NCBI GenBank assembly: GCA_023703575.1
Contig: CP097969.1
Location: forward strand, 1,273,517 to 1,337,516
Source of the DNA: SAR86 cluster bacterium
GTDB lineage: Bacteria; Pseudomonadota; Gammaproteobacteria; Magnimaribacterales; Magnimaribacteraceae
DNA length: 64,000 bases
Direction of reading: 5' to 3'
The position numbers and the translations under genes were made by a program. Shown here in pieces: positions 1 to 64,000 of this stretch. Numbering within the stretch: the first letter of the stretch is position 1; each line of letters starts with the position of its first letter. The notes under the pieces were generated by a model. The model made no database searches. It was not told the origin of the DNA and was given only the letters and a program-made list of their open reading frames with translations.

Positions 1-2
1 TT

Positions 3-1292
3 GGCCCAAGTGTGGTTGTTACTGGAAGTGTTGTAGGCAGTGGATCGATAGTAATGACGCCTTTATTGGGCGCAGCCGCAGGTTTCATGCTTTTGTGGTG
101 GTTGCTGTTAAGCATGTGGAGTAAACCAATCATCCAAGCTGAGATAGCCCGATATATAGTTGTTTCGAAAAAAACATTTTTAGAAGCTTTTGCCGATATG
201 CCAGGCTTCAAAACAACCATCCAAGGAAAAACTACGTCTTGGTTAGTTTGGTTCATGTTTATCGGAGTCATACCTTCAATTGCGGGTATGGGTGGATTAG
301 CAGGAGCTGTAGCTGAGGCTGGCAATACAATGTTCCCACTTCTAACTGTAGAAATATGGGTTGTAATCTCTTGTTTAGTTACTTGGATGTTGCTCTATTT
401 CGGATCTTATAAGAGCTTAGAGAAGACCTTGCTTGTAATGGTATTGTTCTTCTCTTTTATGACGATGATTATCGCAATTGCAATGCAATCTACTGATTAT
501 CAAGTTAGTGTTGCACAAGTCTCATCAGGTCTTAGCTTTTCTTTTCCATCAGGTTACTTACCACTAGCTCTGGCTGTTTTTGGTTTTACCGGAATAAGCT
601 ATGGAGAAATAATGGCGTATACGTATTGGTGTTTAGAAAAAGGATATGCAGAAAATAGTGGAAATAATGTTGAGGAAACTAAACATTGGATAAAAACTAT
701 GCAGACTGATGTTTGGGTGACAGTCTTTTTTATTACTCTTGGAACACTGCCCTTTTTCTTTTTAGGAGCAGGTGTTCTTTACAATGTCCCTGAATTACAA
801 CAAGCTTTAGCGACAAGCTCTTTTTGGGATATAGATGTTATAAGTTCACTTCAAAATATGTTCTCTCTGGTGTTGGGCGGTTGGGCTAAATGGCTTTTTA
901 TCATTCTGGCATTTTTTGTTTTATTCTCTACTCTACTATCAGGAACTGCTGCATTCACAAGAACCATATCTGACTATTTAATTTCTATGGGTCTAGTAAA
1001 AGAGCAAGCAAATACAAGAAAAAAGTTAATCAAGCTGATAGCTTTCCTTATCCCATTTCTATCAGGTTTATTCTATTTTGTTTTACCAAATCCCTTCACC
1101 TTACTTCTCATAGCAGGCATATGGGCCGCCATGGGGTTACCTATAGTTAATATAGGTGCGCTCTATTTAGTCAATAAGCTTGAGCCAGAGTTACAACCCA
1201 AAATTACAACTAAATTTATTTTATGGGCAAGTTTAGTATTACAATTGAGTATGGCAGTTTTAATCATAGATGACATACTTTTAGCGTTCTAA
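3..1292 (+). CDS. NRAMP-like divalent metal ion transporter (5' end cut by window)
   Basis: Probable proton- or sodium-coupled transporter of the NRAMP (Mn2+/Fe2+) superfamily in the inner membrane. The frame is open to the window edge, and the residues just before the first GTG (position 12) continue the family-like stretch GPSVVVTGSVVGSGS, so the true start lies upstream. About ten hydrophobic segments are visible, including the typical first-helix pattern followed by WSKPIIQAEIARY, which resembles the NRAMP 'MQ.E.GRY' segment. The metal-binding DPGN-type motif would fall in the missing or extreme N-terminal part, so substrate cannot be read. It is followed after 9 bases by an aminotransferase gene, probably co-transcribed. 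An amino-acid transporter of the wider APC fold is a possible alternative. Confidence 0.7.
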   Translation, partial: GPSVVVTGSVVGSGSIVMTPLLGAAAGFMLLWWLLLSMWSKPIIQAEIARYIVVSKKTFLEAFADMPGFKTTIQGKTTSWLVWFMFIGVIPSIAGMGGLAGAVAEAGNTMFPLLTVEIWVVISCLVTWMLLYFGSYKSLEKTLLVMVLFFSFMTMIIAIAMQSTDYQVSVAQVSSGLSFSFPSGYLPLALAVFGFTGISYGEIMAYTYWCLEKGYAENSGNNVEETKHWIKTMQTDVWVTVFFITLGTLPFFFLGAGVLYNVPELQQALATSSFWDIDVISSLQNMFSLVLGGWAKWLFIILAFFVLFSTLLSGTAAFTRTISDYLISMGLVKEQANTRKKLIKLIAFLIPFLSGLFYFVLPNPFTLLLIAGIWAAMGLPIVNIGALYLVNKLEPELQPKITTKFILWASLVLQLSMAVLIIDDILLAF

Positions 1293-1301
1293 GGTGAATT
1301 A

Positions 1302-2627
1302 ATGGAACAAATAAAATGGCCTTTTCTCAAGCAGACGTGGGGAATAGAATTTGAAAGTTCTAAGGGAGCTTACTTATATACTAAAGACGGAAGAAAAATT
1401 CTGGATGCAGCCGGCGGTGCGATAGTCAATAATATTGGATATGGAAGGGAAGAAGTCGCTGAGGCTATTTCCAGAGCGGTAATAAATAATTCATACATAC
1501 TCCCTCCCTTTCTTACCCCTGAAAGAGAAGCTTTATTAGACGAATTGAGGAATCACTGGCTTCCATCTCATTTAACTAGAATACATCTCTCATCTGGTGG
1601 ATCAGAAGCAAACGAATCAGCTGTCAAGCTAGCAATTCAATATCAAGCGAGTAGAGGAAAGCCCGAAAAGAATATCATTCTTACCAGAAGTCTTTCCTAT
1701 CATGGCACTACATTAAATATGTCAGGTATTTCAGGTCATGAAGCTCGAAAAAGAGGACTGGAAAGTTATGTTCCATCACCAACCACAATAGAGACACCTT
1801 ACCCACTTAGATGTCCTTTAGGTAGTTTTCATCCTGACTCAAAAGATTATTATTTAGATAATCTGAGAGATACGATCAAAAGATTAGATCCAAGAAATAT
1901 AGCTGCCCTTTTAATGGAACCTATAAATGGATCTAGCGGCGGAGCAATTACTCCTCCAGAAGGATATTGGGAAGAAGCAGAGAAAATACTTAAGGAAAAT
2001 GATATTTTACTGATTGCTGATGAGGTAATGACAGGCTTTGGTAGAGTCGGAATAGACTTCGCGTGTAATTTTTACAATACTCGACCAGATATCCTTGTAG
2101 CAGGCAAAGGAATGGGTGGAGGATATGCAGCTATTGGTGGAACCTACAGCACTGATGTGATAGCTGATTCTATTCAATCAGCAGGTTATGAGGTTATGTT
2201 TCATACATTTGCTGCCCTACCTCAATCATGCGCAGCTTCTGTTGAAGTTCTCAAAACACTCAGAGAAGAAAATTTATGTGAAAGAGTTCAGCCCCTTGGT
2301 GAAAAGTTATTACAAAAACTCAATTCCGAAGTAGGACAACATCCAAATATTGCCGAGATAAGAGGCAAAGGACTTCTTATAGGTATAGAAATTGTTGAGG
2401 ATAAATCCAACTTAAAACCATTTGATGAATCTAAGAAAATTACCAGTAAAGTTATGCAAAAAGGTTTGGAGGAAGGTGTCTTTCTATACCCAGGGGGTAC
2501 TGGCCAATATCGGGATATTATTTGTCTGGGTCCTGCTTTTATTATAGGGGATCATGAAATTGATTTAATGGTAGACGTGCTAAAACAATCGGTTGATTTT
2601 GCCGTAGAAAATCAAAATACTATTTAG
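1302..2627 (+). CDS. Class III PLP-dependent aminotransferase
   Basis: Fold-type I, class III aminotransferase of 441 residues, a normal family length. It would move an amino group between an omega-amino or amino-acid donor and an oxo-acid in the cytoplasm. Visible motifs are SSGGSEANESAVK near residues 97-109 (cofactor phosphate binding), SYHGTT near 132, the PLP-ring aspartate D240 in IADEVMTGFGR, and the Schiff-base lysine K269 in VAGKGMGGGY. The substrate cannot be read from these motifs; candidates include beta-alanine, GABA-like or dialkylglycine-type substrates. It begins 9 bases after the NRAMP-like transporter with an AAGGTG ribosome site and ends 4 bases from the convergent DUF6607 gene. 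Confidence 0.85.
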   Translation: MEQIKWPFLKQTWGIEFESSKGAYLYTKDGRKILDAAGGAIVNNIGYGREEVAEAISRAVINNSYILPPFLTPEREALLDELRNHWLPSHLTRIHLSSGGSEANESAVKLAIQYQASRGKPEKNIILTRSLSYHGTTLNMSGISGHEARKRGLESYVPSPTTIETPYPLRCPLGSFHPDSKDYYLDNLRDTIKRLDPRNIAALLMEPINGSSGGAITPPEGYWEEAEKILKENDILLIADEVMTGFGRVGIDFACNFYNTRPDILVAGKGMGGGYAAIGGTYSTDVIADSIQSAGYEVMFHTFAALPQSCAASVEVLKTLREENLCERVQPLGEKLLQKLNSEVGQHPNIAEIRGKGLLIGIEIVEDKSNLKPFDESKKITSKVMQKGLEEGVFLYPGGTGQYRDIICLGPAFIIGDHEIDLMVDVLKQSVDFAVENQNTI

Positions 2628-2631
2628 ATTT

Positions 2632-3699
2632 TCAAATTTCTTGAACATATTTTGATATCAATGAATCAACTTCATTGATGGACTCTAAATTTCCGTTTGC
2701 ATATGAATCTGCTAGCCCAAACAACTCAGCAAATAAAAGTTTTTCTTTATTGGCCTTTAGAACTTGAACCTGATCAGATTTTTCTAAAGTGTCCTTCCAG
2801 TAGTTTCGAACCTCAAGCCAAAAAAGTTTTGTTTTGTCCCAGTATTCCTCTCCAGCACTCCAATCAAAATCGCTCACCATTTGATATCTGGCAAGACCTA
2901 TTTCTTTAGCAAGTACTTTGCCATTTAATAAAACCTTTGAATTATTCTGCTCGTGAACCCATCCAGAAGGAGTAATAGTGTGGAGATTAGTACCCGAAAG
3001 CAAATCATAGTCGTCTCTAATGGTAGTTTCTCTCCTGGGCAGAGGTCGGTTTGTTTCTTCACTAACCCAAGTAGAGGTATTTTTATAATGTTTCCATTCT
3101 CCATATCCCTGATATCTGGGAGAGTCATCGACCTGATAAACAGACTGTGACCATTTACCCTGAATTTCCTTATCTGAGACAGTTTGTTTTTTCCAGATAT
3201 TATCTCCCATGTAAACATTTATGGTTTTATCTTCGTAATGCCAATCCTGTCTCCAATGTTTCACTACGATTGGATCAGAAATAGAACCATCATCTTGTTC
3301 AAAAAACATCACCATGATGTGCTGTAGGCTGATGAAATCTTCTTTATCTTCTATGACTTTCACAAATTCTGTTCCCCAAGATTGATACGGTCTCGAAGGT
3401 GAGTAATTTTCAGAGAAACCCATCGTTTCCATAAAATCAAAATTTGCTTTATAGCCTCCCTGCATACCAAGAATAGCCAATCTATCCTTTTCATATTTTG
3501 ACAAGCCTGGATTTTGAAGTTCAAGCCAATAAGAGTTAGGATCTTCATCAATCTCAATCTTAGGACCTGTGGTTGATCCTCCTATTGGTGTTTGCAGATC
3601 CGGGTCAGCTAAGTGCGTCCAGCCAAATACATAGCCCGGTTCTTCAGCACTTACAATGCCGAAGAAAAGGAATGAAATGAGTATTGCTGATAATTTCAT
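2632..3699 (-). CDS. DUF6607 family exported protein
   Basis: Secreted or periplasmic protein of 355 residues with a signal peptide (residues 1-18, cleavage after VSA). The body carries the features I associate with DUF6607: GGYKANFDFMETMGF (about 81-95), PYQSWGTEFV, an ISLQHIMVMFF segment, and VVKHWRQDW near 144. It is rich in Trp, Tyr and charged residues, with no membrane segment after the signal. The biochemical role of the family is unknown. It lies 9 bases downstream of the GST-like gene on the same strand, as the last gene of that run. Confidence 0.75.
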   Translation of the reverse strand: MKLSAILISFLFFGIVSAEEPGYVFGWTHLADPDLQTPIGGSTTGPKIEIDEDPNSYWLELQNPGLSKYEKDRLAILGMQGGYKANFDFMETMGFSENYSPSRPYQSWGTEFVKVIEDKEDFISLQHIMVMFFEQDDGSISDPIVVKHWRQDWHYEDKTINVYMGDNIWKKQTVSDKEIQGKWSQSVYQVDDSPRYQGYGEWKHYKNTSTWVSEETNRPLPRRETTIRDDYDLLSGTNLHTITPSGWVHEQNNSKVLLNGKVLAKEIGLARYQMVSDFDWSAGEEYWDKTKLFWLEVRNYWKDTLEKSDQVQVLKANKEKLLFAELFGLADSYANGNLESINEVDSLISKYVQEI

Positions 3700-3708
3700 T
3701 CAAATGGA

Positions 3709-4419
3709 CTATTCATTTAATCCGCACAACAAATGATAATTCTTGTAATAACTAGCATAGTTAGTTGAACCCACTGTAGGCATAGAATCTCTGCTAGCTT
3801 TTAAACTTCTGTAGTAATCAGAAATTGCCGCTATAGTCCCTACTGCTCTGATAGATTTCTCGATTTTTGGCCTACCCTCTACTATTTTTTCCATATTTGG
3901 AAAAACTGCTGCGCCCCACCACGAGACAGCAGCAAAAAGAAGAATATCTGCACATGAAAGATTGGAGCCTAATAAGAATGGACCTTCATCGCTAATGGCG
4001 TTTTCCAAAAAATCAAATTGAGTTGCGAGTTCCCCGCTTCCTTTTTCCATTCTAGGATCTAGAAAGTCATCTAAAGTACCTTGACCTAACATTGTTGAGT
4101 ATAAGGGCGCCGTTTCCATAGAATCTGTTCCATTTAGACCGATCAATATAGGCCAGATATCTTCCATCATATCCATAAATCCATCCACTCTTGCCGAAGC
4201 TTCGGGCTCTTCTGGATAAAGGTAATTGTCTTCAAACTTAATAAATTTACCTAGATATCTAAGAATTGCTCTTTGTTGTCCAATAATTTCACCTGAGGGT
4301 AAGAGTAATGTTGGTAAAGTTCCCCATGGAGTTTGTGGTTTGAGTTTACCCCAAGTACCGTCATCAAAAGGGGGAGGATTTTGATTCTCAGGATTTTCTA
4401 AAGGTAATGGTAAAGTTAT
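3709..4419 (-). CDS. Glutathione S-transferase-like protein, N-terminus shortened and no standard start codon
   Basis: The C-terminal all-helical GST domain is clear (about 90 residues around FLLGSNLSCADILLFAAVSWW). The first standard start is a GTG at 4188, but GST-type coding continues 77 codons upstream in the same frame: WGKLKPQTPWGTLPTLLLPSG and IIGQQRAILRYLGK are the second half of the thioredoxin-like GST domain, with the cis-Pro region and the Q-S/R glutathione-binding turn. No ATG, GTG, TTG or CTG exists between 4188 and the in-frame stop at 4420-4422. The codon right after that stop is ATA at 4419, preceded by GGAG three bases upstream. Either ATA is used as start, or the gene has lost its first beta-alpha-beta unit, about 40 residues that normally hold the catalytic Ser/Tyr/Cys. 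It may be a decaying gene. The end is given by a stop at 3709. Confidence 0.6.
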   Translation of the reverse strand: MTLPLPLENPENQNPPPFDDGTWGKLKPQTPWGTLPTLLLPSGEIIGQQRAILRYLGKFIKFEDNYLYPEEPEASARVDGFMDMMEDIWPILIGLNGTDSMETAPLYSTMLGQGTLDDFLDPRMEKGSGELATQFDFLENAISDEGPFLLGSNLSCADILLFAAVSWWGAAVFPNMEKIVEGRPKIEKSIRAVGTIAAISDYYRSLKASRDSMPTVGSTNYASYYKNYHLLCGLNE

Positions 4420-4490
4420 TTACTCCGAATTTAATAAATTAAGTATACCAACAAAATTATTAAGAGCCCCTTCAGTAAGTTTCAAATTTT

Positions 4491-4985
4491 CTATAAGTCT
4501 AATAAAGAAATTATCTTTTGTACGCATGCTTCCACTGAACTGTTATTAGTCAAAGAATAATCCGCATATTTTTCGTACAAGACTAATCTTTCCGCATAAG
4601 CTTCTTTAATTGATTGATGTGATTCTTTTATAAAACCTCTTTCTTCAAAATCCAACACCCTCTCTAAAATATTCTCAAAGCTTACTTCTAAGTAGATGAC
4701 ATCAGAATTATCTCTTAAGTGCTCCATTGCCAAAGGAGAAAAAACTGCACTACCTCCAGTAGCTAGTAAAGTATTCTTAAAGTTTATTGAAAGCAGAACT
4801 TCTTCCTCTATAACCCTAAATCTATCTTTACCTTCAGAATCAATAATATCCTTAGATTTTCCATATGAGGTTTCTATCATTTTATCTGTGTCTAGAAATT
4901 CATAACCAAGCTCAAGGGATAAAGCCTTGCCTACAGATGTCTTCCCTGCTCCAGCCATTCCTATTAATGAGATTGAATTTTTCAA
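4491..4985 (-). CDS. Shikimate kinase-like protein
   Basis: Probable AroK-type P-loop kinase that phosphorylates shikimate in the chorismate pathway in the cytoplasm; 164 residues, close to the usual 165-175. Walker A is GMAGAGKTSVGK (residues 9-20), followed by the shikimate-binding DTD (about 32-34) and ATGGSAVFS near 75-83. The family normally has GGG at that last site, so the second-substrate loop is slightly altered, and the lid region with its usual RPLL motif is not recognisable. It could therefore be a divergent aroK or a related small kinase. It follows the 83-residue membrane protein gene by 7 bases, probably in one operon. Confidence 0.7.
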   Translation of the reverse strand: MKNSISLIGMAGAGKTSVGKALSLELGYEFLDTDKMIETSYGKSKDIIDSEGKDRFRVIEEEVLLSINFKNTLLATGGSAVFSPLAMEHLRDNSDVIYLEVSFENILERVLDFEERGFIKESHQSIKEAYAERLVLYEKYADYSLTNNSSVEACVQKIISLLDL

Positions 4986-4992
4986 AATAGAG

Positions 4993-5244
4993 TTAGGAGT
5001 TCAATAAATGTTGAAGCTGATTAAAAATAGCAATAAACACGGCACCTGTACCAAAGACACCCAGTGTGCATACGAGCCAATCAACCAGAAGTACCTGAAA
5101 GAGTTTTGACCAAACACTTTTCTGATTAACATTAGAGGCAAGTTCTTTCTTAAAGACTTCAATAGCGGCTTTTTTGAACCATGAAAAAACAAATAAAAAC
5201 GATAGCCCGCCTAATATGAATATAAGAGTACTTGCGGAAATCAT
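4993..5244 (-). CDS. Small membrane protein, unknown
   Basis: 83 residues with two hydrophobic helices (about 4-24 and 49-75) separated by a basic stretch containing KKAAIEVFKKEL. The topology is therefore a helical hairpin with the charged loop probably cytoplasmic. I do not recognise a family. Its ATG overlaps the stop of the preceding 114-residue gene (TAATG), which indicates translational coupling and a shared operon. The shikimate kinase follows after 7 bases. Confidence 0.6.
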   Translation of the reverse strand: MISASTLIFILGGLSFLFVFSWFKKAAIEVFKKELASNVNQKSVWSKLFQVLLVDWLVCTLGVFGTGAVFIAIFNQLQHLLNS

Positions 5245-5588
5245 TATTTAATCCCTCTAACCTTTTGCACCAAGGCTATCAAATGTTCCATAAACTCCCA
5301 ATCATCATCCCAAGGTTTGGGATTCCAAAAAGTAGCTTTCTTAAGGTAATTAAGTTCTCTCCAGTTAGTTCTTAACTCCTTTAGTGCTTGATTTATCTTC
5401 TTGTACTCAACACTATCTGGCACTTCATTCTCCAATGCTTTCTTGAGTTTAGCTTGAGATAGAAGGTTCTTAGCCGTTGCTTCATCAATAGCCCATCCAG
5501 TTTGAGCTTTTAAAGTACCAATACGCATCTCTTCATCATCCATTGCTTCATAGACTACTCTTGACCTATTCTTGTACTCGTTACTCAT
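5244..5588 (-). CDS. Small soluble helical protein, unknown
   Basis: 114 residues, highly charged and predicted helical, no signal peptide or membrane segment. The segment EYKKINQALKELRTNW followed by a Trp-rich end (FWNPKPWDDDWEF) gives weak resemblance to the 132-residue product at 5949-6347 (SEYKALNDALELW plus a later Trp). Both sit next to small membrane protein genes. No function can be assigned. The ATG at 5588 starts the leftward operon, about 125 bases from the divergent gene at 5713. Confidence 0.55.
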   Translation of the reverse strand: MSNEYKNRSRVVYEAMDDEEMRIGTLKAQTGWAIDEATAKNLLSQAKLKKALENEVPDSVEYKKINQALKELRTNWRELNYLKKATFWNPKPWDDDWEFMEHLIALVQKVRGIK

Positions 5589-5712
5589 TAACTCAACGTT
5601 ACTATTTATTTAAAACCTGGTCTAGAAATTAATGTAGAATTAACTTGTTGATTTGGCACAGCTTGCGGACATAAACAGCTAAAAGTGTCTCTTATATTCT
5701 GTAGGAGGAAAT

Positions 5713-5946
5713 ATGAAAACTATTGCGAATTTTGGGCTTATGGATGTTATCTCTGAGGATAACAAAGATACTATTAATTTTAATCACAGTTCAGGACAAG
5801 TAACTTTTGTTCTGGATTTTAAAGGTCAAGAAATCACTATTGAGAGAGCCTATTGGAGACATCTTAGCTATGGTGGTGCTATAAAAGGTGATCAAGCAAA
5901 ACTTTGGAAGATTTTTAATGAAAAAATTCAAAAGAAACTCAATTAA
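5713..5946 (+). CDS. Small unknown protein with strong ribosome site
   Basis: 77 residues, soluble, no recognised domain. It has an almost perfect Shine-Dalgarno sequence (AGGAGG at 5703-5708, 4 bases before the ATG), rare in this window and an argument that it is a real and well-translated gene. A TTGATT/ATAAAC pair with 17-base spacing around 5647-5675 is a possible promoter, but this is weak. It stands alone between two leftward operons and ends 2 bases from the convergent 132-residue gene. Confidence 0.6.
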   Translation: MKTIANFGLMDVISEDNKDTINFNHSSGQVTFVLDFKGQEITIERAYWRHLSYGGAIKGDQAKLWKIFNEKIQKKLN

Positions 5947-5948
5947 TT

Positions 5949-6347
5949 TTATTCGTCTATTTCTTCTTCTAATTTTAGATCTTCGTCGCCCACATAGTGG
6001 TATTTAAAAGAGTCGTCTAAAGATTTCATCCAAAGATTATGGTAATGCTCTCCGCAAAGATTTGTTTCTTTCCATAGCTCTAAAGCATCATTAAGAGCTT
6101 TATATTCACTCAAATTAATATGTTCTTTTGATTTTTGCTTTCGTTTTAATAAAGCAATTGCGTATAAGAGTTGAGCTGAAAGATACTCTTCACAGATTTT
6201 TGAATTTTCGTATTGCAACCACTCTATTCTTCTCTCATGTGTATCTGTCATATGGACATTCATGGGATATCTCAGGGGACTATCATTAGAAACAACTCTC
6301 GTCATTGTTGGATCTTTTTTTAAGGTTTTGTTCTTAACTATCTTCAT
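5949..6347 (-). CDS. Unknown soluble helical protein
   Basis: 132 residues, acidic at the C-terminus, with a His/Trp-rich central part (HYHNLWMKSLDD). No signal peptide, no membrane segment and no family recognised. Its start overlaps the stop of the 63-residue membrane protein by 4 bases (ATGA type), so it is the last gene of a three-gene unit with the two small membrane paralogues. Weak similarity to the 114-residue product at 5244-5588 suggests a repeated arrangement of membrane hairpin plus soluble helical partner. Confidence 0.5.
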   Translation of the reverse strand: MKIVKNKTLKKDPTMTRVVSNDSPLRYPMNVHMTDTHERRIEWLQYENSKICEEYLSAQLLYAIALLKRKQKSKEHINLSEYKALNDALELWKETNLCGEHYHNLWMKSLDDSFKYHYVGDEDLKLEEEIDE

Positions 6348-6535
6348 GAAACGTCAGCTTTTATGCCAATAGATCTTTCTTTTCTCCATAATATGAAGAA
6401 TACCAAAATTAGTAACGGTTGTATTACCAAGAATACAAGAACATTTATCTCCTTATAAGAGAGACCTGTAATTGACGAGAAATATTTCATCAGTTCAACA
6501 CAAAGGGTAAAAATCATTGTTATTAGATCAATCAT
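6344..6535 (-). CDS. Small two-helix membrane protein, paralogue of the next gene
   Basis: 63 residues with hydrophobic helices near 4-22 and 31-49, ending in the motif QPLLILVFFILWRKE and a short basic tail. The neighbouring 62-residue product ends its second helix with QPGLALLFFYLWRKE, so the two are tandem paralogues. Overlaps of 4 bases on both sides indicate an operon. It could be a holin-like, toxin-like or membrane-sensing peptide; nothing in the sequence decides between these. Confidence 0.5.
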   Translation of the reverse strand: MIDLITMIFTLCVELMKYFSSITGLSYKEINVLVFLVIQPLLILVFFILWRKERSIGIKADVS

Positions 6536-6720
6536 GACTGCCTCAATCTATTTCCCTTAACTTCTTTTCTCCACAAGTAAAAGAATAGTAAAGCTAAGCC
6601 TGGTTGTAAAAAGACAAAAATTACAAAATTGGCAATCATATAGCCTGTAGCTGTAAACCCACCTAAGGCCTCCAGTATGAAGACAGCAAAGTTGTAGTAA
6701 TTGATGATAATTTGATCCAT
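6532..6720 (-). CDS. Small two-helix membrane protein, first of a tandem pair
   Basis: 62 residues, two membrane helices, the second ending in FLQPGLALLFFYLWRKE followed by a basic tail. It is a paralogue of the product at 6344-6535, sharing a Q-P-x-L...FF-x-LWRKE core. It starts 14 bases downstream of the stop of the HARE-HTH gene on the same strand, so it may be transcribed together with that defence-like module. No family recognised. Confidence 0.5.
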   Translation of the reverse strand: MDQIIINYYNFAVFILEALGGFTATGYMIANFVIFVFLQPGLALLFFYLWRKEVKGNRLRQS

Positions 6721-6734
6721 ATTTATTCCTTAAT

Positions 6735-7922
6735 TTATTTTTCTTTGTTCCAGTTATTTACCCTGTATGAATAAGATAGACTTTCTAGATCGTCTTCTTT
6801 TGGATCCCAATTTTCAATTAAATTAATTGAACTAGAAAGGACGCTGTACTCACCTTCATTTATTAGGATATCTTGAGAGTGAACAATAAAAAGATCTGAT
6901 CTATTGGCAGTAGTTCTTGCATTATCTACTTCGTTTCTTGTCAGCAGCACATGACTTCCATCTAAAGTTGTTCCCTTCACTTCCACTTCAATAATCTCAG
7001 TTCCTTTTGAACATTTATAATCATATCCAAGATTCCTTAATCCCGAACAATCATCTACTTCGTATCCTAAATTTGTATAGTGCTCAAAGGCTTTTTTCAT
7101 GGCGTGAAGTTCAACGAGTTCTTTCTTCTTTAGATCTCTTATAAATCCTTTTGTAGATTTTCTATTAGAGTTTTCCTTTTTTACTGAAATTTGAGGCACT
7201 CTTACAATTTCATTTGGTTTCCAGTTGTAAAGCTCATATAAAGACTCATTTGGTTCTTCTTGAAATTCCAATAATTCAAAATGAAATTGTATTGGAGATG
7301 CTTTGTCATCGTAATTCACAGGGTTTAATGAGCCCACATACACAAAGTCACCTTTTTTATTTAAACGGCAAAATAAATAAACTGGTATGCCTTCAAGAAT
7401 TTTTTTTATATATGTAGTTTCAAGTGTATCCCTATTCCTTGCTTCCCAAAAAAAGTCAGAAGCGTCAAAAAAATCATTAAATTTTAGATCTTCTTCTGCA
7501 TCTGTTTTATCAAGGTTAACAAATAGAAGTTGAGCATTTGCCAAACTTGCTATGCCCGTCCATGGCTCTCTGGGTCCTTTTGATTCTGACAGACCAGAAA
7601 TTACTCTTATATCTTTCTTTTTATATAAATTTCCTACTTTGAACAGAGAGATATCAATTGTTTCATCTAACCAGGTTATTGTGTCTGAGGGCTGCTTAAC
7701 TCTTCTTCGCCACTTACCTCCTCCCTTGCCATCAGAAGAAACAAACAAATCAGGATTATTTTTTTTGTAAGCATCACATTCACTGGCATGTTCATAGAGC
7801 CTTGCCCTAATACTTGGTTCGGGAGTGTCTCTAAATTTATTTACTTCTATGTAGATATCTTCAAGCTCTGCCTCTCCGCCTAACTTATCTACGGATTTAA
7901 CTATTAGATCTATAACTCTCAT
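6735..7922 (-). CDS. HARE-HTH / DUF3427-like / DUF3883-like protein, probable restriction or DNA-surveillance factor
   Basis: 395 residues from the ATG at 7922; the longer frame to 8033 lies over the upstream gene and is rejected because this ATG overlaps the upstream stop (TAATG) with GGAG in front. Three regions are seen. Residues 1-75 form a winged-helix HARE-HTH domain (LGGEAELEDIY, SIRARLYEHASEC, then LFVSSDGKGGGKWRR). About 95-220 resembles DUF3427 (DFFWEARNRDT, IPVYLFCRL, VYVGSLNPV). About 270-360 resembles DUF3883 (GYDYKC, then EVEVKG). D301 with E314-V-K316 matches the D...ExK layout of PD-(D/E)xK nucleases, an inference. HARE-HTH and DUF3883 are known from restriction systems and eukaryotic chromatin-related proteins. 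With its HTH partner this is best read as a defence or modified-DNA-sensing module; no methylase is nearby. Confidence 0.65.
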   Translation of the reverse strand: MRVIDLIVKSVDKLGGEAELEDIYIEVNKFRDTPEPSIRARLYEHASECDAYKKNNPDLFVSSDGKGGGKWRRRVKQPSDTITWLDETIDISLFKVGNLYKKKDIRVISGLSESKGPREPWTGIASLANAQLLFVNLDKTDAEEDLKFNDFFDASDFFWEARNRDTLETTYIKKILEGIPVYLFCRLNKKGDFVYVGSLNPVNYDDKASPIQFHFELLEFQEEPNESLYELYNWKPNEIVRVPQISVKKENSNRKSTKGFIRDLKKKELVELHAMKKAFEHYTNLGYEVDDCSGLRNLGYDYKCSKGTEIIEVEVKGTTLDGSHVLLTRNEVDNARTTANRSDLFIVHSQDILINEGEYSVLSSSINLIENWDPKEDDLESLSYSYRVNNWNKEK

Positions 7923-8116
7923 TATTTCTCCTCTACTGAACCAAATATACTTTCCCAATCTAGAGCATATCCCGTTAATCTTATTAATTCTTTTGCTTTG
8001 CTTATAGAGGGTTGTCTGTTGCCATATCTCCAAGATTTAACAGTATCTTTAGATACTCCTAATTCCTTGGCTAATGGTGCTTCACCTCTTTTTTCTATGT
8101 ATTCTTTTAATTTCAT
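7922..8116 (-). CDS. Cro/YdaS-like HTH regulator
   Basis: 64 residues from the ATG at 8116; the TTG at 8143 would add nine residues but has no ribosome site. The helix-turn-helix is LAKELGVSKDTVKSWRYGNRQPS (residues about 15-37), typical of Cro-like or YdaS-like DNA-binding proteins. It overlaps the start of the HARE-HTH gene by one base, so the two are translationally coupled. An imperfectly spaced inverted repeat CTAAT-N8-ATTAG at 8152-8169, just upstream, could be its operator (weak). Its role is probably autoregulation and dose control of the downstream nuclease-like gene, as with restriction controller proteins. Confidence 0.7.
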   Translation of the reverse strand: MKLKEYIEKRGEAPLAKELGVSKDTVKSWRYGNRQPSISKAKELIRLTGYALDWESIFGSVEEK

Positions 8117-8186
8117 CTGTCTTCTTTGATATTTGTTTTCCAAACTTTTAGCTAATTAATAAACATTAGTTTTAAAAGTAAATTGA

Positions 8187-8405
8187 TCATTTTATTCTCC
8201 ACAAGCGGTAGCTATTCTCCGATTCCTTTCTAAAAGAAAACTTTCGGTTTATAAAATGCTTGGTATAGAAATTACCTCTATATCTATACATTTCATCTTT
8301 ATTTAGATTGCCAATGCTATCTCCCACTTCAAGTTTATCCAGAGTAGCAGTAAATTCTTTATAAAATCTTCTAGTTGGTATGTTTTTATCTATTTTAAAT
8401 TTCAT
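8187..8405 (-). CDS. Small unknown protein ending in a YRLWRIK motif
   Basis: 72 residues, basic, no membrane segment. The order KLEVGDS, NRKFSFRKE and a terminal YRLWRIK resembles short phage or plasmid-type proteins with a C-terminal VWRI signature (tentatively DUF7303-like). Function unknown. Its start overlaps the end of the 182-residue coiled-coil gene by 11 bases, so it is the last member of the ECF-controlled operon that begins at 11795. Confidence 0.5.
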   Translation of the reverse strand: MKFKIDKNIPTRRFYKEFTATLDKLEVGDSIGNLNKDEMYRYRGNFYTKHFINRKFSFRKESENSYRLWRIK

Positions 8406-8943
8406 ATTTCTTTATTAGCTTTATCTTCATTTGTTCAATTGATTGATCTATTTCCTTGAGGGCCTCATCTGTAAACCTGGGAAAGATTAATTGAAACTCT
8501 TTTTTGATATTTTCTGAGTTTTCGTTAATCTCTCTTCTCTCGGTTATATCTATAACCTTATTAGTTGCTTTAAGTTCTGCAATTTTCTTCCATGCCATAT
8601 GTCTTATAAATTCCTTAGTAGTCAGCTTGATAAGAAGGTCATCAATTTCTTTAATGCAATCAAATTTGGGTTTTGAGTAATCACCAATCTGGAGATATTC
8701 TTCTAATAGGTCTACATACTCATTGTTTTTAAGAACTAGCGCATTATATTCGTCTGACCACTCATTCAGTACCTGATTCTGATGCTCTATATAGAACTCA
8801 GCCTGATCAATATACTCCTTCTGTTGATCTATCAAAGAGATGAGCCTCTTATTAGTTTTTTTATAGATCCCAAGTGAAAAAAAAGTGAAAAGAATAAAAC
8901 CTAAAACCGAGAAACAAATAAGAATGATCATTAATTCAAGCAC
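8395..8943 (-). CDS. Membrane-anchored coiled-coil protein, unknown
   Basis: 182 residues from a GTG one base after the upstream stop (an ATG four codons in is the alternative). One N-terminal membrane helix (about 5-26) is followed by a long helical, charged region (28-182) with heptad-like patterns and no cysteine cluster. The Lys/Arg-rich segment after the helix suggests that the bulk is cytoplasmic. It lies between the trypsin-like protease and a 72-residue gene in the operon led by the 516-residue protein. No family recognised. Confidence 0.5.
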   Translation of the reverse strand: MLELMIILICFSVLGFILFTFFSLGIYKKTNKRLISLIDQQKEYIDQAEFYIEHQNQVLNEWSDEYNALVLKNNEYVDLLEEYLQIGDYSKPKFDCIKEIDDLLIKLTTKEFIRHMAWKKIAELKATNKVIDITERREINENSENIKKEFQLIFPRFTDEALKEIDQSIEQMKIKLIKKYEI

Positions 8944-8944
8944 T

Positions 8945-9589
8945 TTAAGAACCTAAAAATTTTATTATTTCTGTAACAGTAACTGCGTATGTAATACCCT
9001 GACTTTCGGTATTCATAAAAGTATTTATACCAACTACATTTCCAAAATTATTGAGTAAAGGACCGCCAGAATTACCAGGATTGATAGGTGTTTGCATTTG
9101 GTACACATCGCCTTTGAATTGTACTGCCTCTGTTTTCCAAGAATAATCATCTCTAATGGCGCTGATATAGCCTTTAGTATATGACCAGATTTCACCATTA
9201 GGATGTCCTATGGCATGGACAGCTTCACCAATTTCTGGAATTATCTGACTGATACTAGCTACACTCATATTATCAGGTTGAGAAGTGAGTTTTATGAGTG
9301 CCAAATCAGAGGTTGCATTGTATTTTATGACTTCAACTTCTCTTAAATTCTCTTCAAAGCCACCTTCCCCAATGGTTAAAACCTTAAGATTTGGATTATT
9401 TTCAACTACATGCCAATTGGTTAGGACGTAACCACTAGAGGAGATAATTACTCCTGAGCCAATTGCTTCATCACCAAATATTGCAACTACAGACGCAAAG
9501 GCATTGTCGTAAATATTTATTTCCTGAGACTTTATTAACAGCGACATTAATAAAGAAAACGAAATTATTAAGAATTTTATATAGTACAT
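8945..9589 (-). CDS. Exported trypsin-like serine protease (S1 family, no PDZ)
   Basis: 214 residues. An N-terminal hydrophobic signal (1-20) predicts export to the periplasm. The catalytic triad is complete: H60 in TNWHVV, D95 in SDLALIKL and S174 in PGNSGGPLL, with GSGVIIS preceding the His as in HtrA/DegP proteases. Unlike DegP or DegS it stops directly after the protease domain and has no PDZ domain, so activation must come from elsewhere. The start overlaps the upstream gene by 13 bases. It is the third gene of an operon under two copies of the local ECF motif. Plausible substrates are the anti-sigma factor or the neighbouring membrane proteins, but this is inference. Confidence 0.85.
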   Translation of the reverse strand: MYYIKFLIISFSLLMSLLIKSQEINIYDNAFASVVAIFGDEAIGSGVIISSSGYVLTNWHVVENNPNLKVLTIGEGGFEENLREVEVIKYNATSDLALIKLTSQPDNMSVASISQIIPEIGEAVHAIGHPNGEIWSYTKGYISAIRDDYSWKTEAVQFKGDVYQMQTPINPGNSGGPLLNNFGNVVGINTFMNTESQGITYAVTVTEIIKFLGS

Positions 9590-10248
9590 TTTGACATTGC
9601 TCCTATGAATTCTTCCTTTGAAACTCCTAAGTCTATTTTCATACTAGGTGTATGAGTCTTAGTATCTCTTTTTCCTTCATCTATTCTGATGAGAGATATG
9701 GTCCGATCAATGCCATCTGTTCTATAAAGTTCTGCATAACAATAGGAACGTACAGGAGGTGATTCGGGAGAATCAAATTGCCTTCCTGTAACAACTTCAT
9801 ATATTTCTTCACCATTGAATGGAACACTATCAAATATTGTGTAGTGTCTTACCCCTGATTGTTTTTGGTTATTACTAACAATGCTGGATGGAATGTTGTT
9901 GCTTTGACTAGCTAAAATTTCTTCTACATTGATCAATCTATCTTGATCCTGCGACTCAACTACCTCGGTTGCTTGTTCATTATCGGGAACGTAATGCGAT
10001 CCATTTCTTGTTTCTATATTTTCATTAATTGTTACAACTTCAAAACTTCTGGCATGACTAATGCCTAATCCGAGACTGTAAAAAAGTATAGCAAGGGCCA
10101 AGATTATTCCACCTACCATAAGAACTCTGTAAGGAGCTTCTTTGATAAAGTTTCTAACTTTTTGACTTTTTGTCTTTTCTGCTTCTCTTAAAGACATCTG
10201 GTTTAAGTAGTTCTCTACTGCAGAGTTATCATGAATTTGATTATTCAT
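9577..10248 (-). CDS. Single-pass membrane protein with periplasmic domain, unknown
   Basis: 223 residues: a short cytoplasmic N-terminus (basic KTKSQKVRNFIKEAPYR just before the membrane), one helix at about 42-64, then roughly 160 residues predicted periplasmic. Two cysteines in the exported part (RSYCYAEL and MSKCTI) could form a disulfide. Residues 70-130 look linker-like, rich in Asn, Gln and Glu. No family recognised. It overlaps the 516-residue gene by 4 bases and the protease by 13, so the three products are made together and probably act together. Confidence 0.55.
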   Translation of the reverse strand: MNNQIHDNSAVENYLNQMSLREAEKTKSQKVRNFIKEAPYRVLMVGGIILALAILFYSLGLGISHARSFEVVTINENIETRNGSHYVPDNEQATEVVESQDQDRLINVEEILASQSNNIPSSIVSNNQKQSGVRHYTIFDSVPFNGEEIYEVVTGRQFDSPESPPVRSYCYAELYRTDGIDRTISLIRIDEGKRDTKTHTPSMKIDLGVSKEEFIGAMSKCTI

Positions 10249-11795
10249 TTAACACCTCCTAAAAGTGATTGATTGGTGTTTGTAGTAAATGTAGCGTTTT
10301 CAAGCGGAAGTTTGCTTATCTCGGTTGGAACAGGCACGGAAACAAATTTAGTAACTTCGTAAGGAGTTGGAACTTCTACTGTCTCGTAGATTTTCTTTTC
10401 AACTTCAACCTCTACAATCTTTTCAACTTCTTTCTCAACTTCTTTAATCTCCGTAACTATCTTAGGTTTGGTAAGTCTCTTCCTGAGTGAAACAAGCATT
10501 TTGCTAAAAGATCTATTCAAGGTTGAACGTTTTGAAGATTTTTCAATCTTTAAGTTCATGGAGCAGTATGCCAATAGAGGGCCTGCAATAGCCACGACCA
10601 ATGCTATGGAGAATACAAAAATTAAGGAGATAGTTCCTACTTGTTTCTCGGTTAAATCTGCAGCAGATGGAACTTCATATATTCTAGAAGCCATTCTGTG
10701 AATAAATGAACCCTCAGCAGACTCTGATAGTAACTTTCTTGCATCAATAAGCTCTTGTTCAAGAATATTTTTTGCCTGCTTTTTTTGATTAACGATAGAT
10801 ATTGACTCTTTAGCTTCAGCTAATTGTCTTTCAAGCATGTTATTAGAACTTTTAATGAGATCTTGCTTTTCAGACTGTAATTTCAGAATTGATGCAGAGA
10901 CTTCTGCCAATTGATCTATTTTTGTTTGTGAAGGTTTCGTTAATAACGTTAGTTGCGTATTGATACCTTCAATTTGTTTAAGGTAGAAAGCGCTTTTCTC
11001 GTCGTAGCTTGTTCTTAGATCATTTTTTTCTTGCTTAATAATTTCACGCCTTTCTTGAAATCTCTTAATTATTTTGCTGGTAAACATGGAGTCAGAAATT
11101 TCTTTCTGTTCATCTTGATTCAGTTGAGATAATTCATCATTGAGCTGCCTCAAAGATTCATTAAAACTTGATAAAGCTTCTGAACGTGCCGTTTCTAATC
11201 CTTTAATTTGTCTCTTCAGCTCTTGAATTTCATTAGTATCTTTTACGGCTGATAACTGAAGCTCCCTTTTTCTTAATTCTTTAATCTGTTCATTAAGAGG
11301 ATTAAGCGAACTTTCAAGGTTTAGTTTTGAATTGGCATAAATTTGTTCTTGCGTTAAAGATTCTTTATCGGAGATTTCTCTGGATATATTAGCTATCTGC
11401 TCATTAAGATTTATAACAATGGATCTATTGTCTTTAATTTCATTTTCTCTATTTGTAACATTCTGCTCTAGTCCAGTAGACATGGTTTCAAAAGTTAAAA
11501 CACATACACATAAAAGGAATAAGCCAGAAATTAACTTTGTTGATAGAGTTCTTGAAAGTAAGAAAACATTAACTGTGGGAATTTTTGAAAGCTCTACAAG
11601 AGCTACTGCAACAAGTACAAGTAGTCCTACTAGGATGTCTGGTGAGGATACAGTTTTTAAAGTAACTTCCTCTAAATGAGAAGTAGACAAAGTAAATGCT
11701 ATAAATAAACCTGTTGTGCAAAAGATTATCTCTAGAAGCCAAGCCATATTTAATAAAGTCTTAGATTCTTTAATTTTGATTTCGTTATAATCCAT
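10245..11795 (-). CDS. Four-helix membrane protein with long periplasmic coiled coil and a KEVE-rich tail
   Basis: 516 residues. Three N-terminal membrane helices (about 16-38, 54-76, 88-110), then some 270 residues of heptad-patterned coiled coil rich in Glu, Gln, Lys and Leu, a fourth helix (about 388-412), and a C-terminal tail. The positive-inside rule puts the N-terminus and tail in the cytoplasm and the coiled coil in the periplasm. The tail contains KEVEKEVEKIVEVEVEKK followed by Val-Pro repeats. I do not recognise the family; it resembles a scaffold or tension-sensing component. It is first in the operon and is preceded by two copies of the ECF motif (11828-11856 and 11901-11929). Confidence 0.6.
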   Translation of the reverse strand: MDYNEIKIKESKTLLNMAWLLEIIFCTTGLFIAFTLSTSHLEEVTLKTVSSPDILVGLLVLVAVALVELSKIPTVNVFLLSRTLSTKLISGLFLLCVCVLTFETMSTGLEQNVTNRENEIKDNRSIVINLNEQIANISREISDKESLTQEQIYANSKLNLESSLNPLNEQIKELRKRELQLSAVKDTNEIQELKRQIKGLETARSEALSSFNESLRQLNDELSQLNQDEQKEISDSMFTSKIIKRFQERREIIKQEKNDLRTSYDEKSAFYLKQIEGINTQLTLLTKPSQTKIDQLAEVSASILKLQSEKQDLIKSSNNMLERQLAEAKESISIVNQKKQAKNILEQELIDARKLLSESAEGSFIHRMASRIYEVPSAADLTEKQVGTISLIFVFSIALVVAIAGPLLAYCSMNLKIEKSSKRSTLNRSFSKMLVSLRKRLTKPKIVTEIKEVEKEVEKIVEVEVEKKIYETVEVPTPYEVTKFVSVPVPTEISKLPLENATFTTNTNQSLLGGVK

Positions 11796-11827
11796 ATCTA
11801 TCTCCGATTAGTTGTTTCATAATGAAT

Positions 11828-11856
11828 TAACGAGCAAATGAACAAATTGTTACAAA
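11828..11856 (-). promoter_or_regulatory. ECF-type promoter, proximal copy, driving the 11795 operon
   Basis: Read on the minus strand: TTTGTAACA, 14 bases, TCGTTA, ending 33 bases before the ATG at 11795. The same two blocks at the same spacing occur at three other places in this island, all pointing at genes. The -10 block TCGTTA with a TGTAAC -35 block fits the ECF sigma pattern of an AAC-containing -35 and CGT-containing -10. Assignment to the ECF factor encoded at 15556-16038 is inference. Confidence 0.7.
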
Positions 11857-11903
11857 CTTTCTTCAAATTTTTACACTGTTATTCATACGGGTTATACAAA
11901 TAA
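11838..11903 (+). other. Upstream open reading frame of 21 codons before the CHAT gene
   Basis: An ATG at 11838 opens a 21-codon frame that ends at TAA 11901-11903, seven bases before the CHAT start. Its first residues MNKLLQTFF echo the CHAT protein start MHRLLQIGL because both lie in the direct repeat. It may be only a by-product of the duplication, or a leader peptide coupling translation. If the sigma-70-like promoter at 11870-11898 is the only one used, this frame would not be transcribed. Confidence 0.3.
11870..11898 (+). promoter_or_regulatory. Possible sigma-70 promoter for the CHAT gene at 11911
   Basis: TTTACA at 11870-11875 and TATACA at 11893-11898 are separated by 17 bases. The predicted transcript would start about 6 bases before the ATG, so the mRNA would be almost leaderless. 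It points away from the two ECF motifs in the same region. Confidence 0.4.
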
Positions 11904-11929
11904 CGAGAAAATGCATAGATTGTTACAAA
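11901..11929 (-). promoter_or_regulatory. ECF-type promoter, distal copy, overlapping the CHAT start codon
   Basis: Minus-strand TTTGTAACA-N14-TCGTTA, identical blocks and spacing to the copy at 11828-11856. It reads leftwards to the operon at 11795 with a leader of about 100 bases. Because it covers the first codons of the divergent CHAT gene, RNA polymerase bound here could interfere with CHAT transcription. Confidence 0.65.
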
Positions 11930-14922
11930 TAGGACTAATCTTCTTTGCGAGTTATTCCCTTGAGGTCTACTCCGAAGAAGCATGCGGCATAACATTTGAA
12001 CGGGATTGTAGTGAAAAAGAGATTTATCTACTCATAGACGAGTCCAATGAGGCCGATAGAGTTGGCGATCTACTGTTACATCAAGAACTACATAAAAAAG
12101 TCAAAATACGATGTGAAGAAGCTATCAGCGAGCATCTAAAACTTGTTTGTAGAGGTTATGCTTTTCAAGATCGGGCAAGGAGCGCAGAAACAGAAGATGA
12201 TGACTTAAAATTTATGGAGGATATGAAAAATTTCATTTCAGACTTTCAAAAACTCAACTATTTTCACACTGATTTTATCTACTACTATCGTGTATTGATG
12301 AATTACAGAGTTTATGACGAGAATTTGTATGAATACATAAAAGAAATAATCTTTCTGTCTAAGCCTGTTTCGGAAGATATAAATTCAAAAGAATATCTCC
12401 ATGCTTTGGCCGTATGGTATGACAATTACAAGGCCATCATTCAAGATACTGAAGAAGATGAAGAATTGATAATTAAGACCTACGAAAAGCTACTGGATAT
12501 TTATGCAAAACTGGATGGGGAAAAATCGGATGACTACTTGCGTACAAAACTTAATTTAGCTTATTACTACGAAGGTTATTATTATCTTGATATGTCCTAT
12601 CTGACTAAATCCTATGAAATATGTGCCGATATTATTTTAACCACCGATTTTGAAGACTATATTGATACTCATCTGAGTTGTTGGCTTCATCTTGACTCAC
12701 TAGAGTGGGCTAAGGATTCTGGCTCTACTCAAAAAGGCTACTACTACAGAGTTTATTTAGAGAGTTATTTTAAGGCACTTTCTGAATATGACTTCTTTGA
12801 TATATATATGGATGAATTTTTTCTAGATTCATTTCCAGCTCACTTCTCACAATTATCTTGTTATGAGAGACAAAATGCATGGAATATTTATCAGGATTTA
12901 TGGGAAATAAGATGGGCCAGATACACTGGAGAAGGATCTTTAGATAATAAAAGAGAGGATTATGAAAGTCTTGGGGCAGATATATCTATTTCTGCTGATG
13001 CTCTCCGATGTTCAGAAGATGGGATGGATGAATCTCTGGTGGAAGACCTAATTTCTGATCTTTATTCATCAATCAACGAATCATTTAATGTTGATATTGA
13101 AGAATCGGATATAGGAGAACTTTTTACCATTTCAGATGCTATTGAAGTTCTGTCTTTCCATATATCTAATGATGAATATCAAGAACTGCTACTAAAACAC
13201 TATCAAAGAGTAATAAAAGAGGCTGAGTATGCTGAGGAGCATTCACAAGCATCCGCAAACTTAATTTACGGGTTAGAAATGTATCTTGGCTATGAGAAAG
13301 CCGATAAAAAAGAGATTCTCAGACACATCCAAAGGATAAAAGACCGATTCATTGAAGCAGTTACTGATATTGGTCTAGATTCAGATGATACAGTAGTTTT
13401 TGATGTCTTAACTAAGGGGTTGTATGGGAATGGGTTTAAAGATGAAGCGTTTAAAAATTATTTAGAAATGTTTTCGCTTGCTCCACTAATGATAAATAGT
13501 GATTTGGATCCTTTTTTAGGTGATGCATTTCATGCAGATACAAGATTGACGATGAATTCTCTAATATTAAATGATAAATTTTCAAAGCTTGTTTATGAAG
13601 ACTTATTTGCAAATCTAAAATATTTAGACAGAGGACCTCTGGAATTGAGCATCATTAAATCAAAGCTATCTGATGGCCTAGGTAAACAGGCCTTGGAAAA
13701 CTTTCTTAAATCTGAAAGGTTAAAAAATCGCTTTATTAACGAATACTCTGAAGGGAAAGTCAGCACAAACTCTTCAGAAATATCTCAAAAAAATATATTC
13801 AAAAGTATTAGGCAATTTAATAACCTAAGCACATCCCAAAAATCAGATATATATTTACTTTTGTATCCTGAAATCTCTTTAGAAAAAATCAAATCCAAAA
13901 TTAAGGAAGATGAAACATTAATCCTCTTATATAGATTTTCAACAGGACCAGTATTTTCTAATTCAACCAAAAACTTCATTACCTCAATAGCCGTTAATAA
14001 GTCAGGAGAAAGGATAGAAATAAAGGAAGTAACTAAGATTAATGGTATTGATTTTTATGAGCTTATAGATTCAATTGAAGAAGAGATGAAACAATCTCTG
14101 TTTGACGGAAATAAAAATTATATTAAAAAGATAGACGCATTATCTAAAGTAATTATTCCTGATATTGAATTGCAAGATAAGATCATCTTTATCTCTAATT
14201 TGGATGAATTTATTTCCCCAAGCCTTCTTAGAAAAGAAAATAAATGGCTTATTGAAGAAAAAGAAATAAAAGTAAACTTTTCTTTGGTGGATTTCCTTAC
14301 CGAGGAGCAAGTGAGTTTTAACATACCAACAAATTACATTGGGATTGGAGGTGCAGATTACTCTGGATATGGAGAAATTTATGATCCTCTGCCTAATACA
14401 AGCTTAGAGATAAAAAATAGCAGTCTAAATTTTCAGAATAAAACAATCTTTTTGGGCAAAGATGCTAATGAAACAAATCTTAAAAATTCAGATTTACATA
14501 ATGCATTAGTGCACTTTGCAACTCATACAAGCAAATCTCAGGATTTAGATAATCAACTGCCGTCAATTGTTCTTACAAAGAACAAATTGGATGACGGATA
14601 TCTTGATGTTTTTGAAATTTCTGAACTTAATTTCAATGACTCTCATATTGTTCTAGCAGCATGTGATACAGATTCATCTATTTATGAAGATTCAGATAAT
14701 TTCTCTGGATTCGTTAAATCTTTTCAAGTTGCAGGAGCAAGAAGTGTATTAGCAACTAGATGGGAAATTGAAACAGCTTCAGCTCAAAAAGTTACAGAGT
14801 CTTATATTGAAAAGATTAAGAATAAACGCAATCCTCAAAAGGCTTTAGCTGAAACACAAAGAGAATTAATTGATTTGAATTACCACCCTTTCTTGTGGTC
14901 AGGCTATTTTGTTATTGAGTAA
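11911..14922 (+). CDS. Exported CHAT-domain (caspase-like) protease with helical repeats
   Basis: 1003 residues. A signal peptide (1-21, ending near VYS) predicts export. Residues about 25-640 are acidic, Tyr/Leu-rich and helical, compatible with degenerate TPR-type repeats. The C-terminal CHAT domain (about 670-1003) has the catalytic dyad intact: H872 in HFATHTS and C918 in VLAACDTD, followed by the characteristic GARSVLATRWEIE and WSGYFVIE end. CHAT proteins are clan CD cysteine proteases related to caspases and separase; known partners cleave a dedicated substrate. It lies divergent from the coiled-coil/trypsin operon, and its 3' end overlaps the convergent anti-sigma gene by 11 bases. 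The likely target, the anti-sigma factor or a membrane neighbour, is inference. Confidence 0.85.
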   Translation: MHRLLQIGLIFFASYSLEVYSEEACGITFERDCSEKEIYLLIDESNEADRVGDLLLHQELHKKVKIRCEEAISEHLKLVCRGYAFQDRARSAETEDDDLKFMEDMKNFISDFQKLNYFHTDFIYYYRVLMNYRVYDENLYEYIKEIIFLSKPVSEDINSKEYLHALAVWYDNYKAIIQDTEEDEELIIKTYEKLLDIYAKLDGEKSDDYLRTKLNLAYYYEGYYYLDMSYLTKSYEICADIILTTDFEDYIDTHLSCWLHLDSLEWAKDSGSTQKGYYYRVYLESYFKALSEYDFFDIYMDEFFLDSFPAHFSQLSCYERQNAWNIYQDLWEIRWARYTGEGSLDNKREDYESLGADISISADALRCSEDGMDESLVEDLISDLYSSINESFNVDIEESDIGELFTISDAIEVLSFHISNDEYQELLLKHYQRVIKEAEYAEEHSQASANLIYGLEMYLGYEKADKKEILRHIQRIKDRFIEAVTDIGLDSDDTVVFDVLTKGLYGNGFKDEAFKNYLEMFSLAPLMINSDLDPFLGDAFHADTRLTMNSLILNDKFSKLVYEDLFANLKYLDRGPLELSIIKSKLSDGLGKQALENFLKSERLKNRFINEYSEGKVSTNSSEISQKNIFKSIRQFNNLSTSQKSDIYLLLYPEISLEKIKSKIKEDETLILLYRFSTGPVFSNSTKNFITSIAVNKSGERIEIKEVTKINGIDFYELIDSIEEEMKQSLFDGNKNYIKKIDALSKVIIPDIELQDKIIFISNLDEFISPSLLRKENKWLIEEKEIKVNFSLVDFLTEEQVSFNIPTNYIGIGGADYSGYGEIYDPLPNTSLEIKNSSLNFQNKTIFLGKDANETNLKNSDLHNALVHFATHTSKSQDLDNQLPSIVLTKNKLDDGYLDVFEISELNFNDSHIVLAACDTDSSIYEDSDNFSGFVKSFQVAGARSVLATRWEIETASAQKVTESYIEKIKNKRNPQKALAETQRELIDLNYHPFLWSGYFVIE

Positions 14923-15559
14923 CTTCTAAAATTGACGAGTTCTGTCCACTCTTACAAATAGAAAATAGCTTTTGCTCATTTATAGATTCAAACTCAGCTA
15001 AAAAGCATTTTGATTCAGCATTTATAGTAGCTTCTTTAGTAATCTGCAGCGTGTAATCCTTATCGCCGTAACTACCTTTTGCTTTTTGCTTTCCTTCTTT
15101 GATCAGGTTCATAGCCACATTTTTGACTTGATTCAAGAAATCATCTGATTCTCCTGAACGAAATACAAGGATGTCTTGTTCATATTCAGCCTGAGCAAAT
15201 TGAGAATTTGTATCTTGAAAACCAGCCATGCTGTTTGTACCTAAATTGAAGAACAACAATCCAGATAAAGCATAACCGGCAATGGCCTGAGGAATAAAAA
15301 AGTTTTTTAAGATGGATTTTAGTGAAACTTTCTTTTTGGGTTTCAAGTCGTCCACAAATGATTGAAAGTTTTTAAACTCATTTGAATTTAAAGCTTCTTG
15401 AAAAAAAGATTCTGTTTGATTATTAATTTCTTTGATTTTATTTAAATAATTAAATGCTTCACTATCCTCTTTAATCAAAGACTCTACATAAGAGTTCTCC
15501 TCTTGTGTCAGTTCATTGTCTAAATAAGCAGAAATTAATACTTTATCTTGATCATTCAT
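14912..15559 (-). CDS. Transmembrane anti-sigma factor
   Basis: 215 residues from the ATG at 15559, which overlaps the sigma factor stop (ATGA). The N-terminal part (1-70) has the anti-sigma pattern (ISAYLDNELTQEE) without the HxxxCxxC zinc motif. One membrane helix lies at about 87-105 (PQAIAGYALSGLLFF), and about 110 C-terminal residues, with two Cys, are predicted periplasmic. This is the RseA-like layout: the cytoplasmic part holds the sigma factor and the periplasmic part receives a signal or protease cut. It is co-transcribed with the sigma gene and overlaps the 3' end of the CHAT gene by 11 bases. Confidence 0.8.
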   Translation of the reverse strand: MNDQDKVLISAYLDNELTQEENSYVESLIKEDSEAFNYLNKIKEINNQTESFFQEALNSNEFKNFQSFVDDLKPKKKVSLKSILKNFFIPQAIAGYALSGLLFFNLGTNSMAGFQDTNSQFAQAEYEQDILVFRSGESDDFLNQVKNVAMNLIKEGKQKAKGSYGDKDYTLQITKEATINAESKCFLAEFESINEQKLFSICKSGQNSSILEVTQ

Positions 15560-16038
15560 ATTGCTAACCCCATGCACTCTGAAAGTTTATTTCTAGCTCT
15601 GCAAATTTTTGTGCGTACATTTGCACTACTTATATTTAGCTCTTCTTCTATCTTTTGGTATGAATGAAATGGAACCATGGACATTAGCTCTCTTTCTTCT
15701 TCTTCTAACTCCTCCAAACACTTTTGAAGATCTACAGAGATCTCAATACCCTTATCATGCCCCAATACTTCTACTTCAGGAGTTTCTTCACTTAGTATTT
15801 CAGTCCTTCTGGTGCGCATATCTAAAAATAGATTTCTTGCAATTGTGTATAGCCAAGGTTCAATATTATTTCCTTCAAATTGATCTATCTTCTCTAAAGC
15901 CTTAGTAAAAGTCTCTTGAGCTATATCTTGTGCTTCTTCTTTATTCATAGTGAGGGAGTAGCACCGGCTGAAGATCTTCTTATTAAGCTCATAACTTTCT
16001 TCTTTAGAATTTAATATCTTTGTAAGCAGATCCACCAA
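15556..16038 (-). CDS. ECF-family RNA polymerase sigma factor
   Basis: About 160 residues. Region 2 is clear (EEAQDIAQETFTKALEKI, then WLYTIARNLFLDMRTRR, residues about 32-78) and region 4 follows (LEEEERELMSMV...YQKIEEELNISSANVRTKICRARNKL, 109-153). There is no region 1 or 3, as usual for ECF factors. The only in-frame starts after the upstream stop are TTG (16038) and GTG (16035), so translation probably begins at a weak non-ATG codon. The gene is preceded by the ECF motif at 16092-16120 and should be autoregulated. The anti-sigma gene overlaps its stop. Confidence 0.9.
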   Translation of the reverse strand: MVDLLTKILNSKEESYELNKKIFSRCYSLTMNKEEAQDIAQETFTKALEKIDQFEGNNIEPWLYTIARNLFLDMRTRRTEILSEETPEVEVLGHDKGIEISVDLQKCLEELEEEERELMSMVPFHSYQKIEEELNISSANVRTKICRARNKLSECMGLAI

Positions 16039-16091
16039 AACAATCTAACAAAGTATGCAAATGATGAAAAGTTATATTCATATGAAATCTT

Positions 16092-16120
16092 TAACGAATA
16101 ACTATCCAATATGTTACAAA
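16092..16120 (-). promoter_or_regulatory. ECF-type autoregulatory promoter of the sigma/anti-sigma operon
   Basis: Minus-strand TTTGTAACA, 14 bases, TCGTTA, about 54 bases upstream of the sigma gene. It is back to back with the rightward copy at 16138-16166; the two TTTGTAACA blocks form an inverted repeat across the AT-rich spacer at 16121-16137. Confidence 0.75.
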
Positions 16121-16137
16121 TTTTTTTAATTATTTTT

Positions 16138-16166
16138 TTTGTAACACCTGATGAATTTGTTCGTTA
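16138..16166 (+). promoter_or_regulatory. ECF-type promoter of the DUF4258 operon
   Basis: Plus-strand TTTGTAACA, 14 bases, TCGTTA, ending 7 bases before the ATG at 16174. Transcription would start at or within a base or two of the ATG, and no Shine-Dalgarno sequence fits in the gap, so the mRNA is predicted to be leaderless. Confidence 0.75.
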
Positions 16167-16173
16167 ATTAACT

Positions 16174-16455
16174 ATGAATATTAACTTTACAAATCACTCA
16201 AGATCCAGAATGCAGCAAAGAGGTATATCAAAAACTGCTGTAGAACACATAATCAAACACGGAGACTGTCATTTTGATGGTCATGGAGGAAAAATATATT
16301 TTATAAAAAAGAAAGATAGGGATTACCGAACATCTGACTTGCCTAAAAGTAAATTTGACTCTATCAAGAAACAGCTTAATGGATATGTCGTAATTTCTGA
16401 AGACTCTGATGTTGTTATAACTGTGGGTCATAAATATAAAAGGAGGAGAAGTTAG
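16174..16455 (+). CDS. DUF4258 family protein (RelE-fold toxin-like)
   Basis: 93 residues, basic. The N-terminal HSRSRMQQRGIS motif, a central Gly/Phe strand region and the final VVITVGHKYKRR strand are typical of DUF4258, a family with the small RelE/ParE-like RNase or toxin fold. No usual antitoxin is seen; the next gene encodes a cysteine-rich protein that might play that part. It is under the ECF motif at 16138-16166, with a probable leaderless mRNA. A stress-induced RNase is plausible, but catalytic residues are not conserved enough to claim activity. Confidence 0.7.
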   Translation: MNINFTNHSRSRMQQRGISKTAVEHIIKHGDCHFDGHGGKIYFIKKKDRDYRTSDLPKSKFDSIKKQLNGYVVISEDSDVVITVGHKYKRRRS

Positions 16456-16458
16456 AAG

Positions 16459-16839
16459 ATGAAAAAATTTTATCATTGCAACAGTTTTCGAGAAGCAAAA
16501 AAAATTGCGCAAAGGCTATCTATGCAGCATAAAAGATCGTGGTATGTCAGTAGAATTGAGGGACAATGGTTAGTCCGATTACCTCCTTTAAAGTGGCAAT
16601 GTGGTGGAGGACAATTTACCTTTCACTGTTTAAGTTGCAGTAATAAAGATCAACCAATTAATCAAGAACAGGTGATTTTAAAGGCCAGAGATGAAGGGGA
16701 AATTTTTAAATGTTACAAATGTGGGTCTAGTACTTATAGAATTTATGATAAAAAAAACAAGCTATATGATGAATATTATCCAGAATTAGAAGAGATGTGG
16801 AGAAGAGAAGATTACCCAGGAGAATACGACGACTACTGA
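16459..16839 (+). CDS. Cysteine-rich (zinc-knuckle-like) protein, unknown
   Basis: 126 residues. CLSC (about 56-59) and CYKC (about 89-92) form a possible four-cysteine zinc site, with a lone Cys before it; the C-terminus is acidic and rich in Tyr, Glu and Asp. The N-terminus is basic (REAKKIAQRLSMQHKRSW). It lies three bases after the DUF4258 gene, so the two are co-expressed under the ECF promoter. It might be a nucleic-acid-binding partner or antitoxin of the DUF4258 protein; no family recognised. Confidence 0.6.
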   Translation: MKKFYHCNSFREAKKIAQRLSMQHKRSWYVSRIEGQWLVRLPPLKWQCGGGQFTFHCLSCSNKDQPINQEQVILKARDEGEIFKCYKCGSSTYRIYDKKNKLYDEYYPELEEMWRREDYPGEYDDY

Positions 16840-16925
16840 AAGCTACTTCAACAATCTTTTAGTTTGCCTTCCAAAAATTTATTGTTTCACAATTATGATC
16901 ACAATTTTCTCTGTTACAAGAATGG

Positions 16926-19900
16926 TTATTTCCCTAAATATATGTAAGGGGCCCAATAAAAAGGATCTTTATAAGACTCTCCAAAATCTCCGTTAATAAA
17001 GGCTTGAGACACCTGTTGCAAAGAATTGGTAATATTTGAATTATTGATACCTCTAAACAATTCGCTATTAAATTTTGAAGCTGAGAGAGATTCAATTTCC
17101 CACATTGTCGTATACACTCCTTTTGCACCGCCAAGAAAAAAGGCCTGTGCAATGCCAGAATAGGCTTCTTTATCTATATGAGACGAATCAAAAGTTTTGC
17201 AGGCTGATAGAGCAACTATAGATCCTGAAAAATTATTTTCTGAGATATCAGATATTTTTAGTATTCCTGATTCTTGATCATTAACTGGAGTTAAAACCAA
17301 TCCAGGTTCCTCCGAAATAGAATTGCCGTATGGTAAAGAATGTGTTGCAAAATAAATTAAAGAATCAGAATGGAAATTTTTAAGACTTTGAAAATTTTTC
17401 TTAGTTGCATTCATGCCAAGCAAAATCATTTTTGAGTCAAATTCTGTGGATATTTCTATTATCTCTTCCTGTGTTTCTGGTAATGAAGCTAGCTGAGAAA
17501 GATCTGTGATATTTCTTGTCTTAAAGACTTCATTTTCTAATGCATCAAAAAATGGATCTCCTACACCAAGAAAATTAAGGGGACTGTTTTCACTTGTCAG
17601 ATTTAGGAAAGAACTAAGAGAAGGTAAATAGCTGACTTCAAAATTCTCTGATAAATATTTATTCTTATAATTTAAAGCGTGAAAGGGAATATACTTCAAA
17701 ATACCTTCAGAGATGATGTAGACCTTTTTAATTGAATCAAGTGAGCTAAGATCATAAATAACTTGAGAAAGATCATTGGCGTGTTTTCGATTTTGATTTA
17801 TGTATTTAAAATTTGAAAATTCGTCATAAACTTTTAAAACCTCTGTATCCGATAATTCATAACTTCTTACTGTGACCATATCTCCATATATCCTAAAAAC
17901 AATTCTTCTTTCACTGCTTTTGATAGAAAAATGATATTCGAGAACTTCATTTTGCTTAAGATTTTCTCTAATTCTGTCAATCAGCTTGTCATTACCAATA
18001 GTTTTTTGATCGGTAAATTTATCTAAGACGTCATTTAAATAATTTCGATTAGAGTCTTGTTCAAATCTTAAATTTCTAATTTCATTTTGGTCATAATCTT
18101 CCACTAATGTTAAGTAGTTATTGATTCTAAAATTTGAGGCAAATATTTTCTTAATTTTAGAAATAACACCACTTTCAAGCATCTCATCATTAATGTTTAC
18201 CCTATTTAAGCTTAAAGACTTATCAAAGTCGTTTTTCTTCACCTTCATTATCATTTCTAAGGTAGATGCCGGAAAACTGAAAAAGTCATAATTTCCTGAA
18301 TAATATTCATATTTATCATGAGCAACTATAGCGGCATGCAAAAGCATAAGCAGTTTGTCTTTAAGATAATGGCTCTCTATTGTCTGAAAAAAAGAATCTT
18401 TAGGCGATAACGTATAAATTATGCCAGCTGATCTTGCAAAAAAAGTATAGAACTCTAACAAAATTTTTGAGTGCTCTTTTTTTTGTTCATCATCATCAAA
18501 AAAAATATAACTATCTGAAATATGGTAAAGATTCATGAATTTCTGAATTGCGTCACATTCTCTAACTTGATTCTCAATTGAAGAGGTATTCTTAGAGAGA
18601 CAGTCTATAATTTCTTCATTTGTAGGAAAAACAATCTCGGTATTTTTAAAAAAGTCAGTAGCAAATTTTTTGTTTTCTTCAAAATTTAAAGTCATTTCAG
18701 CGATCCTAAACAAAATTCCTTCATTTCCAATGTTATTAATATTAATTTCTTTTGGGAGATCAACTAGCATTGATTGGATCATTTTTGAAACTTGTTTCAT
18801 CATTGTCTTGCATTCATCAGAACCATTTCTACATTCCTTCAAAAATAGATCATTTGAAGCTTGATGATCAATATTTACGTCAGAGCCTGACAAGATAAAG
18901 GTAACATCGGACTGTATTTGTTTAGATTCATCATCAGGGAGAGATCCCAATAGAGTGTAAGTATCCCCGTATGGATTAATCAACGTCTTATAAAAATTAT
19001 CAAAATTAGTTTTGTAAATCTGATCATTTTCATATTTTGTAAAGATCCTATTTACATTTTCCATAGTTTTATATTTTGTAGGAAAACAGAAAGTATCAAT
19101 AAAATTTCTCGTAATTGCATGAATCCTTTTATCATCTCTTAGCTTTGTAAAGGTTTCCTCATCACAGAGTTTATTTTTTTCTTGAAAGCTTTCAATTAAT
19201 ACATAACTAAAAAGGTCATCTTGAATATATTCATATTCGCTAATATCTAACTCTTTATTATTAAAGATAAGATAGAACAAGCTAATTCTTAAGTTTTGAA
19301 TACTATTAAGATCTAATGAACCTTCCGCAGTTATGTTTTCGATTTCATGTAAAAGATTAGAAATTGTCCAAATTTCAAATTTACCCGCATACATTTCAGG
19401 ATTTAATGAGTTTACAAAAAGGGTAGACTCCGAGATTATTTCATCAGTTTCACCGGAAAGAATCAGGGCTGAGAGCTTAATAATTTTCAACTGCAAGAGT
19501 ATTGGAAGATTATTATTAGGGATAATCTCATTTTCTTTGAAAGAATTGAAGACGACTCTCTCAGCATAATTTATTAGATCTACAGCAATGGTTGGATCTC
19601 TTATATATTGAACTTGATATGTAGCTAATTCTTTTATAAGACTTGCAAAATAAAGTTCAGAATCAAGTCTGAAGCTTTCTTTTTCAAGATCATCCATATG
19701 AATTATGAACGTGTCGACTATGTTTTCTATTTCACCATTTTCATAGAGTTGAAATAGGATTTCTGGAAAAAATATTAGAAAATATTCAAATGTTCCTCTT
19801 TCTAATTCTGGATCAGTTAAATTTCTTAAATTTTTTGAGAAATTCACCAAATCATTAAAAAGTACCATGTTATTCGGGTTTTGGATCTTTGTTTCACAAA

Positions 19901-20063
19901 AAACTTTCAAAGTTTTTTCTTGATACAGATACTCAGTAGTAACTTGCGGAAAGAATTGATCAAGATATCCTTCATCACAAAAGTCTAAGGGTTCTTCTGC
20001 GAGGAAAGAGCCAGGAAAAAGCAATAAAATTAAAATAAGGTATCTCTTATTTTTTAGTGTCAT
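16926..20063 (-). CDS. Second exported CHAT-domain (caspase-like) protease
   Basis: 1045 residues from the ATG at 20063 (a TTG at 20072 is the longer alternative). A signal peptide (about 1-22, LILILLLFPGSFLAEE) predicts export. Some 650 residues of acidic, Phe/Ile/Asn-rich helical sequence precede a C-terminal CHAT domain. Its dyad is intact: H908 in YFATHS and C955 in ALSACKT, then GGAKGVYTTMWEIE and YWAPYIYLG. It is a distant paralogue of the CHAT protein at 11911-14922 with the same size and layout. No ECF motif is seen upstream; its start lies about 60 bases after the tRNA-Ala gene on the same strand, so it may be read from the tRNA promoter or constitutively. It could act as sensor or initiator while the other products are induced. 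Confidence 0.85.
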   Translation of the reverse strand: MTLKNKRYLILILLLFPGSFLAEEPLDFCDEGYLDQFFPQVTTEYLYQEKTLKVFCETKIQNPNNMVLFNDLVNFSKNLRNLTDPELERGTFEYFLIFFPEILFQLYENGEIENIVDTFIIHMDDLEKESFRLDSELYFASLIKELATYQVQYIRDPTIAVDLINYAERVVFNSFKENEIIPNNNLPILLQLKIIKLSALILSGETDEIISESTLFVNSLNPEMYAGKFEIWTISNLLHEIENITAEGSLDLNSIQNLRISLFYLIFNNKELDISEYEYIQDDLFSYVLIESFQEKNKLCDEETFTKLRDDKRIHAITRNFIDTFCFPTKYKTMENVNRIFTKYENDQIYKTNFDNFYKTLINPYGDTYTLLGSLPDDESKQIQSDVTFILSGSDVNIDHQASNDLFLKECRNGSDECKTMMKQVSKMIQSMLVDLPKEININNIGNEGILFRIAEMTLNFEENKKFATDFFKNTEIVFPTNEEIIDCLSKNTSSIENQVRECDAIQKFMNLYHISDSYIFFDDDEQKKEHSKILLEFYTFFARSAGIIYTLSPKDSFFQTIESHYLKDKLLMLLHAAIVAHDKYEYYSGNYDFFSFPASTLEMIMKVKKNDFDKSLSLNRVNINDEMLESGVISKIKKIFASNFRINNYLTLVEDYDQNEIRNLRFEQDSNRNYLNDVLDKFTDQKTIGNDKLIDRIRENLKQNEVLEYHFSIKSSERRIVFRIYGDMVTVRSYELSDTEVLKVYDEFSNFKYINQNRKHANDLSQVIYDLSSLDSIKKVYIISEGILKYIPFHALNYKNKYLSENFEVSYLPSLSSFLNLTSENSPLNFLGVGDPFFDALENEVFKTRNITDLSQLASLPETQEEIIEISTEFDSKMILLGMNATKKNFQSLKNFHSDSLIYFATHSLPYGNSISEEPGLVLTPVNDQESGILKISDISENNFSGSIVALSACKTFDSSHIDKEAYSGIAQAFFLGGAKGVYTTMWEIESLSASKFNSELFRGINNSNITNSLQQVSQAFINGDFGESYKDPFYWAPYIYLGK

Positions 20064-20124
20064 GAAATACAAATCTTAATCATCATTAAGATAATCATAA
20101 CAAATAAGTTTATCCGATGAATTG

Positions 20125-20200
20125 TGGTGGAGCCAGTCGGGATCGAACCGACGACCTCATCCGTGCAAGGGATGCGCTCTCCCAGCTGAGCTATGGCCCC
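20125..20200 (-). tRNA. tRNA-Ala(TGC)
   Basis: Cloverleaf read by eye on the minus strand. The acceptor arm pairs GGGGCCA with TGGCTCC and the CCA tail is encoded. The D arm is AGCTCAGCTGGGAGAGC, the anticodon loop CTTGCAC gives TGC, and the T arm holds GGTTCGATCC. It stands alone, not in an rRNA operon. Confidence 0.95.
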
Positions 20201-20223
20201 ACTTAGGGATGGGTAGATTAACA

Positions 20224-20250
20224 AAAACTTACTACTTAGTAAGTTTTTTT
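20224..20250. terminator. Bidirectional hairpin terminator
   Basis: ACTTACT-ACTT-AGTAAGT stem-loop with an A-run before and a long T-run after. It separates the leftward crotonase gene from the leftward tRNA-Ala. Confidence 0.7.
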
Positions 20251-20256
20251 TTCAAT

Positions 20257-20949
20257 TTAGAAAGGATTAGCCATCTCTTCGATGGAGTCATTTATTCTTT
20301 TGACAACATCTTTTTGGTCAAGATCTTTTGTGAGTTTATAGTGTGGATGGCTCAATGTCGCTAAGTCTTTTGCAACTTCAAGAGCTTTTGTCATGAGTTC
20401 TTCAGGCTCGACAACTTCATCTAGATACCCAGCATTCACAGAATCAGATATGGGGTAGGCTTCAGCGTTTAAGATTGCTCTATACCAATGATTCTTGAGA
20501 ATCCTAGACTTTGAAATCTCTAAAATTGGAGTTGGAATCGACATACCATTTCGAGTTTCATTTGCTTGTACGATAAATTGACCCGATGCTCCAACTCTGT
20601 AATCAGCACAGCACAAAAGGAAAGCTCCTAAAGCGATTGCATGACCGCTAGACGCTGCTATGACAGGCCTTGGAAAGTTATAAATTCTAGACAAAAGCTT
20701 GAAACCAGCTTGTGTCATTTCGAGTGCAGCCTTTGGATCTCCTCCTGAAATAGTTTTTAAATCAAAACCAGCAGAAAATAAACCTTCTCGACCAGTAATT
20801 AATAAAGAGCCTTTGTCTTCAGGTACTGAATCTAGAAGAGAATTGATTGTATTACTCATGTTAGTTGAAAAAACATTAGCCTTTCCATCATCTAAAGTAA
20901 TAATTGAAACATCTCCATCCTTCGTTAAAGTTGCTGTTTGATCCGTCAT
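20257..20949 (-). CDS. Crotonase / enoyl-CoA hydratase-isomerase family protein
   Basis: 230 residues, slightly short for the family. It has the crotonase core: LFSAGFDLKTI (about 55-65, first oxyanion-hole segment) and GHAIALGAFLLCCADYRVG (102-120, second oxyanion-hole segment). The Glu pair of true hydratases is not evident, so hydratase activity is uncertain; isomerase or another CoA-ester activity is possible. The substrate would be a CoA thioester in the cytoplasm. It is a single gene, divergent from the SDR at 21019 and followed by a terminator. Confidence 0.8.
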   Translation of the reverse strand: MTDQTATLTKDGDVSIITLDDGKANVFSTNMSNTINSLLDSVPEDKGSLLITGREGLFSAGFDLKTISGGDPKAALEMTQAGFKLLSRIYNFPRPVIAASSGHAIALGAFLLCCADYRVGASGQFIVQANETRNGMSIPTPILEISKSRILKNHWYRAILNAEAYPISDSVNAGYLDEVVEPEELMTKALEVAKDLATLSHPHYKLTKDLDQKDVVKRINDSIEEMANPF

Positions 20950-21018
20950 AGTTTTTCCTTTTAATTTGTCTGTGTTCGTATAATCTTATAAGTAGTCGAA
21001 TAACTCAAATATTTAAAT

Positions 21019-21798
21019 ATGAAAATCTTTAAAAAACTTTCTAGATCAGTCAAAGGAAGAGTCGCAATCATTACAGGTGCTGGCAGTGGTATGGGCGAAG
21101 CAACAGCTAAAGTTTTTGCATCAGAGGGAGTTAAAGTTATTGCTACCGATGTAAATCAGGAGGAAGTCAATAGAGTTTCAACAGAAATAATAACAAGTGG
21201 CGGAGAATGTATGCCCCTTCTTTTAGACGTAACAGATTGTGCTTCAATAAATAAATGCATAGATGCCACCATCGAGACATATAAAACTATTGATTTCGTT
21301 ATCAATAATGCAGGGATATCTTCTGTTACTGCGGTAGATGATGAAAATTTTGAAAATTATTGGGATGATACTTTAAATGTAGTTCTTACAGGTCAAGTAA
21401 GATTAATTAGAGCCTCACTTCCACATCTTCTTGAATCTGATAATGGAAGAATAGTAAACATATCTTCTACTGAAGGCTTTGGTGCATCACCATTTCATAG
21501 TCCTTACACTGCTGCCAAACATGGGGTGATTGGTTTAACTCGCTCTCTCGCTCTCGAATTAGGCCCAAAAGGGGTAACAGTAAATTGTGTTTGTCCTGGT
21601 CCTATCAATACAAACATGACCGCGGCTATAGATCCTAAAGACAAAGAAACCTATGCTAGAAGAAGAGTTGGTCTAAAAAGATATGGTGAACCTGAAGAGG
21701 TTGCACATGCTACTCTTAATCTATGCCTCCCCTCTTCATCCTATATTAATGGCGTTTATTTGCCTGTGGATGGTGGTCTTTCTATAAGACGGGCTTAA
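21019..21798 (+). CDS. Short-chain dehydrogenase/reductase
   Basis: 259 residues, classical SDR. NAD(P)-binding TGAGSGMG (about 19-26), NNAG near 90, catalytic Ser in VNISS, YTAAK catalytic Tyr/Lys (YxxxK), and the PGPINTNM substrate-loop start are all present. The acidic ATDVN after the second strand favours NAD over NADP. The substrate alcohol or ketone is unknown. It is divergent from the crotonase, and its stop overlaps that of the carboxylesterase by 4 bases. Confidence 0.9.
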   Translation: MKIFKKLSRSVKGRVAIITGAGSGMGEATAKVFASEGVKVIATDVNQEEVNRVSTEIITSGGECMPLLLDVTDCASINKCIDATIETYKTIDFVINNAGISSVTAVDDENFENYWDDTLNVVLTGQVRLIRASLPHLLESDNGRIVNISSTEGFGASPFHSPYTAAKHGVIGLTRSLALELGPKGVTVNCVCPGPINTNMTAAIDPKDKETYARRRVGLKRYGEPEEVAHATLNLCLPSSSYINGVYLPVDGGLSIRRA

Positions 21799-23348
21799 AT
21801 ACCCTTGAATTCAAAATCTTGTAGTAAATCGTAGATCTCTATCCTATCTATATCTTTTTTTCCTACTTCAGATCCCAGTACCTGCCACTTATTTTCACCA
21901 GGCAATAATTTTTCCCACTCAGGCAGCTCTTCTGAATTTGGATTTCCTGATTCAGCAAAATTTGTCCAATAAGAAAGCATAATATCTGATAGCTCTTGAT
22001 TCTCTATAATGCCCAAGCCTCCGACTCCAAAGACATAGCTTATTTCGTAGGCATGGAAAGACCCTAATATTTCACCAGCCTTGCCTGAGGGTTTCTGATT
22101 AAAATGATAAAAATAAATATCTTCAGATCGTTCAGCCATAAATTTAGAGGCGAAGAAAGATGGTGCTCCAAACAAAGAGTCTCCCAATAATCTCTTGCTC
22201 GATTTGATCATCTCTTCTTTATCAGAGGCTGGATAGATAGAAAGAATTTTTTCAGCTTTTTCTTCAAATTTATCCAAAATCACCAGCTTATATTTTTCTA
22301 CTGAATTAACCGGAGGTGCGACATCTGCCAAAGGACTTCCCCAGTAAAGCGCCGTCCCTTCATCCGCATTGGTCCCGATGATTGTTGGGACCTTATGATT
22401 TGCACCTTCTTCAAAACTCTTCATCACAGGGGCGAGAATGGTTTTATCATCCACATAAAATGAAGAAGAAAATCCAATTTTTCCCACCTCAATTATCTTA
22501 TCTATAGGCAATTCTCTCATCAGCTTTAACTGATCATCATTATTTGGGATACCACAAAATTCTCCGAATCTTGATCCAAGATCTGCAGCAGAAAAGCCAT
22601 TACTCGATTTATCAGATGAATGGAGGGCCATTCTTGAAAAACCACCACTTTGGACAATTGCTTTGTGAAAAAGACCTTTTGAGAGAGGAGATACTAAAAG
22701 TGCGGCAACTGAAAATCCTCCAGCAGATTCCCCGAATATTGTGATATTAGATGGATCACCACCAAAGTTTTCTATATTTTCCCTTACCCAATGCAAAGCC
22801 TTAATTTGATCCAGCAAGCCAAAATTAGTTTTAAACTCTTCTTCACTGTCATTTATTGATGGATGAGCAAAAAAACCTAATTCTCCTAATCTATAATTTA
22901 TTGTTACAAGTATTTTTCCTTTCGAGAGTATTCCATCTGGTAAATAATTATCTCCCGATCCAAATCTTAAAGCACCGCCATGAATCCAAAACATAACTGG
23001 TAACTTTTCTTTAGGTGCTAAATCTCCTGAATATATATTCAGTCTTAAGCAATCTTCTGATTCTTGCGGCGGTTCCTCTTCAGGTATTTCAATTTCGTAA
23101 GCATTCGCAATTGAATCTCTAAATCCTCCCTCTCCTCTTCTAAATTGAGGACATTGTGGTCCAAAAGAACTGGCATCAAAATTTTCTACCCATGATTCAA
23201 CATCCTGAGGAGCACGCCATCTATTATTACCTGATGTATCTGCTGCATAAGGTATGCCTCTGAAACTGTAGCCCTTAATTCCATTAAATTCTTCAATTAA
23301 ACCTTCTACTGGTCCGCTTTTAGTTTCTACAACTGGTCTCACAAGCAT
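21795..23348 (-). CDS. Type B carboxylesterase
   Basis: 517 residues, alpha/beta hydrolase of the carboxylesterase/cholinesterase family. It contains the nucleophile elbow GESAGGFS (serine near 209), the oxyanion-hole HGGALRFGSG, an EDCLRLNIY segment typical of type B enzymes, and the catalytic His in GSFHAYEISYVFG. No signal peptide, so it is probably cytoplasmic. It would hydrolyse carboxylic esters, with specificity unknown. The divergent neighbour is the nucleoside hydrolase at 23390. Confidence 0.9.
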   Translation of the reverse strand: MLVRPVVETKSGPVEGLIEEFNGIKGYSFRGIPYAADTSGNNRWRAPQDVESWVENFDASSFGPQCPQFRRGEGGFRDSIANAYEIEIPEEEPPQESEDCLRLNIYSGDLAPKEKLPVMFWIHGGALRFGSGDNYLPDGILSKGKILVTINYRLGELGFFAHPSINDSEEEFKTNFGLLDQIKALHWVRENIENFGGDPSNITIFGESAGGFSVAALLVSPLSKGLFHKAIVQSGGFSRMALHSSDKSSNGFSAADLGSRFGEFCGIPNNDDQLKLMRELPIDKIIEVGKIGFSSSFYVDDKTILAPVMKSFEEGANHKVPTIIGTNADEGTALYWGSPLADVAPPVNSVEKYKLVILDKFEEKAEKILSIYPASDKEEMIKSSKRLLGDSLFGAPSFFASKFMAERSEDIYFYHFNQKPSGKAGEILGSFHAYEISYVFGVGGLGIIENQELSDIMLSYWTNFAESGNPNSEELPEWEKLLPGENKWQVLGSEVGKKDIDRIEIYDLLQDFEFKGI

Positions 23349-23389
23349 TTCTCCCTATTACTTATAAAAGAGTTAACATATCACGAAAT

Positions 23390-24370
23390 ATGAAAAAGAA
23401 AATAATAATTGATACTGACCCAGCAATGGGAACAAAGGGTGGTGATCCTGAAGATTGTTTTGCAATTATGCTTGCGATGAATTCTCCTGAGCTTGAAATA
23501 TTGGGCATCACAACCGTACAAGGGAATGTTCCTGTAGAGAGAGGTTTTAGCAATGCTAGCTATTTAGTTGAACAGCTTAGAAAAGATATACCTGTTCACA
23601 CTGGAAAACCTGGAACATATAGTCAGGATAGAAATGAAAAAAGAAAATGGCTTGGCCAGAGGGAGGAAATGGAACAATTGACTCCAATATTACCAATTGA
23701 AAACGATAAGAAAGGTGCACCAGCCTTTATTGCTGAAACAGCAAAAGAAAATTCTGGTGATATTGAGCTTGTGACTATTGGCCCTCTAACTAACATCGCT
23801 CAAGCTTTAGACTTAGATCCTGAATTGCCAACTCACATAAATAAAATAACCATGATGGCCGGAGCATCAACTGTGCAAGGAAATGTTACGCCAGCTGCAG
23901 AGTTTAATGTATGGGCCGATCCTGAATCAGCCGCTCGAGTCTTTGGCTCTGGCATTCCAATTAGAATGGTTCCATTAGATGTCTGCCATAAAACTAGATT
24001 TGGTAGAGAACAGCTCAATTTAATTGGAGAAAATGAACATCCCTTTTGTCAATTTGTTCAGAAATCAGTAGATCCATGGTTAAAAATAAATCCAAATAAA
24101 GAAATAATTGATCAAGGACTTCATTTATATGACTCTTTGGCTGTTGCCCTCTCGTTTATGCCTGAAATAGCAGATTTCAAAAAGGCCTATGTATCTATAG
24201 AAACTAAAGGTGAATTTACTGATGGACAAACAGTTAGCGAATTTAATGAATCTATCATGGGACAGATCTTCAAACCGAAGCCCAACTCTGAAGTAGCTTT
24301 AGATTTAGATGTTGAAGCTTTTAATTCCCTATTTAAGGAAAGGGTAATAGATTTTTTGGTAGAACTATAA
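23390..24370 (+). CDS. Inosine-uridine preferring nucleoside N-ribohydrolase family protein
   Basis: 326 residues. The N-terminal calcium and ribose-binding motif is IIIDTDPAMG followed by DPEDCFAIMLA (about 4-31); this differs from the usual DTDPGxDD by an insertion but keeps the aspartates. GPLTNIA near 131 and HLYDSLAVA near 245 are also family features. It would release base from ribonucleosides (or a related N-glycoside) to give ribose. It converges on a ribokinase gene with a one-base gap and lies near an ADP-ribosylglycohydrolase, which supports a ribose-salvage role. Confidence 0.85.
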   Translation: MKKKIIIDTDPAMGTKGGDPEDCFAIMLAMNSPELEILGITTVQGNVPVERGFSNASYLVEQLRKDIPVHTGKPGTYSQDRNEKRKWLGQREEMEQLTPILPIENDKKGAPAFIAETAKENSGDIELVTIGPLTNIAQALDLDPELPTHINKITMMAGASTVQGNVTPAAEFNVWADPESAARVFGSGIPIRMVPLDVCHKTRFGREQLNLIGENEHPFCQFVQKSVDPWLKINPNKEIIDQGLHLYDSLAVALSFMPEIADFKKAYVSIETKGEFTDGQTVSEFNESIMGQIFKPKPNSEVALDLDVEAFNSLFKERVIDFLVEL

Positions 24371-24371
24371 T

Positions 24372-25283
24372 TTATCCAAACTTTAAGACTTCTTGAGTAG
24401 TTGGCATAGAAGCCGATGCACCTTTCTTTGTCACAGAAATAGCGGCAGCTTTATTAGCAAAAATAGCAGCCTCTGATAAATCTTGCTTCTCAAGTAGGGA
24501 ACTAGCTAATGCTCCGATAAAACAATCTCCCGATCCAGTTGTATCGACGGCATCTACTTTATGACTCTCGATAAACTCATATTTATTATCTTGATGAATA
24601 TAGACTCCTTTAGATCCAAGAGTTACGACTATAGATTGTTGATTATTTAAACCCATGGATTCGATACTCTCTTTGATAGAATCCAAGGAATCTATTTGAA
24701 TTGATTGTTTTGTCAGAGACTCTAACTCAATTTCATTAACTACAAATAAATCAGTCTCAGAAAAAAGTGAATTACTTAATGTCAAAGCTGGTGCTACATT
24801 TAATATACGATAGCAATTTCTTTCTTTAGCCCTTAAGAATAGTTTCTCAATTTCTTTGGATTCAACTTCCATTTGAGAAATAAGGATATCTGTAGATGAA
24901 AGCACCTGATCACTCATCTGTTCGGATCGTGTATGAGAATTAGCTCCTGGGACAACTATTATTTGATTTTGAGAGGTACTTTCGACGACATTAATCAAAG
25001 CTACGCCAGATTCCCCATCATGACATTCCAATAATTCTGTATCAATATTTTCTGAGTCAAGTCTTTCTCTAAGTAGTTCGCCATAGAGATCATTGCCGAC
25101 TTTTCCGACAAACGACACATTTGAACCAGTCCTTGAGGAAGCTACTGCTTGGTTGGCACCCTTACCTCCAAGAAATGTTTCAAAGTTTTTTCCAAAAATT
25201 GTTTCCCCGTCTTTGGGTTTGGCATAGCTATAAACCACTAAATCCATATTGATGCTGCCAAAGACTGCAATAGGATTTGTCAT
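24372..25283 (-). CDS. rbsK: Ribokinase (PfkB family)
   Basis: 303 residues. PfkB signature one is FLGGKGANQAVASSRTG (about 37-53), and signature two is DTTGSGDCFIGALAS (about 243-257) with the catalytic Asp in GSGD. SINMDLV near the start and the small lid fit ribokinase best within the family. It would phosphorylate D-ribose to ribose 5-phosphate. It is 4 bases after the ADP-ribosylglycohydrolase gene on the same strand and adjacent to the nucleoside hydrolase, a coherent ribose-recovery set. Confidence 0.85.
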   Translation of the reverse strand: MTNPIAVFGSINMDLVVYSYAKPKDGETIFGKNFETFLGGKGANQAVASSRTGSNVSFVGKVGNDLYGELLRERLDSENIDTELLECHDGESGVALINVVESTSQNQIIVVPGANSHTRSEQMSDQVLSSTDILISQMEVESKEIEKLFLRAKERNCYRILNVAPALTLSNSLFSETDLFVVNEIELESLTKQSIQIDSLDSIKESIESMGLNNQQSIVVTLGSKGVYIHQDNKYEFIESHKVDAVDTTGSGDCFIGALASSLLEKQDLSEAAIFANKAAAISVTKKGASASMPTTQEVLKFG

Positions 25284-25287
25284 GAAT

Positions 25288-26355
25288 TTAACTCAGGTCA
25301 GCTACAGAGGAAAATTTATCGACAAGCACACATGTTCGTTTGACTAAGCTATCTAGATCAAGTTCTCCAACTCCGGCAATCGCAGTTTGTACTCTTCCTT
25401 GCCACGGAGATGTCCATGATTCCGGTATTGCTCCTATATCTAAGCCTAGTAATCCTCCTACTGTTGCACCTGTGCAGTCAGTATCCCACCCACAACATAT
25501 GGTTTCTCCGATTGCTTCATCAAATGAATCTTGAAATGATAAAAATGCCCACACTACTACTGCTAAATTATTTAAGCTATGAACGGGTGACATATCTCCA
25601 TAATGTTGATGAAGATTAGAGGCAGGTTCATTTTTATATTTAATACCTACTTGAACGGCCTCATAAGCCAAGGAATCTTTTTCTATTAAATCTAATGCTG
25701 CTTTTACCGCCTCTTCTCTTGAAGAAGAAACTGGAACCAATGCACACAATGCAGCGATATAAGCTGAGGCCTCTACAGCACAGGACCTGTGCGATAGCAT
25801 TGCATCTCTTCTTGCTAAGTCTGCAGCTAATTTTGGTTTTCCGGGTAACAACCATCCATACATATCAATCCGGATCTGAGCTCCTATCCAGTCGTTGTAT
25901 TCTCCATCATTTATTTCCTCTAGATCAAAGCTGCGCGGGCCACCAAATTGATAGGCCATATTTGATTTTTCTATGAGCTTTAAATATGAATCTCTTTCTG
26001 CAGTAAATGTGGCTCCGACTGGCAATAAGTTAATCCATGATCTTGCAACATCATCTGTACTTAAATCTAAGCCATACTGCTCCATCATCATCAGGGCCAG
26101 AACGAGATAGGTAATGTCATCATCAACTTCAGCCCTTTCCATCATTCCTAAGCAACATCGTTTATTAGCACCCCTCAGTAATTCATGCTCCATATAGTTG
26201 ACGTAGTTACGAAGAGGAAGTGATCCTGAATCCTGTAAAAAGGTATTTAATCCATGTGGGCCTTCTCTCATAGAAATCATTTCTACAGGTTTTCCTAATA
26301 AGCAACCCGATATTCTCCCCTGCCAAGCTGCTCTAATTCGTTCTTCATGCGTCAT
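25288..26355 (-). CDS. ADP-ribosylglycohydrolase family protein
   Basis: 355 residues. The metal-binding acidic motifs of the DraG/ARH family are present: EVDDDITYLVLALM near 72-85 and GWDTDCTGATVGGLLGL near 285-301. It would remove ADP-ribose from a protein, nucleic acid or small molecule using two Mg2+ ions. With the adjacent ribokinase and nucleoside hydrolase the substrate may be a free ribosyl compound rather than a protein. It begins 13 bases after the deformylase stop, so the three leftward genes form one operon. Confidence 0.85.
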   Translation of the reverse strand: MTHEERIRAAWQGRISGCLLGKPVEMISMREGPHGLNTFLQDSGSLPLRNYVNYMEHELLRGANKRCCLGMMERAEVDDDITYLVLALMMMEQYGLDLSTDDVARSWINLLPVGATFTAERDSYLKLIEKSNMAYQFGGPRSFDLEEINDGEYNDWIGAQIRIDMYGWLLPGKPKLAADLARRDAMLSHRSCAVEASAYIAALCALVPVSSSREEAVKAALDLIEKDSLAYEAVQVGIKYKNEPASNLHQHYGDMSPVHSLNNLAVVVWAFLSFQDSFDEAIGETICCGWDTDCTGATVGGLLGLDIGAIPESWTSPWQGRVQTAIAGVGELDLDSLVKRTCVLVDKFSSVADLS

Positions 26356-26368
26356 AATTTTTCCTCAA

Positions 26369-26917
26369 TCAATCCAAGACTTCTTCTTTTATTTCATCAA
26401 AAACCATTTCTTCCTCAAACATTAAAGTCTTAATATCTTTCATTCTATCTACATAAAGTTTTCCAACTAAATGATCCAACTCATGCTGAAAAACCGTAGC
26501 TAGAAAATCTTCAGCCTCAATAGTTTTTGGTTCTGCATTTTCGTCTAAAAAATCTACTCTGATACTCCTCGGTCTTTCAACAAAACCTCTTAATCCAGGA
26601 ACACTTAGGCAACCTTCCCAAAAACCTTGTTCAGTTTCATCCACCACAGAAACTTTTGGATTAAAGATGACATAAGGCTCACTATCCTCCATGTCTGGAT
26701 ATCTATCTGATTCTTCGGATAACTTTATTACAGCTAATTTTTTTAAAATGCCAATTTGAGGAGCTGCTAATCCAATTCCACCGGCAACTTCTAGAGAGTC
26801 CCACATGTCTTCAAGTAATAATTTTGTTTCTGGACTTTTGATTTCTTCAATAGTGAAATCTTCAGCCTCTTTTCTTAAAAGAGGGTTACCCATTTTTAAT
26901 ATTTCTTTAACGCTCAT
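26369..26917 (-). CDS. def: Peptide deformylase
   Basis: 182 residues. All three motifs are present: GLAAPQIG (about 51-58), EGCLSVPG (about 99-106, metal Cys) and QHELDHL (about 142-148, two metal His and catalytic Glu). It removes the formyl group from nascent proteins. It lacks the usual partner fmt next to it; it stands with the ribose-salvage genes, so it may be a second copy. Confidence 0.92.
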   Translation of the reverse strand: MSVKEILKMGNPLLRKEAEDFTIEEIKSPETKLLLEDMWDSLEVAGGIGLAAPQIGILKKLAVIKLSEESDRYPDMEDSEPYVIFNPKVSVVDETEQGFWEGCLSVPGLRGFVERPRSIRVDFLDENAEPKTIEAEDFLATVFQHELDHLVGKLYVDRMKDIKTLMFEEEMVFDEIKEEVLD

Positions 26918-26993
26918 AAAAATCTACTTTACAAAGTATCTGAGAATAAATCTCATTAGTAATTTTATCTAGAATTTATGTTACTTTTTTTTT

Positions 26994-27233
26994 ATGAATA
27001 ATCCAAAAGTAGTTCAAAAGTTTCCTTACAAAGTTTCCGTCGAGTCTGAAAAAAATTACTGGTGGTGCAGTTGTGGAAAAAGTTCTAAACAACCTTTCTG
27101 CGATGGCTCTCACGAAGGAACTGAATTCTTACCATTGAAAGTAAAACTCGATGAAGAAAAGGATGTTTTTTTCTGCGGATGCAAGATGAGTAAAAATGGC
27201 GCTTTTTGTGACGGAACTCATAAAGATCTTTAA
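26994..27233 (+). CDS. CDGSH iron-sulfur protein with two CDGSH motifs
   Basis: 79 residues with two tandem motifs, CSCGKSSKQPFCDGSH (about 25-40) and CGCKMSKNGAFCDGTH (about 61-76). Each has three Cys and one His to bind a labile [2Fe-2S] cluster (mitoNEET/CDGSH family, bacterial dual-motif type). It is probably an electron or iron-sulfur transfer protein. Single gene between divergent def and convergent oxidoreductase. Confidence 0.92.
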   Translation: MNNPKVVQKFPYKVSVESEKNYWWCSCGKSSKQPFCDGSHEGTEFLPLKVKLDEEKDVFFCGCKMSKNGAFCDGTHKDL

Positions 27234-27235
27234 AC

Positions 27236-28258
27236 TTATTCGGGATCAGCTATTTTAAGAAGTTGCTTGCCTTTATTTTGGCCTGTGTAAAGCCTCAATA
27301 AAGTATCAGGGGCATTCTCGATACCCTCCTGTATATCTTCTTGATAAATAATTTTTCCTTCTTGGACCCATTGCATCAATTCTCCAATTGCCTCAGGGAA
27401 TCTATCCATATAATCCAGTACTATAAATCCCTCCATCCTAGCTCGCTGTATTAATAAAGCAGTATAGTTTGATGGTCCAGGAGCTGGAGTCTCATTATTG
27501 TAGCCTGAGATGGCACCACAAATCGCCACTCGAGCATTTTGGTTTATGCTCAATAGTGCGGTGTTTAGGAATTCTCCTCCAACATTATCAAAAATGACAT
27601 CTATGCCTTCTGGACACAATTCAGGAATAACCTCCTCTAAATTTGCGGTTTTGTAATCTATTGCCGCATCGATTTTGACTTCCTCAGTTAGCCATTTACA
27701 TTTCTCAACTCCGCCAGCAACACCTATAACACGACAGCCTTTTATTTTGGCAATTTGTGCAGCAATAGATCCTGTGGAACCCGCTGCTCCAGATATGAGA
27801 ACAGTATCCCCTTCTTTAGGCTGTCCAACATCCAATAAACCAAAATATGCAGTGAGTCCTGTAATGCCAAAGACGCTTAAAGGTGCTGTGAGAGATGCTC
27901 CTTCTGGAATGACAGTAGCGTTTAAAATACCCTTTCCATCTGAAATGGCGTACTCTTGCCATCCAAAAGTGCCTTGAACTTTATCACCTACAGCATAATT
28001 AGGATGATTTGATTCAATAACTTGGCCTACAGAGCCAGCTCTCATTACCTCTCCAATTGCAACTGGTGGTACATAGCTTTTTCTATCTTCCATCCAACCT
28101 CTTTGAGGAGGATCAAAACTAAGATACAAGTTCTTAATAAGAAACTCTCCATCTTCAATATCTCTTACTTCCTCCTCTTCATAGGAAAAATTATGTTCCC
28201 CAACCATCCCGACTGGTCTGCTAGCTAAGGTCCACTTTCGGTTTCTTAAATTTTTCAT
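27236..28258 (-). CDS. NADP-dependent MDR-family oxidoreductase (curcumin/leukotriene reductase type)
   Basis: 340 residues from the ATG at 28258; a GTG at 28267 overlapping the upstream stop is the alternative. Zinc-independent medium-chain reductase: the coenzyme-binding SGAAGSTGSIAAQIAKIKG is near 157-175, and SFDPPQRGWM near 50 and AICGAISGYN near 247 are typical of the PTGR/curA group. It would reduce the C=C of alpha,beta-unsaturated ketones or aldehydes with NADPH. It overlaps or abuts the esterase gene, suggesting a shared operon. Confidence 0.85.
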   Translation of the reverse strand: MKNLRNRKWTLASRPVGMVGEHNFSYEEEEVRDIEDGEFLIKNLYLSFDPPQRGWMEDRKSYVPPVAIGEVMRAGSVGQVIESNHPNYAVGDKVQGTFGWQEYAISDGKGILNATVIPEGASLTAPLSVFGITGLTAYFGLLDVGQPKEGDTVLISGAAGSTGSIAAQIAKIKGCRVIGVAGGVEKCKWLTEEVKIDAAIDYKTANLEEVIPELCPEGIDVIFDNVGGEFLNTALLSINQNARVAICGAISGYNNETPAPGPSNYTALLIQRARMEGFIVLDYMDRFPEAIGELMQWVQEGKIIYQEDIQEGIENAPDTLLRLYTGQNKGKQLLKIADPE

Positions 28259-28263
28259 ATTAC

Positions 28264-29133
28264 TCACTCAACATTGAAGACGTGTCTTAGCCCTCTGTTA
28301 AATAATGCTCCAGTGATGGTGAAGTGCGTCTCGTCTTCTAAAATCAAACCTTTTAACTTAAGGCTTGGATAATTTCTGCTATTGAGCTTTTCTATCATTT
28401 GCTCTGTATAGTCAGCAGTTCTAGCTTTGGAGAAGATCTCAACCATTACTGGATTCATTTTTTCTAGATAAGGTCCAATAACATCTTCTTCTGCTCCGGA
28501 TGCCATGTATACAATAGCTTCCATATCCTCATTATTTTCAGCATAGCTTTCTTCAAGATCAAAAGTATTGGGATGGCTCCACTCTTGCCAAGGGCTACCA
28601 ATCACATATCTCTTAAAGGCTTTTGGTTGATGAAACAAAGTGTAGAGTCCAAATAAACCACCCATAGAGTCTCCAATATATGTCGTGTCATCAGAAACAT
28701 TAAATCTTTCTGAAACCCAATCCCTTAATTCAGTTGTTAAAAACTTCAGGAACTTATCCGCACCGCCTCCCTTTACTTCCCTGAGAGTCATTTGTTCCAT
28801 TAATTTTTGATTTTCAATATCCTCAACAGGCGTGAATTCGCGAGTTCTATTAGTTACAAACTGCATGAAGTCTGGTTCATCACCTAGCTTGTATTGTATG
28901 CCTATGAAAAGAGCCGGCGGAATTTCTCCACCAAGGTATAACCCGTCGATCGTGTTGATGTAGCCTCCAGCTGAGAGATTACAATCTGTCCCATAAATTA
29001 CTGGCAATGGACCGTCTCCAAATAAAGAAATAATATTGGGATCAGGCTGTTTTACTAGTATCTCGAAAGTTTCTCCAATTATCTCTGATTTAAGTTCATG
29101 TATCTCTACATCGTGAAATTCTAAATGTCTCAT
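28264..29133 (-). CDS. Putative esterase (esterase D / Fes-like alpha/beta hydrolase)
   Basis: 289 residues. The nucleophile elbow is GDSMGGLFG (serine about 142), within a fold resembling the PF00756 esterase group: PVIYGTDC near 46 in place of the usual 'LYxLDG', a basic-acidic GSPWQEW after the third strand, and a late His in EDETHFTI. No signal peptide. Siderophore-ester or acyl-ester hydrolysis is possible. It lies between the GNAT gene (3 bases) and the MDR reductase. Confidence 0.75.
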   Translation of the reverse strand: MRHLEFHDVEIHELKSEIIGETFEILVKQPDPNIISLFGDGPLPVIYGTDCNLSAGGYINTIDGLYLGGEIPPALFIGIQYKLGDEPDFMQFVTNRTREFTPVEDIENQKLMEQMTLREVKGGGADKFLKFLTTELRDWVSERFNVSDDTTYIGDSMGGLFGLYTLFHQPKAFKRYVIGSPWQEWSHPNTFDLEESYAENNEDMEAIVYMASGAEEDVIGPYLEKMNPVMVEIFSKARTADYTEQMIEKLNSRNYPSLKLKGLILEDETHFTITGALFNRGLRHVFNVE

Positions 29134-29136
29134 AAT

Positions 29137-29718
29137 CTACCTCGGGTATCTAATCATGGGGTGAGCTGGGGGTGAATCTCCAATTTCTATCCTCTTAATA
29201 GTCTCAAATCCATGTCTTTCATAAAGGCTCATGTTCATGGGATTGGAAGATTCAAGATATGCAATTTTTCCTTGCTCATCTGCCTTTTTTAAAGATTCCT
29301 TGAGAATTAAAGAACCAATGCCCTGACCTTGTTTTGAAGGATCTAAACCTATAAAAGGTAAATACCAGTGATCTTCTTTAGGGTGACAATCATCAAATTC
29401 ATCGAACATTTGTAAGGCACTTTCCAGCCTATTAGAGGGAATATCTTCAAGCGTTGGTCCGAGCACCTCGGGATCTAAATGGATTCCAGGAGGATGCCAA
29501 ATTGCGCCTCCATAATAATTTTCATCAGTAAAAATAGAATCTGACTCTAGTGCAGGTTTAGAAAAGGCATCCATCCAAAACGCAAAATTCTTTAGAAATT
29601 TATGTGGATCGGGAAAAAACCATCTCAGTAAAGGATCAGCAGCAAACCCTAAAGTGATTGCACTTTTTACCTCTTCAACATTGGATGAATCTGCTTTTAT
29701 AATTTTTGGCGTATCCAT
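29137..29718 (-). CDS. GNAT family N-acetyltransferase
   Basis: 193 residues. The acetyl-CoA binding motif A is IGLDPSKQGQGIGSLIL (about 125-141, Q/RxxGxG/A type), followed by AYLESSNPMNMSLYERHGFE (motif B). The layout with an N-terminal AITLGFAADPLLRWFFPD resembles acetyltransferases near antibiotic or amine N-acetylation genes; the substrate is unknown. Fourth gene of a tight leftward series. Confidence 0.85.
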   Translation of the reverse strand: MDTPKIIKADSSNVEEVKSAITLGFAADPLLRWFFPDPHKFLKNFAFWMDAFSKPALESDSIFTDENYYGGAIWHPPGIHLDPEVLGPTLEDIPSNRLESALQMFDEFDDCHPKEDHWYLPFIGLDPSKQGQGIGSLILKESLKKADEQGKIAYLESSNPMNMSLYERHGFETIKRIEIGDSPPAHPMIRYPR

Positions 29719-29734
29719 TCTCTTCTCCCCATAT

Positions 29735-29929
29735 CTAATTCAAACTTACGATGAGTGTATATAATAAAACTATACCAATCCAGCCCACCCAGAATGTTCT
29801 CGCCAATTGCCTGAGTGGAGGAAGATCCATATATTTATCATCATCTCTATCCTTCGGTCTCTTTGCAAAGTCGTAAATAATGGCAACCCAAAACAAGAGA
29901 AATACGGAATATAAAATTACTGAATACAA
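29735..29929 (-). CDS. Small two-helix membrane protein
   Basis: 64 residues, helices at about 2-20 and 45-63 joined by a charged loop (FAKRPKDRDDDKYMD). No family recognised. It sits 4 bases after the alkaline phosphatase gene and 16 before the GNAT gene, so it is probably part of that operon. Confidence 0.5.
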   Translation of the reverse strand: MYSVILYSVFLLFWVAIIYDFAKRPKDRDDDKYMDLPPLRQLARTFWVGWIGIVLLYTLIVSLN

Positions 29930-29933
29930 TCTC

Positions 29934-31244
29934 CTACCTCCCTAAACAGCTTCCCTTTTTATCATCCAAGTCCAGAGCAGCTAACATGGCATAATAGATA
30001 TCAGTGTTATCAAGCGTTCCTGTGAAGTTTTCTGAGCCTGGTCCGTAAGCATACACTGGAACCGGAACACCAGTATGAGTTCCACTTCCTACAGCAGTGT
30101 TAAAAGAAAACTTAACATCATCTAATGAATTATCTATTGGATTAGCAGGTTCTATCAATAGACCACCTACCTCGTGATCTGAAGTGACTAAAACTAAAGT
30201 ATCTTGTCTTTCCTTTGCAATTTCTAAGGCTAAGTCTACTGCTTCGTCAAAATCTTCCATTTCCCTTATGAGATAATCGAAATCATTGACATGTCCTGCC
30301 CAATCCACTTGAGATCCCTCTGCCATAATGAAAAAACCCTCACATCCTTGATTCATCAATAAGTCAGAGCGTGTGATTGAGTACTGAAGCATTTCTGCTA
30401 AAGAGGGTTCTAGATCGTGATTATCCTTTTTATCTTCATCCCTTAAATGCTCATCAGCAAAAAGTCCTAATACTTGCTTATCAAGAGAATTAGAGATTTC
30501 GGATAATTGATTTTTTTCAGTCAGCACAATATGAGATTCCTTAATCTCATCTAAAAGATTTCGTCCATCCTCCCTTTTTCCGCCCTGTTCTTCTGGTGTA
30601 AAGAAATAACGCCCCCCACCCAGAATAGTTGCGACTCTAGAATCAATCATTTGTGAGCTGATAATATCTGTCTTCCACCTTAAATCTACATGAGCAGCAA
30701 ATGCAGCTGGTGTAGCATGGGTAACCTCGGAGGTGCTGATTAAGGAGCTCACAAATCCGAACTTATCGATTGTTTCAGTTAAATTTTCAAGTTCATTGAG
30801 GTCTTGATCTAATCCAAGTGCACCATTATTTGTTTTGAAACCTGTGCTATAGGCAGTAGCAGAAGATGCAGAGTCAGTGACGGCTGCATTATAGGAATGG
30901 GTTAAAACAATTCCGGAATATGGAAATTTATCCATTGAAATGCGCTCATTAAGACTACCTTTCATCATACGGTATGCTGTTATTTGACTCAGACTCATGC
31001 CGTCTGCAATAAGCAAAATGATATTTTTTGCTTTATTGTCTACGTAAGATAATTCTTTTGGAGAGGCAAATATACCATCTTCAATTTCGGTCACGTACAC
31101 GTCTTTCTCATCGAGCGTTGCAGTGTCAATTGGAAGGTTTTCCATAATATATTTGATAGCAAAAGTTTCCGTTAATTTGAAACCAGTAAAAGAACCTATC
31201 AATAAAGCAACTATTACTAAAAAATACCTATTCTTTAAAATCAT
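29934..31244 (-). CDS. Alkaline phosphatase (PhoA family), exported
   Basis: 436 residues with an N-terminal signal or anchor (5-25). Family motifs are NIILLIADGMSLSQ (metal Asp), AAVTDSASSATAYSTG (nucleophile Ser in DSA), GSQVDWAGHVND (metal ligands), VTSDHEVGG (Asp-His ligands) and GTHTGVPVPV (His ligand). It would release phosphate from monoesters in the periplasm. It follows the SGNH hydrolase gene by one base. Three further phosphoester hydrolases occur in the window, pointing to organic-phosphorus use. Confidence 0.92.
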   Translation of the reverse strand: MILKNRYFLVIVALLIGSFTGFKLTETFAIKYIMENLPIDTATLDEKDVYVTEIEDGIFASPKELSYVDNKAKNIILLIADGMSLSQITAYRMMKGSLNERISMDKFPYSGIVLTHSYNAAVTDSASSATAYSTGFKTNNGALGLDQDLNELENLTETIDKFGFVSSLISTSEVTHATPAAFAAHVDLRWKTDIISSQMIDSRVATILGGGRYFFTPEEQGGKREDGRNLLDEIKESHIVLTEKNQLSEISNSLDKQVLGLFADEHLRDEDKKDNHDLEPSLAEMLQYSITRSDLLMNQGCEGFFIMAEGSQVDWAGHVNDFDYLIREMEDFDEAVDLALEIAKERQDTLVLVTSDHEVGGLLIEPANPIDNSLDDVKFSFNTAVGSGTHTGVPVPVYAYGPGSENFTGTLDNTDIYYAMLAALDLDDKKGSCLGR

Positions 31245-31245
31245 A

Positions 31246-32067
31246 TTATTTTCCTTGATACCTTAAAAGGGTTCTCCATGCAGTTTCTTGTAACTTTCTT
31301 TGATTCTCAATTCCAATTCCGTAATCATAAGAATTATTGACTGGTGATACATTATATATGGAGGAATAAATCACTGCTGCCATCAAATATGTACCTGCCT
31401 TACTCGGATGTCTCTTATCTGGTGTAAAAAGTTCTATTGAAGGATTTTCCTTTTGAGAAAGCTCAAATGCAAGACCCACGGGAAAAACAGCTATATTGTT
31501 TTTATTTCCTGCTGCGATATAGGCTGAAGCAAGTCCTTCTAACATATCCGGCTTATCTTTATAGGCCCATGTCATCAAAAGAGAGGGTTCTACATCGTAT
31601 TCGCGGAGTGTTTTGCTGTGTTGGTCGACATAATAATTAAATAAATCTTTTCTATCTGGATGAACCGGACATTGACTGCAATCCATCATAATTGCTAAAT
31701 CATAATTTTCTGGCTCATACTTTTTATATTTATTTTTTGAAGTGATGGAAAAAGAACCTATCTTTTCATTAGTGACATATGATTCAACATCATGCCATTC
31801 TAAAGAAGAACTGTTGATTGTAATATTTCTAAAGCGATGTCCTTTACCCAGATCTGAATTAGCTTTAACCATGCCAAGAGTGGGCTTATGGACACCATTG
31901 TTATAGTAGAAAAAGCTATTTCCAATGAAAACTACAGACTTTGGATTATCAACTAATGGACTGGTCAATAGTGGTTTCTCTTCGGCAAATAATTTCTCAT
32001 GTGAGATGAGAAAAATAGTGCAAAAAAGTAAGCCTAAATGATAAATTTTCGCTTGCATCTTGCACAT
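31246..32067 (-). CDS. Exported SGNH/GDSL-type hydrolase
   Basis: 273 residues. A signal peptide (about 5-28, cut after LFA) is followed by block I FIGNSFFYYNNG (the usual GDS is GNS, with Ser nucleophile) and the final block DKRHPSKAGTYL with the Asp-x-x-His pair. Such enzymes cleave acyl or acetyl esters on lipids or polysaccharides. It is divergent from the enoyl-CoA hydratase at 32103 and one base ahead of the alkaline phosphatase. Confidence 0.7.
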   Translation of the reverse strand: MCKMQAKIYHLGLLFCTIFLISHEKLFAEEKPLLTSPLVDNPKSVVFIGNSFFYYNNGVHKPTLGMVKANSDLGKGHRFRNITINSSSLEWHDVESYVTNEKIGSFSITSKNKYKKYEPENYDLAIMMDCSQCPVHPDRKDLFNYYVDQHSKTLREYDVEPSLLMTWAYKDKPDMLEGLASAYIAAGNKNNIAVFPVGLAFELSQKENPSIELFTPDKRHPSKAGTYLMAAVIYSSIYNVSPVNNSYDYGIGIENQRKLQETAWRTLLRYQGK

Positions 32068-32102
32068 AGAATAGCAAAGATATAGTTAAGGGGAGAAAAA
32101 CT

Positions 32103-32924
32103 ATGGAAAAAATTGATACAGGAACTGATCACCTAATTTTTGAAAAATCCAATGGTGTTGCATTATTGACAATGAATAGACCGGAGGCCAGAAATGCTAT
32201 GTCTGGAGAGATGAACCAAGCGATGCAAGAAGTACTCGCTGAAGTCGAATTAGATAAAGAAATAAGATGCGTTGTTCTAACTGGAGCTGGAAAAGGTTTC
32301 TGTGCTGGCGGAGATGTAAAAGGCATGGCATCTTCAGGAGATGGAACAGTCGGAGACAACACAATTGACTCAGCTATACACAAGCAGAGAGTTCACCAAA
32401 GAGCAACATCTGGTAAGTTATTTAAAATGCCAAAACCAACAATAGCTGCACTTCCTGGAGCTGCAGCAGGAGCAGGGCTCTCTTATGCTTTAGCATGTGA
32501 TTTACGACTCATGTCTAGTTCAGCAATTATGACTACTGCATTTGCTAAAGTTGGTTTTTCTGGTGACTATGGAGGTTCCTACTTCATGACTCAACTCTTA
32601 GGGTCGGCTAAAGCAAGAGAGCTTTATTACCTATCTGATCGAATCACAGCAGAAGAAGCTCTTAAACTAGGATTGACAAACTGGGTTTGTGAGCCTGATG
32701 CGCTAATGGAAAAAACTATGGAAATTGCCAATCGATTAGCTTCTGGCCCCTCAGTGGCGTATCGATACATGAAAGAAAATTTGAATAGAGCAATGCATGG
32801 AGAAGTAGATGATTGTCTTGATTTAGAGGCAACGCATCACATACATTGTGGTCAAACTGAAGACCATAGAAATGCCACTAAAGCTTTTGTAGAAAAAAAA
32901 GAGCCTGTATTTAAAGGTAGATAA
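32103..32924 (+). CDS. Enoyl-CoA hydratase/isomerase family protein
   Basis: 273 residues, full length for a crotonase. Oxyanion-hole segments are GKGFCAGGDVKGMA (about 62-75) and PGAAAGAGLSYALACDLRLM (118-137). The catalytic Glu of classical hydratases would lie near AKVGFSGDYGGSYFMTQLLG, where Asp rather than Glu is seen; the activity may be isomerase-like or on unusual CoA esters. It has a GGGGAG ribosome site. The alpha/beta hydrolase gene follows after 14 bases, suggesting a two-gene degradative operon. Confidence 0.85.
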   Translation: MEKIDTGTDHLIFEKSNGVALLTMNRPEARNAMSGEMNQAMQEVLAEVELDKEIRCVVLTGAGKGFCAGGDVKGMASSGDGTVGDNTIDSAIHKQRVHQRATSGKLFKMPKPTIAALPGAAAGAGLSYALACDLRLMSSSAIMTTAFAKVGFSGDYGGSYFMTQLLGSAKARELYYLSDRITAEEALKLGLTNWVCEPDALMEKTMEIANRLASGPSVAYRYMKENLNRAMHGEVDDCLDLEATHHIHCGQTEDHRNATKAFVEKKEPVFKGR

Positions 32925-32938
32925 AAGAGGGAGTAACG

Positions 32939-33985
32939 ATGGAAAACAAAATTAAAAATAATTTAAAAATAGATAAAAGAATACGTGCAGTTTTTGGAGA
33001 AGTCGAACTCGGCTCTGTTACATCAAGCCCAGCATCAACTCGTGAAGGAATAATGGCTGATCAGGAAAGTGAGCAAGCAAAACAAGGTCGAGCCATTTTA
33101 GAAATGGTTAATAATGCTTCACATTACAAAGAAGTTGTTCCGCATACAGGTTTAATAACATCGACAAAAGAATTTATTTCAGATCCAGATGGCAATACGA
33201 TCAAAGTCCAATATATTCGACCAGATACAGAAGAAGAATTACCCTGTGTTTATTACATCCATGGGGGAGGTATGATGGTCAGCTCGTGTTTTGATGAATT
33301 ATATTCTGCTTGGGGAAGATGTATTGCTAGGCAAGGCGTTGCAGTAGCGATGGTAGATTTTAGAAATGCCATGTGGGCATCATCGGCTCCTGAAGTTGAG
33401 CCCTATCCTGCTGGATTAAATGATTGTGTATCAGGTCTTAAATGGGTTCATGCTAATTCAAAAGAGCTCAATATAGACAACACCAGAATCATTGTTGCCG
33501 GTGAAAGCGGAGGAGGAAATTTAACCATAGCCACAAGTTTGAAACTCAAACAAGACGGTGATATTGAATTGATTAAAGGTCTATATGCTTTATGTCCCTA
33601 CATAGCAGGACAATGGCCCTTACCGGAAAATCCCTCCTCAGAAGAGAATGAAGGTATTTTACTCTCGCTTCATAGCGAGCATGAATACTCTCACGGCGCC
33701 ATTATTTATGGGATAGAAGCTTATAAAAATAAAGATCCACTAGCTTGGCCCAGTTTCGCAACTGAGGACGATGTAAAAGGTCTTCCCAAAACTTATATTT
33801 TGGTCAATGAGATGGATCCACTCAGAGATGAAGGTGTGAATTTTTATCGTTTACTGAGGGAAGCTGATGTGGATGCGCAGTGCAGACAGGTGATGGGTTC
33901 AGTTCATGGAACAGATATATTTCTTGGCTGCCCTGAAATTAGCGACGAAACCGCACTATCGATTGCGAACTTTGTAAAAAATTAA
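32939..33985 (+). CDS. Alpha/beta hydrolase, hormone-sensitive lipase-like
   Basis: 348 residues. Oxyanion-hole HGGG (IHGGGMM, about 109) and nucleophile elbow AGESGGGN (serine about 189) are the HSL (family IV) signature; the catalytic His is in SVHGTDIF near the end and the Asp in NEMDPLRDEG. Esterase on acyl esters in the cytoplasm. Second gene of a two-gene rightward operon with the crotonase; its stop overlaps that of the convergent channel gene by 4 bases. Confidence 0.88.
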   Translation: MENKIKNNLKIDKRIRAVFGEVELGSVTSSPASTREGIMADQESEQAKQGRAILEMVNNASHYKEVVPHTGLITSTKEFISDPDGNTIKVQYIRPDTEEELPCVYYIHGGGMMVSSCFDELYSAWGRCIARQGVAVAMVDFRNAMWASSAPEVEPYPAGLNDCVSGLKWVHANSKELNIDNTRIIVAGESGGGNLTIATSLKLKQDGDIELIKGLYALCPYIAGQWPLPENPSSEENEGILLSLHSEHEYSHGAIIYGIEAYKNKDPLAWPSFATEDDVKGLPKTYILVNEMDPLRDEGVNFYRLLREADVDAQCRQVMGSVHGTDIFLGCPEISDETALSIANFVKN

Positions 33986-34713
33986 TTTATATCTTCTGGA
34001 TCATCCGGAAGAAAGTTGTCCTTAGATTCGATGGTCATCACATCAACAATAACTCCTATGACCATGTTTAATAGAACAACGGCATTGATAATGATGAAGC
34101 TAACAAAATATATCCATGACAAGGGATAAATTACTATTACATCACTCATTATGGCTCCCCAGTCGTCATAGGTCGCAACTTGCATGAGTGTGAGCATGGC
34201 AACACCAATATTGCCCCAACGATCTGGTTCGATTTCACCAAAAATTAAAGTGCCAATTGCGCCCCATATATAAATAAAGATAAACATTAAAAGCGCGATA
34301 AAACCGACTCTAGGTATAGTTTTAATAAGAGCCTCTATGATGTGTCTGAAAGCAGGTACTACTGTAACTATTCTTAAGATTCTTATTATCCTTAATAGAC
34401 GAGCAACAAAAACACTTTCAGCGCCCCCAACAGGGATTAGGCTTATGGTGACTATGATAAAATCAAACACATTCCAGCCATCTTTAAAAAACTTAATTAG
34501 AGATCTCTCAGCAATCATTCGAATGACGATTTCTATCGTGAAAAATATCGTGATAGCGTAGTCAAAAACCTCAAGAAGATAGATATAGTTAGAGGGAATG
34601 TCATAAGATGATACACCCGCATATAATGCCGATGCTAGAATCACAGATATAACGAGAGAATTAAAAAACTTACTGTTTCTGATCTTTAGAAAAAAATCTA
34701 CAAAACCATTCAT
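33982..34713 (-). CDS. Voltage-gated cation channel (single-domain, bacterial Nav/Cav type)
   Basis: 243 residues from the ATG at 34713 (a GTG one codon upstream is the alternative). Six helices plus a pore loop. The S4 voltage sensor has four Arg at every third position (ARLLRIIRILRIV, about 104-116). S1-S3 contain the acidic counter-charges (FFTIEIVIRM, NVFDFIIV). The pore loop is TLMQVATYDDWG (about 175-186), whose filter TYDDW replaces the sodium-selective TLESW of NaChBac-type channels. Two adjacent Asp in the filter are what confers calcium preference on engineered NavAb variants, so calcium or mixed divalent conduction is possible. It would form a homotetramer in the inner membrane. 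Confidence 0.88.
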   Translation of the reverse strand: MNGFVDFFLKIRNSKFFNSLVISVILASALYAGVSSYDIPSNYIYLLEVFDYAITIFFTIEIVIRMIAERSLIKFFKDGWNVFDFIIVTISLIPVGGAESVFVARLLRIIRILRIVTVVPAFRHIIEALIKTIPRVGFIALLMFIFIYIWGAIGTLIFGEIEPDRWGNIGVAMLTLMQVATYDDWGAIMSDVIVIYPLSWIYFVSFIIINAVVLLNMVIGVIVDVMTIESKDNFLPDDPEDIN

Positions 34714-34755
34714 CACTATCTCCTTTTTTGCATTATAGTTGAAAAATTTAATCTA

Positions 34756-37700
34756 CTAGCAACCACCATTTTCACAAAGCAGATAAATTCCTTCTGCCAT
34801 ATAAAAATCATTGGCTCCAGCTGTTCCTGTATCTCCAGATTTATATAAATTCACATTCACCCTTCCTCCACTCTCCTTTTGAGACGAATCTCCAAACAGA
34901 GCACCTGCCACTGCAGCTCCACCCAGCCAACTGTTATCCAAGGAATCCGTAGAAGTCCCTGTGTAAGTATTATTGGTTCCTGTGATAGCTACGGAAAAAG
35001 AAGCAAAACCAGCATTTGCTACAATCGGATTTTTATCATCAAAGTTAGTGAAATCTAAAGTTCCAGAATATCCACTGGCACCCCAGCTAAATGACGCTGC
35101 AACATCAGCTGTGGTTGTGTATTTATGTACATCATAATTTGTACCAGTCTGATTATATCTGTATGCAACATTGACCGCAGCAGCACCACTCATAGAAGCG
35201 GATCCTGAAGTTGGTATGTCGTTTTGATCCAAGAGCTCACCGCCTACCCAAGTACCTAAGTGTACTGAAGCATTTTGATCACCTGAATTAGGAGATATAT
35301 CGGCAGCACTCATGGCCCAGAAACCCCAACTGGAATAGCGAGTATCTGGCATTGAATCATTGCCTCCTGTGTGAAATAGATCAGAATCCTCTTTTTCCAA
35401 GGTATTGTAAGAAACCATTACTCCAGCCAAGTTATTAGAACCACCTGAGGTTCCATCAATTTGCGCCCCATCGTCTTGAATCTCAGCACCAAAGACTTCG
35501 TGAGAAATGAAAGCTGATTTCGCTTCGTCATTAGTAGCATCGCCAAACTTAAGAGTCATAGAGCCAGTGTCCACGGTTGACCAATTTGAAGTGTAATTAT
35601 TTGATGGTGCTGCGCTCACTGTCATAGGCGCTACCACCTGCACATCATCGTTGGTGAAATCAAATGTAAAGCTGGCCAAAGTGCTGCTTGAGCGAATTGA
35701 AGACAGCTGAGAGTTACCTGTACCACTGACATCAAATTCTAGAATGCCACTGAGAAATCCACTGTAATTTGTAGCGTCATTGAACATTCTAAAATTTGAG
35801 GCTTGTAAACTTGTCAAGTAATTACCACTAGCTGAGCCTTTTGCATCTACCTGAACAATGGACTGATTAAAGGTTCCGGTGCTGAAGGTGTCATTATTGG
35901 AGTTGTAATTGACACTCAAAGTCATATCACCTGACTTATATGGATCAGAGGAAGTAATCATGGCGCCACGAAATGTTTGGCCAGAGTCCGTACCCCAAAA
36001 GCAACCAGTGTCCATAGAGGTTGCACACTCAATTGGTGAGGTGCCATAGTTAATACCCAACCCATCATTGTCGGCATTGGTCGCACCTTGATAAGACCAA
36101 TAATGATAACCATCCATGCCCAAGCCAGTATCTCCAACTGAGTATCGAGTCGTATCATTTTTACGATCATCTATACTAGAAATAACGACATTAAGAAGAC
36201 TTTCTTGATCGTCTCGAGTCGTGCTACCGGATGCTCCGTCGTATGAATCTTTTATAGAAATTTGTGCCCAAAGCCCAACTCCTTTATTGAAGGTACCACT
36301 TGTATCTAGCACCTGCCACCACATGGATTGACCTTCAGGAAAGTCATTGGCTGACCCACCAGTGAATCTGGATGTATCAATCCTTTTAGTACCGGCGTTA
36401 ACTGCTTCAGAAAGGGCAATGCTAGAAAAGTCGTAGTAATTTTCATAGGTATTACAGTCAGAGGCGCTATTACTAGCCATACCTAAACAATAATCGTGCC
36501 CCACATCGCCATAGGACCAAAGTGTCTTAGGGATGAAATTGGGAATAAAATAATCATTACTGGTTCCACTTGCAGCGAAGTTTTCAATCGGGATGACCAG
36601 AAAACCATAGACTCGCTTGTTAGTGGCCTGGGAGTCAGTATGAGTTTTAAATAAAGCATCGGTGTAGACCTCACCTGCTATAGTGACTTGATCTTCATAG
36701 AGGTTGTATGTTGAGGTGTTTTGAGCCAAACCGAGCTCCAAAATCCATTTCATCACTAGGTAACCATTAGCGGTACTATATGAACCTAATCCTTGATTCT
36801 GCCAATTTATATCTGTAGTTCCTACAATGGTCCCAGTATGAGTTTGGCTGTTAGACTTAGCGGCAGGATCACAGATCATAAGTCCGGTAACACCAGGAGT
36901 TAATAAGTTACATCCTGACGCGATACTAGATCCTATACCTTTGTGGTAAGTTCCTGGAAAACCTATTGAAGAAGGCAAGGCATCATAATTGAAGCTGGTT
37001 CCCGATATATTGGGGTTCGAAATCGTTACAGCACTATTATTTTCATAAGAGCCGCTAACAACGTAAGTATTAGAACCGTATCCCAAATCTTCTAAGATTT
37101 CATTTATACGGTCTCGATTATATGAAGAACTACAACAACCATTCCATTCGTACCACATTGACTTGTAGATGCCTCCATTTGCAACGAAGTCAACGATCGA
37201 AGAATTAAGAGTATTGTTAACATTTCCTAACCGAATATCTATCACATGCGTATATTGATTCATATTAGCAACAGAACTTGGATTTGTTGAGTGCGTATAA
37301 GTTCCTCCTAATTCATTTATAGCTGCTGGCCAAGATCTAGTGCCTGTTTCTAAATCGTTTGCCCAACTCCCCGCTGTTCCTCCGGTGAGTATCAAAGCAT
37401 TCGGTGTTGCAGTTGAACTTGTGTAATTTATATTCGAAGCAGACTTATCAGTGGTCATAAACCAATATTTAGCGCCTTCTAGTCGTCCTGCAGTCAGGAA
37501 TTCAGCGTTGTCTATAGTGGTAGTGACTGCCGTGCCTTGAGTGCTGTAATATTTACCATCGCGTGCGGAAGAATTTGGTGCAAAGCTAAATTCACCATTG
37601 CCAGAGGTATCGATGGGGAAATAATATCGCCAATTGAGCACAGTTCCAGAATTGATTTCAACTGGCACATAATTAAGAGACGTATCATCCACACTAGTAA

Positions 37701-40700
37701 TATCAGTTGAATTGGTAGTACCGACTTGCTCAAGAGTATAGGCCGGCAAACTTGAACCAGAAGGTCCACGCGTGGCCGTGGCACTAAAGCCGCTTCTTGA
37801 GACTGAGTTATAGGCAGCAGAATAACGCAAGACTGCCGATTCAAGCTCTTCAACATTCTTAACATTAACGGTAAAGGCATCGGTGGTGGTTGTGCCTCCT
37901 GCGGTTGCAGTTAAAGTTAAACTGTAACTTTTGGCTGTCTCATAATCTAAAGCTGCATTGGTCGTGATATTACCAGAGCTATCGACAGCAAAATTACTAC
38001 TGCCAGTTCCGCTCAGACTGTAAGAAACGGTTTCGCTCTCAGGATTAGTAATACTCGAACTACCTACCGAAGTTCCAGAACTAGAAGACTCAGCTAGAGC
38101 AGCTCCACTATTTGCTAAGGTAACCGCGAGAGTATTGATGGCTGCATTATCAACAGTCAATGTAAAGACCTGAGAAGTTGTAGTAACACCATCGGTAGCC
38201 GTAACTGTAAAGGAATGAGATGTTTTGGTTTCGTAGTCCAGCGCATTGGAAAGGGTCACTTCTCCTGTCGAGCTGTCGATGGAGAATTTATTATCATCGT
38301 CAGTTAAGGAGTAACTGACTGTTCCTTCACTATTAGAAGTAGAGGATGTCACAATAGTCGTGCCCGTAGAAATAGTTTCCAACTGAGAGCTAGAAGCCAA
38401 AGATGAGCTCAAAGTTAAGTCAATATCAGTTACATTTAATGTGAAAGTTTCGGAGCTAGTTGTTACGCCATCAGTAACCGTAACCGTAAATGAATGAGAA
38501 GTTTTAGTCTCATAATCTAAAGCATTAGCAAGTGTTACCTCGCCTGTAGAGCTATTAATCGCAAATTTATCATCAGCATCAGTGATTGAGTAGCTTAGAG
38601 TTCCTTCAGCATTACTTGTTGAAAGCGTCAATATTGATGTCCCTGTTGAAATAGTCTCAGCTTGACTTGCAGAAGCTAAACTTGAAGTGACTGATAGATC
38701 AACGTCACTAATAGTGATTGTCAGTGGTTTGGACACTGTCTCTTTTCCGTCAGAAGCAACTATCTCAAGTTCATAGGAAGTTTTCGTTTCATAATCTAAA
38801 GAAGACTTCAGAGAAATTCTTCCTTGGGAATCAATCGAGAAAATATCACTTGCCACTCCTCCTTCGGAGATAGAGTATGTTACCTCTCCAGCTGCATCAG
38901 AAGAGCTTGCTTGAGCAATTGAAGATCCTGTTGAAATATTTTCAGCCAACGTAACTTCCGTATTATCCAAAGAAAGGGCAAGCTCGCTGATATCAGTTAC
39001 CGAGAAATTAATCTGAGTTTGTACCGAGTTGGTACCGTCACTACTCGTCAGCGTCAATTCATAAGAAGTCTTGGTCTCATAATCTAAACCAGTCTTCAAA
39101 GTTATGACGCCTTGATCATCAATTGAAAATTGATCACTTCCTGTACCCGATAAAGTATAAGTAAGTTCGTCGGATTCTGGATCGGTGTAAGCAATGGTAG
39201 CTATCGTTGATCCTGTAGTTATATTTTCTGCAAATTCACTTCCTTGAAGGCTGATTGTGACATCTGGTGATTCATTAACATCTGATAATGTAATTGTAAG
39301 AGGTGAAGTGGTAGAGTTGGTTCCATCCGATGCAGTGACGTTGAAGGTATAAGATGTTTCTGTTTCATAATCGAAGGTTACCTTTGAAGTAATATTGCCT
39401 TTGCTATCTATCTCAAAATTTTCACTTCCCGTTCCCGACAAAGAATAGGTAATAGTTTGTGATTCTGGATCAACAGAACTGATCGTAGCCAGTGCAGTTC
39501 CCACCGCAATACTTTCTTCAAAGCTCTCTGATTTGAGGGTTGAAGAAAGGCTAGGTGCTTCATCAACATCAGATATATCAAATGTAATTACAGAGCTAGT
39601 TGTCAATTCTCCGTCACTAGCAACTAAGGTAATCTCGTAATTGGAGTAAGTTTCGAAGTCTAAAGAATCCTTTAGAGTTACATTTCCATTCTCATCCACA
39701 CTGAAGTATTCACTCCCTGGGCCTGTCAAACTGTAAGTTATGGTATTGGACTCGGGATCTGCTACGCTTGAAGTTGCAATAATCGTGCCTAAGGCTGAAT
39801 CTTCACTAAAAGATGTTGAGGATAAAGCTGAAGATAATGAAGGTGCTTCATTAATATCGCCAACATTGATAAAAACTTCCGTCTCAGAGCTAAGCTCTCC
39901 ATCGGTCGCTATTACTGTGAGGGTATAGGAGGCCTTGGTTTCAAAGTCGAAGCTCTCTGCTAATGTAATATTGCCAGCTTCATCAATAGTAAATTTATCA
40001 CTACCCTCTCCACTTATCGAATAAGTGACTTCTTGATTCTCAGGATCGGAGATAGTGACCCCCACTAAAACAGACCCTGTAGCTAGATCTTCTGCATAAG
40101 AATCCTGAATTTCGGTACTTACTGAAGGTGCCTCGTTGATATCTCGAACTGAAATATTCACAGGTATTACTACTTCTTCATCCTCTCTTTGAACTATTAA
40201 GTTCAATGAGAAATTAGTTTGATCTTCGTAGTTAGCTTCACCGATAAAACTTAGTGAATTAGTAGAAGGATCGTATTGGAATAAATCTTTATCTTCTCCG
40301 TCAATTGTGACCGTAACTTCTACATCATCATCTTTATTGGTTTGAAGAGTTGCTAAATTGATATCTGTCTCATTCTCATTGATTTGAATACTTGCATTGC
40401 TTAGAGAAGCATCAAAAGGTGCCTCTTCAACTATAGTCTCGGTTGTTTCAACTGCAGCAGTATCTTCAATGGAGGTTTCTGAGGCTTCTTCTGTTTCTTC
40501 AGTAGTTTCTTCAACTTCTTCAGAAGTTGTATCAACATCGACTGCAGTATCAACAACATCATCAGCCGTAGAAAGTTCTGATGGAGCTATATCCGAAGAG
40601 TTATCCGATACTCCAGAAGAATCTAGTGCGCTTTCATCAACGTCTGGTTGAGGATCATTATCAACCCCAGCTGAAGTATCTGCTTGATCAGATATTTGAT

Positions 40701-41691
40701 TTTCTACACTAGAGTCAGATGTACTGTCATCTTGTGCAGCGCTGTTATCTGATCCAGATTCTGTTTCTGTGACTGAGGCACTTTCCTGTTGAGTATCATT
40801 ATCCTGTCCTTGATCCTCAGAAGTATTGGTTTCTTCTGTTGTACTTTCTGATTGTTCTTCAGAAGCGCTTTCTTCTGAAGTTGTTTCTTCAGAGGACTCT
40901 TCACTCGACTCTTCTTGAGTTGATTCTTCTGTTGACTCCTCTTCTTTAGATTCCTCTGTAGATTCCTCTTCTGATGATTCTTCTTCTGATGACTCTTCTT
41001 CTGACGATTCTTCTTCTGACGATTCTTCTTCTGATGATTCTTCTTCTGATGATTCTTCATCATTTTCGCGAGCTTCTAGTCCCTTTTGAAGTTCTGCTAA
41101 AAAAGTTTCACTCAGCTGCTGAGGTTCGCTTACTTCGTCCGTTGGATCTTCAACTGTCACAACAAACCCATTCTCTATCAAGCTAGTGGCCGCTGCGCTA
41201 TTTTGATTAGGAGTCATAGTCAACTCTTCTCCATAGACAAAAGCTGCAGAGGTAGAGAGTCCTTGTGTTTGAACTATCGTGATTCCACCCCTGATACCTA
41301 CAGTAGCAGAATTGGTTCTTATTAGGGCGGGCCTTTTCTTAGTCACTTTACCTCCCACCAACCTTAAAAGCCCACGAGACGAAACTTCCAAAGATCCTTC
41401 GGCAGTTTCGGGGTTATAGATGAATTTATCTAAAGTGACTGAGGAATTTGGCCCAATTGAAAAGGAAGTCCCATCTATAAGAAGAAGTGCCGCTCTCCCA
41501 ATAGCATCTGTTTCAAGAGTATGGTTTTGTATGATTTTATATCCGGCCTCTACGAGCTTTCTTTCTTCTTCCAATGTTAAGTCAGTGGTATTTTTGTTAA
41601 CAGCAGAGGCAACACCAATCTCCTTTGACATTGAAGTTTGCACGCTCAATAAAAGAGCCAAAATAAAATGAATTTTAAATAATCTAGTCAT
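34756..41691 (-). CDS. Giant FecR / cadherin-like repeat surface protein
   Basis: 2311 residues. Signal peptide at 1-22; FecR-like domain about 60-155 (IGRAALLLIDGTSFSIGPNS, then LIRTNSATVGIRGG); a Ser/Glu low-complexity stalk about 210-420, including ESSEE repeats; then about nine cadherin-like repeats (420-1310) with recurring LDYETKTSY, DG and ISDV elements that bind Ca2+ in this fold; then a C-terminal region of about 1000 residues with no recognised family, rich in Ser, Asn, Gly and Thr and ending LLCENGGC. It looks like a long adhesin or extracellular structural protein. It is 2 bases after the TPR/beta-barrel gene, probably its outer-membrane partner. FecR domain proteins are often found beside CHASE2 cyclases, as here. 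Confidence 0.8.
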   Translation of the reverse strand: MTRLFKIHFILALLLSVQTSMSKEIGVASAVNKNTTDLTLEEERKLVEAGYKIIQNHTLETDAIGRAALLLIDGTSFSIGPNSSVTLDKFIYNPETAEGSLEVSSRGLLRLVGGKVTKKRPALIRTNSATVGIRGGITIVQTQGLSTSAAFVYGEELTMTPNQNSAAATSLIENGFVVTVEDPTDEVSEPQQLSETFLAELQKGLEARENDEESSEEESSEEESSEEESSEEESSEEESSEEESTEESKEEESTEESTQEESSEESSEETTSEESASEEQSESTTEETNTSEDQGQDNDTQQESASVTETESGSDNSAAQDDSTSDSSVENQISDQADTSAGVDNDPQPDVDESALDSSGVSDNSSDIAPSELSTADDVVDTAVDVDTTSEEVEETTEETEEASETSIEDTAAVETTETIVEEAPFDASLSNASIQINENETDINLATLQTNKDDDVEVTVTIDGEDKDLFQYDPSTNSLSFIGEANYEDQTNFSLNLIVQREDEEVVIPVNISVRDINEAPSVSTEIQDSYAEDLATGSVLVGVTISDPENQEVTYSISGEGSDKFTIDEAGNITLAESFDFETKASYTLTVIATDGELSSETEVFINVGDINEAPSLSSALSSTSFSEDSALGTIIATSSVADPESNTITYSLTGPGSEYFSVDENGNVTLKDSLDFETYSNYEITLVASDGELTTSSVITFDISDVDEAPSLSSTLKSESFEESIAVGTALATISSVDPESQTITYSLSGTGSENFEIDSKGNITSKVTFDYETETSYTFNVTASDGTNSTTSPLTITLSDVNESPDVTISLQGSEFAENITTGSTIATIAYTDPESDELTYTLSGTGSDQFSIDDQGVITLKTGLDYETKTSYELTLTSSDGTNSVQTQINFSVTDISELALSLDNTEVTLAENISTGSSIAQASSSDAAGEVTYSISEGGVASDIFSIDSQGRISLKSSLDYETKTSYELEIVASDGKETVSKPLTITISDVDLSVTSSLASASQAETISTGTSILTLSTSNAEGTLSYSITDADDKFAINSSTGEVTLANALDYETKTSHSFTVTVTDGVTTSSETFTLNVTDIDLTLSSSLASSSQLETISTGTTIVTSSTSNSEGTVSYSLTDDDNKFSIDSSTGEVTLSNALDYETKTSHSFTVTATDGVTTTSQVFTLTVDNAAINTLAVTLANSGAALAESSSSGTSVGSSSITNPESETVSYSLSGTGSSNFAVDSSGNITTNAALDYETAKSYSLTLTATAGGTTTTDAFTVNVKNVEELESAVLRYSAAYNSVSRSGFSATATRGPSGSSLPAYTLEQVGTTNSTDITSVDDTSLNYVPVEINSGTVLNWRYYFPIDTSGNGEFSFAPNSSARDGKYYSTQGTAVTTTIDNAEFLTAGRLEGAKYWFMTTDKSASNINYTSSTATPNALILTGGTAGSWANDLETGTRSWPAAINELGGTYTHSTNPSSVANMNQYTHVIDIRLGNVNNTLNSSIVDFVANGGIYKSMWYEWNGCCSSSYNRDRINEILEDLGYGSNTYVVSGSYENNSAVTISNPNISGTSFNYDALPSSIGFPGTYHKGIGSSIASGCNLLTPGVTGLMICDPAAKSNSQTHTGTIVGTTDINWQNQGLGSYSTANGYLVMKWILELGLAQNTSTYNLYEDQVTIAGEVYTDALFKTHTDSQATNKRVYGFLVIPIENFAASGTSNDYFIPNFIPKTLWSYGDVGHDYCLGMASNSASDCNTYENYYDFSSIALSEAVNAGTKRIDTSRFTGGSANDFPEGQSMWWQVLDTSGTFNKGVGLWAQISIKDSYDGASGSTTRDDQESLLNVVISSIDDRKNDTTRYSVGDTGLGMDGYHYWSYQGATNADNDGLGINYGTSPIECATSMDTGCFWGTDSGQTFRGAMITSSDPYKSGDMTLSVNYNSNNDTFSTGTFNQSIVQVDAKGSASGNYLTSLQASNFRMFNDATNYSGFLSGILEFDVSGTGNSQLSSIRSSSTLASFTFDFTNDDVQVVAPMTVSAAPSNNYTSNWSTVDTGSMTLKFGDATNDEAKSAFISHEVFGAEIQDDGAQIDGTSGGSNNLAGVMVSYNTLEKEDSDLFHTGGNDSMPDTRYSSWGFWAMSAADISPNSGDQNASVHLGTWVGGELLDQNDIPTSGSASMSGAAAVNVAYRYNQTGTNYDVHKYTTTADVAASFSWGASGYSGTLDFTNFDDKNPIVANAGFASFSVAITGTNNTYTGTSTDSLDNSWLGGAAVAGALFGDSSQKESGGRVNVNLYKSGDTGTAGANDFYMAEGIYLLCENGGC
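40965..41060. repeat. 15-base tandem repeat inside the giant protein gene
   Basis: Six to seven units of about 15 bases encode repeats of the pentapeptide ESSEE on the minus strand (the plus strand shows GATTCTTCTTCTGAT). Synonymous changes (gat/gac) between units show that it is not freshly expanded. It forms a flexible acidic spacer between the FecR and cadherin regions, and could vary in copy number between strains. Confidence 0.85.
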
Positions 41692-41693
41692 AC

Positions 41694-43040
41694 TTAACTA
41701 TTGAGTAGACAAACATAACTAAAATCTGCCGTAACTTGGAGGTTTGATCGAGCATAAATGTCTATAGAACTTTTATTATCATTTTTAGAAATTCTATAAT
41801 TTGCAAATAAGCAATTATTCGAAGAGGACTTAGAAAATTCTACTTTTATTGAATTCAGCTCTTCTTTTCTTTCACCAAAGACAGGAAGCGGAGAGAAATG
41901 TTGCTTATTTGAATGCGATAATGAGGCTTTAAATCCCCACCCTTTTCCCAAGAGCGAAGTAATATTCAAACCGAATGTGTTTGACTGATATGTCTCATAG
42001 GATGCCTTCGCATTGAATTTAGAGTACTCATATTCTATTTCCGTCAAAATATTCGAATTCGAAACATATGAATTTGATATCATCAGGCCATTCATTATTC
42101 CACTCTTCAAGTCATTCATTAAAAACTTTCTTTGATCATGAAAACCGCCGATTGAGAATAGCAAGCTATCGCTTAGAGAACCTGTAAATTTAATATCATA
42201 CTTATGTGAATTCAAAAGCGCTTTATCTGCCAGTAAAACGACAAAGCCTGTAAAACTTGCATCTAAAGAAGGTCGGCTAAAGATTGAGGTAGGATTACCC
42301 TCTAAATTAAATGTTCTTGTAGCAGAAGTTACAATGGAAGAAGTATCAAATCGATGAAAAGAATCGAGTCTTTGATCTGTAAGAGCGATAACATAATTGA
42401 TTTGATCACCACGAGGATGATTAAGATCTTGATTGAGTGTGTACGTATAGCGGAAGTTTTTTGTAATATCTCCCTGAGGTTTTGAGCCCTCTGGTACTGT
42501 CAAAGGAAATCCAGCGATTTCGATAATATCCTGATCAATACCTGAATTAGCGTTACTAGATCTAGTTAAGCCCATACTGAATATATGCTGATGAATATAA
42601 TCCTTTTCAGCCTCCACTATAGAATTTAAAAAAGAATCAACTTTTTTTAACACCTCTTCTGGAGCATCATAATTCTTAACACTGTTTAGATATAGCTTAG
42701 CGGACGGATAGGCATTGAGGCGAAAATATAAAACGCCTAATTCAAGTCGAATTCTTGGCAGATCTGGTTCATAGATTAGCATTTGCTCAAAAACACTAAT
42801 TGCAGCCTCAAGATCGCCTAAAAGTATCGACAAATTAGCATACGTAAATAAGTAATCTAAATTAGTAGGATCTTCTATTAATGCCGAAAAAATCTTTTCT
42901 CTTTCAGCATTGGTTTCCTCAATCATTTTAGGATCGGTAATTACGGGTGCTACGTTTGCTAAGATTAGGCTTTGTGAGCACAGGAATATGACCAAAAGCA
43001 ATACAAAAGCTTTTTTAAGCTGTCTATAAGAGAATCTCAA
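41694..43040 (-). CDS. TPR plus outer-membrane beta-barrel protein
   Basis: 448 residues. Signal peptide about 1-29; TPR-like helical region about 40-150 (ANLSILLGDLEAAISVFEQML, then RIRLELGVLYFRLNAYPSAKLYL); and a C-terminal half with alternating aromatic and polar strands ending in an ANYRISKNDNKSS-type strand and LNS, typical of a beta barrel. The layout matches surface-protein assembly or export barrels with an N-terminal TPR. It lies directly upstream of the giant FecR/cadherin gene, so it may move or anchor that protein. Confidence 0.7.
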   Translation of the reverse strand: MRFSYRQLKKAFVLLLVIFLCSQSLILANVAPVITDPKMIEETNAEREKIFSALIEDPTNLDYLFTYANLSILLGDLEAAISVFEQMLIYEPDLPRIRLELGVLYFRLNAYPSAKLYLNSVKNYDAPEEVLKKVDSFLNSIVEAEKDYIHQHIFSMGLTRSSNANSGIDQDIIEIAGFPLTVPEGSKPQGDITKNFRYTYTLNQDLNHPRGDQINYVIALTDQRLDSFHRFDTSSIVTSATRTFNLEGNPTSIFSRPSLDASFTGFVVLLADKALLNSHKYDIKFTGSLSDSLLFSIGGFHDQRKFLMNDLKSGIMNGLMISNSYVSNSNILTEIEYEYSKFNAKASYETYQSNTFGLNITSLLGKGWGFKASLSHSNKQHFSPLPVFGERKEELNSIKVEFSKSSSNNCLFANYRISKNDNKSSIDIYARSNLQVTADFSYVCLLNS

Positions 43041-43138
43041 AATTATCCCAAAAAAAATTTTGCGGAATTATCAAGCATTTCAAACCAACTATAAAGTATA
43101 TTTAATGGATTTCTGATAACCTGTAAAATTTAGGGTTT

Positions 43139-45316
43139 ATGAATATTGCTAGTGCAGGCAAAAAAGCTTTATTACCTCTTGCTATTCTATTAGCGTTTAT
43201 TCCTTTATTGAATCCTCTAGGAATATTCAGTGATTTAAGAACTGCCTCGTTTGATACGTTTAAGATTCTTTTTCCTAGAGAGGAATTAAAGGATGATCCG
43301 ATCATCATTATTGATATTGATGATGAATCTCTTAATAAAATTGGCCAATGGCCATGGTCGAGGGACAAGTTAGCAAAATTAACCGATCAAACTCAATTAG
43401 CAGCAGTCACAGCCTTTGATATAGTTTTCGCTGAAGCTGACAGAACAGGATCAAAACAACTCAAGGAGGTCTATTCTGATGATAAAGAGTTAGTTAAGTT
43501 ACTTTCAAAAACTATTGATCATGATGAGCTTTTTGCAAGAGCCATTTCGAATCACGGAACAGTTGTCTTAGGTTTAGCTCCAAATAACCAAAAAAGCGAC
43601 GCTATTCATAAGAGTAAGTATGGATTAGTAACTCAAGGAGATGATCCTAAATTATTTGTCCAATCTTACTCTGGACTACAGACAAACTTAGCTTTACTAG
43701 AATCAGAAAGTGCGGGCTTGGGAAGTATGAGTATAGGTAATAATGATGCAATCGTAAGAAAGCTTCCAAGTTTTGAAAACGTGGATGGTCAATTAGTATC
43801 CTCTCTTCCCTTGGAAATCGTAAGAGTTGCGATTGGGGCCTCAACCTATCAAATTAAATCATCCAATGCTTCAAGTGAGGAAGCATTTGGAGAAAATACT
43901 GGTATAAATCATATTAAACTTGGATCCCTAATAATGCCTACTAATCCTGATGGTACTTTCTGGCTATATCCAACACTAAGCAAAAATCTAAAAACTCTAT
44001 CTGCGTGGCAAGTTATAAATGAATCGATTGATCCCCTTTTGTTCGAAGGAAAAGTAGCTATTGTAGGCACTAGTGCTTCAGGTTTATTTGATTTACGTTC
44101 GAATGCGCTGGAAAAAAATATACCTGGGGTTTCAATCATCGCACAATTTGTTCAACAGATCTTTTCAAATACTTTCCTGAAAAGACCTGATTGGCTTTTG
44201 GGTCTAGAATTCTTAGTAGGTCTAATTTTCTCGGTGGCTATTACACTGACAATACAAAAACAGGGTCCGATTGGGGGCTTAGTAGCCTTTGGTATTGGCA
44301 ATGGACTGATCACCCTAAGTAGTTATTATTTTTTTATCACATATCTCTATTTAGTTGATCCAATTTCACCGATGGTGATCTGTCTTTTGGCTTACATAAT
44401 TATTACTTTCTTTAATTTCTTATTTACTGAGATTGAAAGAAGTAAGGTAAGAAATGCATTTGCTCAATATTTGAGTCCAGTTATGGTGAGCAAATTGGCA
44501 GAATCAAGTGAATCCCTGGTTTTGGGAGGTGAAAGAAAGGAAATGACTGTGCTGTTCTCTGATATTAGAGGCTTTACAGCAATTTCAGAGAAATATAAAA
44601 ATGATCCTGAAGGTCTAACTGATTTAATCAATCAACTTTTATCAGTCCTTAGTGAGGAAATACTTAGGACTGAAGGAACAATAGATAAGTATATGGGAGA
44701 CTGCATTATGGCTTTCTGGAATGCACCAATTGATCAAAGGGATCATAGGGAAAGAGCTATAGAAGCGGCATTCAATATGCAAAATGCACTTAATGATCTT
44801 AACAACAAATTAGGAAAAATTGATCAGGACGAATTAGAGATAGGTATTGGTATTAATACTGGTGAATGTATTGTAGGCAATATGGGATCGAAGCAAAGAT
44901 TTGATTATACGGTATTAGGTGATTCTGTGAATTTAGCATCTCGATTAGAAGGTCAATCTAGCAATTACGGCTTTCCAATGATCCTAGGTCAGTCTAGTAT
45001 CCAGGGGTTAGACTCATTGCGAGTCATAGAGCTTGATTTAATATCGGTTAAAGGAAAACAAGAGCCCGAAAAAATTTATACAATACTCCCAGAAAAATTT
45101 GAAGTTATGGATCAATTCCATCAAGATCACCAGAACTTTATAGAAATGTACAGAACTCAAAACTGGGAAGGGGTAAAAACACATATACTTTCTTACAAAG
45201 AAAAGGTGCCTTCCTTTAACACATACTATGAACTTATCTCCAATCGAGTTGAGGAATATATAGAGAATCCTCCTCCAAATGACTGGCAGGGAGTTTTTGT
45301 AGCAAATACCAAATAA
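43139..45316 (+). CDS. CHASE2-domain class III adenylate/guanylate cyclase
   Basis: 725 residues. An N-terminal membrane helix, then an extracytoplasmic CHASE2 sensor (about 40-330, containing IIIIDIDDESLNKIGQWPWSR, the conserved IDD.SL...GxWPW), three to four helices (about 345-435) and a C-terminal cyclase domain (about 465-640). Catalytic features are VLFSDIRGFTAISEKY (metal Asp), DKYMGDCIMAFW (metal Asp) and FDYTVLGDSVNLASRLEG (transition-state region). It would make cAMP or cGMP in response to an envelope signal. It is divergent from the FecR/TPR-barrel operon; the gene one base downstream encodes an outer-membrane-type protein. Confidence 0.9.
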   Translation: MNIASAGKKALLPLAILLAFIPLLNPLGIFSDLRTASFDTFKILFPREELKDDPIIIIDIDDESLNKIGQWPWSRDKLAKLTDQTQLAAVTAFDIVFAEADRTGSKQLKEVYSDDKELVKLLSKTIDHDELFARAISNHGTVVLGLAPNNQKSDAIHKSKYGLVTQGDDPKLFVQSYSGLQTNLALLESESAGLGSMSIGNNDAIVRKLPSFENVDGQLVSSLPLEIVRVAIGASTYQIKSSNASSEEAFGENTGINHIKLGSLIMPTNPDGTFWLYPTLSKNLKTLSAWQVINESIDPLLFEGKVAIVGTSASGLFDLRSNALEKNIPGVSIIAQFVQQIFSNTFLKRPDWLLGLEFLVGLIFSVAITLTIQKQGPIGGLVAFGIGNGLITLSSYYFFITYLYLVDPISPMVICLLAYIIITFFNFLFTEIERSKVRNAFAQYLSPVMVSKLAESSESLVLGGERKEMTVLFSDIRGFTAISEKYKNDPEGLTDLINQLLSVLSEEILRTEGTIDKYMGDCIMAFWNAPIDQRDHRERAIEAAFNMQNALNDLNNKLGKIDQDELEIGIGINTGECIVGNMGSKQRFDYTVLGDSVNLASRLEGQSSNYGFPMILGQSSIQGLDSLRVIELDLISVKGKQEPEKIYTILPEKFEVMDQFHQDHQNFIEMYRTQNWEGVKTHILSYKEKVPSFNTYYELISNRVEEYIENPPPNDWQGVFVANTK

Positions 45317-45317
45317 T

Positions 45318-46049
45318 ATGAAAAAGTTAAGTCTTATCCTCTTACTATTTAATACTTATTTTCTAAGCTCAGAGGCTATTGTAAATATTGAAGATCAACG
45401 CAATGAAGGTAAAGTAGGATTTTTCTCAAAATTAGGATTCCAGTTAAGCGGCTCAAGGGGTAATGAAGATAGAGATTTCTATTCATTAAATCTCAGAATA
45501 GATAACAACACTGAAAATATAGAAACTTTTCTTATAGCTCAGACTTCAGAACGAAAAAAAAATGAGATTAGAACATCGGACTCAAATTTTATTCATGGAA
45601 GAGTCATTTTTTTGAATAAGACCCGTTTCAGTACTGAAATCTTTGCTCAACGCAGTGAAAACCCTTTTAGGACTTTTTTTCAAAGAGATGTCATCGGCTT
45701 TGGTACTAGGATAAGCCTAGATGATTCAACTAAGATAGGCATAGGAGTTTTGACTGAAGATGAAGAGGACTTGCAAGGCATTGAATCAGATACTGAGAGG
45801 CTTTCAATGTATTTCACGGATCAATATGGCCTTGCTAAGAATGTTAATCTTCTCTTAACGGCTTACTTTCAACCTGCTCTGAATGATACTGATGACTATA
45901 AGGCCAGCATACTTGCTGGACTTAATTTCTTAGTTAATGAAAATATTAGTATTTCGCTGCAGCTGAGCAGTTTTTACGATTCAAGGCCTCCAGAATTTGC
46001 TGAAAACCAAGATGAACAGATAGCAACTGAATTTTCTTATTCTTTTTAA
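45318..46049 (+). CDS. Exported outer-membrane-like beta protein, unknown
   Basis: 243 residues. Signal peptide about 1-20 (LILLLFNTYFLSSEA), then alternating strands with repeated aromatic ends (FLIAQTSE, RFSTEIFAQ, NLLLTAYFQP, ISISLQLSSFYD) ending in ATEFSYSF, a C-terminal Phe typical of outer-membrane barrels. Function unknown. It follows the CHASE2 cyclase gene by one base and overlaps the stop of the K+ channel gene by 4 bases. Confidence 0.6.
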   Translation: MKKLSLILLLFNTYFLSSEAIVNIEDQRNEGKVGFFSKLGFQLSGSRGNEDRDFYSLNLRIDNNTENIETFLIAQTSERKKNEIRTSDSNFIHGRVIFLNKTRFSTEIFAQRSENPFRTFFQRDVIGFGTRISLDDSTKIGIGVLTEDEEDLQGIESDTERLSMYFTDQYGLAKNVNLLLTAYFQPALNDTDDYKASILAGLNFLVNENISISLQLSSFYDSRPPEFAENQDEQIATEFSYSF

Positions 46050-47089
46050 CTATTGATAGCTTCTAATTTTGCCTCTATAGCTCTAAATAAAGTTGGGTGT
46101 TCATCAAACAGTTCTTCTAAGTCTTCTTTTTTTAGTTGCAGAAGTTTAACTTCCTCTAAAGTAGTAATGGTTGCTGTTCTGGGATTATTATTTATAAGCC
46201 CCATTTCACCAAAATAATCTCCTTTCTCAAGGATTACTGGATTTTCTAATTCAACTTGAGCACTACCCGATTCAATAATATACATTGAGTCTGCCTCATC
46301 ACCCTTTTCAAAAACAGCTTCATTCGAAGGAAGAAGCACTGCATCCAGTTTTTCATTAATTTTACTTAGTGCCTTAATTGGCATTTCCTCAAAAAGAGGG
46401 ACTTCTAGAATAGCTTCAAAGGTCACTAAGAAGTTTCTTTTCTGCATTTCCTCATAGTAGGCTGAACCTAGAATTGCAGCCGGAAGAGCAAACATTCCTA
46501 TGCCTAACAACATTGTCAGTGTTCCTAAAACTTTGCCCAGAGGAGTGATAGGATGAACATCTCCGTAACCTACAGTTGTTAATGTCTCCATGCCCCACCA
46601 TATAGCCAATGGAATACTCCCAAACTTATCAGGTTGAGCTTCTCTCTCAACGAAGTACATAATGGTCGAAAATAATAAGAGAACAGATAGAACTAAAAAT
46701 AAAGAACCCAGCAAACTATGTCGCTGCATTTGGATAGTTTTAAATAAAGTGTTGCTGGGTAATAAAATTCTAGTCCTGCTGAAAATATCAAAAAATCTGA
46801 ATAATCTGAATATTCTTAAATCTAAAATCCCGATAAAAAAGTAGTTAATCAAAACTAGAGAGTCCACTACATTCAAAAAGCCAAGCTTCCTCTCCAATAT
46901 AAATCTGTAAATAACCTCGCCTAAAAAAATCAGCATAGACAGCTGAAAAAAGATATTCCCATAGCTAAGCATTGATTCATAGCCTCTTAAGTCCATCGAT
47001 GAAATTACTTGATGAAAAATGTTTAGAAATATGAGGATCCCAATAAATTTATCAAAAAGAAATTGAGTATTTTTAACTGAATTATTCAT
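46046..47089 (-). CDS. Cyclic-nucleotide-gated potassium channel
   Basis: 347 residues. Six membrane helices with a partially charged S4 (RIFRLFRFF, about 92-100), pore loop with the K+ filter TVGYGD (172-177), and a C-terminal cyclic-nucleotide-binding domain (about 235-340). The phosphate-binding cassette is FGEMGL (293-298) and PRTAT (303-307), with the Arg that contacts the cyclic phosphate. This is the MlotiK1-like arrangement. It sits convergent with the CHASE2 cyclase, a likely source of its ligand. The CNBD could also bind a different cyclic nucleotide. Confidence 0.92.
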   Translation of the reverse strand: MNNSVKNTQFLFDKFIGILIFLNIFHQVISSMDLRGYESMLSYGNIFFQLSMLIFLGEVIYRFILERKLGFLNVVDSLVLINYFFIGILDLRIFRLFRFFDIFSRTRILLPSNTLFKTIQMQRHSLLGSLFLVLSVLLLFSTIMYFVEREAQPDKFGSIPLAIWWGMETLTTVGYGDVHPITPLGKVLGTLTMLLGIGMFALPAAILGSAYYEEMQKRNFLVTFEAILEVPLFEEMPIKALSKINEKLDAVLLPSNEAVFEKGDEADSMYIIESGSAQVELENPVILEKGDYFGEMGLINNNPRTATITTLEEVKLLQLKKEDLEELFDEHPTLFRAIEAKLEAINS

Positions 47090-47128
47090 AATCTAAGAAG
47101 TCGATTGAAATAACTTTATTTTATGAAA

Positions 47129-48001
47129 CTATAAGGTCCCTTTATTCTTGAGGTGATTAATTAATTGTTTATCGTGAGTTGTTATAGCTGAGAAACCCTC
47201 TCTTAAAGCAGGCTTCCATCTAGGATTAGAAGATCCTAATACTTCGTCTCCCATTATGGTTACCCTTTGAATAATCCTCTCACCCACGAAATCATTTACT
47301 ACATAATGTTGGGTGCTCCGGTTATCCCACATGGCAATAGTGCCCGGAGTCCATTGATAACGAACGGTGAACTGAGGTCTTGTCACCCACTTTGTTAAAT
47401 AAGCAAGCAACATATCGCTCTCTTCAATATTCATTTCAACAATTCTTCTAGTAAAGTGCTCATTTACATATAAGACTTTCTTTCCCGAAATGGGATGCAA
47501 CCTCACAACGGGATGTATAGCAGTTTTTTCAGGTTTTCCATGAGGTCTAGCATCATGTAGGGCAGTTATTCCTTCACATAAATCTTTGATTGGATCAGAT
47601 AAAGCTTCGTATGCCGCATTTAAATTACTCCACATTGTATCTCCACCCAATTCAGGACACTTGACCATATGAAGTACAGACATAATAGCTGGAGAGTCTT
47701 GAAAAGTTATATCCGTATGCCACTCATCAGCTATTCCACCGGAGCTAGCAGCAAGTTCAAAGATCTTTGGATGAGTCACTGTTTTATTTTTTAGGTTTGG
47801 ATGACCTTCAAGTTCACCAAACTTAGCACCATATTCAACATGCTCATCTTGACTTAACTTCTGACCGGGAAAAAATATCACTTTGTGCTCGGTTAAAAGA
47901 GATTTAACCTCTTCCACTTGATCATCAGATATTTGAGCTAAATCGACATTCGTTATCTCAGCACCAAGAGCAGCTGAAATCTGTCTAACTTTCATACTCA
48001 C
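47129..48001 (-). CDS. TauD/TfdA-family Fe(II)/2-oxoglutarate dioxygenase
   Basis: 290 residues. Iron ligands are in DEWHTDITF (H-x-D) and a distal His in STQHYVVNDF, with the 2-oxoglutarate Arg in ERIIQRVTIMG. TauD-like segments GQKLSQDEHVEYGAKFG and ARPHGKPEKTAIHPVVR are visible. It would hydroxylate taurine, another sulfonate or another acid; specificity is unclear. It lies 3 bases after an NTF2-like gene and in line with a fatty-acid desaturase. Confidence 0.85.
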   Translation of the reverse strand: MSMKVRQISAALGAEITNVDLAQISDDQVEEVKSLLTEHKVIFFPGQKLSQDEHVEYGAKFGELEGHPNLKNKTVTHPKIFELAASSGGIADEWHTDITFQDSPAIMSVLHMVKCPELGGDTMWSNLNAAYEALSDPIKDLCEGITALHDARPHGKPEKTAIHPVVRLHPISGKKVLYVNEHFTRRIVEMNIEESDMLLAYLTKWVTRPQFTVRYQWTPGTIAMWDNRSTQHYVVNDFVGERIIQRVTIMGDEVLGSSNPRWKPALREGFSAITTHDKQLINHLKNKGTL

Positions 48002-48004
48002 TAT

Positions 48005-48370
48005 TTATGACTCTACATGGAACAATTTATTATAAATCTTCCATTCGCCATCTTTTTCTAAGAAAGAAAGAGTATCTAAAAAGACATGACCGATATAGCC
48101 ATCTCTTACTGAAACAGAGGCTGTTGAACCTGCAATATCACAAGAGACTATTTCGAGAAGAATTTCATCACCCTTTTCCTTAGGAGACGGATCTTGGCTC
48201 TCTACAAATTCTGCAAATTCATCTACAGTCATTTCTGCAAGACCTGTTTCTAAATAACCAGTGATCATTGCATTTGGATGAAAGGCTTGTCTTACTTTTT
48301 CGGGATCTGACTCATACATAGAATCAAAATATAACTGTACACCTTCTTTAATTTTCTCTTTAGCGTCCAT
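48005..48370 (-). CDS. NTF2-like / SnoaL-type fold protein
   Basis: 121 residues with the NTF2-like order: an N-terminal helix VQLYFDSMYESDPEKVRQAFHPNAM, strands, then a cone of sheets ending DGYIGHVFLDTLSFLEKDGEWKIYNKLF. Similar to the putative lumazine-binding family. The role may be catalytic or carrier. It overlaps the desaturase gene by 11 bases and is followed by the dioxygenase, so the three form one operon. Confidence 0.75.
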   Translation of the reverse strand: MDAKEKIKEGVQLYFDSMYESDPEKVRQAFHPNAMITGYLETGLAEMTVDEFAEFVESQDPSPKEKGDEILLEIVSCDIAGSTASVSVRDGYIGHVFLDTLSFLEKDGEWKIYNKLFHVES

Positions 48371-49283
48371 AATAAACCTCTTTAATATAAGTTACGGGAT
48401 TCCATCTCAGCTTATCAGGAATATGCTCGGCTCCCGGTATGCCCCTTGCAATCATATAAGGCTTCAAAGCCTGTATAGCTTTGGCTTCATCATAGTGACA
48501 AATTCTTGGATACATATGATGCATAGAGTGTATTTGCATTGAATGATTCAAGAATCTGGGAATTTTGTTAGTCCAAAATCTGGTATCTTTATAACGTCCG
48601 CTACCCAACCCAGAGTGTGGCAAGTAGGAGAACACAACGCCCAAGTAGGACGTTGCTACTCTTTTTGGGATCCACCACAAGAGCAAGGTCTCAAGGGGAT
48701 AAAGAATAGCCATGAAGATTTGAACGAAGTAAAAAAGTAGAGTCCATGCTCCACCTTTCTCTAACGCAGCTTTGAATTTTGGATCCTCTTCCATGTGTTT
48801 TCCAATAGATTTCATAGCTGGACCATCATCATTGTAAGAAACATTTACATTTCTAACCGCTCCAAGCCAGCTGTTAGCATTACCATGGAAAAAATCTGGA
48901 TCATTATCTGGATCATTTGTATGAGCATGATGTTTTAAATGAGTTGCCTTCAATGCGTCATGAGACTGCGCTAATGGGATTACACTTATTTGTCCTACCC
49001 AAAAATCTAGCCATTTAAGATTCTTCCTTCCGCCTGATAAATGACCATGCTGACCAGCATGAGATGGAAGATAGGCATTGCAAGCTGTAAAAAGAGCAAT
49101 CAAAAATCCAACGAAAAGTGGAATTATTGCGTTAAGAACAAGTACCCAAGTAACTACCCATATTGTGAATTGCCCAAGACCTATAAGGATCATTTCCCAT
49201 TCGATTCGGCCCATAAAAGTCCTAGCAACTTCTCTTTCTGCTTCTATGGATAAATCTATGGAATTATCATTTACGTAATCCAT
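48360..49283 (-). CDS. Membrane fatty-acid desaturase family protein
   Basis: 307 residues from the ATG at 49283. The three histidine clusters for a di-iron site are visible: HAGQHGH (about 74-80), HLKHHAHTNDP (about 115-125) and HSMHHMYP (about 255-262). Four helical segments separate them. It would introduce a double bond or hydroxyl into a lipid or carotenoid-type chain in the inner membrane. Its start overlaps the upstream small membrane gene by 13 bases, and its end overlaps the NTF2-like gene by 11. Confidence 0.88.
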   Translation of the reverse strand: MDYVNDNSIDLSIEAEREVARTFMGRIEWEMILIGLGQFTIWVVTWVLVLNAIIPLFVGFLIALFTACNAYLPSHAGQHGHLSGGRKNLKWLDFWVGQISVIPLAQSHDALKATHLKHHAHTNDPDNDPDFFHGNANSWLGAVRNVNVSYNDDGPAMKSIGKHMEEDPKFKAALEKGGAWTLLFYFVQIFMAILYPLETLLLWWIPKRVATSYLGVVFSYLPHSGLGSGRYKDTRFWTNKIPRFLNHSMQIHSMHHMYPRICHYDEAKAIQALKPYMIARGIPGAEHIPDKLRWNPVTYIKEVYYGR

Positions 49284-49462
49284 GACCAACCTTTATTTTT
49301 TGCTAAGAGACCAAACAGAAGTCCTAAACCATAGCCAGTTAAAGAAATAAGAAGACCTGCTTCAAAAAAATAGAGAAGAGTAGCTCCAAAAATACTACCC
49401 CAAAATAAAAAGCCGAACCAAACTAAAGCCCATTGTTCAAGATGTTGACTTAACCACTCCAT
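49271..49462 (-). CDS. Small membrane protein upstream of the desaturase
   Basis: 63 residues, two membrane helices (about 10-32 and 35-52) and a C-terminal basic/Trp tail (KNKGWSWIT). It overlaps the desaturase start by 13 bases, so it is the first gene of that operon. No family recognised. Confidence 0.5.
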   Translation of the reverse strand: MEWLSQHLEQWALVWFGFLFWGSIFGATLLYFFEAGLLISLTGYGLGLLFGLLAKNKGWSWIT

Positions 49463-49499
49463 GCTTGCATTCTAGCCTTTATATTCGTTAGCATCAATT

Positions 49500-49811
49500 T
49501 TAAGGAGCACTTCTCTTAGCACCAATAAATTCTTTAGCTTCCTCGAATCCACCAATATTTATTACCCTAGTATAGCCTTCTGCTTCAAGTATTTTCTTAG
49601 CTTTCCCAGACCTCTTGCCGCTTCTACAAAACAGAAAGATTTCCTCATCTTTTGAAATAAATGTCTGAATATCTGAAATATTTTGCCATTCAATATTTTG
49701 TGTATTCACTATCGATTCGTTTTCAAACTCTGCAACTGTCCTGACATCGATAAATACAGTGCTAAAGATTAAATTTGGCCAAAAAAATATTAAAAATAGT
49801 AAGCGATACAT
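49500..49811 (-). CDS. Exported rhodanese-like protein
   Basis: 103 residues. Signal peptide about 1-17, then a single rhodanese domain with the VFIDVRTVAEFE start and the active-site loop CRSGKRSGKA (Cys about 70). It would be a periplasmic sulfurtransferase or redox protein. It is 3 bases after the nitroreductase gene. Confidence 0.85.
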   Translation of the reverse strand: MYRLLFLIFFWPNLIFSTVFIDVRTVAEFENESIVNTQNIEWQNISDIQTFISKDEEIFLFCRSGKRSGKAKKILEAEGYTRVINIGGFEEAKEFIGAKRSAP

Positions 49812-49814
49812 TCG

Positions 49815-50492
49815 CTATTCCTCAAATCCAATAAAAGTAGCTACTTCTGAAACAGGCCTCCTTTTTGAAACTACCTTATTAGCTGGAAAATTATCATCCG
49901 GATAACCCATCGCTACACAAATCATAATGACTTGATCATCTGGAATCTTGGCATATTCTCTTACAACTGGAGACTGCATTATTCCCTGACTATTAATGAC
50001 AGATCCAAGTCCTTTAGACCAACCAGCATTTACTAATCCGTTTACAGCCGCACCGCAATCAAACTTTGAGATGTCTTCATCTTTTAATTCTTTATCAAAA
50101 GTCACGATTATGGCTACTGGTGCATCAAATTGTCTAAAACCTCTTAACACCCAATCTTGTCTGGCTTCTTTATCATCTCTTTCTATACCCATTTCTTTGA
50201 AAAGCTGAATGGCGATCTCTATTTGTCTTTCTCTATGCACGCCCTGATAACCCATGGGCGGTCTAATTTCTCTAGACGGCGGAACACCCTCAACATTTCT
50301 TTTTGTATTCTCTTTTCTAATATTGTCCAAGGCAGTTCCAGTAATAACATGAAAATGCCAAGGTTGTGTATTCATTGAAGACGGAGCTCTAGTAGCCAAC
50401 TTTATGACTTCTTCTAAAACTGCTTTTGGTACGGGTTTATCTAAATAACCTCTTGCACTTCTTCTATCATTTATGACTTCTTCGTATCTCAT
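49815..50492 (-). CDS. Nitroreductase family flavoprotein
   Basis: 225 residues. The FMN-binding RRSARGYLDKPVP (about 9-21), the helix IKLATRAPSSMNTQPWHF (31-48) and the C-terminal ICVAMGYPDDNFPANKVVSKRR are classical for NAD(P)H-dependent nitroreductases. The natural substrate may be a quinone or nitroaromatic. Its start is preceded by a region of about 260 bases with a small frame and a hairpin. Confidence 0.9.
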   Translation of the reverse strand: MRYEEVINDRRSARGYLDKPVPKAVLEEVIKLATRAPSSMNTQPWHFHVITGTALDNIRKENTKRNVEGVPPSREIRPPMGYQGVHRERQIEIAIQLFKEMGIERDDKEARQDWVLRGFRQFDAPVAIIVTFDKELKDEDISKFDCGAAVNGLVNAGWSKGLGSVINSQGIMQSPVVREYAKIPDDQVIMICVAMGYPDDNFPANKVVSKRRPVSEVATFIGFEE

Positions 50493-50560
50493 GATTCTTC
50501 CTTTTTTGTGACTTTATACTAAAAAAACTATTTTTTATCTTGAAAAAAATCTAAATGCCC

Positions 50561-50671
50561 TTAAATAATTGCTTGAGCCGCTTTGCTAATAATCTTGGAA
50601 ATTTCGGGCACGTACTTCCTTATAAATTGTAGACGCTCGGCTCCAATCTTACCTAAGATCTCTTCGCTCAT
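50561..50671 (-). CDS. Possible 36-residue small protein
   Basis: An ATG at 50671 opens a 36-codon frame with an amphipathic composition (ILGKIGAERLQFIRKYV, then ISKIISKAAQAII). The gap at 50493-50752 otherwise holds only the hairpin at 50706-50751. No clear ribosome site precedes it, and the ATG is inside an inverted repeat, so coding is uncertain. It resembles a membrane-active or leader peptide in composition only. Confidence 0.25.
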   Translation of the reverse strand: MSEEILGKIGAERLQFIRKYVPEISKIISKAAQAII

Positions 50672-50705
50672 GGATGAGCGAGTTATGAGAAATCATAATC
50701 TTGAG

Positions 50706-50751
50706 AAAAGTGGTTGGTCAGTTTAATCGTATCATTGGCCATCCACTTTTT
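50706..50751. terminator. Imperfect hairpin terminator after the FKBP gene
   Basis: AAAGTGGTTGGTCA pairs with TGGCCATCCACTTT (13 of 14 positions, one mismatch, one G-T), loop of about 15 bases, followed by T-rich sequence on the plus strand and TTTTCT on the minus strand. It directly follows the leftward FKBP gene. Confidence 0.55.
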
Positions 50752-50752
50752 C

Positions 50753-51214
50753 TTAAGTTTCTATTGAATGAAGGCTTACTTCGAAAATTAATAAGGAGTT
50801 AGGAGGAATACCTGGCCTGCCCGCTGTTCCATAAGCAAGGTCAGGATGTATAAATAATTTCCAACTATCCCCAACTTCCATTAGAGATATTGCTTTCTGG
50901 CATCCCGGAATAAGTTGAGCAAGAGTTACCACTAATGGTTCTCCATTTTCAATGGAGCTCCAGAAGACCGATCCATCTAATAAAGTACCATGGAAGTCTG
51001 CATTAATTACATCTTCAAGGCTAGGACTTATCCCGCTGCCACTCGTCTTTAATTTTTCATACTGAAGACCAGCCTCAATTTCAAAAACTCCAGGATTACT
51101 TAAATTATTCTCTAGGAAATTATCACTCTCTAACAAGTTATCTAAATTATCATCTCCTCCTGAACAAGAAATGACGATTAAAGCTGACATGATCACCAAA
51201 AATATATTTCTCAT
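50753..51214 (-). CDS. FKBP-type peptidyl-prolyl isomerase, lipoprotein
   Basis: 153 residues. A lipobox VISCSGG (Cys 17) predicts a lipid-anchored envelope protein. The FKBP fold is seen from about 60: HGTLLDGSVFWSSIENGEP, LIPGCQKAISLMEVGDSWKL, and the end of the fold AYGTAGRPGIPPNSLLIFEV. It would speed folding of envelope proteins. Single gene with its own terminator. Confidence 0.9.
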   Translation of the reverse strand: MRNIFLVIMSALIVISCSGGDDNLDNLLESDNFLENNLSNPGVFEIEAGLQYEKLKTSGSGISPSLEDVINADFHGTLLDGSVFWSSIENGEPLVVTLAQLIPGCQKAISLMEVGDSWKLFIHPDLAYGTAGRPGIPPNSLLIFEVSLHSIET

Positions 51215-51256
51215 GATGATATTTTACACTTAAAAAAACTTATAAATGTTAGGTAA

Positions 51257-53224
51257 TTAACTTCCTGATAACCATATTGGAGAAGACCAAGCCCTTTCCT
51301 GAATTATCACGGGTATATCTTGTCTAGGTTTCTCTCCTGCTCTGATCGCATCCCAAGTTGACCACCTGCAAGTAGGATTTTCTAGGACTCTAGCATAATA
51401 AAAAGTGTTTTGATCTTTTTTAAATTCAGGGTCTTTCCAAAAGGTTTTTATCTCTGGATCGCCCTTTTTAAGATCTATGGAGCAATCATCTAAGTTAACA
51501 TTATTATCATAGTCTTCGCACCTATGAGTTGTTGGATTTATATTTGCGTTGTCAGAGCAAGCTATGTCAAAAACCTTTTCTCTATGCTCTCCTTCTTCCA
51601 GCCATCCTTTGATTATTTGAACTCTCTGTAAAGGCGCTCCAAGAGGATCAGAAATTGCCCAAACAAGAAATCTAGGACTTTCATCGCCCACTTGAGTGAT
51701 TGTTCCTCCCATAGGAATATTTTTCACATAGGCATCTTTTATGAGACCAAGGTCACTAAGCTCTGAATCTTCTAGGTTATAACCAGCAAAAAAACGTACT
51801 TTTATTCTAGGTCCGCTGGTGCCAAATGTTTCCTTGCGTCTAAAGGCGTTATAAATCGAATCACGAGTATTTTCTTCAGCCCACACGCCTGCAAGTCCTG
51901 AAGATCCAAATCTAATTAAACGTGTTCCAATATTTAAATAACTTTCGCCTCCTATTTCACTGACTGTTTGAGGCCTAAAAACTTTTGATATAAATCCATA
52001 AAAACCTCTAAAAGGAACTGAACCTCGTAAATATGGTTCTCCGTCTAAAAGTCCTATTTTGGAAAAATGCGTTTCCTCGGTATAGGAGCCACCTGCAACA
52101 TGGGTATCACTCGATCCAATTACTCCGAATTTAAAAGGATTAGATAAACCCTTTTCCTCGATTATTAATCCTCTTAAGTATGCATCTCTTACATAACTTC
52201 CCTTTAAATTGTTGATAAGGTTCTCACCTTCGACATTTGTTTTTGCTTCGAAGTTTGCCCATTCATCATTCTTTGATAAAAATGGATGAGTCTCGGAAGT
52301 TCCTTTCGCCTGTGTTATCTCAGTTAGAGGTTCATTCCGAAGTCGCTGATTAACATAAGCCTCATCTATCGGACCTCCGTTATAATCATTCATAGAGAAG
52401 GCGGACCCTCCTGAAATATTTGAATTATGAGGAATGGCCAAGCTCTCTACCCCACTTATCCTTAATCCATCCATCCAGTCCCATAGTTTTTCAGGATCGA
52501 GGCTATCTGCTCTTGAGAAAATGCGTTCAGGAAGGTTCTTTGTATCCTTGAAGATTACGTTCCGATGAAGATACTTATCATATAGCTCTACACTTGAAGT
52601 AAATTCGTAACCAGCGAATGTAGTAAATATTCCTGGTTTGTATGCATCATTGGCTGCCTTAATAGTTTTTTTCCAAACCGAGTTACCTACTTCCTGAATT
52701 ATGTCTCTATCAATACTTCCGTCCTCTACACCCTCAGCAAGTTCGCTACCAAAGGCCCTAAAAAGACCATTTCTCTCAAGAATTGAAAATATACTATTAC
52801 TTACCGTCTTATTGAGGTCATGCATGGGCTTTGAGATTTCATACTTAGAGAACTCGGTGCTTGTATCTGCCGATTCTTTTAATAGTCCTAAAAAAACAGC
52901 ATGATCAGTTACAGCATAGAAATCTAAAGGCTTTTTTAGTTGTATTTTGTATCCTGTGGGATGCGGTATCGCTTCACCTTGAGCAAATCTATATGCATCT
53001 GCAGGTGTGCTTATAGTCCCAAATGTATATGCATCAAATGAGTTTGCTGTATGAACATGTAAATCACCAAAATAAGCATTCCTATCTGGATTAGGCTTTG
53101 GTCTAGGGTATATATCCTTTTTTATTTGATCTATAAATTGCTCAGAATATGAATTTTGCTCTGATTCTGAACAAGCATTGAGTATAAAAAAAATTATTAT
53201 CCAGAAAAATTTAAATTTAGACAT
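51257..53224 (-). CDS. DUF3604 lipoprotein
   Basis: 655 residues. Lipobox ILNACSES gives a lipid-anchored protein. DUF3604 hallmarks are AYFGDLHVHTANSFDAYTFG (about 45-64, a PHP-like metal-binding DLHVHT), YAVTDHAVFLG near 104, and IGSSDTHVAGG near 370. The His/Asp set suggests a PHP-type metallohydrolase, but no substrate is known. Common in marine bacteria. Single gene. Confidence 0.88.
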   Translation of the reverse strand: MSKFKFFWIIIFFILNACSESEQNSYSEQFIDQIKKDIYPRPKPNPDRNAYFGDLHVHTANSFDAYTFGTISTPADAYRFAQGEAIPHPTGYKIQLKKPLDFYAVTDHAVFLGLLKESADTSTEFSKYEISKPMHDLNKTVSNSIFSILERNGLFRAFGSELAEGVEDGSIDRDIIQEVGNSVWKKTIKAANDAYKPGIFTTFAGYEFTSSVELYDKYLHRNVIFKDTKNLPERIFSRADSLDPEKLWDWMDGLRISGVESLAIPHNSNISGGSAFSMNDYNGGPIDEAYVNQRLRNEPLTEITQAKGTSETHPFLSKNDEWANFEAKTNVEGENLINNLKGSYVRDAYLRGLIIEEKGLSNPFKFGVIGSSDTHVAGGSYTEETHFSKIGLLDGEPYLRGSVPFRGFYGFISKVFRPQTVSEIGGESYLNIGTRLIRFGSSGLAGVWAEENTRDSIYNAFRRKETFGTSGPRIKVRFFAGYNLEDSELSDLGLIKDAYVKNIPMGGTITQVGDESPRFLVWAISDPLGAPLQRVQIIKGWLEEGEHREKVFDIACSDNANINPTTHRCEDYDNNVNLDDCSIDLKKGDPEIKTFWKDPEFKKDQNTFYYARVLENPTCRWSTWDAIRAGEKPRQDIPVIIQERAWSSPIWLSGS

Positions 53225-53294
53225 GCTGTTCCCCAGTTTTTATAGGCGATTTTTAAGAATTACATCCTGATTTCTTAAAATATTAGATAAGTAA

Positions 53295-54641
53295 TTAAGC
53301 TAAACGCCTATTTATTTCTTCCTTCAGAAGCCACATCCTATCTTGGCCCCAGACATAAAATGGTTCTTTACCATCTAAATCAGTAATCTTAAAGCTTGGT
53401 ACTCCCCAACAGTTACCCGCATACATATCTTTAAGATTATCATCCAAAACCTTTTTCCATTTTTTTGTATTTAAGTCTTTTTTGATTATAGACCAATCTA
53501 GTCCAAGTCTTTCGACTAAAGACTTTAAATATTCATCTTCGCCTATGTTAATCCCTTCATAAAAAGAAGCTTTTAATAGTTCGTCAATATACTCAAACCC
53601 TTTTCCAGCCTCATCGATCACAGGAAATAAAGAATAAGCTTTCCTGGCTGGTTTGCCGATTGGAGAATAAATTTGACCCATTGGATATCCATGTTTTCTT
53701 GCCTCACGGGCGGCGTCAGAAATAATGTACTTGGCTTTTAGATCAATAATTTTCATATTGCGCATTAGCATTGGTAAAACGGGCTTCGTAATCAAGTTTA
53801 CAGGATAGTCATCTCTCATTTCTCCAACTCTTTTTGCACTAGCATAGGTATATGGACTGTTCAAAGAGGGATAGTAATATAAATTAACTTGTTTATCTGA
53901 TTCCAAAGATGGGGGAGAATTTAAAATAGGAGCACAAATTGGTTCATTGTTTGTATCTTTCTTTAGACCAAGTTCAGATAATCTATCTTCTAAGTGATCA
54001 ATCCTATCTACACCCCAATAAAGTTCCTTTTCATAATAAAAGGCAGATCCAAAATAATAACCTTTTGCATTTCTTATCGAATTACCTGCAGCTAATTTCT
54101 CTGATACTTCTGTCTCAGTGGAGCTATAAACCTTAGATAAAGAACTCAAGGTATCTTCATCCCCTTGCCATAATGCATTGCTTACTTCTTTAGCAACTTC
54201 TGAAAACTTATCTTCTTCAACCGAAGTCAAAATAGCATTAGACAAATCAACTAATTCCTTTTTTGGATAAGATGTTGGTTGAAAGTCAATACCATAGTAA
54301 GGAGCTATGCGTTTTGAATCTTCCAAACAATAAGCATTATATAAATTAGGTTCATGAATGGTTTCAGGGTTTTCATCTCCAACTAATATAGGTTTTAAAA
54401 CTACACCATAAGAAGCCTTAATTTTTTCTAGATACTGAATAGTTAAATGTGAGTAAGGATCATCTACCTTATGAAAATATGTTACTTCGTGCGGTCTATT
54501 TTCCAAGTCCCTTTTAGCCTCAGCATCTATTCTAATCTTTTTAAACAGATCATAGCTGGAGAAAGTATTCATGCTGTAATTTCTAAGCTTGCTACCTATG
54601 GTGCGTTTCGCCAAGAAATTCCTAAGTGCTTTTTTTATCAT
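53295..54641 (-). CDS. Tandem DsbA-like / kappa-GST-like double-domain protein
   Basis: 448 residues with two related thioredoxin-like domains of the HCCA-isomerase/kappa-GST type. Domain one starts VTYFHKVDDPYSHL (about 53-66) and domain two VNLYYYPSLNSPYTYASAKR (about 253-272). Both keep the aromatic-x-x-S/D-P-Y turn but lack a CxxC. The second ends GNCWGVPSFKI with the cis-Pro, then FYVWGQDRMWLL. It is probably a glutathione-dependent isomerase or transferase made by duplication and fusion. Its start overlaps the upstream membrane gene by 20 bases. Confidence 0.75.
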   Translation of the reverse strand: MIKKALRNFLAKRTIGSKLRNYSMNTFSSYDLFKKIRIDAEAKRDLENRPHEVTYFHKVDDPYSHLTIQYLEKIKASYGVVLKPILVGDENPETIHEPNLYNAYCLEDSKRIAPYYGIDFQPTSYPKKELVDLSNAILTSVEEDKFSEVAKEVSNALWQGDEDTLSSLSKVYSSTETEVSEKLAAGNSIRNAKGYYFGSAFYYEKELYWGVDRIDHLEDRLSELGLKKDTNNEPICAPILNSPPSLESDKQVNLYYYPSLNSPYTYASAKRVGEMRDDYPVNLITKPVLPMLMRNMKIIDLKAKYIISDAAREARKHGYPMGQIYSPIGKPARKAYSLFPVIDEAGKGFEYIDELLKASFYEGINIGEDEYLKSLVERLGLDWSIIKKDLNTKKWKKVLDDNLKDMYAGNCWGVPSFKITDLDGKEPFYVWGQDRMWLLKEEINRRLA

Positions 54642-54972
54642 TTAAATCCTTTGCGATTGGAAGGAGCCATAGCCCTAGCCATGTATTAACAATCAGTTTC
54701 ACTGTAACCATTATGCTTGCTGGGAGGCTCCAGACAAAATTTAAGAAATTATTCCAGAACCAAGAATACATCCAAACTTTAATAGGTTTAAGGAATGTAA
54801 GTTCCAAGAAATCAGAAGTACTAAAAGTCATTAAGCTATACTCTGGAGAAAAAAGGAAAGAGTAAGTCCATAAGCAAAATGCAATCTGTATCGGTGTAGT
54901 GAATACCAAAAAGTAAGCAAACCATAGTAATGTTCTACTCACTAGAATTTCTCTTATAAAAGGATTCTTCAT
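54622..54972 (-). CDS. Membrane protein, unknown
   Basis: 116 residues from the ATG at 54972 (a GTG at 55002 is the longer alternative). Three hydrophobic segments at about 13-40, 60-75 and 80-107. The C-terminus is basic (KDLNDKKST). No family recognised. It overlaps the next gene by 20 bases, so translation of the two is linked. Confidence 0.6.
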   Translation of the reverse strand: MKNPFIREILVSRTLLWFAYFLVFTTPIQIAFCLWTYSFLFSPEYSLMTFSTSDFLELTFLKPIKVWMYSWFWNNFLNFVWSLPASIMVTVKLIVNTWLGLWLLPIAKDLNDKKST

Positions 54973-55078
54973 TCTTAAGAATCTCTTTGAGTGCTGACTC
55001 ACTTAGCTCAGATAATTTAGGATTGTCATAACCCCTACTGACCAACAACTTTAGGTATGTTTCTTTTCTTGTCTCCAC
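54935..55078 (-). CDS. Possible 47-residue protein preceding the membrane gene
   Basis: From a GTG at 55078 a frame of 47 codons (VETRKETYLKLLVSRGY, then LSESALKEILKNEESF) runs to a stop at 54935, overlapping the membrane gene start by 38 bases. Its composition is protein-like and helical. No Shine-Dalgarno is visible, so it may be a decayed or weakly expressed gene. Confidence 0.35.
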   Translation of the reverse strand: METRKETYLKLLVSRGYDNPKLSELSESALKEILKNEESFYKRNSSE

Positions 55079-55136
55079 ACTGTGAAATATATCTTAAGTG
55101 TTCAATATAGACCAATCGGAGATTCTTTAAGAATTA

Positions 55137-56741
55137 TTATTTCCTATTTTCTTCCGGAAGAGCTTCGAGTAAAAGGTTAGGCAGCCCCTTTCTTTTTTGG
55201 AGTGTAAATTGATCATAAAGCTTTCCTGTTGCCTCGTAAGCTTTATAAGTTAGGTTTTTGTCGTCAATATTGATAATCTGATAAAGCTGAGTATTTTCAG
55301 CTACTCGCTTAGCATAATTACCTTTAGTAATGCCATACATCTTCGGTCCACTTACAGATACAACATATACTGTTCCAATTTCAGGATCATAGGCTTGTTG
55401 ATAGCCAGAGGGTACATTTTCCAAATTTTCGGTGTCTACCTGACCGGTACGTGCATAGGTATGATCATGACCACTAAGAACTAAATCTACCTTAAATTCA
55501 TCTAAGAGAGGCTTCCATAGTTCGCGAAGCTCTTTATTATCTCGATCTGATCCAGGAGAAAAGACCGGATGATGAAAAGCCACAACAGTCCATCGATTAG
55601 GATTATCTTCTAGTACTTTTCTAAACCAAGGAATCTGTATTTCTTTTGCCTTATTTGAATCCAATGAAATAAAACGTACACCTTGATAATCAATGTAATA
55701 AACAGTCTCTTTAAGAGTTTCATCAGGAACATCTTGAATAGGGAAAGCAAATTGTGGACGCCAATGATTACTTACGGCTGGGGTTCCTCGATCTCTTTGG
55801 CGATCATAAAGAGGCTTGGAGTAAAAACTTGAACCAACTAATTCGCTTTTTTTGAATCCTGTAATGGATTCAACTTGATCATCGACAAAAATGATATTAC
55901 CTCCATCATTAAACTCAAAGGAGGCACTATTGCCTTCTGGTCCAGTAAATGAAACTTTATAGGTCGTTCCTTTATCAGATGGCATAGGTTCAAATGCGGT
56001 CATCATGACATCTATAGTCTTTCCATCTTTTGTCTGCCAATAACGCTCAGATTCAGGACCTTGATTAATACGATAATATTCATGGTTTCCAGGAGTTGCT
56101 ATAACAGGAATCGTACCATTCACCCAGTCAGGGCCTTGATGCCAATCTCCCCACTCAGCGTCCCAATTAGGGTTATCGATTAAATCACCGGCATGTAACG
56201 TAAATGCAGCTCGTGGTGCATCTCTAAATGCCTCCCTAAAAACCCTCGACCAATGTGTGCGCACTTCATTTTGAGCGTCACCAAAATAAATGAAGCTAAA
56301 AGGTCTAGGCCTATCACTAGCTGTTTTGAAATGGTAATACTCTGTCCAATTTACTCCATCACCCACACGATAAGTATAGAGAGTATCTGGATCAAGATTT
56401 TTGAAAGTTACAGTGTGATAATTAGCCTCATTAATATCGCTCTTGAAGAAAGAAGTTTCTGCAATAAACTCCTCTATTTCTAAAGCTCTTCCATTTGCAT
56501 TTGCTAGTGCCAAATGAGCCATTCCTTTTTTTGTTGAGGCGTCTGTACGCCAAGTAACAGATTGAGTGGTAGCTGGATCAGCTTCCCAAGTTAACACTAC
56601 TCTATCCGGAAGTGGTGAAGGTGCATGAGCTAACTCCGAAGAATATTTAGCGACCTTACTTTCATCATGAGAGGAAACACCGTAGCTCAAAACAAATAAT
56701 AAGAGAAAGGTAAATTTGGATAAATATTTTGTAAAGTTCAT
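55137..56741 (-). CDS. Purple acid phosphatase-like exported metallophosphoesterase
   Basis: 534 residues. Signal peptide about 1-24; N-terminal fibronectin-like domain (RVVLTWEADPATTQSVTWRT, about 45-64); metallophosphoesterase domain with IYFGDAQ, LHAGDLIDN, TPGNHEYY, FHHPVFSP and LSGHDHTYAR, the five metal-ligand blocks of purple acid phosphatases. The Tyr that gives the purple colour is not certain. It would release phosphate from organic esters outside the inner membrane. It neighbours a 5'-nucleotidase. Confidence 0.9.
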   Translation of the reverse strand: MNFTKYLSKFTFLLLFVLSYGVSSHDESKVAKYSSELAHAPSPLPDRVVLTWEADPATTQSVTWRTDASTKKGMAHLALANANGRALEIEEFIAETSFFKSDINEANYHTVTFKNLDPDTLYTYRVGDGVNWTEYYHFKTASDRPRPFSFIYFGDAQNEVRTHWSRVFREAFRDAPRAAFTLHAGDLIDNPNWDAEWGDWHQGPDWVNGTIPVIATPGNHEYYRINQGPESERYWQTKDGKTIDVMMTAFEPMPSDKGTTYKVSFTGPEGNSASFEFNDGGNIIFVDDQVESITGFKKSELVGSSFYSKPLYDRQRDRGTPAVSNHWRPQFAFPIQDVPDETLKETVYYIDYQGVRFISLDSNKAKEIQIPWFRKVLEDNPNRWTVVAFHHPVFSPGSDRDNKELRELWKPLLDEFKVDLVLSGHDHTYARTGQVDTENLENVPSGYQQAYDPEIGTVYVVSVSGPKMYGITKGNYAKRVAENTQLYQIINIDDKNLTYKAYEATGKLYDQFTLQKRKGLPNLLLEALPEENRK

Positions 56742-56818
56742 AAAAACATTATGTTTGAGTAAAGTTACAAATAGAATAACTTTTAGTAAATTTCTTATGT
56801 GTTAGCTAAGAGACGATA

Positions 56819-58360
56819 TTAAATTTCTGAATCGATAACAAGGACTCTACCTTCATATTTGGGTTCATAAACCTCCATATCATGAAGAAAATACTCAGCA
56901 GCATCAACTATCAAAACCCCTGTATCAATATACTCAATTGAGTTCTGAAATTCCCAATATCCGTCTCCCCCCTGCGTAACAAAATTAGGAGCGGCTACCC
57001 AATATTCATCATCATTTTTTAATGGCTTTCCTTTGATCCAAATTTCGTGTGCCTTATTTCTAGGACTAAATGAATATTTGGCATTTTTTGAAACTTGCAA
57101 TATGCCATTTGTCATACCTGCAGCATGATTAAATATTTTTACAACTTGAGAGCCTTTTAATTTTGTCATGACAACAGTATTAGGAAACGGAAATGCAGAA
57201 ATTAAATCCCCTTTCGTTACTGTTCCAGGTTTTATGTCCTGTCTAAGAGCACCACTGTTTACAACGGCTAGATCTATTCTAGGATCAAAAGCTTCTATTG
57301 CATCAGCGAATAAGTTGCCCATATTGGATTCTTTTCCGTATGCTCTTACAAGTCTTTTTGTGGAGGAAACAATTGGTACTTTTGCAACTTGGTCTACTTC
57401 TTTTTGCCAAAAAGTAATTTCACGCAACATATCTGGATCATCTTCTAGCTCATCATCATAAATAGTTATGAGTTCGTTAGAATGGGAGACTATTTTCTTT
57501 TTTTCTGTATCAAACATAACTTGCAGTTTTCCGAGCTCAGTTGCAGTTGCATTGGTTGAAACAATAATTGTGCCATTCGAAACCAGAGCCTTTTCTGTTC
57601 CCTGGTGGGCATGTCCAGTAACAATAATATCCACACCGGGAACATTCCGGGCGAGGAGGATATCCTTATAAAGATTTCTCTCGACATCAGTTAATCCAAT
57701 GGTAGATTGTCTCCCAGGCATTCCTTGATGCACCGCAAGAATAATGATGTCTGTTATGGGTTCTAACTCTTTTATATATTGTCTCAGATACTCTTCTTCA
57801 TCTCTGGCTTCAATACCTTCTGTCATTTTAAAATTGATGGTGTCATAGAAAGCAAACTTGCCATGAAGACCAATAATTCCAATTTTTAATCCTGCTCTTT
57901 CTAGAATTAAATAAGGGTTATCCCAAACTAAATCATTAGTCCCTTCAAAAAAAAGATTACCATTAAGAATTGGAAAATTAGCTTTCTTGATTTGTTCCAG
58001 CATATTATCCCATCCATGATCAAATTCATGATTGCCTATGCAAGCTGCATCAATTCCCAAAAAGTTCATCGACTTAATCACTGCCTCACCCTTGGTTAAA
58101 GTACTTATATAGGGGCCTGAGAAGTAATCTCCAGCGTCAATAAGAATATTATTAGGGTTAGATGCCTTTTCTTGTTTTACTAAGGTAGCTAAATTGGCAA
58201 AACCCCCAATCTTTCTAGATTCACTAATCCAAGGTGCGATCCTTGGAAAGAGATGTGCATGCAAGTCATTTGTATGCAAGATAGTCAGTTCTTTGACTTC
58301 GCAGAATGCCAGATTAGTAAAAAAAATTACGTAAATAGCAGTTAAAGTTCTTTTGAACAT
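56819..58360 (-). CDS. Exported 5'-nucleotidase / UshA-like phosphoesterase
   Basis: 513 residues. Signal peptide about 1-20; metal motifs ILHTNDLHAH (about 27-36), IDAGDYFSG, IGNHEFDHGWD and VTGHAHQGTEK; C-terminal substrate-binding domain with VNSGALRQDI and FPFPNTVV, and an aromatic pair FVTQGGDGYWEF that would stack the base. It hydrolyses nucleotides or nucleotide sugars in the periplasm. With the purple acid and alkaline phosphatases it forms a phosphorus-scavenging set. Confidence 0.92.
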   Translation of the reverse strand: MFKRTLTAIYVIFFTNLAFCEVKELTILHTNDLHAHLFPRIAPWISESRKIGGFANLATLVKQEKASNPNNILIDAGDYFSGPYISTLTKGEAVIKSMNFLGIDAACIGNHEFDHGWDNMLEQIKKANFPILNGNLFFEGTNDLVWDNPYLILERAGLKIGIIGLHGKFAFYDTINFKMTEGIEARDEEEYLRQYIKELEPITDIIILAVHQGMPGRQSTIGLTDVERNLYKDILLARNVPGVDIIVTGHAHQGTEKALVSNGTIIVSTNATATELGKLQVMFDTEKKKIVSHSNELITIYDDELEDDPDMLREITFWQKEVDQVAKVPIVSSTKRLVRAYGKESNMGNLFADAIEAFDPRIDLAVVNSGALRQDIKPGTVTKGDLISAFPFPNTVVMTKLKGSQVVKIFNHAAGMTNGILQVSKNAKYSFSPRNKAHEIWIKGKPLKNDDEYWVAAPNFVTQGGDGYWEFQNSIEYIDTGVLIVDAAEYFLHDMEVYEPKYEGRVLVIDSEI

Positions 58361-58436
58361 ATTAATAATATGAAAGCATAGATAGGAAAACCCGAGAGTT
58401 TATAAGAATACAGATCTAACTTTTCTGTTAGAAATT

Positions 58437-58925
58437 TTATGGAACTTCTGGTAGGTTATTATAATTTAAATCGCTGTATGGATTCTGTTCAGCGATTGAA
58501 TCAGGATGAATAACGGATATTACAATGTCACTAGCCTGATCTCCTGCTAGAAAAGGCACAAAACCACCTGCCGGTTTCATATCTATAGTAGCTATTCGGT
58601 CATTTTTTGTATAAACCAAGAGTACTTCCTCACCAACTTTTGAAGATAGAAGAGACCAACCAGTTGATGGGGTTTCATTGCCATAAAAAATTAAATTTTC
58701 AGCAGGGCTATAGCCTGAAGATAGTACAATTCTTCCCGAAATAGCATCACCAGTTCCTAGCAGCACTGAAGGCACTTTTATGATATCAGCATCACTAGGA
58801 AGAGGTAAATCTTCGAGCAAATAAGCTATTACCTTCCTTTGATTGACTTGATACTCATCAGTGATTATTGCACAAGAGGATAAAAGGATCATGACAAATG
58901 CGAGAGTAAGATATTTTAATTTCAT
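58437..58925 (-). CDS. Lipoprotein, unknown
   Basis: 162 residues. Lipobox LLSSCAI (Cys 18) predicts a lipid anchor. The mature part is predicted beta-rich (GTGDAISGRIVLSSGY, STGWSLLSSKVGEEVLLVYTKNDR). No family recognised. Single gene between 5'-nucleotidase and tRNA-Ile. Confidence 0.65.
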   Translation of the reverse strand: MKLKYLTLAFVMILLSSCAIITDEYQVNQRKVIAYLLEDLPLPSDADIIKVPSVLLGTGDAISGRIVLSSGYSPAENLIFYGNETPSTGWSLLSSKVGEEVLLVYTKNDRIATIDMKPAGGFVPFLAGDQASDIVISVIHPDSIAEQNPYSDLNYNNLPEVP

Positions 58926-58977
58926 AGAATAATATTACTTTCTTTAGCGTTTAATTAGCAAGTCATTTAATTGAAGA

Positions 58978-59055
<78 letters not shown>

Positions 59056-59114
59056 ACGTTCGTGGAGCGAGCATATTACATCAAATTTAATATTCTAGTT
59101 AATAAAACATACAT

Positions 59115-59140
59115 AAAAAAAGGGCCAGCAGGCCCTTTTT
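59115..59140. terminator. Strong rho-independent terminator
   Basis: AAAAAGGGCC-AGCA-GGCCCTTTTT, perfect ten-base stem with a four-base loop and T-runs in both directions. It sits just after the leftward TonB-receptor tail and is probably its original terminator. Confidence 0.9.
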
Positions 59141-59153
59141 CTAACTTTACGAT

Positions 59154-59201
59154 TTAAAAGTCATATTTCAAACCCACGCTCATATTTCTTCCTGGTTCCA
59201 C
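59154..59201 (-). pseudogene. Remnant: C-terminus of a TonB-dependent receptor
   Basis: On the minus strand the last codons read EPGRNMSVGLKYDF followed by TAA, the typical ending of a TonB-dependent receptor barrel (final Phe, 'PGRN..VGL.Y.F'). In-frame coding stops after about 16 codons upstream, at a stop near 59205, exactly where the siderophore-interacting protein remnant begins on the other strand. So only the tail of the gene survives. Confidence 0.65.
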
Positions 59202-59647
59202 TAGCTAACTGGGCTGAAAAAGTAAATGAAGACTCCGAAGTAGCTATATGGGGTCCAAGAACAACCTTCACTCCTCCGGAAGGAACTGATAACTTTCTAT
59301 TCATAGCAGACGAAACTGCTCAAGCAGCAGTCCTTGCATCGATAGAAAACTTAGATAATAAATCTAATTATAAGTGTCTTTTTGAAACTCAAAACAAGTC
59401 TTCCCAATTTGAATTTCTTGATCCAAATAATTGTATCGAGAGGATCTACAGAAATAATGAACCAGCAGGTAAGAGTTCGAAATTATCAAAAAAAATTGAA
59501 GAACTAGAAATAAAAACTGACAATCTCTATGTTTTTGGAGCCGGAGAGGCTAAACAAACTTCACTAATAAGAAAAACACTCAAACAAAAGTTTGGTCTTG
59601 AAACAAATCAAATGAGTTTTACCGGTTATTGGAGAAGAACGAGCTAG
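59202..59647 (+). pseudogene. Remnant: C-terminal two-thirds of a siderophore-interacting protein
   Basis: About 148 codons without a start codon: ANWAEKVNEDSEVAIWGPR, FLFIADETAQAAVL, LYVFGAGEAKQTSLIRKTL and the end FTGYWRRTS. These match the NADPH-binding half of siderophore-interacting proteins (SIP/ViuB type ferric reductases), which end GYWRRG. The N-terminal FAD domain is missing; the frame meets a TonB-receptor tail at about 59202. The stop overlaps the pssA stop in CTAG. No intact gene lies in the remaining part of 59056-59643. Confidence 0.75.
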
Positions 59648-60429
59648 TTTTTGATTCTTTTCTTAACCCATAACAAAGGGCCGGAAATGATATAAGCAAA
59701 AGCAAGGCTTGCCAGTACTATTGGTGGATCTATAGAAATAAGCACAAAAATAAATACTACAAATAACATTGAAAAGAACGGAACTCTCTTTTTAAGTTCT
59801 ATCTCTTTGAAACTATAGTAAGGAATGTTTACCACCATCAAAAGAGAGACGAATCCAGTCAGAAGAGCAGTAAATATTGCTAAGATTCTTCCAACTTCTT
59901 CTCCCTGAATACCAAAAGAACTCATTGCCCATACAAAATAGACGACTGTAGCGCTAGCAACAGGACTGGGCAATCCTTTGAAGTAAGTATCCTCTGAACC
60001 TATGAAGGTATTAAATCTAGCTAGCCTTAATGCTGCAGCAGCAACATAGAAAAAAGAGAAGACCCAGCCAGTTTGGCCTAAGGAATCTAAGCCCCAAAGA
60101 AAAACAATAATAGCCGGTGCAAGACCAAAAGAAATGACATCGCAAAGACTATCATATTGCGCACCAAATAAACTCTGAGAATTTGTTAATCTCGCAACTC
60201 TTCCATCCAGACCATCAAGCATTTGAGCGGCAAATAGGGCCATACCTGAAGCAATGAAATTTCCATTTATGGCAGAAACAATTGAGAAAAATCCTGAAAA
60301 AAGTGAAGCGGTTGTTAACAGATTAGGCAGTAAATATATTCCTCTTCGAGTAACCTTCTTACCATCCTCGGATACAACCTCTTCATGATCATCAAAGAGA
60401 TCTAGACTTTCATGATGGTCATCAGACAT
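59644..60429 (-). CDS. pssA: CDP-diacylglycerol-serine O-phosphatidyltransferase
   Basis: 261 residues. The CDP-alcohol phosphatidyltransferase signature is DGLDGRVARLT...FGAQYDSLCD (about 87-116, DGxxAR...GxxxDxxxD form). About seven to eight membrane helices. It makes phosphatidylserine, precursor of phosphatidylethanolamine, in the inner membrane. It begins 4 bases after ilvC, an arrangement seen in many proteobacteria. Confidence 0.9.
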   Translation of the reverse strand: MSDDHHESLDLFDDHEEVVSEDGKKVTRRGIYLLPNLLTTASLFSGFFSIVSAINGNFIASGMALFAAQMLDGLDGRVARLTNSQSLFGAQYDSLCDVISFGLAPAIIVFLWGLDSLGQTGWVFSFFYVAAAALRLARFNTFIGSEDTYFKGLPSPVASATVVYFVWAMSSFGIQGEEVGRILAIFTALLTGFVSLLMVVNIPYYSFKEIELKKRVPFFSMLFVVFIFVLISIDPPIVLASLAFAYIISGPLLWVKKRIKN

Positions 60430-60433
60430 AAGC

Positions 60434-61477
<1,044 letters not shown>

Positions 61478-61957
61478 TTAATTTTCTATAGTTAAGGTTT
61501 TTTCATCAGATGATATTCCTAAAGAACCGGACCTGACAATTTCAAGGGGATTATTTGCTTCAATCTCTGAAATCAAGTTATCCAATTCCAATGAAGTACC
61601 TACTACCTGTACATTTATAATTTCATTATTCTTAGATACTATATTGGTTTCATCAAAGACATTCTCTGGAAAAGAATTTTTTGTAAACTTTATTAACATC
61701 AACTCTCTTTCCACAAATTCAGATTCACTTAGATTAGTAACCATCACAACATCAATTAATTTATCCAGTTGCTTGGTTATTTGTTCTACCACTTTTTCAT
61801 CGCCCTCAGTAGACATAGTTAATCTAGAAAGAGTTGCATCATTAGTTGGAGCAACAACTAGCGTCTCAATGTTGTAACCTCTTTGAGAAAAAAGGCCAAC
61901 TACTCTGGAAAGAGCCCCGGGTTGGTTTTCCATTAATAAAGCAATTACTCTTTTCAT
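61478..61957 (-). CDS. ilvH: Acetolactate synthase small (regulatory) subunit
   Basis: 159 residues from the ATG at 61957, which overlaps the large-subunit stop (TAATG). An N-terminal ACT domain (ALLMENQPGALSRVVGLFSQRGYNIETLVV) and a C-terminal domain with IEANNPLEIVRSGSLGI. It carries valine feedback control of the large subunit. Confidence 0.95.
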   Translation of the reverse strand: MKRVIALLMENQPGALSRVVGLFSQRGYNIETLVVAPTNDATLSRLTMSTEGDEKVVEQITKQLDKLIDVVMVTNLSESEFVERELMLIKFTKNSFPENVFDETNIVSKNNEIINVQVVGTSLELDNLISEIEANNPLEIVRSGSLGISSDEKTLTIEN

Positions 61958-63702
61958 TACCAAGTCTTTTCGTCTTTACTAAGACGCATGTGATCCATCG
62001 CATTGCCAGCCTCAAGCATAGGATAAACATGTTCATTCGGATCAACATCCACATCTAAAAATACCAGTTTATCTTTAAGGGATATGCACTCTTTCATGGC
62101 TGATTCTAGCTCATCGAATTTTGAAACTTTAATACCTACATGTCCATATGACTCTGTAAGTGCCACAAAATCTGGTAGTGAATTTTCATATGTACTAGAT
62201 GAATGCCTACCTCCGTATTGCATGTCTTGCCATTGTTTTACCATTCCCAATGCGGCGTTATTAAGATTAATGATTTTTATAGGCAACCCATATTGAAGAC
62301 ATGTTGAAAGTTCTTGGATACACATCTGTATACTTCCTTCACCAGTAACACATGAGACTATAGAGTCGGGGTATGCCAGCTGAACTCCCATTGCCGAGGG
62401 AAGTCCAAAGCCCATGGTGCCAAGACCTCCAGAATTTATCCATTGTCTTGGCTTATCAAAATGATAATACTGAGCAGCAAACATCTGATGTTGACCCACA
62501 TCTGATGTGACGAAAGCCTCTCCATTTGTTTCTTTATAAAGAGATTGTATGACTTGCTGAGGAAGTATCTTGCCATTCTGTGCTCCCATCTCTAATAAAG
62601 AATGATTCAAGCCGTGTGCATCTCGCCAGTTTGCAATCTGTTGATTCCACTCAGAAATATCAGATTCATTAGTCTTTAGATCTCTAGATTTAAGTTCTTC
62701 AATAAGTGCAGTTAATGATTCTTTTGCAGAACCAACAATTGGTACATCAGCATGAATAATTTTTGAGACTGACGCAGGATCTACATCGATATGAATTTTC
62801 TTAGCACTGAGAGCAAATTGATTAGGATCATTTGTAATTCGATCATCAAACCTAGCACCTACTGCAATGATTAAATCTGCATTATGCATAGCCATATTTG
62901 CCTGATAAGTTCCATGCATACCCAACATGCCCATAAATTGTGGATCTGAACCTGGGAAGGCACCTAATCCCATCAAAGTATTGGTAACTGGAAAATTTAA
63001 AAGTTTTGCCAGAGCGGTTAATTCTTCAGAAGCATTATTTTGATTTACACCGCCTCCGGAATAAATGACAGGTCTTTTAGCTGTTGCGATTAAATCAGCC
63101 GCTTCTTTTATCCTCGAAGTATCTGCACCTTCTGGAGGCTTATACGAACGCATGTTTATTTCTGATGGATAATTGAATTCAAATTTATATTCCGGATCGG
63201 TAAAATCTTTAGGGATATCAATAACAACCGGACCTTTTCTGCCTGTTGTGGCGATATGAAAGGCTTTTTTTACGATATCAGGTATATCTTCTGCTCTTTG
63301 AACAAGGAAACTATGCTTTACGATAGGTCGCGATACGCCAATCATGTCAGTTTCTTGAAAAGAATCTGTTCCAATTAAATTGGATTTAACTTGTCCTGAA
63401 ATAACTACGATGGGCGTGGAATCCATGTAAGCAGTTGCTAAGCCTGTAATGGCATTAGTGGCTCCTGGTCCTGAGGTGACTAATGCAACACCTGGCTTTC
63501 CAGTTGCTCTTGCATATCCATCAGCAGCATGGACGGCTCCTTGCTCATGTCTCACAAGAATATGGTCTACATAGTTTTGATTAAATATTGCATCATAGAT
63601 ATGCAGTGCTGCTCCTCCTGGGTATCCAAACATAAGATCTACCCCCTCAAGATGAAGAGAATGGATTAATGCTTCAGCACCAGATTTATTACTTTTGTCC
63701 AT
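61957..63702 (-). CDS. ilvI: Acetolactate synthase large (catalytic) subunit
   Basis: 581 residues. ThDP motifs are GYPGGAALHIYDA with the catalytic Glu in LVRHEQGAVHAADGYARATG (about 46-65), and GEGSIQMCIQELSTCLQYGLPIKIINLNN (ThDP/Mg GDG...N motif, here GEG). FAD and quinone-type segments FLVQRAEDI and VGARFDDRITN are present. It makes acetolactate and acetohydroxybutyrate. First gene of the ilv operon, followed by ilvH, ilvC and pssA. It could equally be named ilvB. Confidence 0.95.
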   Translation of the reverse strand: MDKSNKSGAEALIHSLHLEGVDLMFGYPGGAALHIYDAIFNQNYVDHILVRHEQGAVHAADGYARATGKPGVALVTSGPGATNAITGLATAYMDSTPIVVISGQVKSNLIGTDSFQETDMIGVSRPIVKHSFLVQRAEDIPDIVKKAFHIATTGRKGPVVIDIPKDFTDPEYKFEFNYPSEINMRSYKPPEGADTSRIKEAADLIATAKRPVIYSGGGVNQNNASEELTALAKLLNFPVTNTLMGLGAFPGSDPQFMGMLGMHGTYQANMAMHNADLIIAVGARFDDRITNDPNQFALSAKKIHIDVDPASVSKIIHADVPIVGSAKESLTALIEELKSRDLKTNESDISEWNQQIANWRDAHGLNHSLLEMGAQNGKILPQQVIQSLYKETNGEAFVTSDVGQHQMFAAQYYHFDKPRQWINSGGLGTMGFGLPSAMGVQLAYPDSIVSCVTGEGSIQMCIQELSTCLQYGLPIKIINLNNAALGMVKQWQDMQYGGRHSSSTYENSLPDFVALTESYGHVGIKVSKFDELESAMKECISLKDKLVFLDVDVDPNEHVYPMLEAGNAMDHMRLSKDEKTW

Positions 63703-63745
63703 TTAATATTTGTATAAAGTTGCTCCAAATCTAAGGAGGTTGAGC

Positions 63746-63773
63746 ATTGTGACATTTGATATGTCTAAGTCAA
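63746..63773 (-). promoter_or_regulatory. Probable sigma-70 promoter of the ilv operon
   Basis: On the minus strand TTGACT (63773-63768), 16 bases, CACAAT (63751-63746), about 44 bases before the ilvI ATG. No branched-chain-rich leader peptide is seen in the gap. Confidence 0.45.
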
Positions 63774-63795
63774 GAAAACCTTATATTAACTGCAT

Positions 63796-64000
63796 CTAGG
63801 GGGTTTTTGAAATAGAGAATTTAAAATTGCCATCTCTTGCTAAGACAATGTCAGATAATCTGGGTAGTTCTTCTAAAATATAGTGCGTTAAACGCTCATA
63901 ATGCATGACAAAACGATACACCTCTTCTTTTGTCATTATCTTACCTTTTAGATCTTTATCTTTAACAGTCTTTGCTAAAGTCTGCTCTTGTATCCACCTA
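63796..64000 (-). CDS. C-terminus of a P-loop kinase, probably D-glycerate 3-kinase type (cut by window)
   Basis: 68 codons to the window edge, ending at TAG 63796-63798. The sequence MTKEEVYRFVMHYERLTHYI and LEELPRLSDIVLARDGNF resembles the C-terminus of bacterial kinases of the D-glycerate 3-kinase/uridine-kinase-like group ('MTDEQV.RFV.HYERLT..L..LP..AD+VL.L'). The nucleotide-binding part is outside the window, so the assignment is tentative. Confidence 0.55.
   Translation of the reverse strand, partial: RWIQEQTLAKTVKDKDLKGKIMTKEEVYRFVMHYERLTHYILEELPRLSDIVLARDGNFKFSISKTP

What the first reader, a model, noticed from the sequence alone, without database searches (positions are those of the whole stretch)
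8187..20063. Envelope CHAT-protease / trypsin / ECF-sigma island, a candidate undescribed signalling or defence system
Seen: two CHAT proteins of about 1000 residues with signal peptides and intact dyads (H872/C918 and H908/C955), an exported S1 protease without PDZ (H60/D95/S174), a membrane protein with a long periplasmic coiled coil, a one-pass periplasmic-domain protein, an ECF sigma/anti-sigma pair and a DUF4258/Cys-rich pair, all between 8.2 and 20.1 kb. Known: CHAT proteases usually act in the cytoplasm on a dedicated substrate; in type III-E CRISPR a TPR-CHAT protease cuts a partner that holds an ECF-like sigma factor. Here the CHAT proteins are exported and the anti-sigma factor exposes about 110 residues to the same compartment. 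Inferred: CHAT and/or trypsin cuts the anti-sigma factor or the coiled-coil protein in response to envelope damage or phage adsorption, freeing the sigma factor to induce the island. I know of no described system with this combination.
Basis: partly seen in the sequence, partly recalled or inferred. Interest (0 to 1): 0.9.

Follow-up and report, generated by a model that had tools for sequence, protein, structure and literature searches.

The report
Mobile protease-gated envelope sigma switch
A mobile gene island in a small marine bacterium carries a dedicated on-switch for genes (a sigma factor with its membrane-bound inhibitor), exported caspase-like proteases that may trip it, and a set of cell-envelope genes that it appears to turn on, perhaps in response to envelope damage or viruses.

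Summary
The genes are real and placed as described: two CHAT proteins with intact dyads, a PDZ-less HtrA-like trypsin, a one-pass protein, a coiled-coil membrane protein, an ECF sigma and an anti-sigma-like gene. They form one system. (1) A distant relative, G163, has six of these genes in one direction inside a 16.4 kb integrative element bounded by a 40-bp tRNA-Arg repeat. (2) TGTAACA-N15-CGTW sites precede the sigma, coil and DUF4258 operons; all whole-genome hits of that pattern lie in the island (4 of 4; G163 3 of 3). (3) The motif led to a third module (G111) with no CHAT but an exported MORN-caspase. In the order, CHAT (2 of 203) and caspase (1 of 202) occur only in the three genomes with the close coil protein. 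(4) Close relatives lack the 15.1 kb island at tRNA-Ala. The circuit is well supported by sequence. Protease action on the anti-sigma is inferred from Csx29/Csx30 and from DdvA, a transmembrane anti-sigma with a CHAT domain. Defence is untested. CHAT-ECF links were already in print (ECF54, DdvA, Craspase); this assembly I did not find. New variant of a known kind.

The parts
4993..20124 (.). 15.1 kb genomic island, GC 32.3% against 37.6% for the rest of the window, inserted directly after the CCA end of tRNA-Ala
   Evidence: gene 20257-20949, tRNA-Ala and gene 4491-4985 are adjacent in close relatives L133, L134, L135, L137; GC
20125..20200 (-). tRNA-Ala, integration site
   Evidence: empty sites
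8395..8943 (-). 182-aa protein with one N-terminal hydrophobic segment, last gene of the coil operon; no counterpart noticed after trypsin in G163 or G111
8945..9589 (-). exported S1 (HtrA-type) protease without PDZ, H60/D95/S174
   Evidence: 51% and 48% identical to the G163 and G111 copies
9577..10248 (-). one-pass protein, C-terminal beta domain 129-223 with conserved Cys170/Cys221
10245..11795 (-). membrane protein: 3 TM, long coiled-coil segment (about 280 aa, periplasmic by charge pattern, read by eye), TM, cytoplasmic tail
   Evidence: 40% identical to the G111 copy
11829..11854 (-). promoter motif TGTAACA-N15-CGTT for the coil operon
11902..11927 (-). second promoter motif upstream of the coil operon (overlaps the start of CHAT1)
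11911..14922 (+). CHAT1, exported CHAT protease (H872/C918); N-terminal part not similar to CHAT2 or the G163 CHAT
14912..15577 (-). anti-sigma-like protein: conserved cytoplasmic part, hydrophobic stretch near residue 100, variable C-terminal part with a Cys pair
15556..16038 (-). ECF sigma factor
16093..16118 (-). promoter motif for the sigma/anti-sigma operon (autoregulation)
16140..16165 (+). promoter motif for the DUF4258/Cys-rich operon
16174..16455 (+). DUF4258 protein
16459..16839 (+). Cys-rich 126-aa protein, no family over cut-off
16926..20072 (-). CHAT2, CHAT protease (H911/C958 from TTG) with a signal-like N-terminus (by eye) and a helical N-terminal arm

Best explanation
A mobile, envelope-facing sigma switch. 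A membrane anti-sigma holds the ECF sigma in the cytoplasm (inferred from gene order, a hydrophobic segment and a conserved N-terminus). An exported clan-CD cysteine protease (CHAT in the window and G163, MORN-caspase in G111) sits in the periplasm; its variable N-terminal arm senses a signal, and its protease domain causes loss of the anti-sigma, directly or by starting a cascade (inferred). Freed sigma transcribes from TGTAACA-N15-CGTW promoters (motif shown by sequence; use by this sigma inferred): its own operon (positive feedback), the coil/one-pass/HtrA-type-protease operon, and the DUF4258 pair. The response places a coiled-coil membrane protein, a one-pass protein and a serine protease in the envelope. 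The module travels on tRNA-targeted islands. The likeliest trigger is envelope damage, possibly by phage.
For: Same six genes in one direction in G163, and five of them plus an exported MORN-caspase in G111 (Peptidase_C14 E 6.5e-31). In the order, CHAT occurs in 2 of 203 genomes, caspase in 1 of 202, and the close coil protein in exactly those 3 of 203 (a fourth, distant coil in G092 has no sigma nearby). Promoter motif: 4 in the window against 0.03 expected; all 4 hits of the longer pattern in G000 and all 3 in G163 lie in the islands; the 18 other genomes of the genus have none. No such site before CHAT1 or CHAT2 in the window or before the caspase gene in the G111 stretch. Island at tRNA-Ala absent in close relatives; G163 element with an integrase-like gene (PHROG integrase E 3.9e-8; Pfam hits below cut-off) and a 40-bp tRNA-Arg repeat. 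CHAT2 model matches Csx29 (Z 27.1, 302 aligned, 3.2 A) and anti-sigma DdvA (Z 21.5, 394 aligned, 14.1 A); a CHAT profile hits DdvA by sequence, E 6.9e-7. Csx29 cuts the sigma inhibitor Csx30 (passages).
Against: No cleavage, binding or expression data. The anti-sigma is recognised only weakly by Pfam and my script called no TM in the window copy. Signal peptides of CHAT2 and the G163 CHAT were not called. Total motif hits are not above the reversed control: G000 4 against 4 and G163 3 against 2 for the longer pattern, 5 against 10 and 3 against 8 for the shorter; only clustering and position are unusual. In G163 CHAT lies behind sigma and anti-sigma and could be induced with them, against CHAT being always upstream. 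In G111 the caspase gene lies upstream of sigma, not where CHAT lies in G163, so 'replacement' is an inference from one genome that is 78% complete. The window and G111 share a recognisable anti-sigma C-terminal part (25% over 81 aa, z 7.6) although their proteases differ, while the window and G163, both with CHAT, do not (z 0.4). DdvA's match over the whole chain is loose, and its dyad was not checked. Genes moving as a block make the co-occurrence fewer independent events than it looks.
Confidence: 0.5

Rival explanations
1. The HtrA-type trypsin is the site-1 protease that cuts the anti-sigma, as DegS cuts RseA, and the CHAT/caspase protein is an effector that cuts other envelope or invading proteins.
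For: The trypsin is in all three modules and is the best conserved of the proteins compared (48-51%, apart from the G163-G111 sigma at 59%); its nearest families include DegS (E 3.1e-22), though Do/DegP is better (E 1.1e-31). CHAT is missing in G111.
Against: The trypsin operon is itself behind the motif in all three modules, so it is better placed as output or feedback than as first trigger. It lacks the PDZ domain that senses signals in DegS (DegS function recalled).
Confidence: 0.2
2. A mobile envelope-stress or niche-adaptation island with no role against phages.
For: Most parts face the envelope; ECF sigma factors mostly serve envelope stress (recalled); no known defence family fits the whole; no phage or plasmid relatives of the coil or one-pass proteins in the scans run.
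Against: Patchy tRNA-borne islands in small genomes, and clan-CD protease plus trypsin sets, are common in conflict systems (recalled).
Confidence: 0.35
3. Suicide system: sigma turns on envelope proteases that kill the cell.
For: Trypsin and a membrane coiled-coil protein are behind the motif; caspase/CHAT proteins often take part in cell death (recalled); in G163 CHAT could be co-induced with sigma.
Against: No site before CHAT1 or CHAT2 in the window or before the caspase in G111. No pore-forming or gasdermin match among the ten island proteins scanned.
Confidence: 0.15
4. Unrelated genes brought together by chance in a variable region.
For: Gene order in the window is scrambled over both strands.
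Against: Same set in two further genomes and a shared, island-confined motif.
Confidence: 0.02

Closest known systems
DdvS/DdvA (Myxococcus xanthus; anti-sigma DdvA, PDB 8rot, 8rw5)
   Same: ECF sigma held by a transmembrane anti-sigma, and a CHAT domain in the same pathway; the CHAT2 model matches DdvA (Z 21.5 and 20.4) and a CHAT profile matches its sequence at 841-958 (E 6.9e-7). The signal that inactivates DdvA is called unknown in PMC4374960 (passage). That 8rot is the Myxococcus protein is recalled from the name.
   Different: In DdvA the CHAT domain is part of the anti-sigma chain; here it is a separate protein, absent in G111 where a caspase is found, with a coil/one-pass/trypsin operon behind the motif.
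Type III-E CRISPR Craspase (Csx29-Csx30-CASP-sigma)
   Same: TPR-CHAT protease controls a sigma inhibitor, and sigma motifs lie in its own locus (passages of PMC10028731); same CHAT fold.
   Different: Craspase is RNA-activated with a Cas7-11 partner; here signal-like N-termini, a membrane anti-sigma, and no Cas match among the ten proteins scanned.
ECF54 sigma group
   Same: CHAT-domain, subtilase and carboxypeptidase genes in the neighbourhood (one passage of review PMC8999054).
   Different: [quoted passage not shown] here an anti-sigma-like gene is present. Sigma subgroup was not tested.
RpoE-RseA-DegS envelope stress response
   Same: ECF sigma, membrane anti-sigma, periplasmic HtrA-type serine protease.
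   Different: Trypsin has no PDZ and lies behind the motif itself; extra clan-CD protease; coil and one-pass proteins; mobile island.

Membership tests
CHAT protease family (PF12770) | CHAT domain over Pfam cut-off with His-Cys dyad | tested here: met
   111.6 and 131.6 bits against cut-off 24; dyads
CHAT protease family (PF12770) | protease activity | not testable with these tools
   needs an assay
DdvS/DdvA-type switch | ECF sigma plus transmembrane anti-sigma | tested here: inconclusive
   sigma met; anti-sigma by context and conserved N-terminus, Pfam hit below threshold, TM not called in the window copy but called in the G163 and G111 copies
DdvS/DdvA-type switch | CHAT domain fused to the anti-sigma | tested here: not met
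   separate genes
Type III-E CRISPR Craspase | CHAT catalytic fold of Csx29 | tested here: met
   Z 27.1, 302 aligned, 3.2 A, model 682-1048
Type III-E CRISPR Craspase | TPR arm | tested here: inconclusive
   N-terminal arm modelled as helical with low confidence; TPR_12 hit on CHAT1 E 0.095, below cut-off
Type III-E CRISPR Craspase | Cas7-11/gRAMP and CRISPR genes in the locus | tested here: not met
   no Cas model hit among ten proteins of the region scanned with PADLOC; the rest of the genome was not scanned for cas genes
ECF54 | sigma belongs to the ECF54 subgroup | not tested
   no ECF-group models at hand
ECF54 | no anti-sigma in the locus | tested here: not met
   anti-sigma-like gene overlaps sigma
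RpoE-RseA-DegS | periplasmic S1 protease with PDZ | tested here: not met
   214 aa, protease domain only, no PDZ hit
RpoE-RseA-DegS | second cut by an RseP-type protease | not tested
   -
Known anti-phage defence system | match to a described system as a whole | tested here: inconclusive
   protease-domain hits for the trypsin (best RT-Protease_XI, E 9.1e-19, then LmuA, HamA1, PDC-M35A, Avs1b) and weak hits for 6735-8033; none for the other eight proteins scanned

The most novel reading that the evidence does not exclude
An innate immune switch of the bacterial envelope: an exported caspase-superfamily sensor protease (CHAT or MORN-caspase, interchangeable) detects phage attack from outside the cytoplasm, destroys a membrane anti-sigma, and a dedicated sigma turns on an envelope barrier operon. 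The module moves between marine bacteria on tRNA-targeted elements.
Probability: 0.25. Interest if true: 0.92.

Novelty: new variant of a known kind. Interest (0 to 1): 0.72.

Why it matters
It would be an envelope-located counterpart of the CRISPR Craspase: a caspase-superfamily protease gating an ECF sigma factor through a membrane anti-sigma, with more than one kind of sensor protease and a defined regulon. The promoter motif and compact operons make it directly testable. A wider pattern (9 of 46 CHAT frames with a script-called signal peptide lie within 5 kb of a Pfam-confirmed ECF-size sigma, from 8 genomes, against 0 of 33 without one; hand-picked loci) suggests an under-described use of CHAT proteins.

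Tried and rejected
Chance assembly: rejected by G163, G111 and the motif. Known defence system: PADLOC gave no fit for the whole. Phage or plasmid origin of coil/one-pass: no relative in the scans of viral contigs (coil; one-pass), phages (coil) or plasmids (coil); CHAT1 none in viral contigs; CHAT2 only distant CHAT hits on plasmids, none covering 80% of it. Shared domain of anti-sigma and one-pass protein: hhalign probability 0.1, E 0.51. Simple co-divergence of the CHAT arm and the anti-sigma C-terminal part: seen for window-G163 but weakened by G111. One-pass fold: model mean pLDDT 58.6; no clear match (best Foldseek E 0.077, best Z 5.4), inconclusive. A long att repeat was not found for the window island or near the tRNA-Arg of the G111 stretch. 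DdvA's catalytic residues: the searches did not print that alignment. A viral-library fold search gave nothing below E 0.001. Three-sequence CHAT profile and coil profile against PDB sequences: nothing. Coil profile in 320 other genomes of a class sample: none. One-pass profile in 369 class genomes: the window plus one marginal hit (G286, E 8.6e-4), which I tried to read (one search failed) and did not follow.
Full report
WHAT IS THERE. The window is C1:1273517-1337516 of a 1.59 Mb single-contig genome. The genome has the look of SAR86 (recalled, not shown by a tool). The coil, one-pass, trypsin and 182-aa genes form one minus-strand run (8395-11795) with overlapping or near-touching ends; CHAT1 runs divergently from it; anti-sigma and sigma overlap (14912-16038); a DUF4258/Cys-rich pair runs divergently from sigma; CHAT2 ends the island beside tRNA-Ala.

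IT IS AN INSERTED ISLAND. I fetched the tRNA-Ala region from 14 genomes of the same genus. In four of the closest (L133, L134, L135, L137) the genes 20257-20949 and 4491-4985 lie on either side of tRNA-Ala with 23 bases between the tRNA and the second gene; the others have small or other inserts or differ in the genes there. The window therefore carries 15.1 kb of extra DNA (4993-20124), with GC 32.3% against 37.6% for the rest. I recognised no integrase in it and found no long att repeat.

A SECOND COPY. CHAT (PF12770) occurs in 2 of 203 genomes of the order. The second, G163 (the record of single cell 'Gamma proteobacterium SCGC AAA168-P09'; another family of the order), has sigma, anti-sigma, CHAT, coil, one-pass and trypsin in one direction. 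Identities to the window: sigma 37%, one-pass 33%, trypsin 51%, anti-sigma N-terminal part 41%, CHAT2 catalytic part 38%; coil 36-42% in pieces. The coil gene of G163 is broken into two overlapping frames. The module lies between an integrase-like gene (PHROG integrase E 3.9e-8; Pfam hits below cut-off) and an AAA_25 ATPase gene, in a stretch bounded by tRNA-Arg and a perfect 40-bp repeat of part of it, C2:55656 to 72062. Its GC (30.6%) hardly differs from its flank (32.0%).

THE MOTIF. Seven sites in the two islands read TGTAACA-N15-CGT. In the window they precede sigma/anti-sigma, the coil operon (two sites) and the DUF4258 pair; in G163 the coil operon, an exported-looking repeat protein upstream of sigma, and a run of four genes. 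Chance expectation is 0.03 in the window and 0.01 in L008. With TGTAACA-N15-CGTW, all 4 hits of the whole window genome and all 3 of G163 lie in the islands; 18 of 18 other genomes of the genus have none. With the shorter GTAACA-N15-CGT, 4 of 5 and 3 of 3 lie there. Totals are not above the reversed control (G000 4 against 4, G163 3 against 2; 5 against 10 and 3 against 8), so the signal is clustering and position, not number. A matrix made from the seven sites scores them 19-21 bits; the next best in the window is 11. No such site precedes CHAT1 or CHAT2. In G163 CHAT overlaps the anti-sigma gene and may be transcribed with sigma.

THE MOTIF FINDS MORE. Across the order the longer pattern occurs in 53 of 203 genomes. 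I fetched 17 hand-picked stretches at such hits outside the window and G163 (L192 was fetched for its coil and is not counted). 12 of 17 hold a sigma-profile hit followed by an anti-sigma-like gene with a TM segment (two of these anti-sigma genes were placed by position, not by profile, and the sigma of L178 is a short frame); 5 do not. One (L179, genome G111) is a full module: sigma, anti-sigma, coil (522 aa, unbroken), one-pass and trypsin, with sites at 7205, 8920 and 12152. It has no CHAT. Upstream of the first site stands an exported-looking 666-aa protein with MORN repeats (E 7.4e-22) and a caspase domain (Peptidase_C14, E 6.5e-31) with YAGH and DACR motifs; no site precedes it in the stretch. 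Its position (before sigma) differs from that of CHAT in G163 (after anti-sigma), so that it does CHAT's work is inferred. Caspase occurs in 1 of 202 genomes of the order, G111; the close coil protein occurs in G000, G163 and G111 only, of 203 (a distant coil in G092, E 2.6e-20, has no sigma nearby). So the three genomes with any CHAT or caspase are the three with this operon (1 in 1.4 million for three of 203 if independent; linkage makes the true number of events smaller, and the genomes are 50-97% complete). The other 11 sigma loci are smaller. In 9 of 11 a site stands directly before a 225-232-aa (in L178 broken, 109 aa) membrane-anchored protein; L185 has the protein without an exact site before it; the L186 contig ends first. 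A site stands before sigma in the same direction in L177, L178, L181 and L184; in L180, L182, L183, L185 and L186 a site near sigma points the other way; in L198 and L199 there is none.

WIDER PATTERN. In 370 genomes drawn from the class, 64 have CHAT. I fetched 80 CHAT loci by hand-pick. Of 79 CHAT frames of at least 400 aa (three rows from the window and G163 left out), my script called a signal peptide in 46; an ECF-profile hit lay within 5 kb in 13 of 46 and in 1 of 33 without a called signal peptide. A Pfam check of all 14 kept 9 ECF-size sigma factors (8 genomes) in the first group and none in the second (p 0.009); two were response regulators, one a 286-aa sigma-70 protein, two had no Pfam family. 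Eight of the nine have a protein with a predicted TM segment beside sigma. L059 and L109 also carry a caspase-domain protein beside CHAT.

STRUCTURE. The CHAT2 model has a good catalytic part (706-1048, blocks mostly 71-91 pLDDT) and an all-helical, low-confidence N-terminal arm; mean pLDDT is 54.7. Best solved matches: Csx29 (8d9g, Z 27.1, 302 aligned, 3.2 A), separase (5fc2, Z 26.0, 293 aligned, 2.8 A) and, lower, the transmembrane anti-sigma DdvA (8rot, Z 21.5, 394 aligned, 14.1 A). A CHAT-domain profile also reaches DdvA by sequence (E 6.9e-7, residues 841-958). That a known anti-sigma contains a CHAT domain is gene-fusion evidence that the two work together; its placement in the periplasm is recalled, not tested.

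VARIABLE PARTS. The N-terminal ~700 residues of the three CHAT proteins show no similarity above shuffles (z 0.1, 1.1, -0.7) while the catalytic parts do (z 61, 24, 36). The anti-sigma C-terminal part is recognisable between window and G111 (z 7.6) but not for the other two pairs (z 0.4, 0.8). These are the fastest-changing parts of the proteins compared, as expected of sensing surfaces, but the pattern does not simply follow the protease type.

MECHANISM. Shown by sequence: a conserved gene set in three genomes, island-confined motif, mobility (an island absent in relatives; an element with repeats in G163), caspase in the genome without CHAT. Inferred: that this sigma reads these sites; that the anti-sigma inhibits it; that the clan-CD protease triggers loss of the anti-sigma; that the trigger is envelope damage or phage. 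Because no site precedes CHAT in the window or the caspase in G111, while the trypsin operon has one in all three modules, I place the clan-CD protease upstream and the trypsin downstream or in feedback; G163 leaves this open.

KNOWN WORK. Ten paper searches in the open-licence library found: Csx29-Csx30-CASP-sigma (PMC10028731, passages); a sentence on ECF54 neighbours with CHAT (PMC8999054, one passage); DdvS/DdvA (PMC4374960, passages). The other listed papers I saw only as listings. None of the passages showed this assembly; the ECF classification paper I looked for by DOI was not held.

Noticed in passing
L177, L178, L180-L186, L198, L199: A smaller relative: sigma, anti-sigma and a 225-232-aa membrane-anchored protein, in 9 of 11 with a TGTAACA-N15-CGT site directly before that protein, in several genera of a sister family; neighbours by eye include DNA methyltransferases, and L183 has a large AAA/RNase_H protein.
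   Followed up: partly
L059 6776-12350; L109 4181-8410: Caspase-domain protein (PF00656), probably exported, beside a sigma (L059) or sigma-like (L109) gene and a CHAT protein in other Gammaproteobacteria.
   Followed up: partly
window 34756-45316: Giant exported repeat protein (2311 aa), a 448-aa TPR-like outer-membrane-type protein and a CHASE2-like adenylate cyclase gene side by side; judged by eye, no family search run.
   Followed up: no
window 6735-8033: Island protein with DUF3427 and NOV_C domains; weak similarity to defence proteins.
   Followed up: partly
window 4993-5244 and L192 13882-14115: Similar small two-TM proteins (by eye), one at the end of the window island, one near the distant coil gene of G092.
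   Followed up: no
L143 4962-9721: Another genome of the genus carries about 5 kb of different genes at the same tRNA-Ala, so the site is variable.
   Followed up: partly
L039 669-2198: A lipoprotein-like protein with peptidoglycan-binding and trypsin domains lies just after the module inside the G163 element.
   Followed up: partly
L008 13759-15325: The coil gene of G163 is split into two overlapping frames; assembly error or real damage cannot be told.
   Followed up: no
window 16140-16174: The site before the DUF4258 gene ends about 8-9 bases before the annotated ATG, so the transcript may be leaderless or the start lies further in.
   Followed up: no
L180, L182, L183, L185, L186: A motif site about 70-75 bases from the sigma start points away from sigma; whether it serves a divergent gene is unknown.
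   Followed up: no
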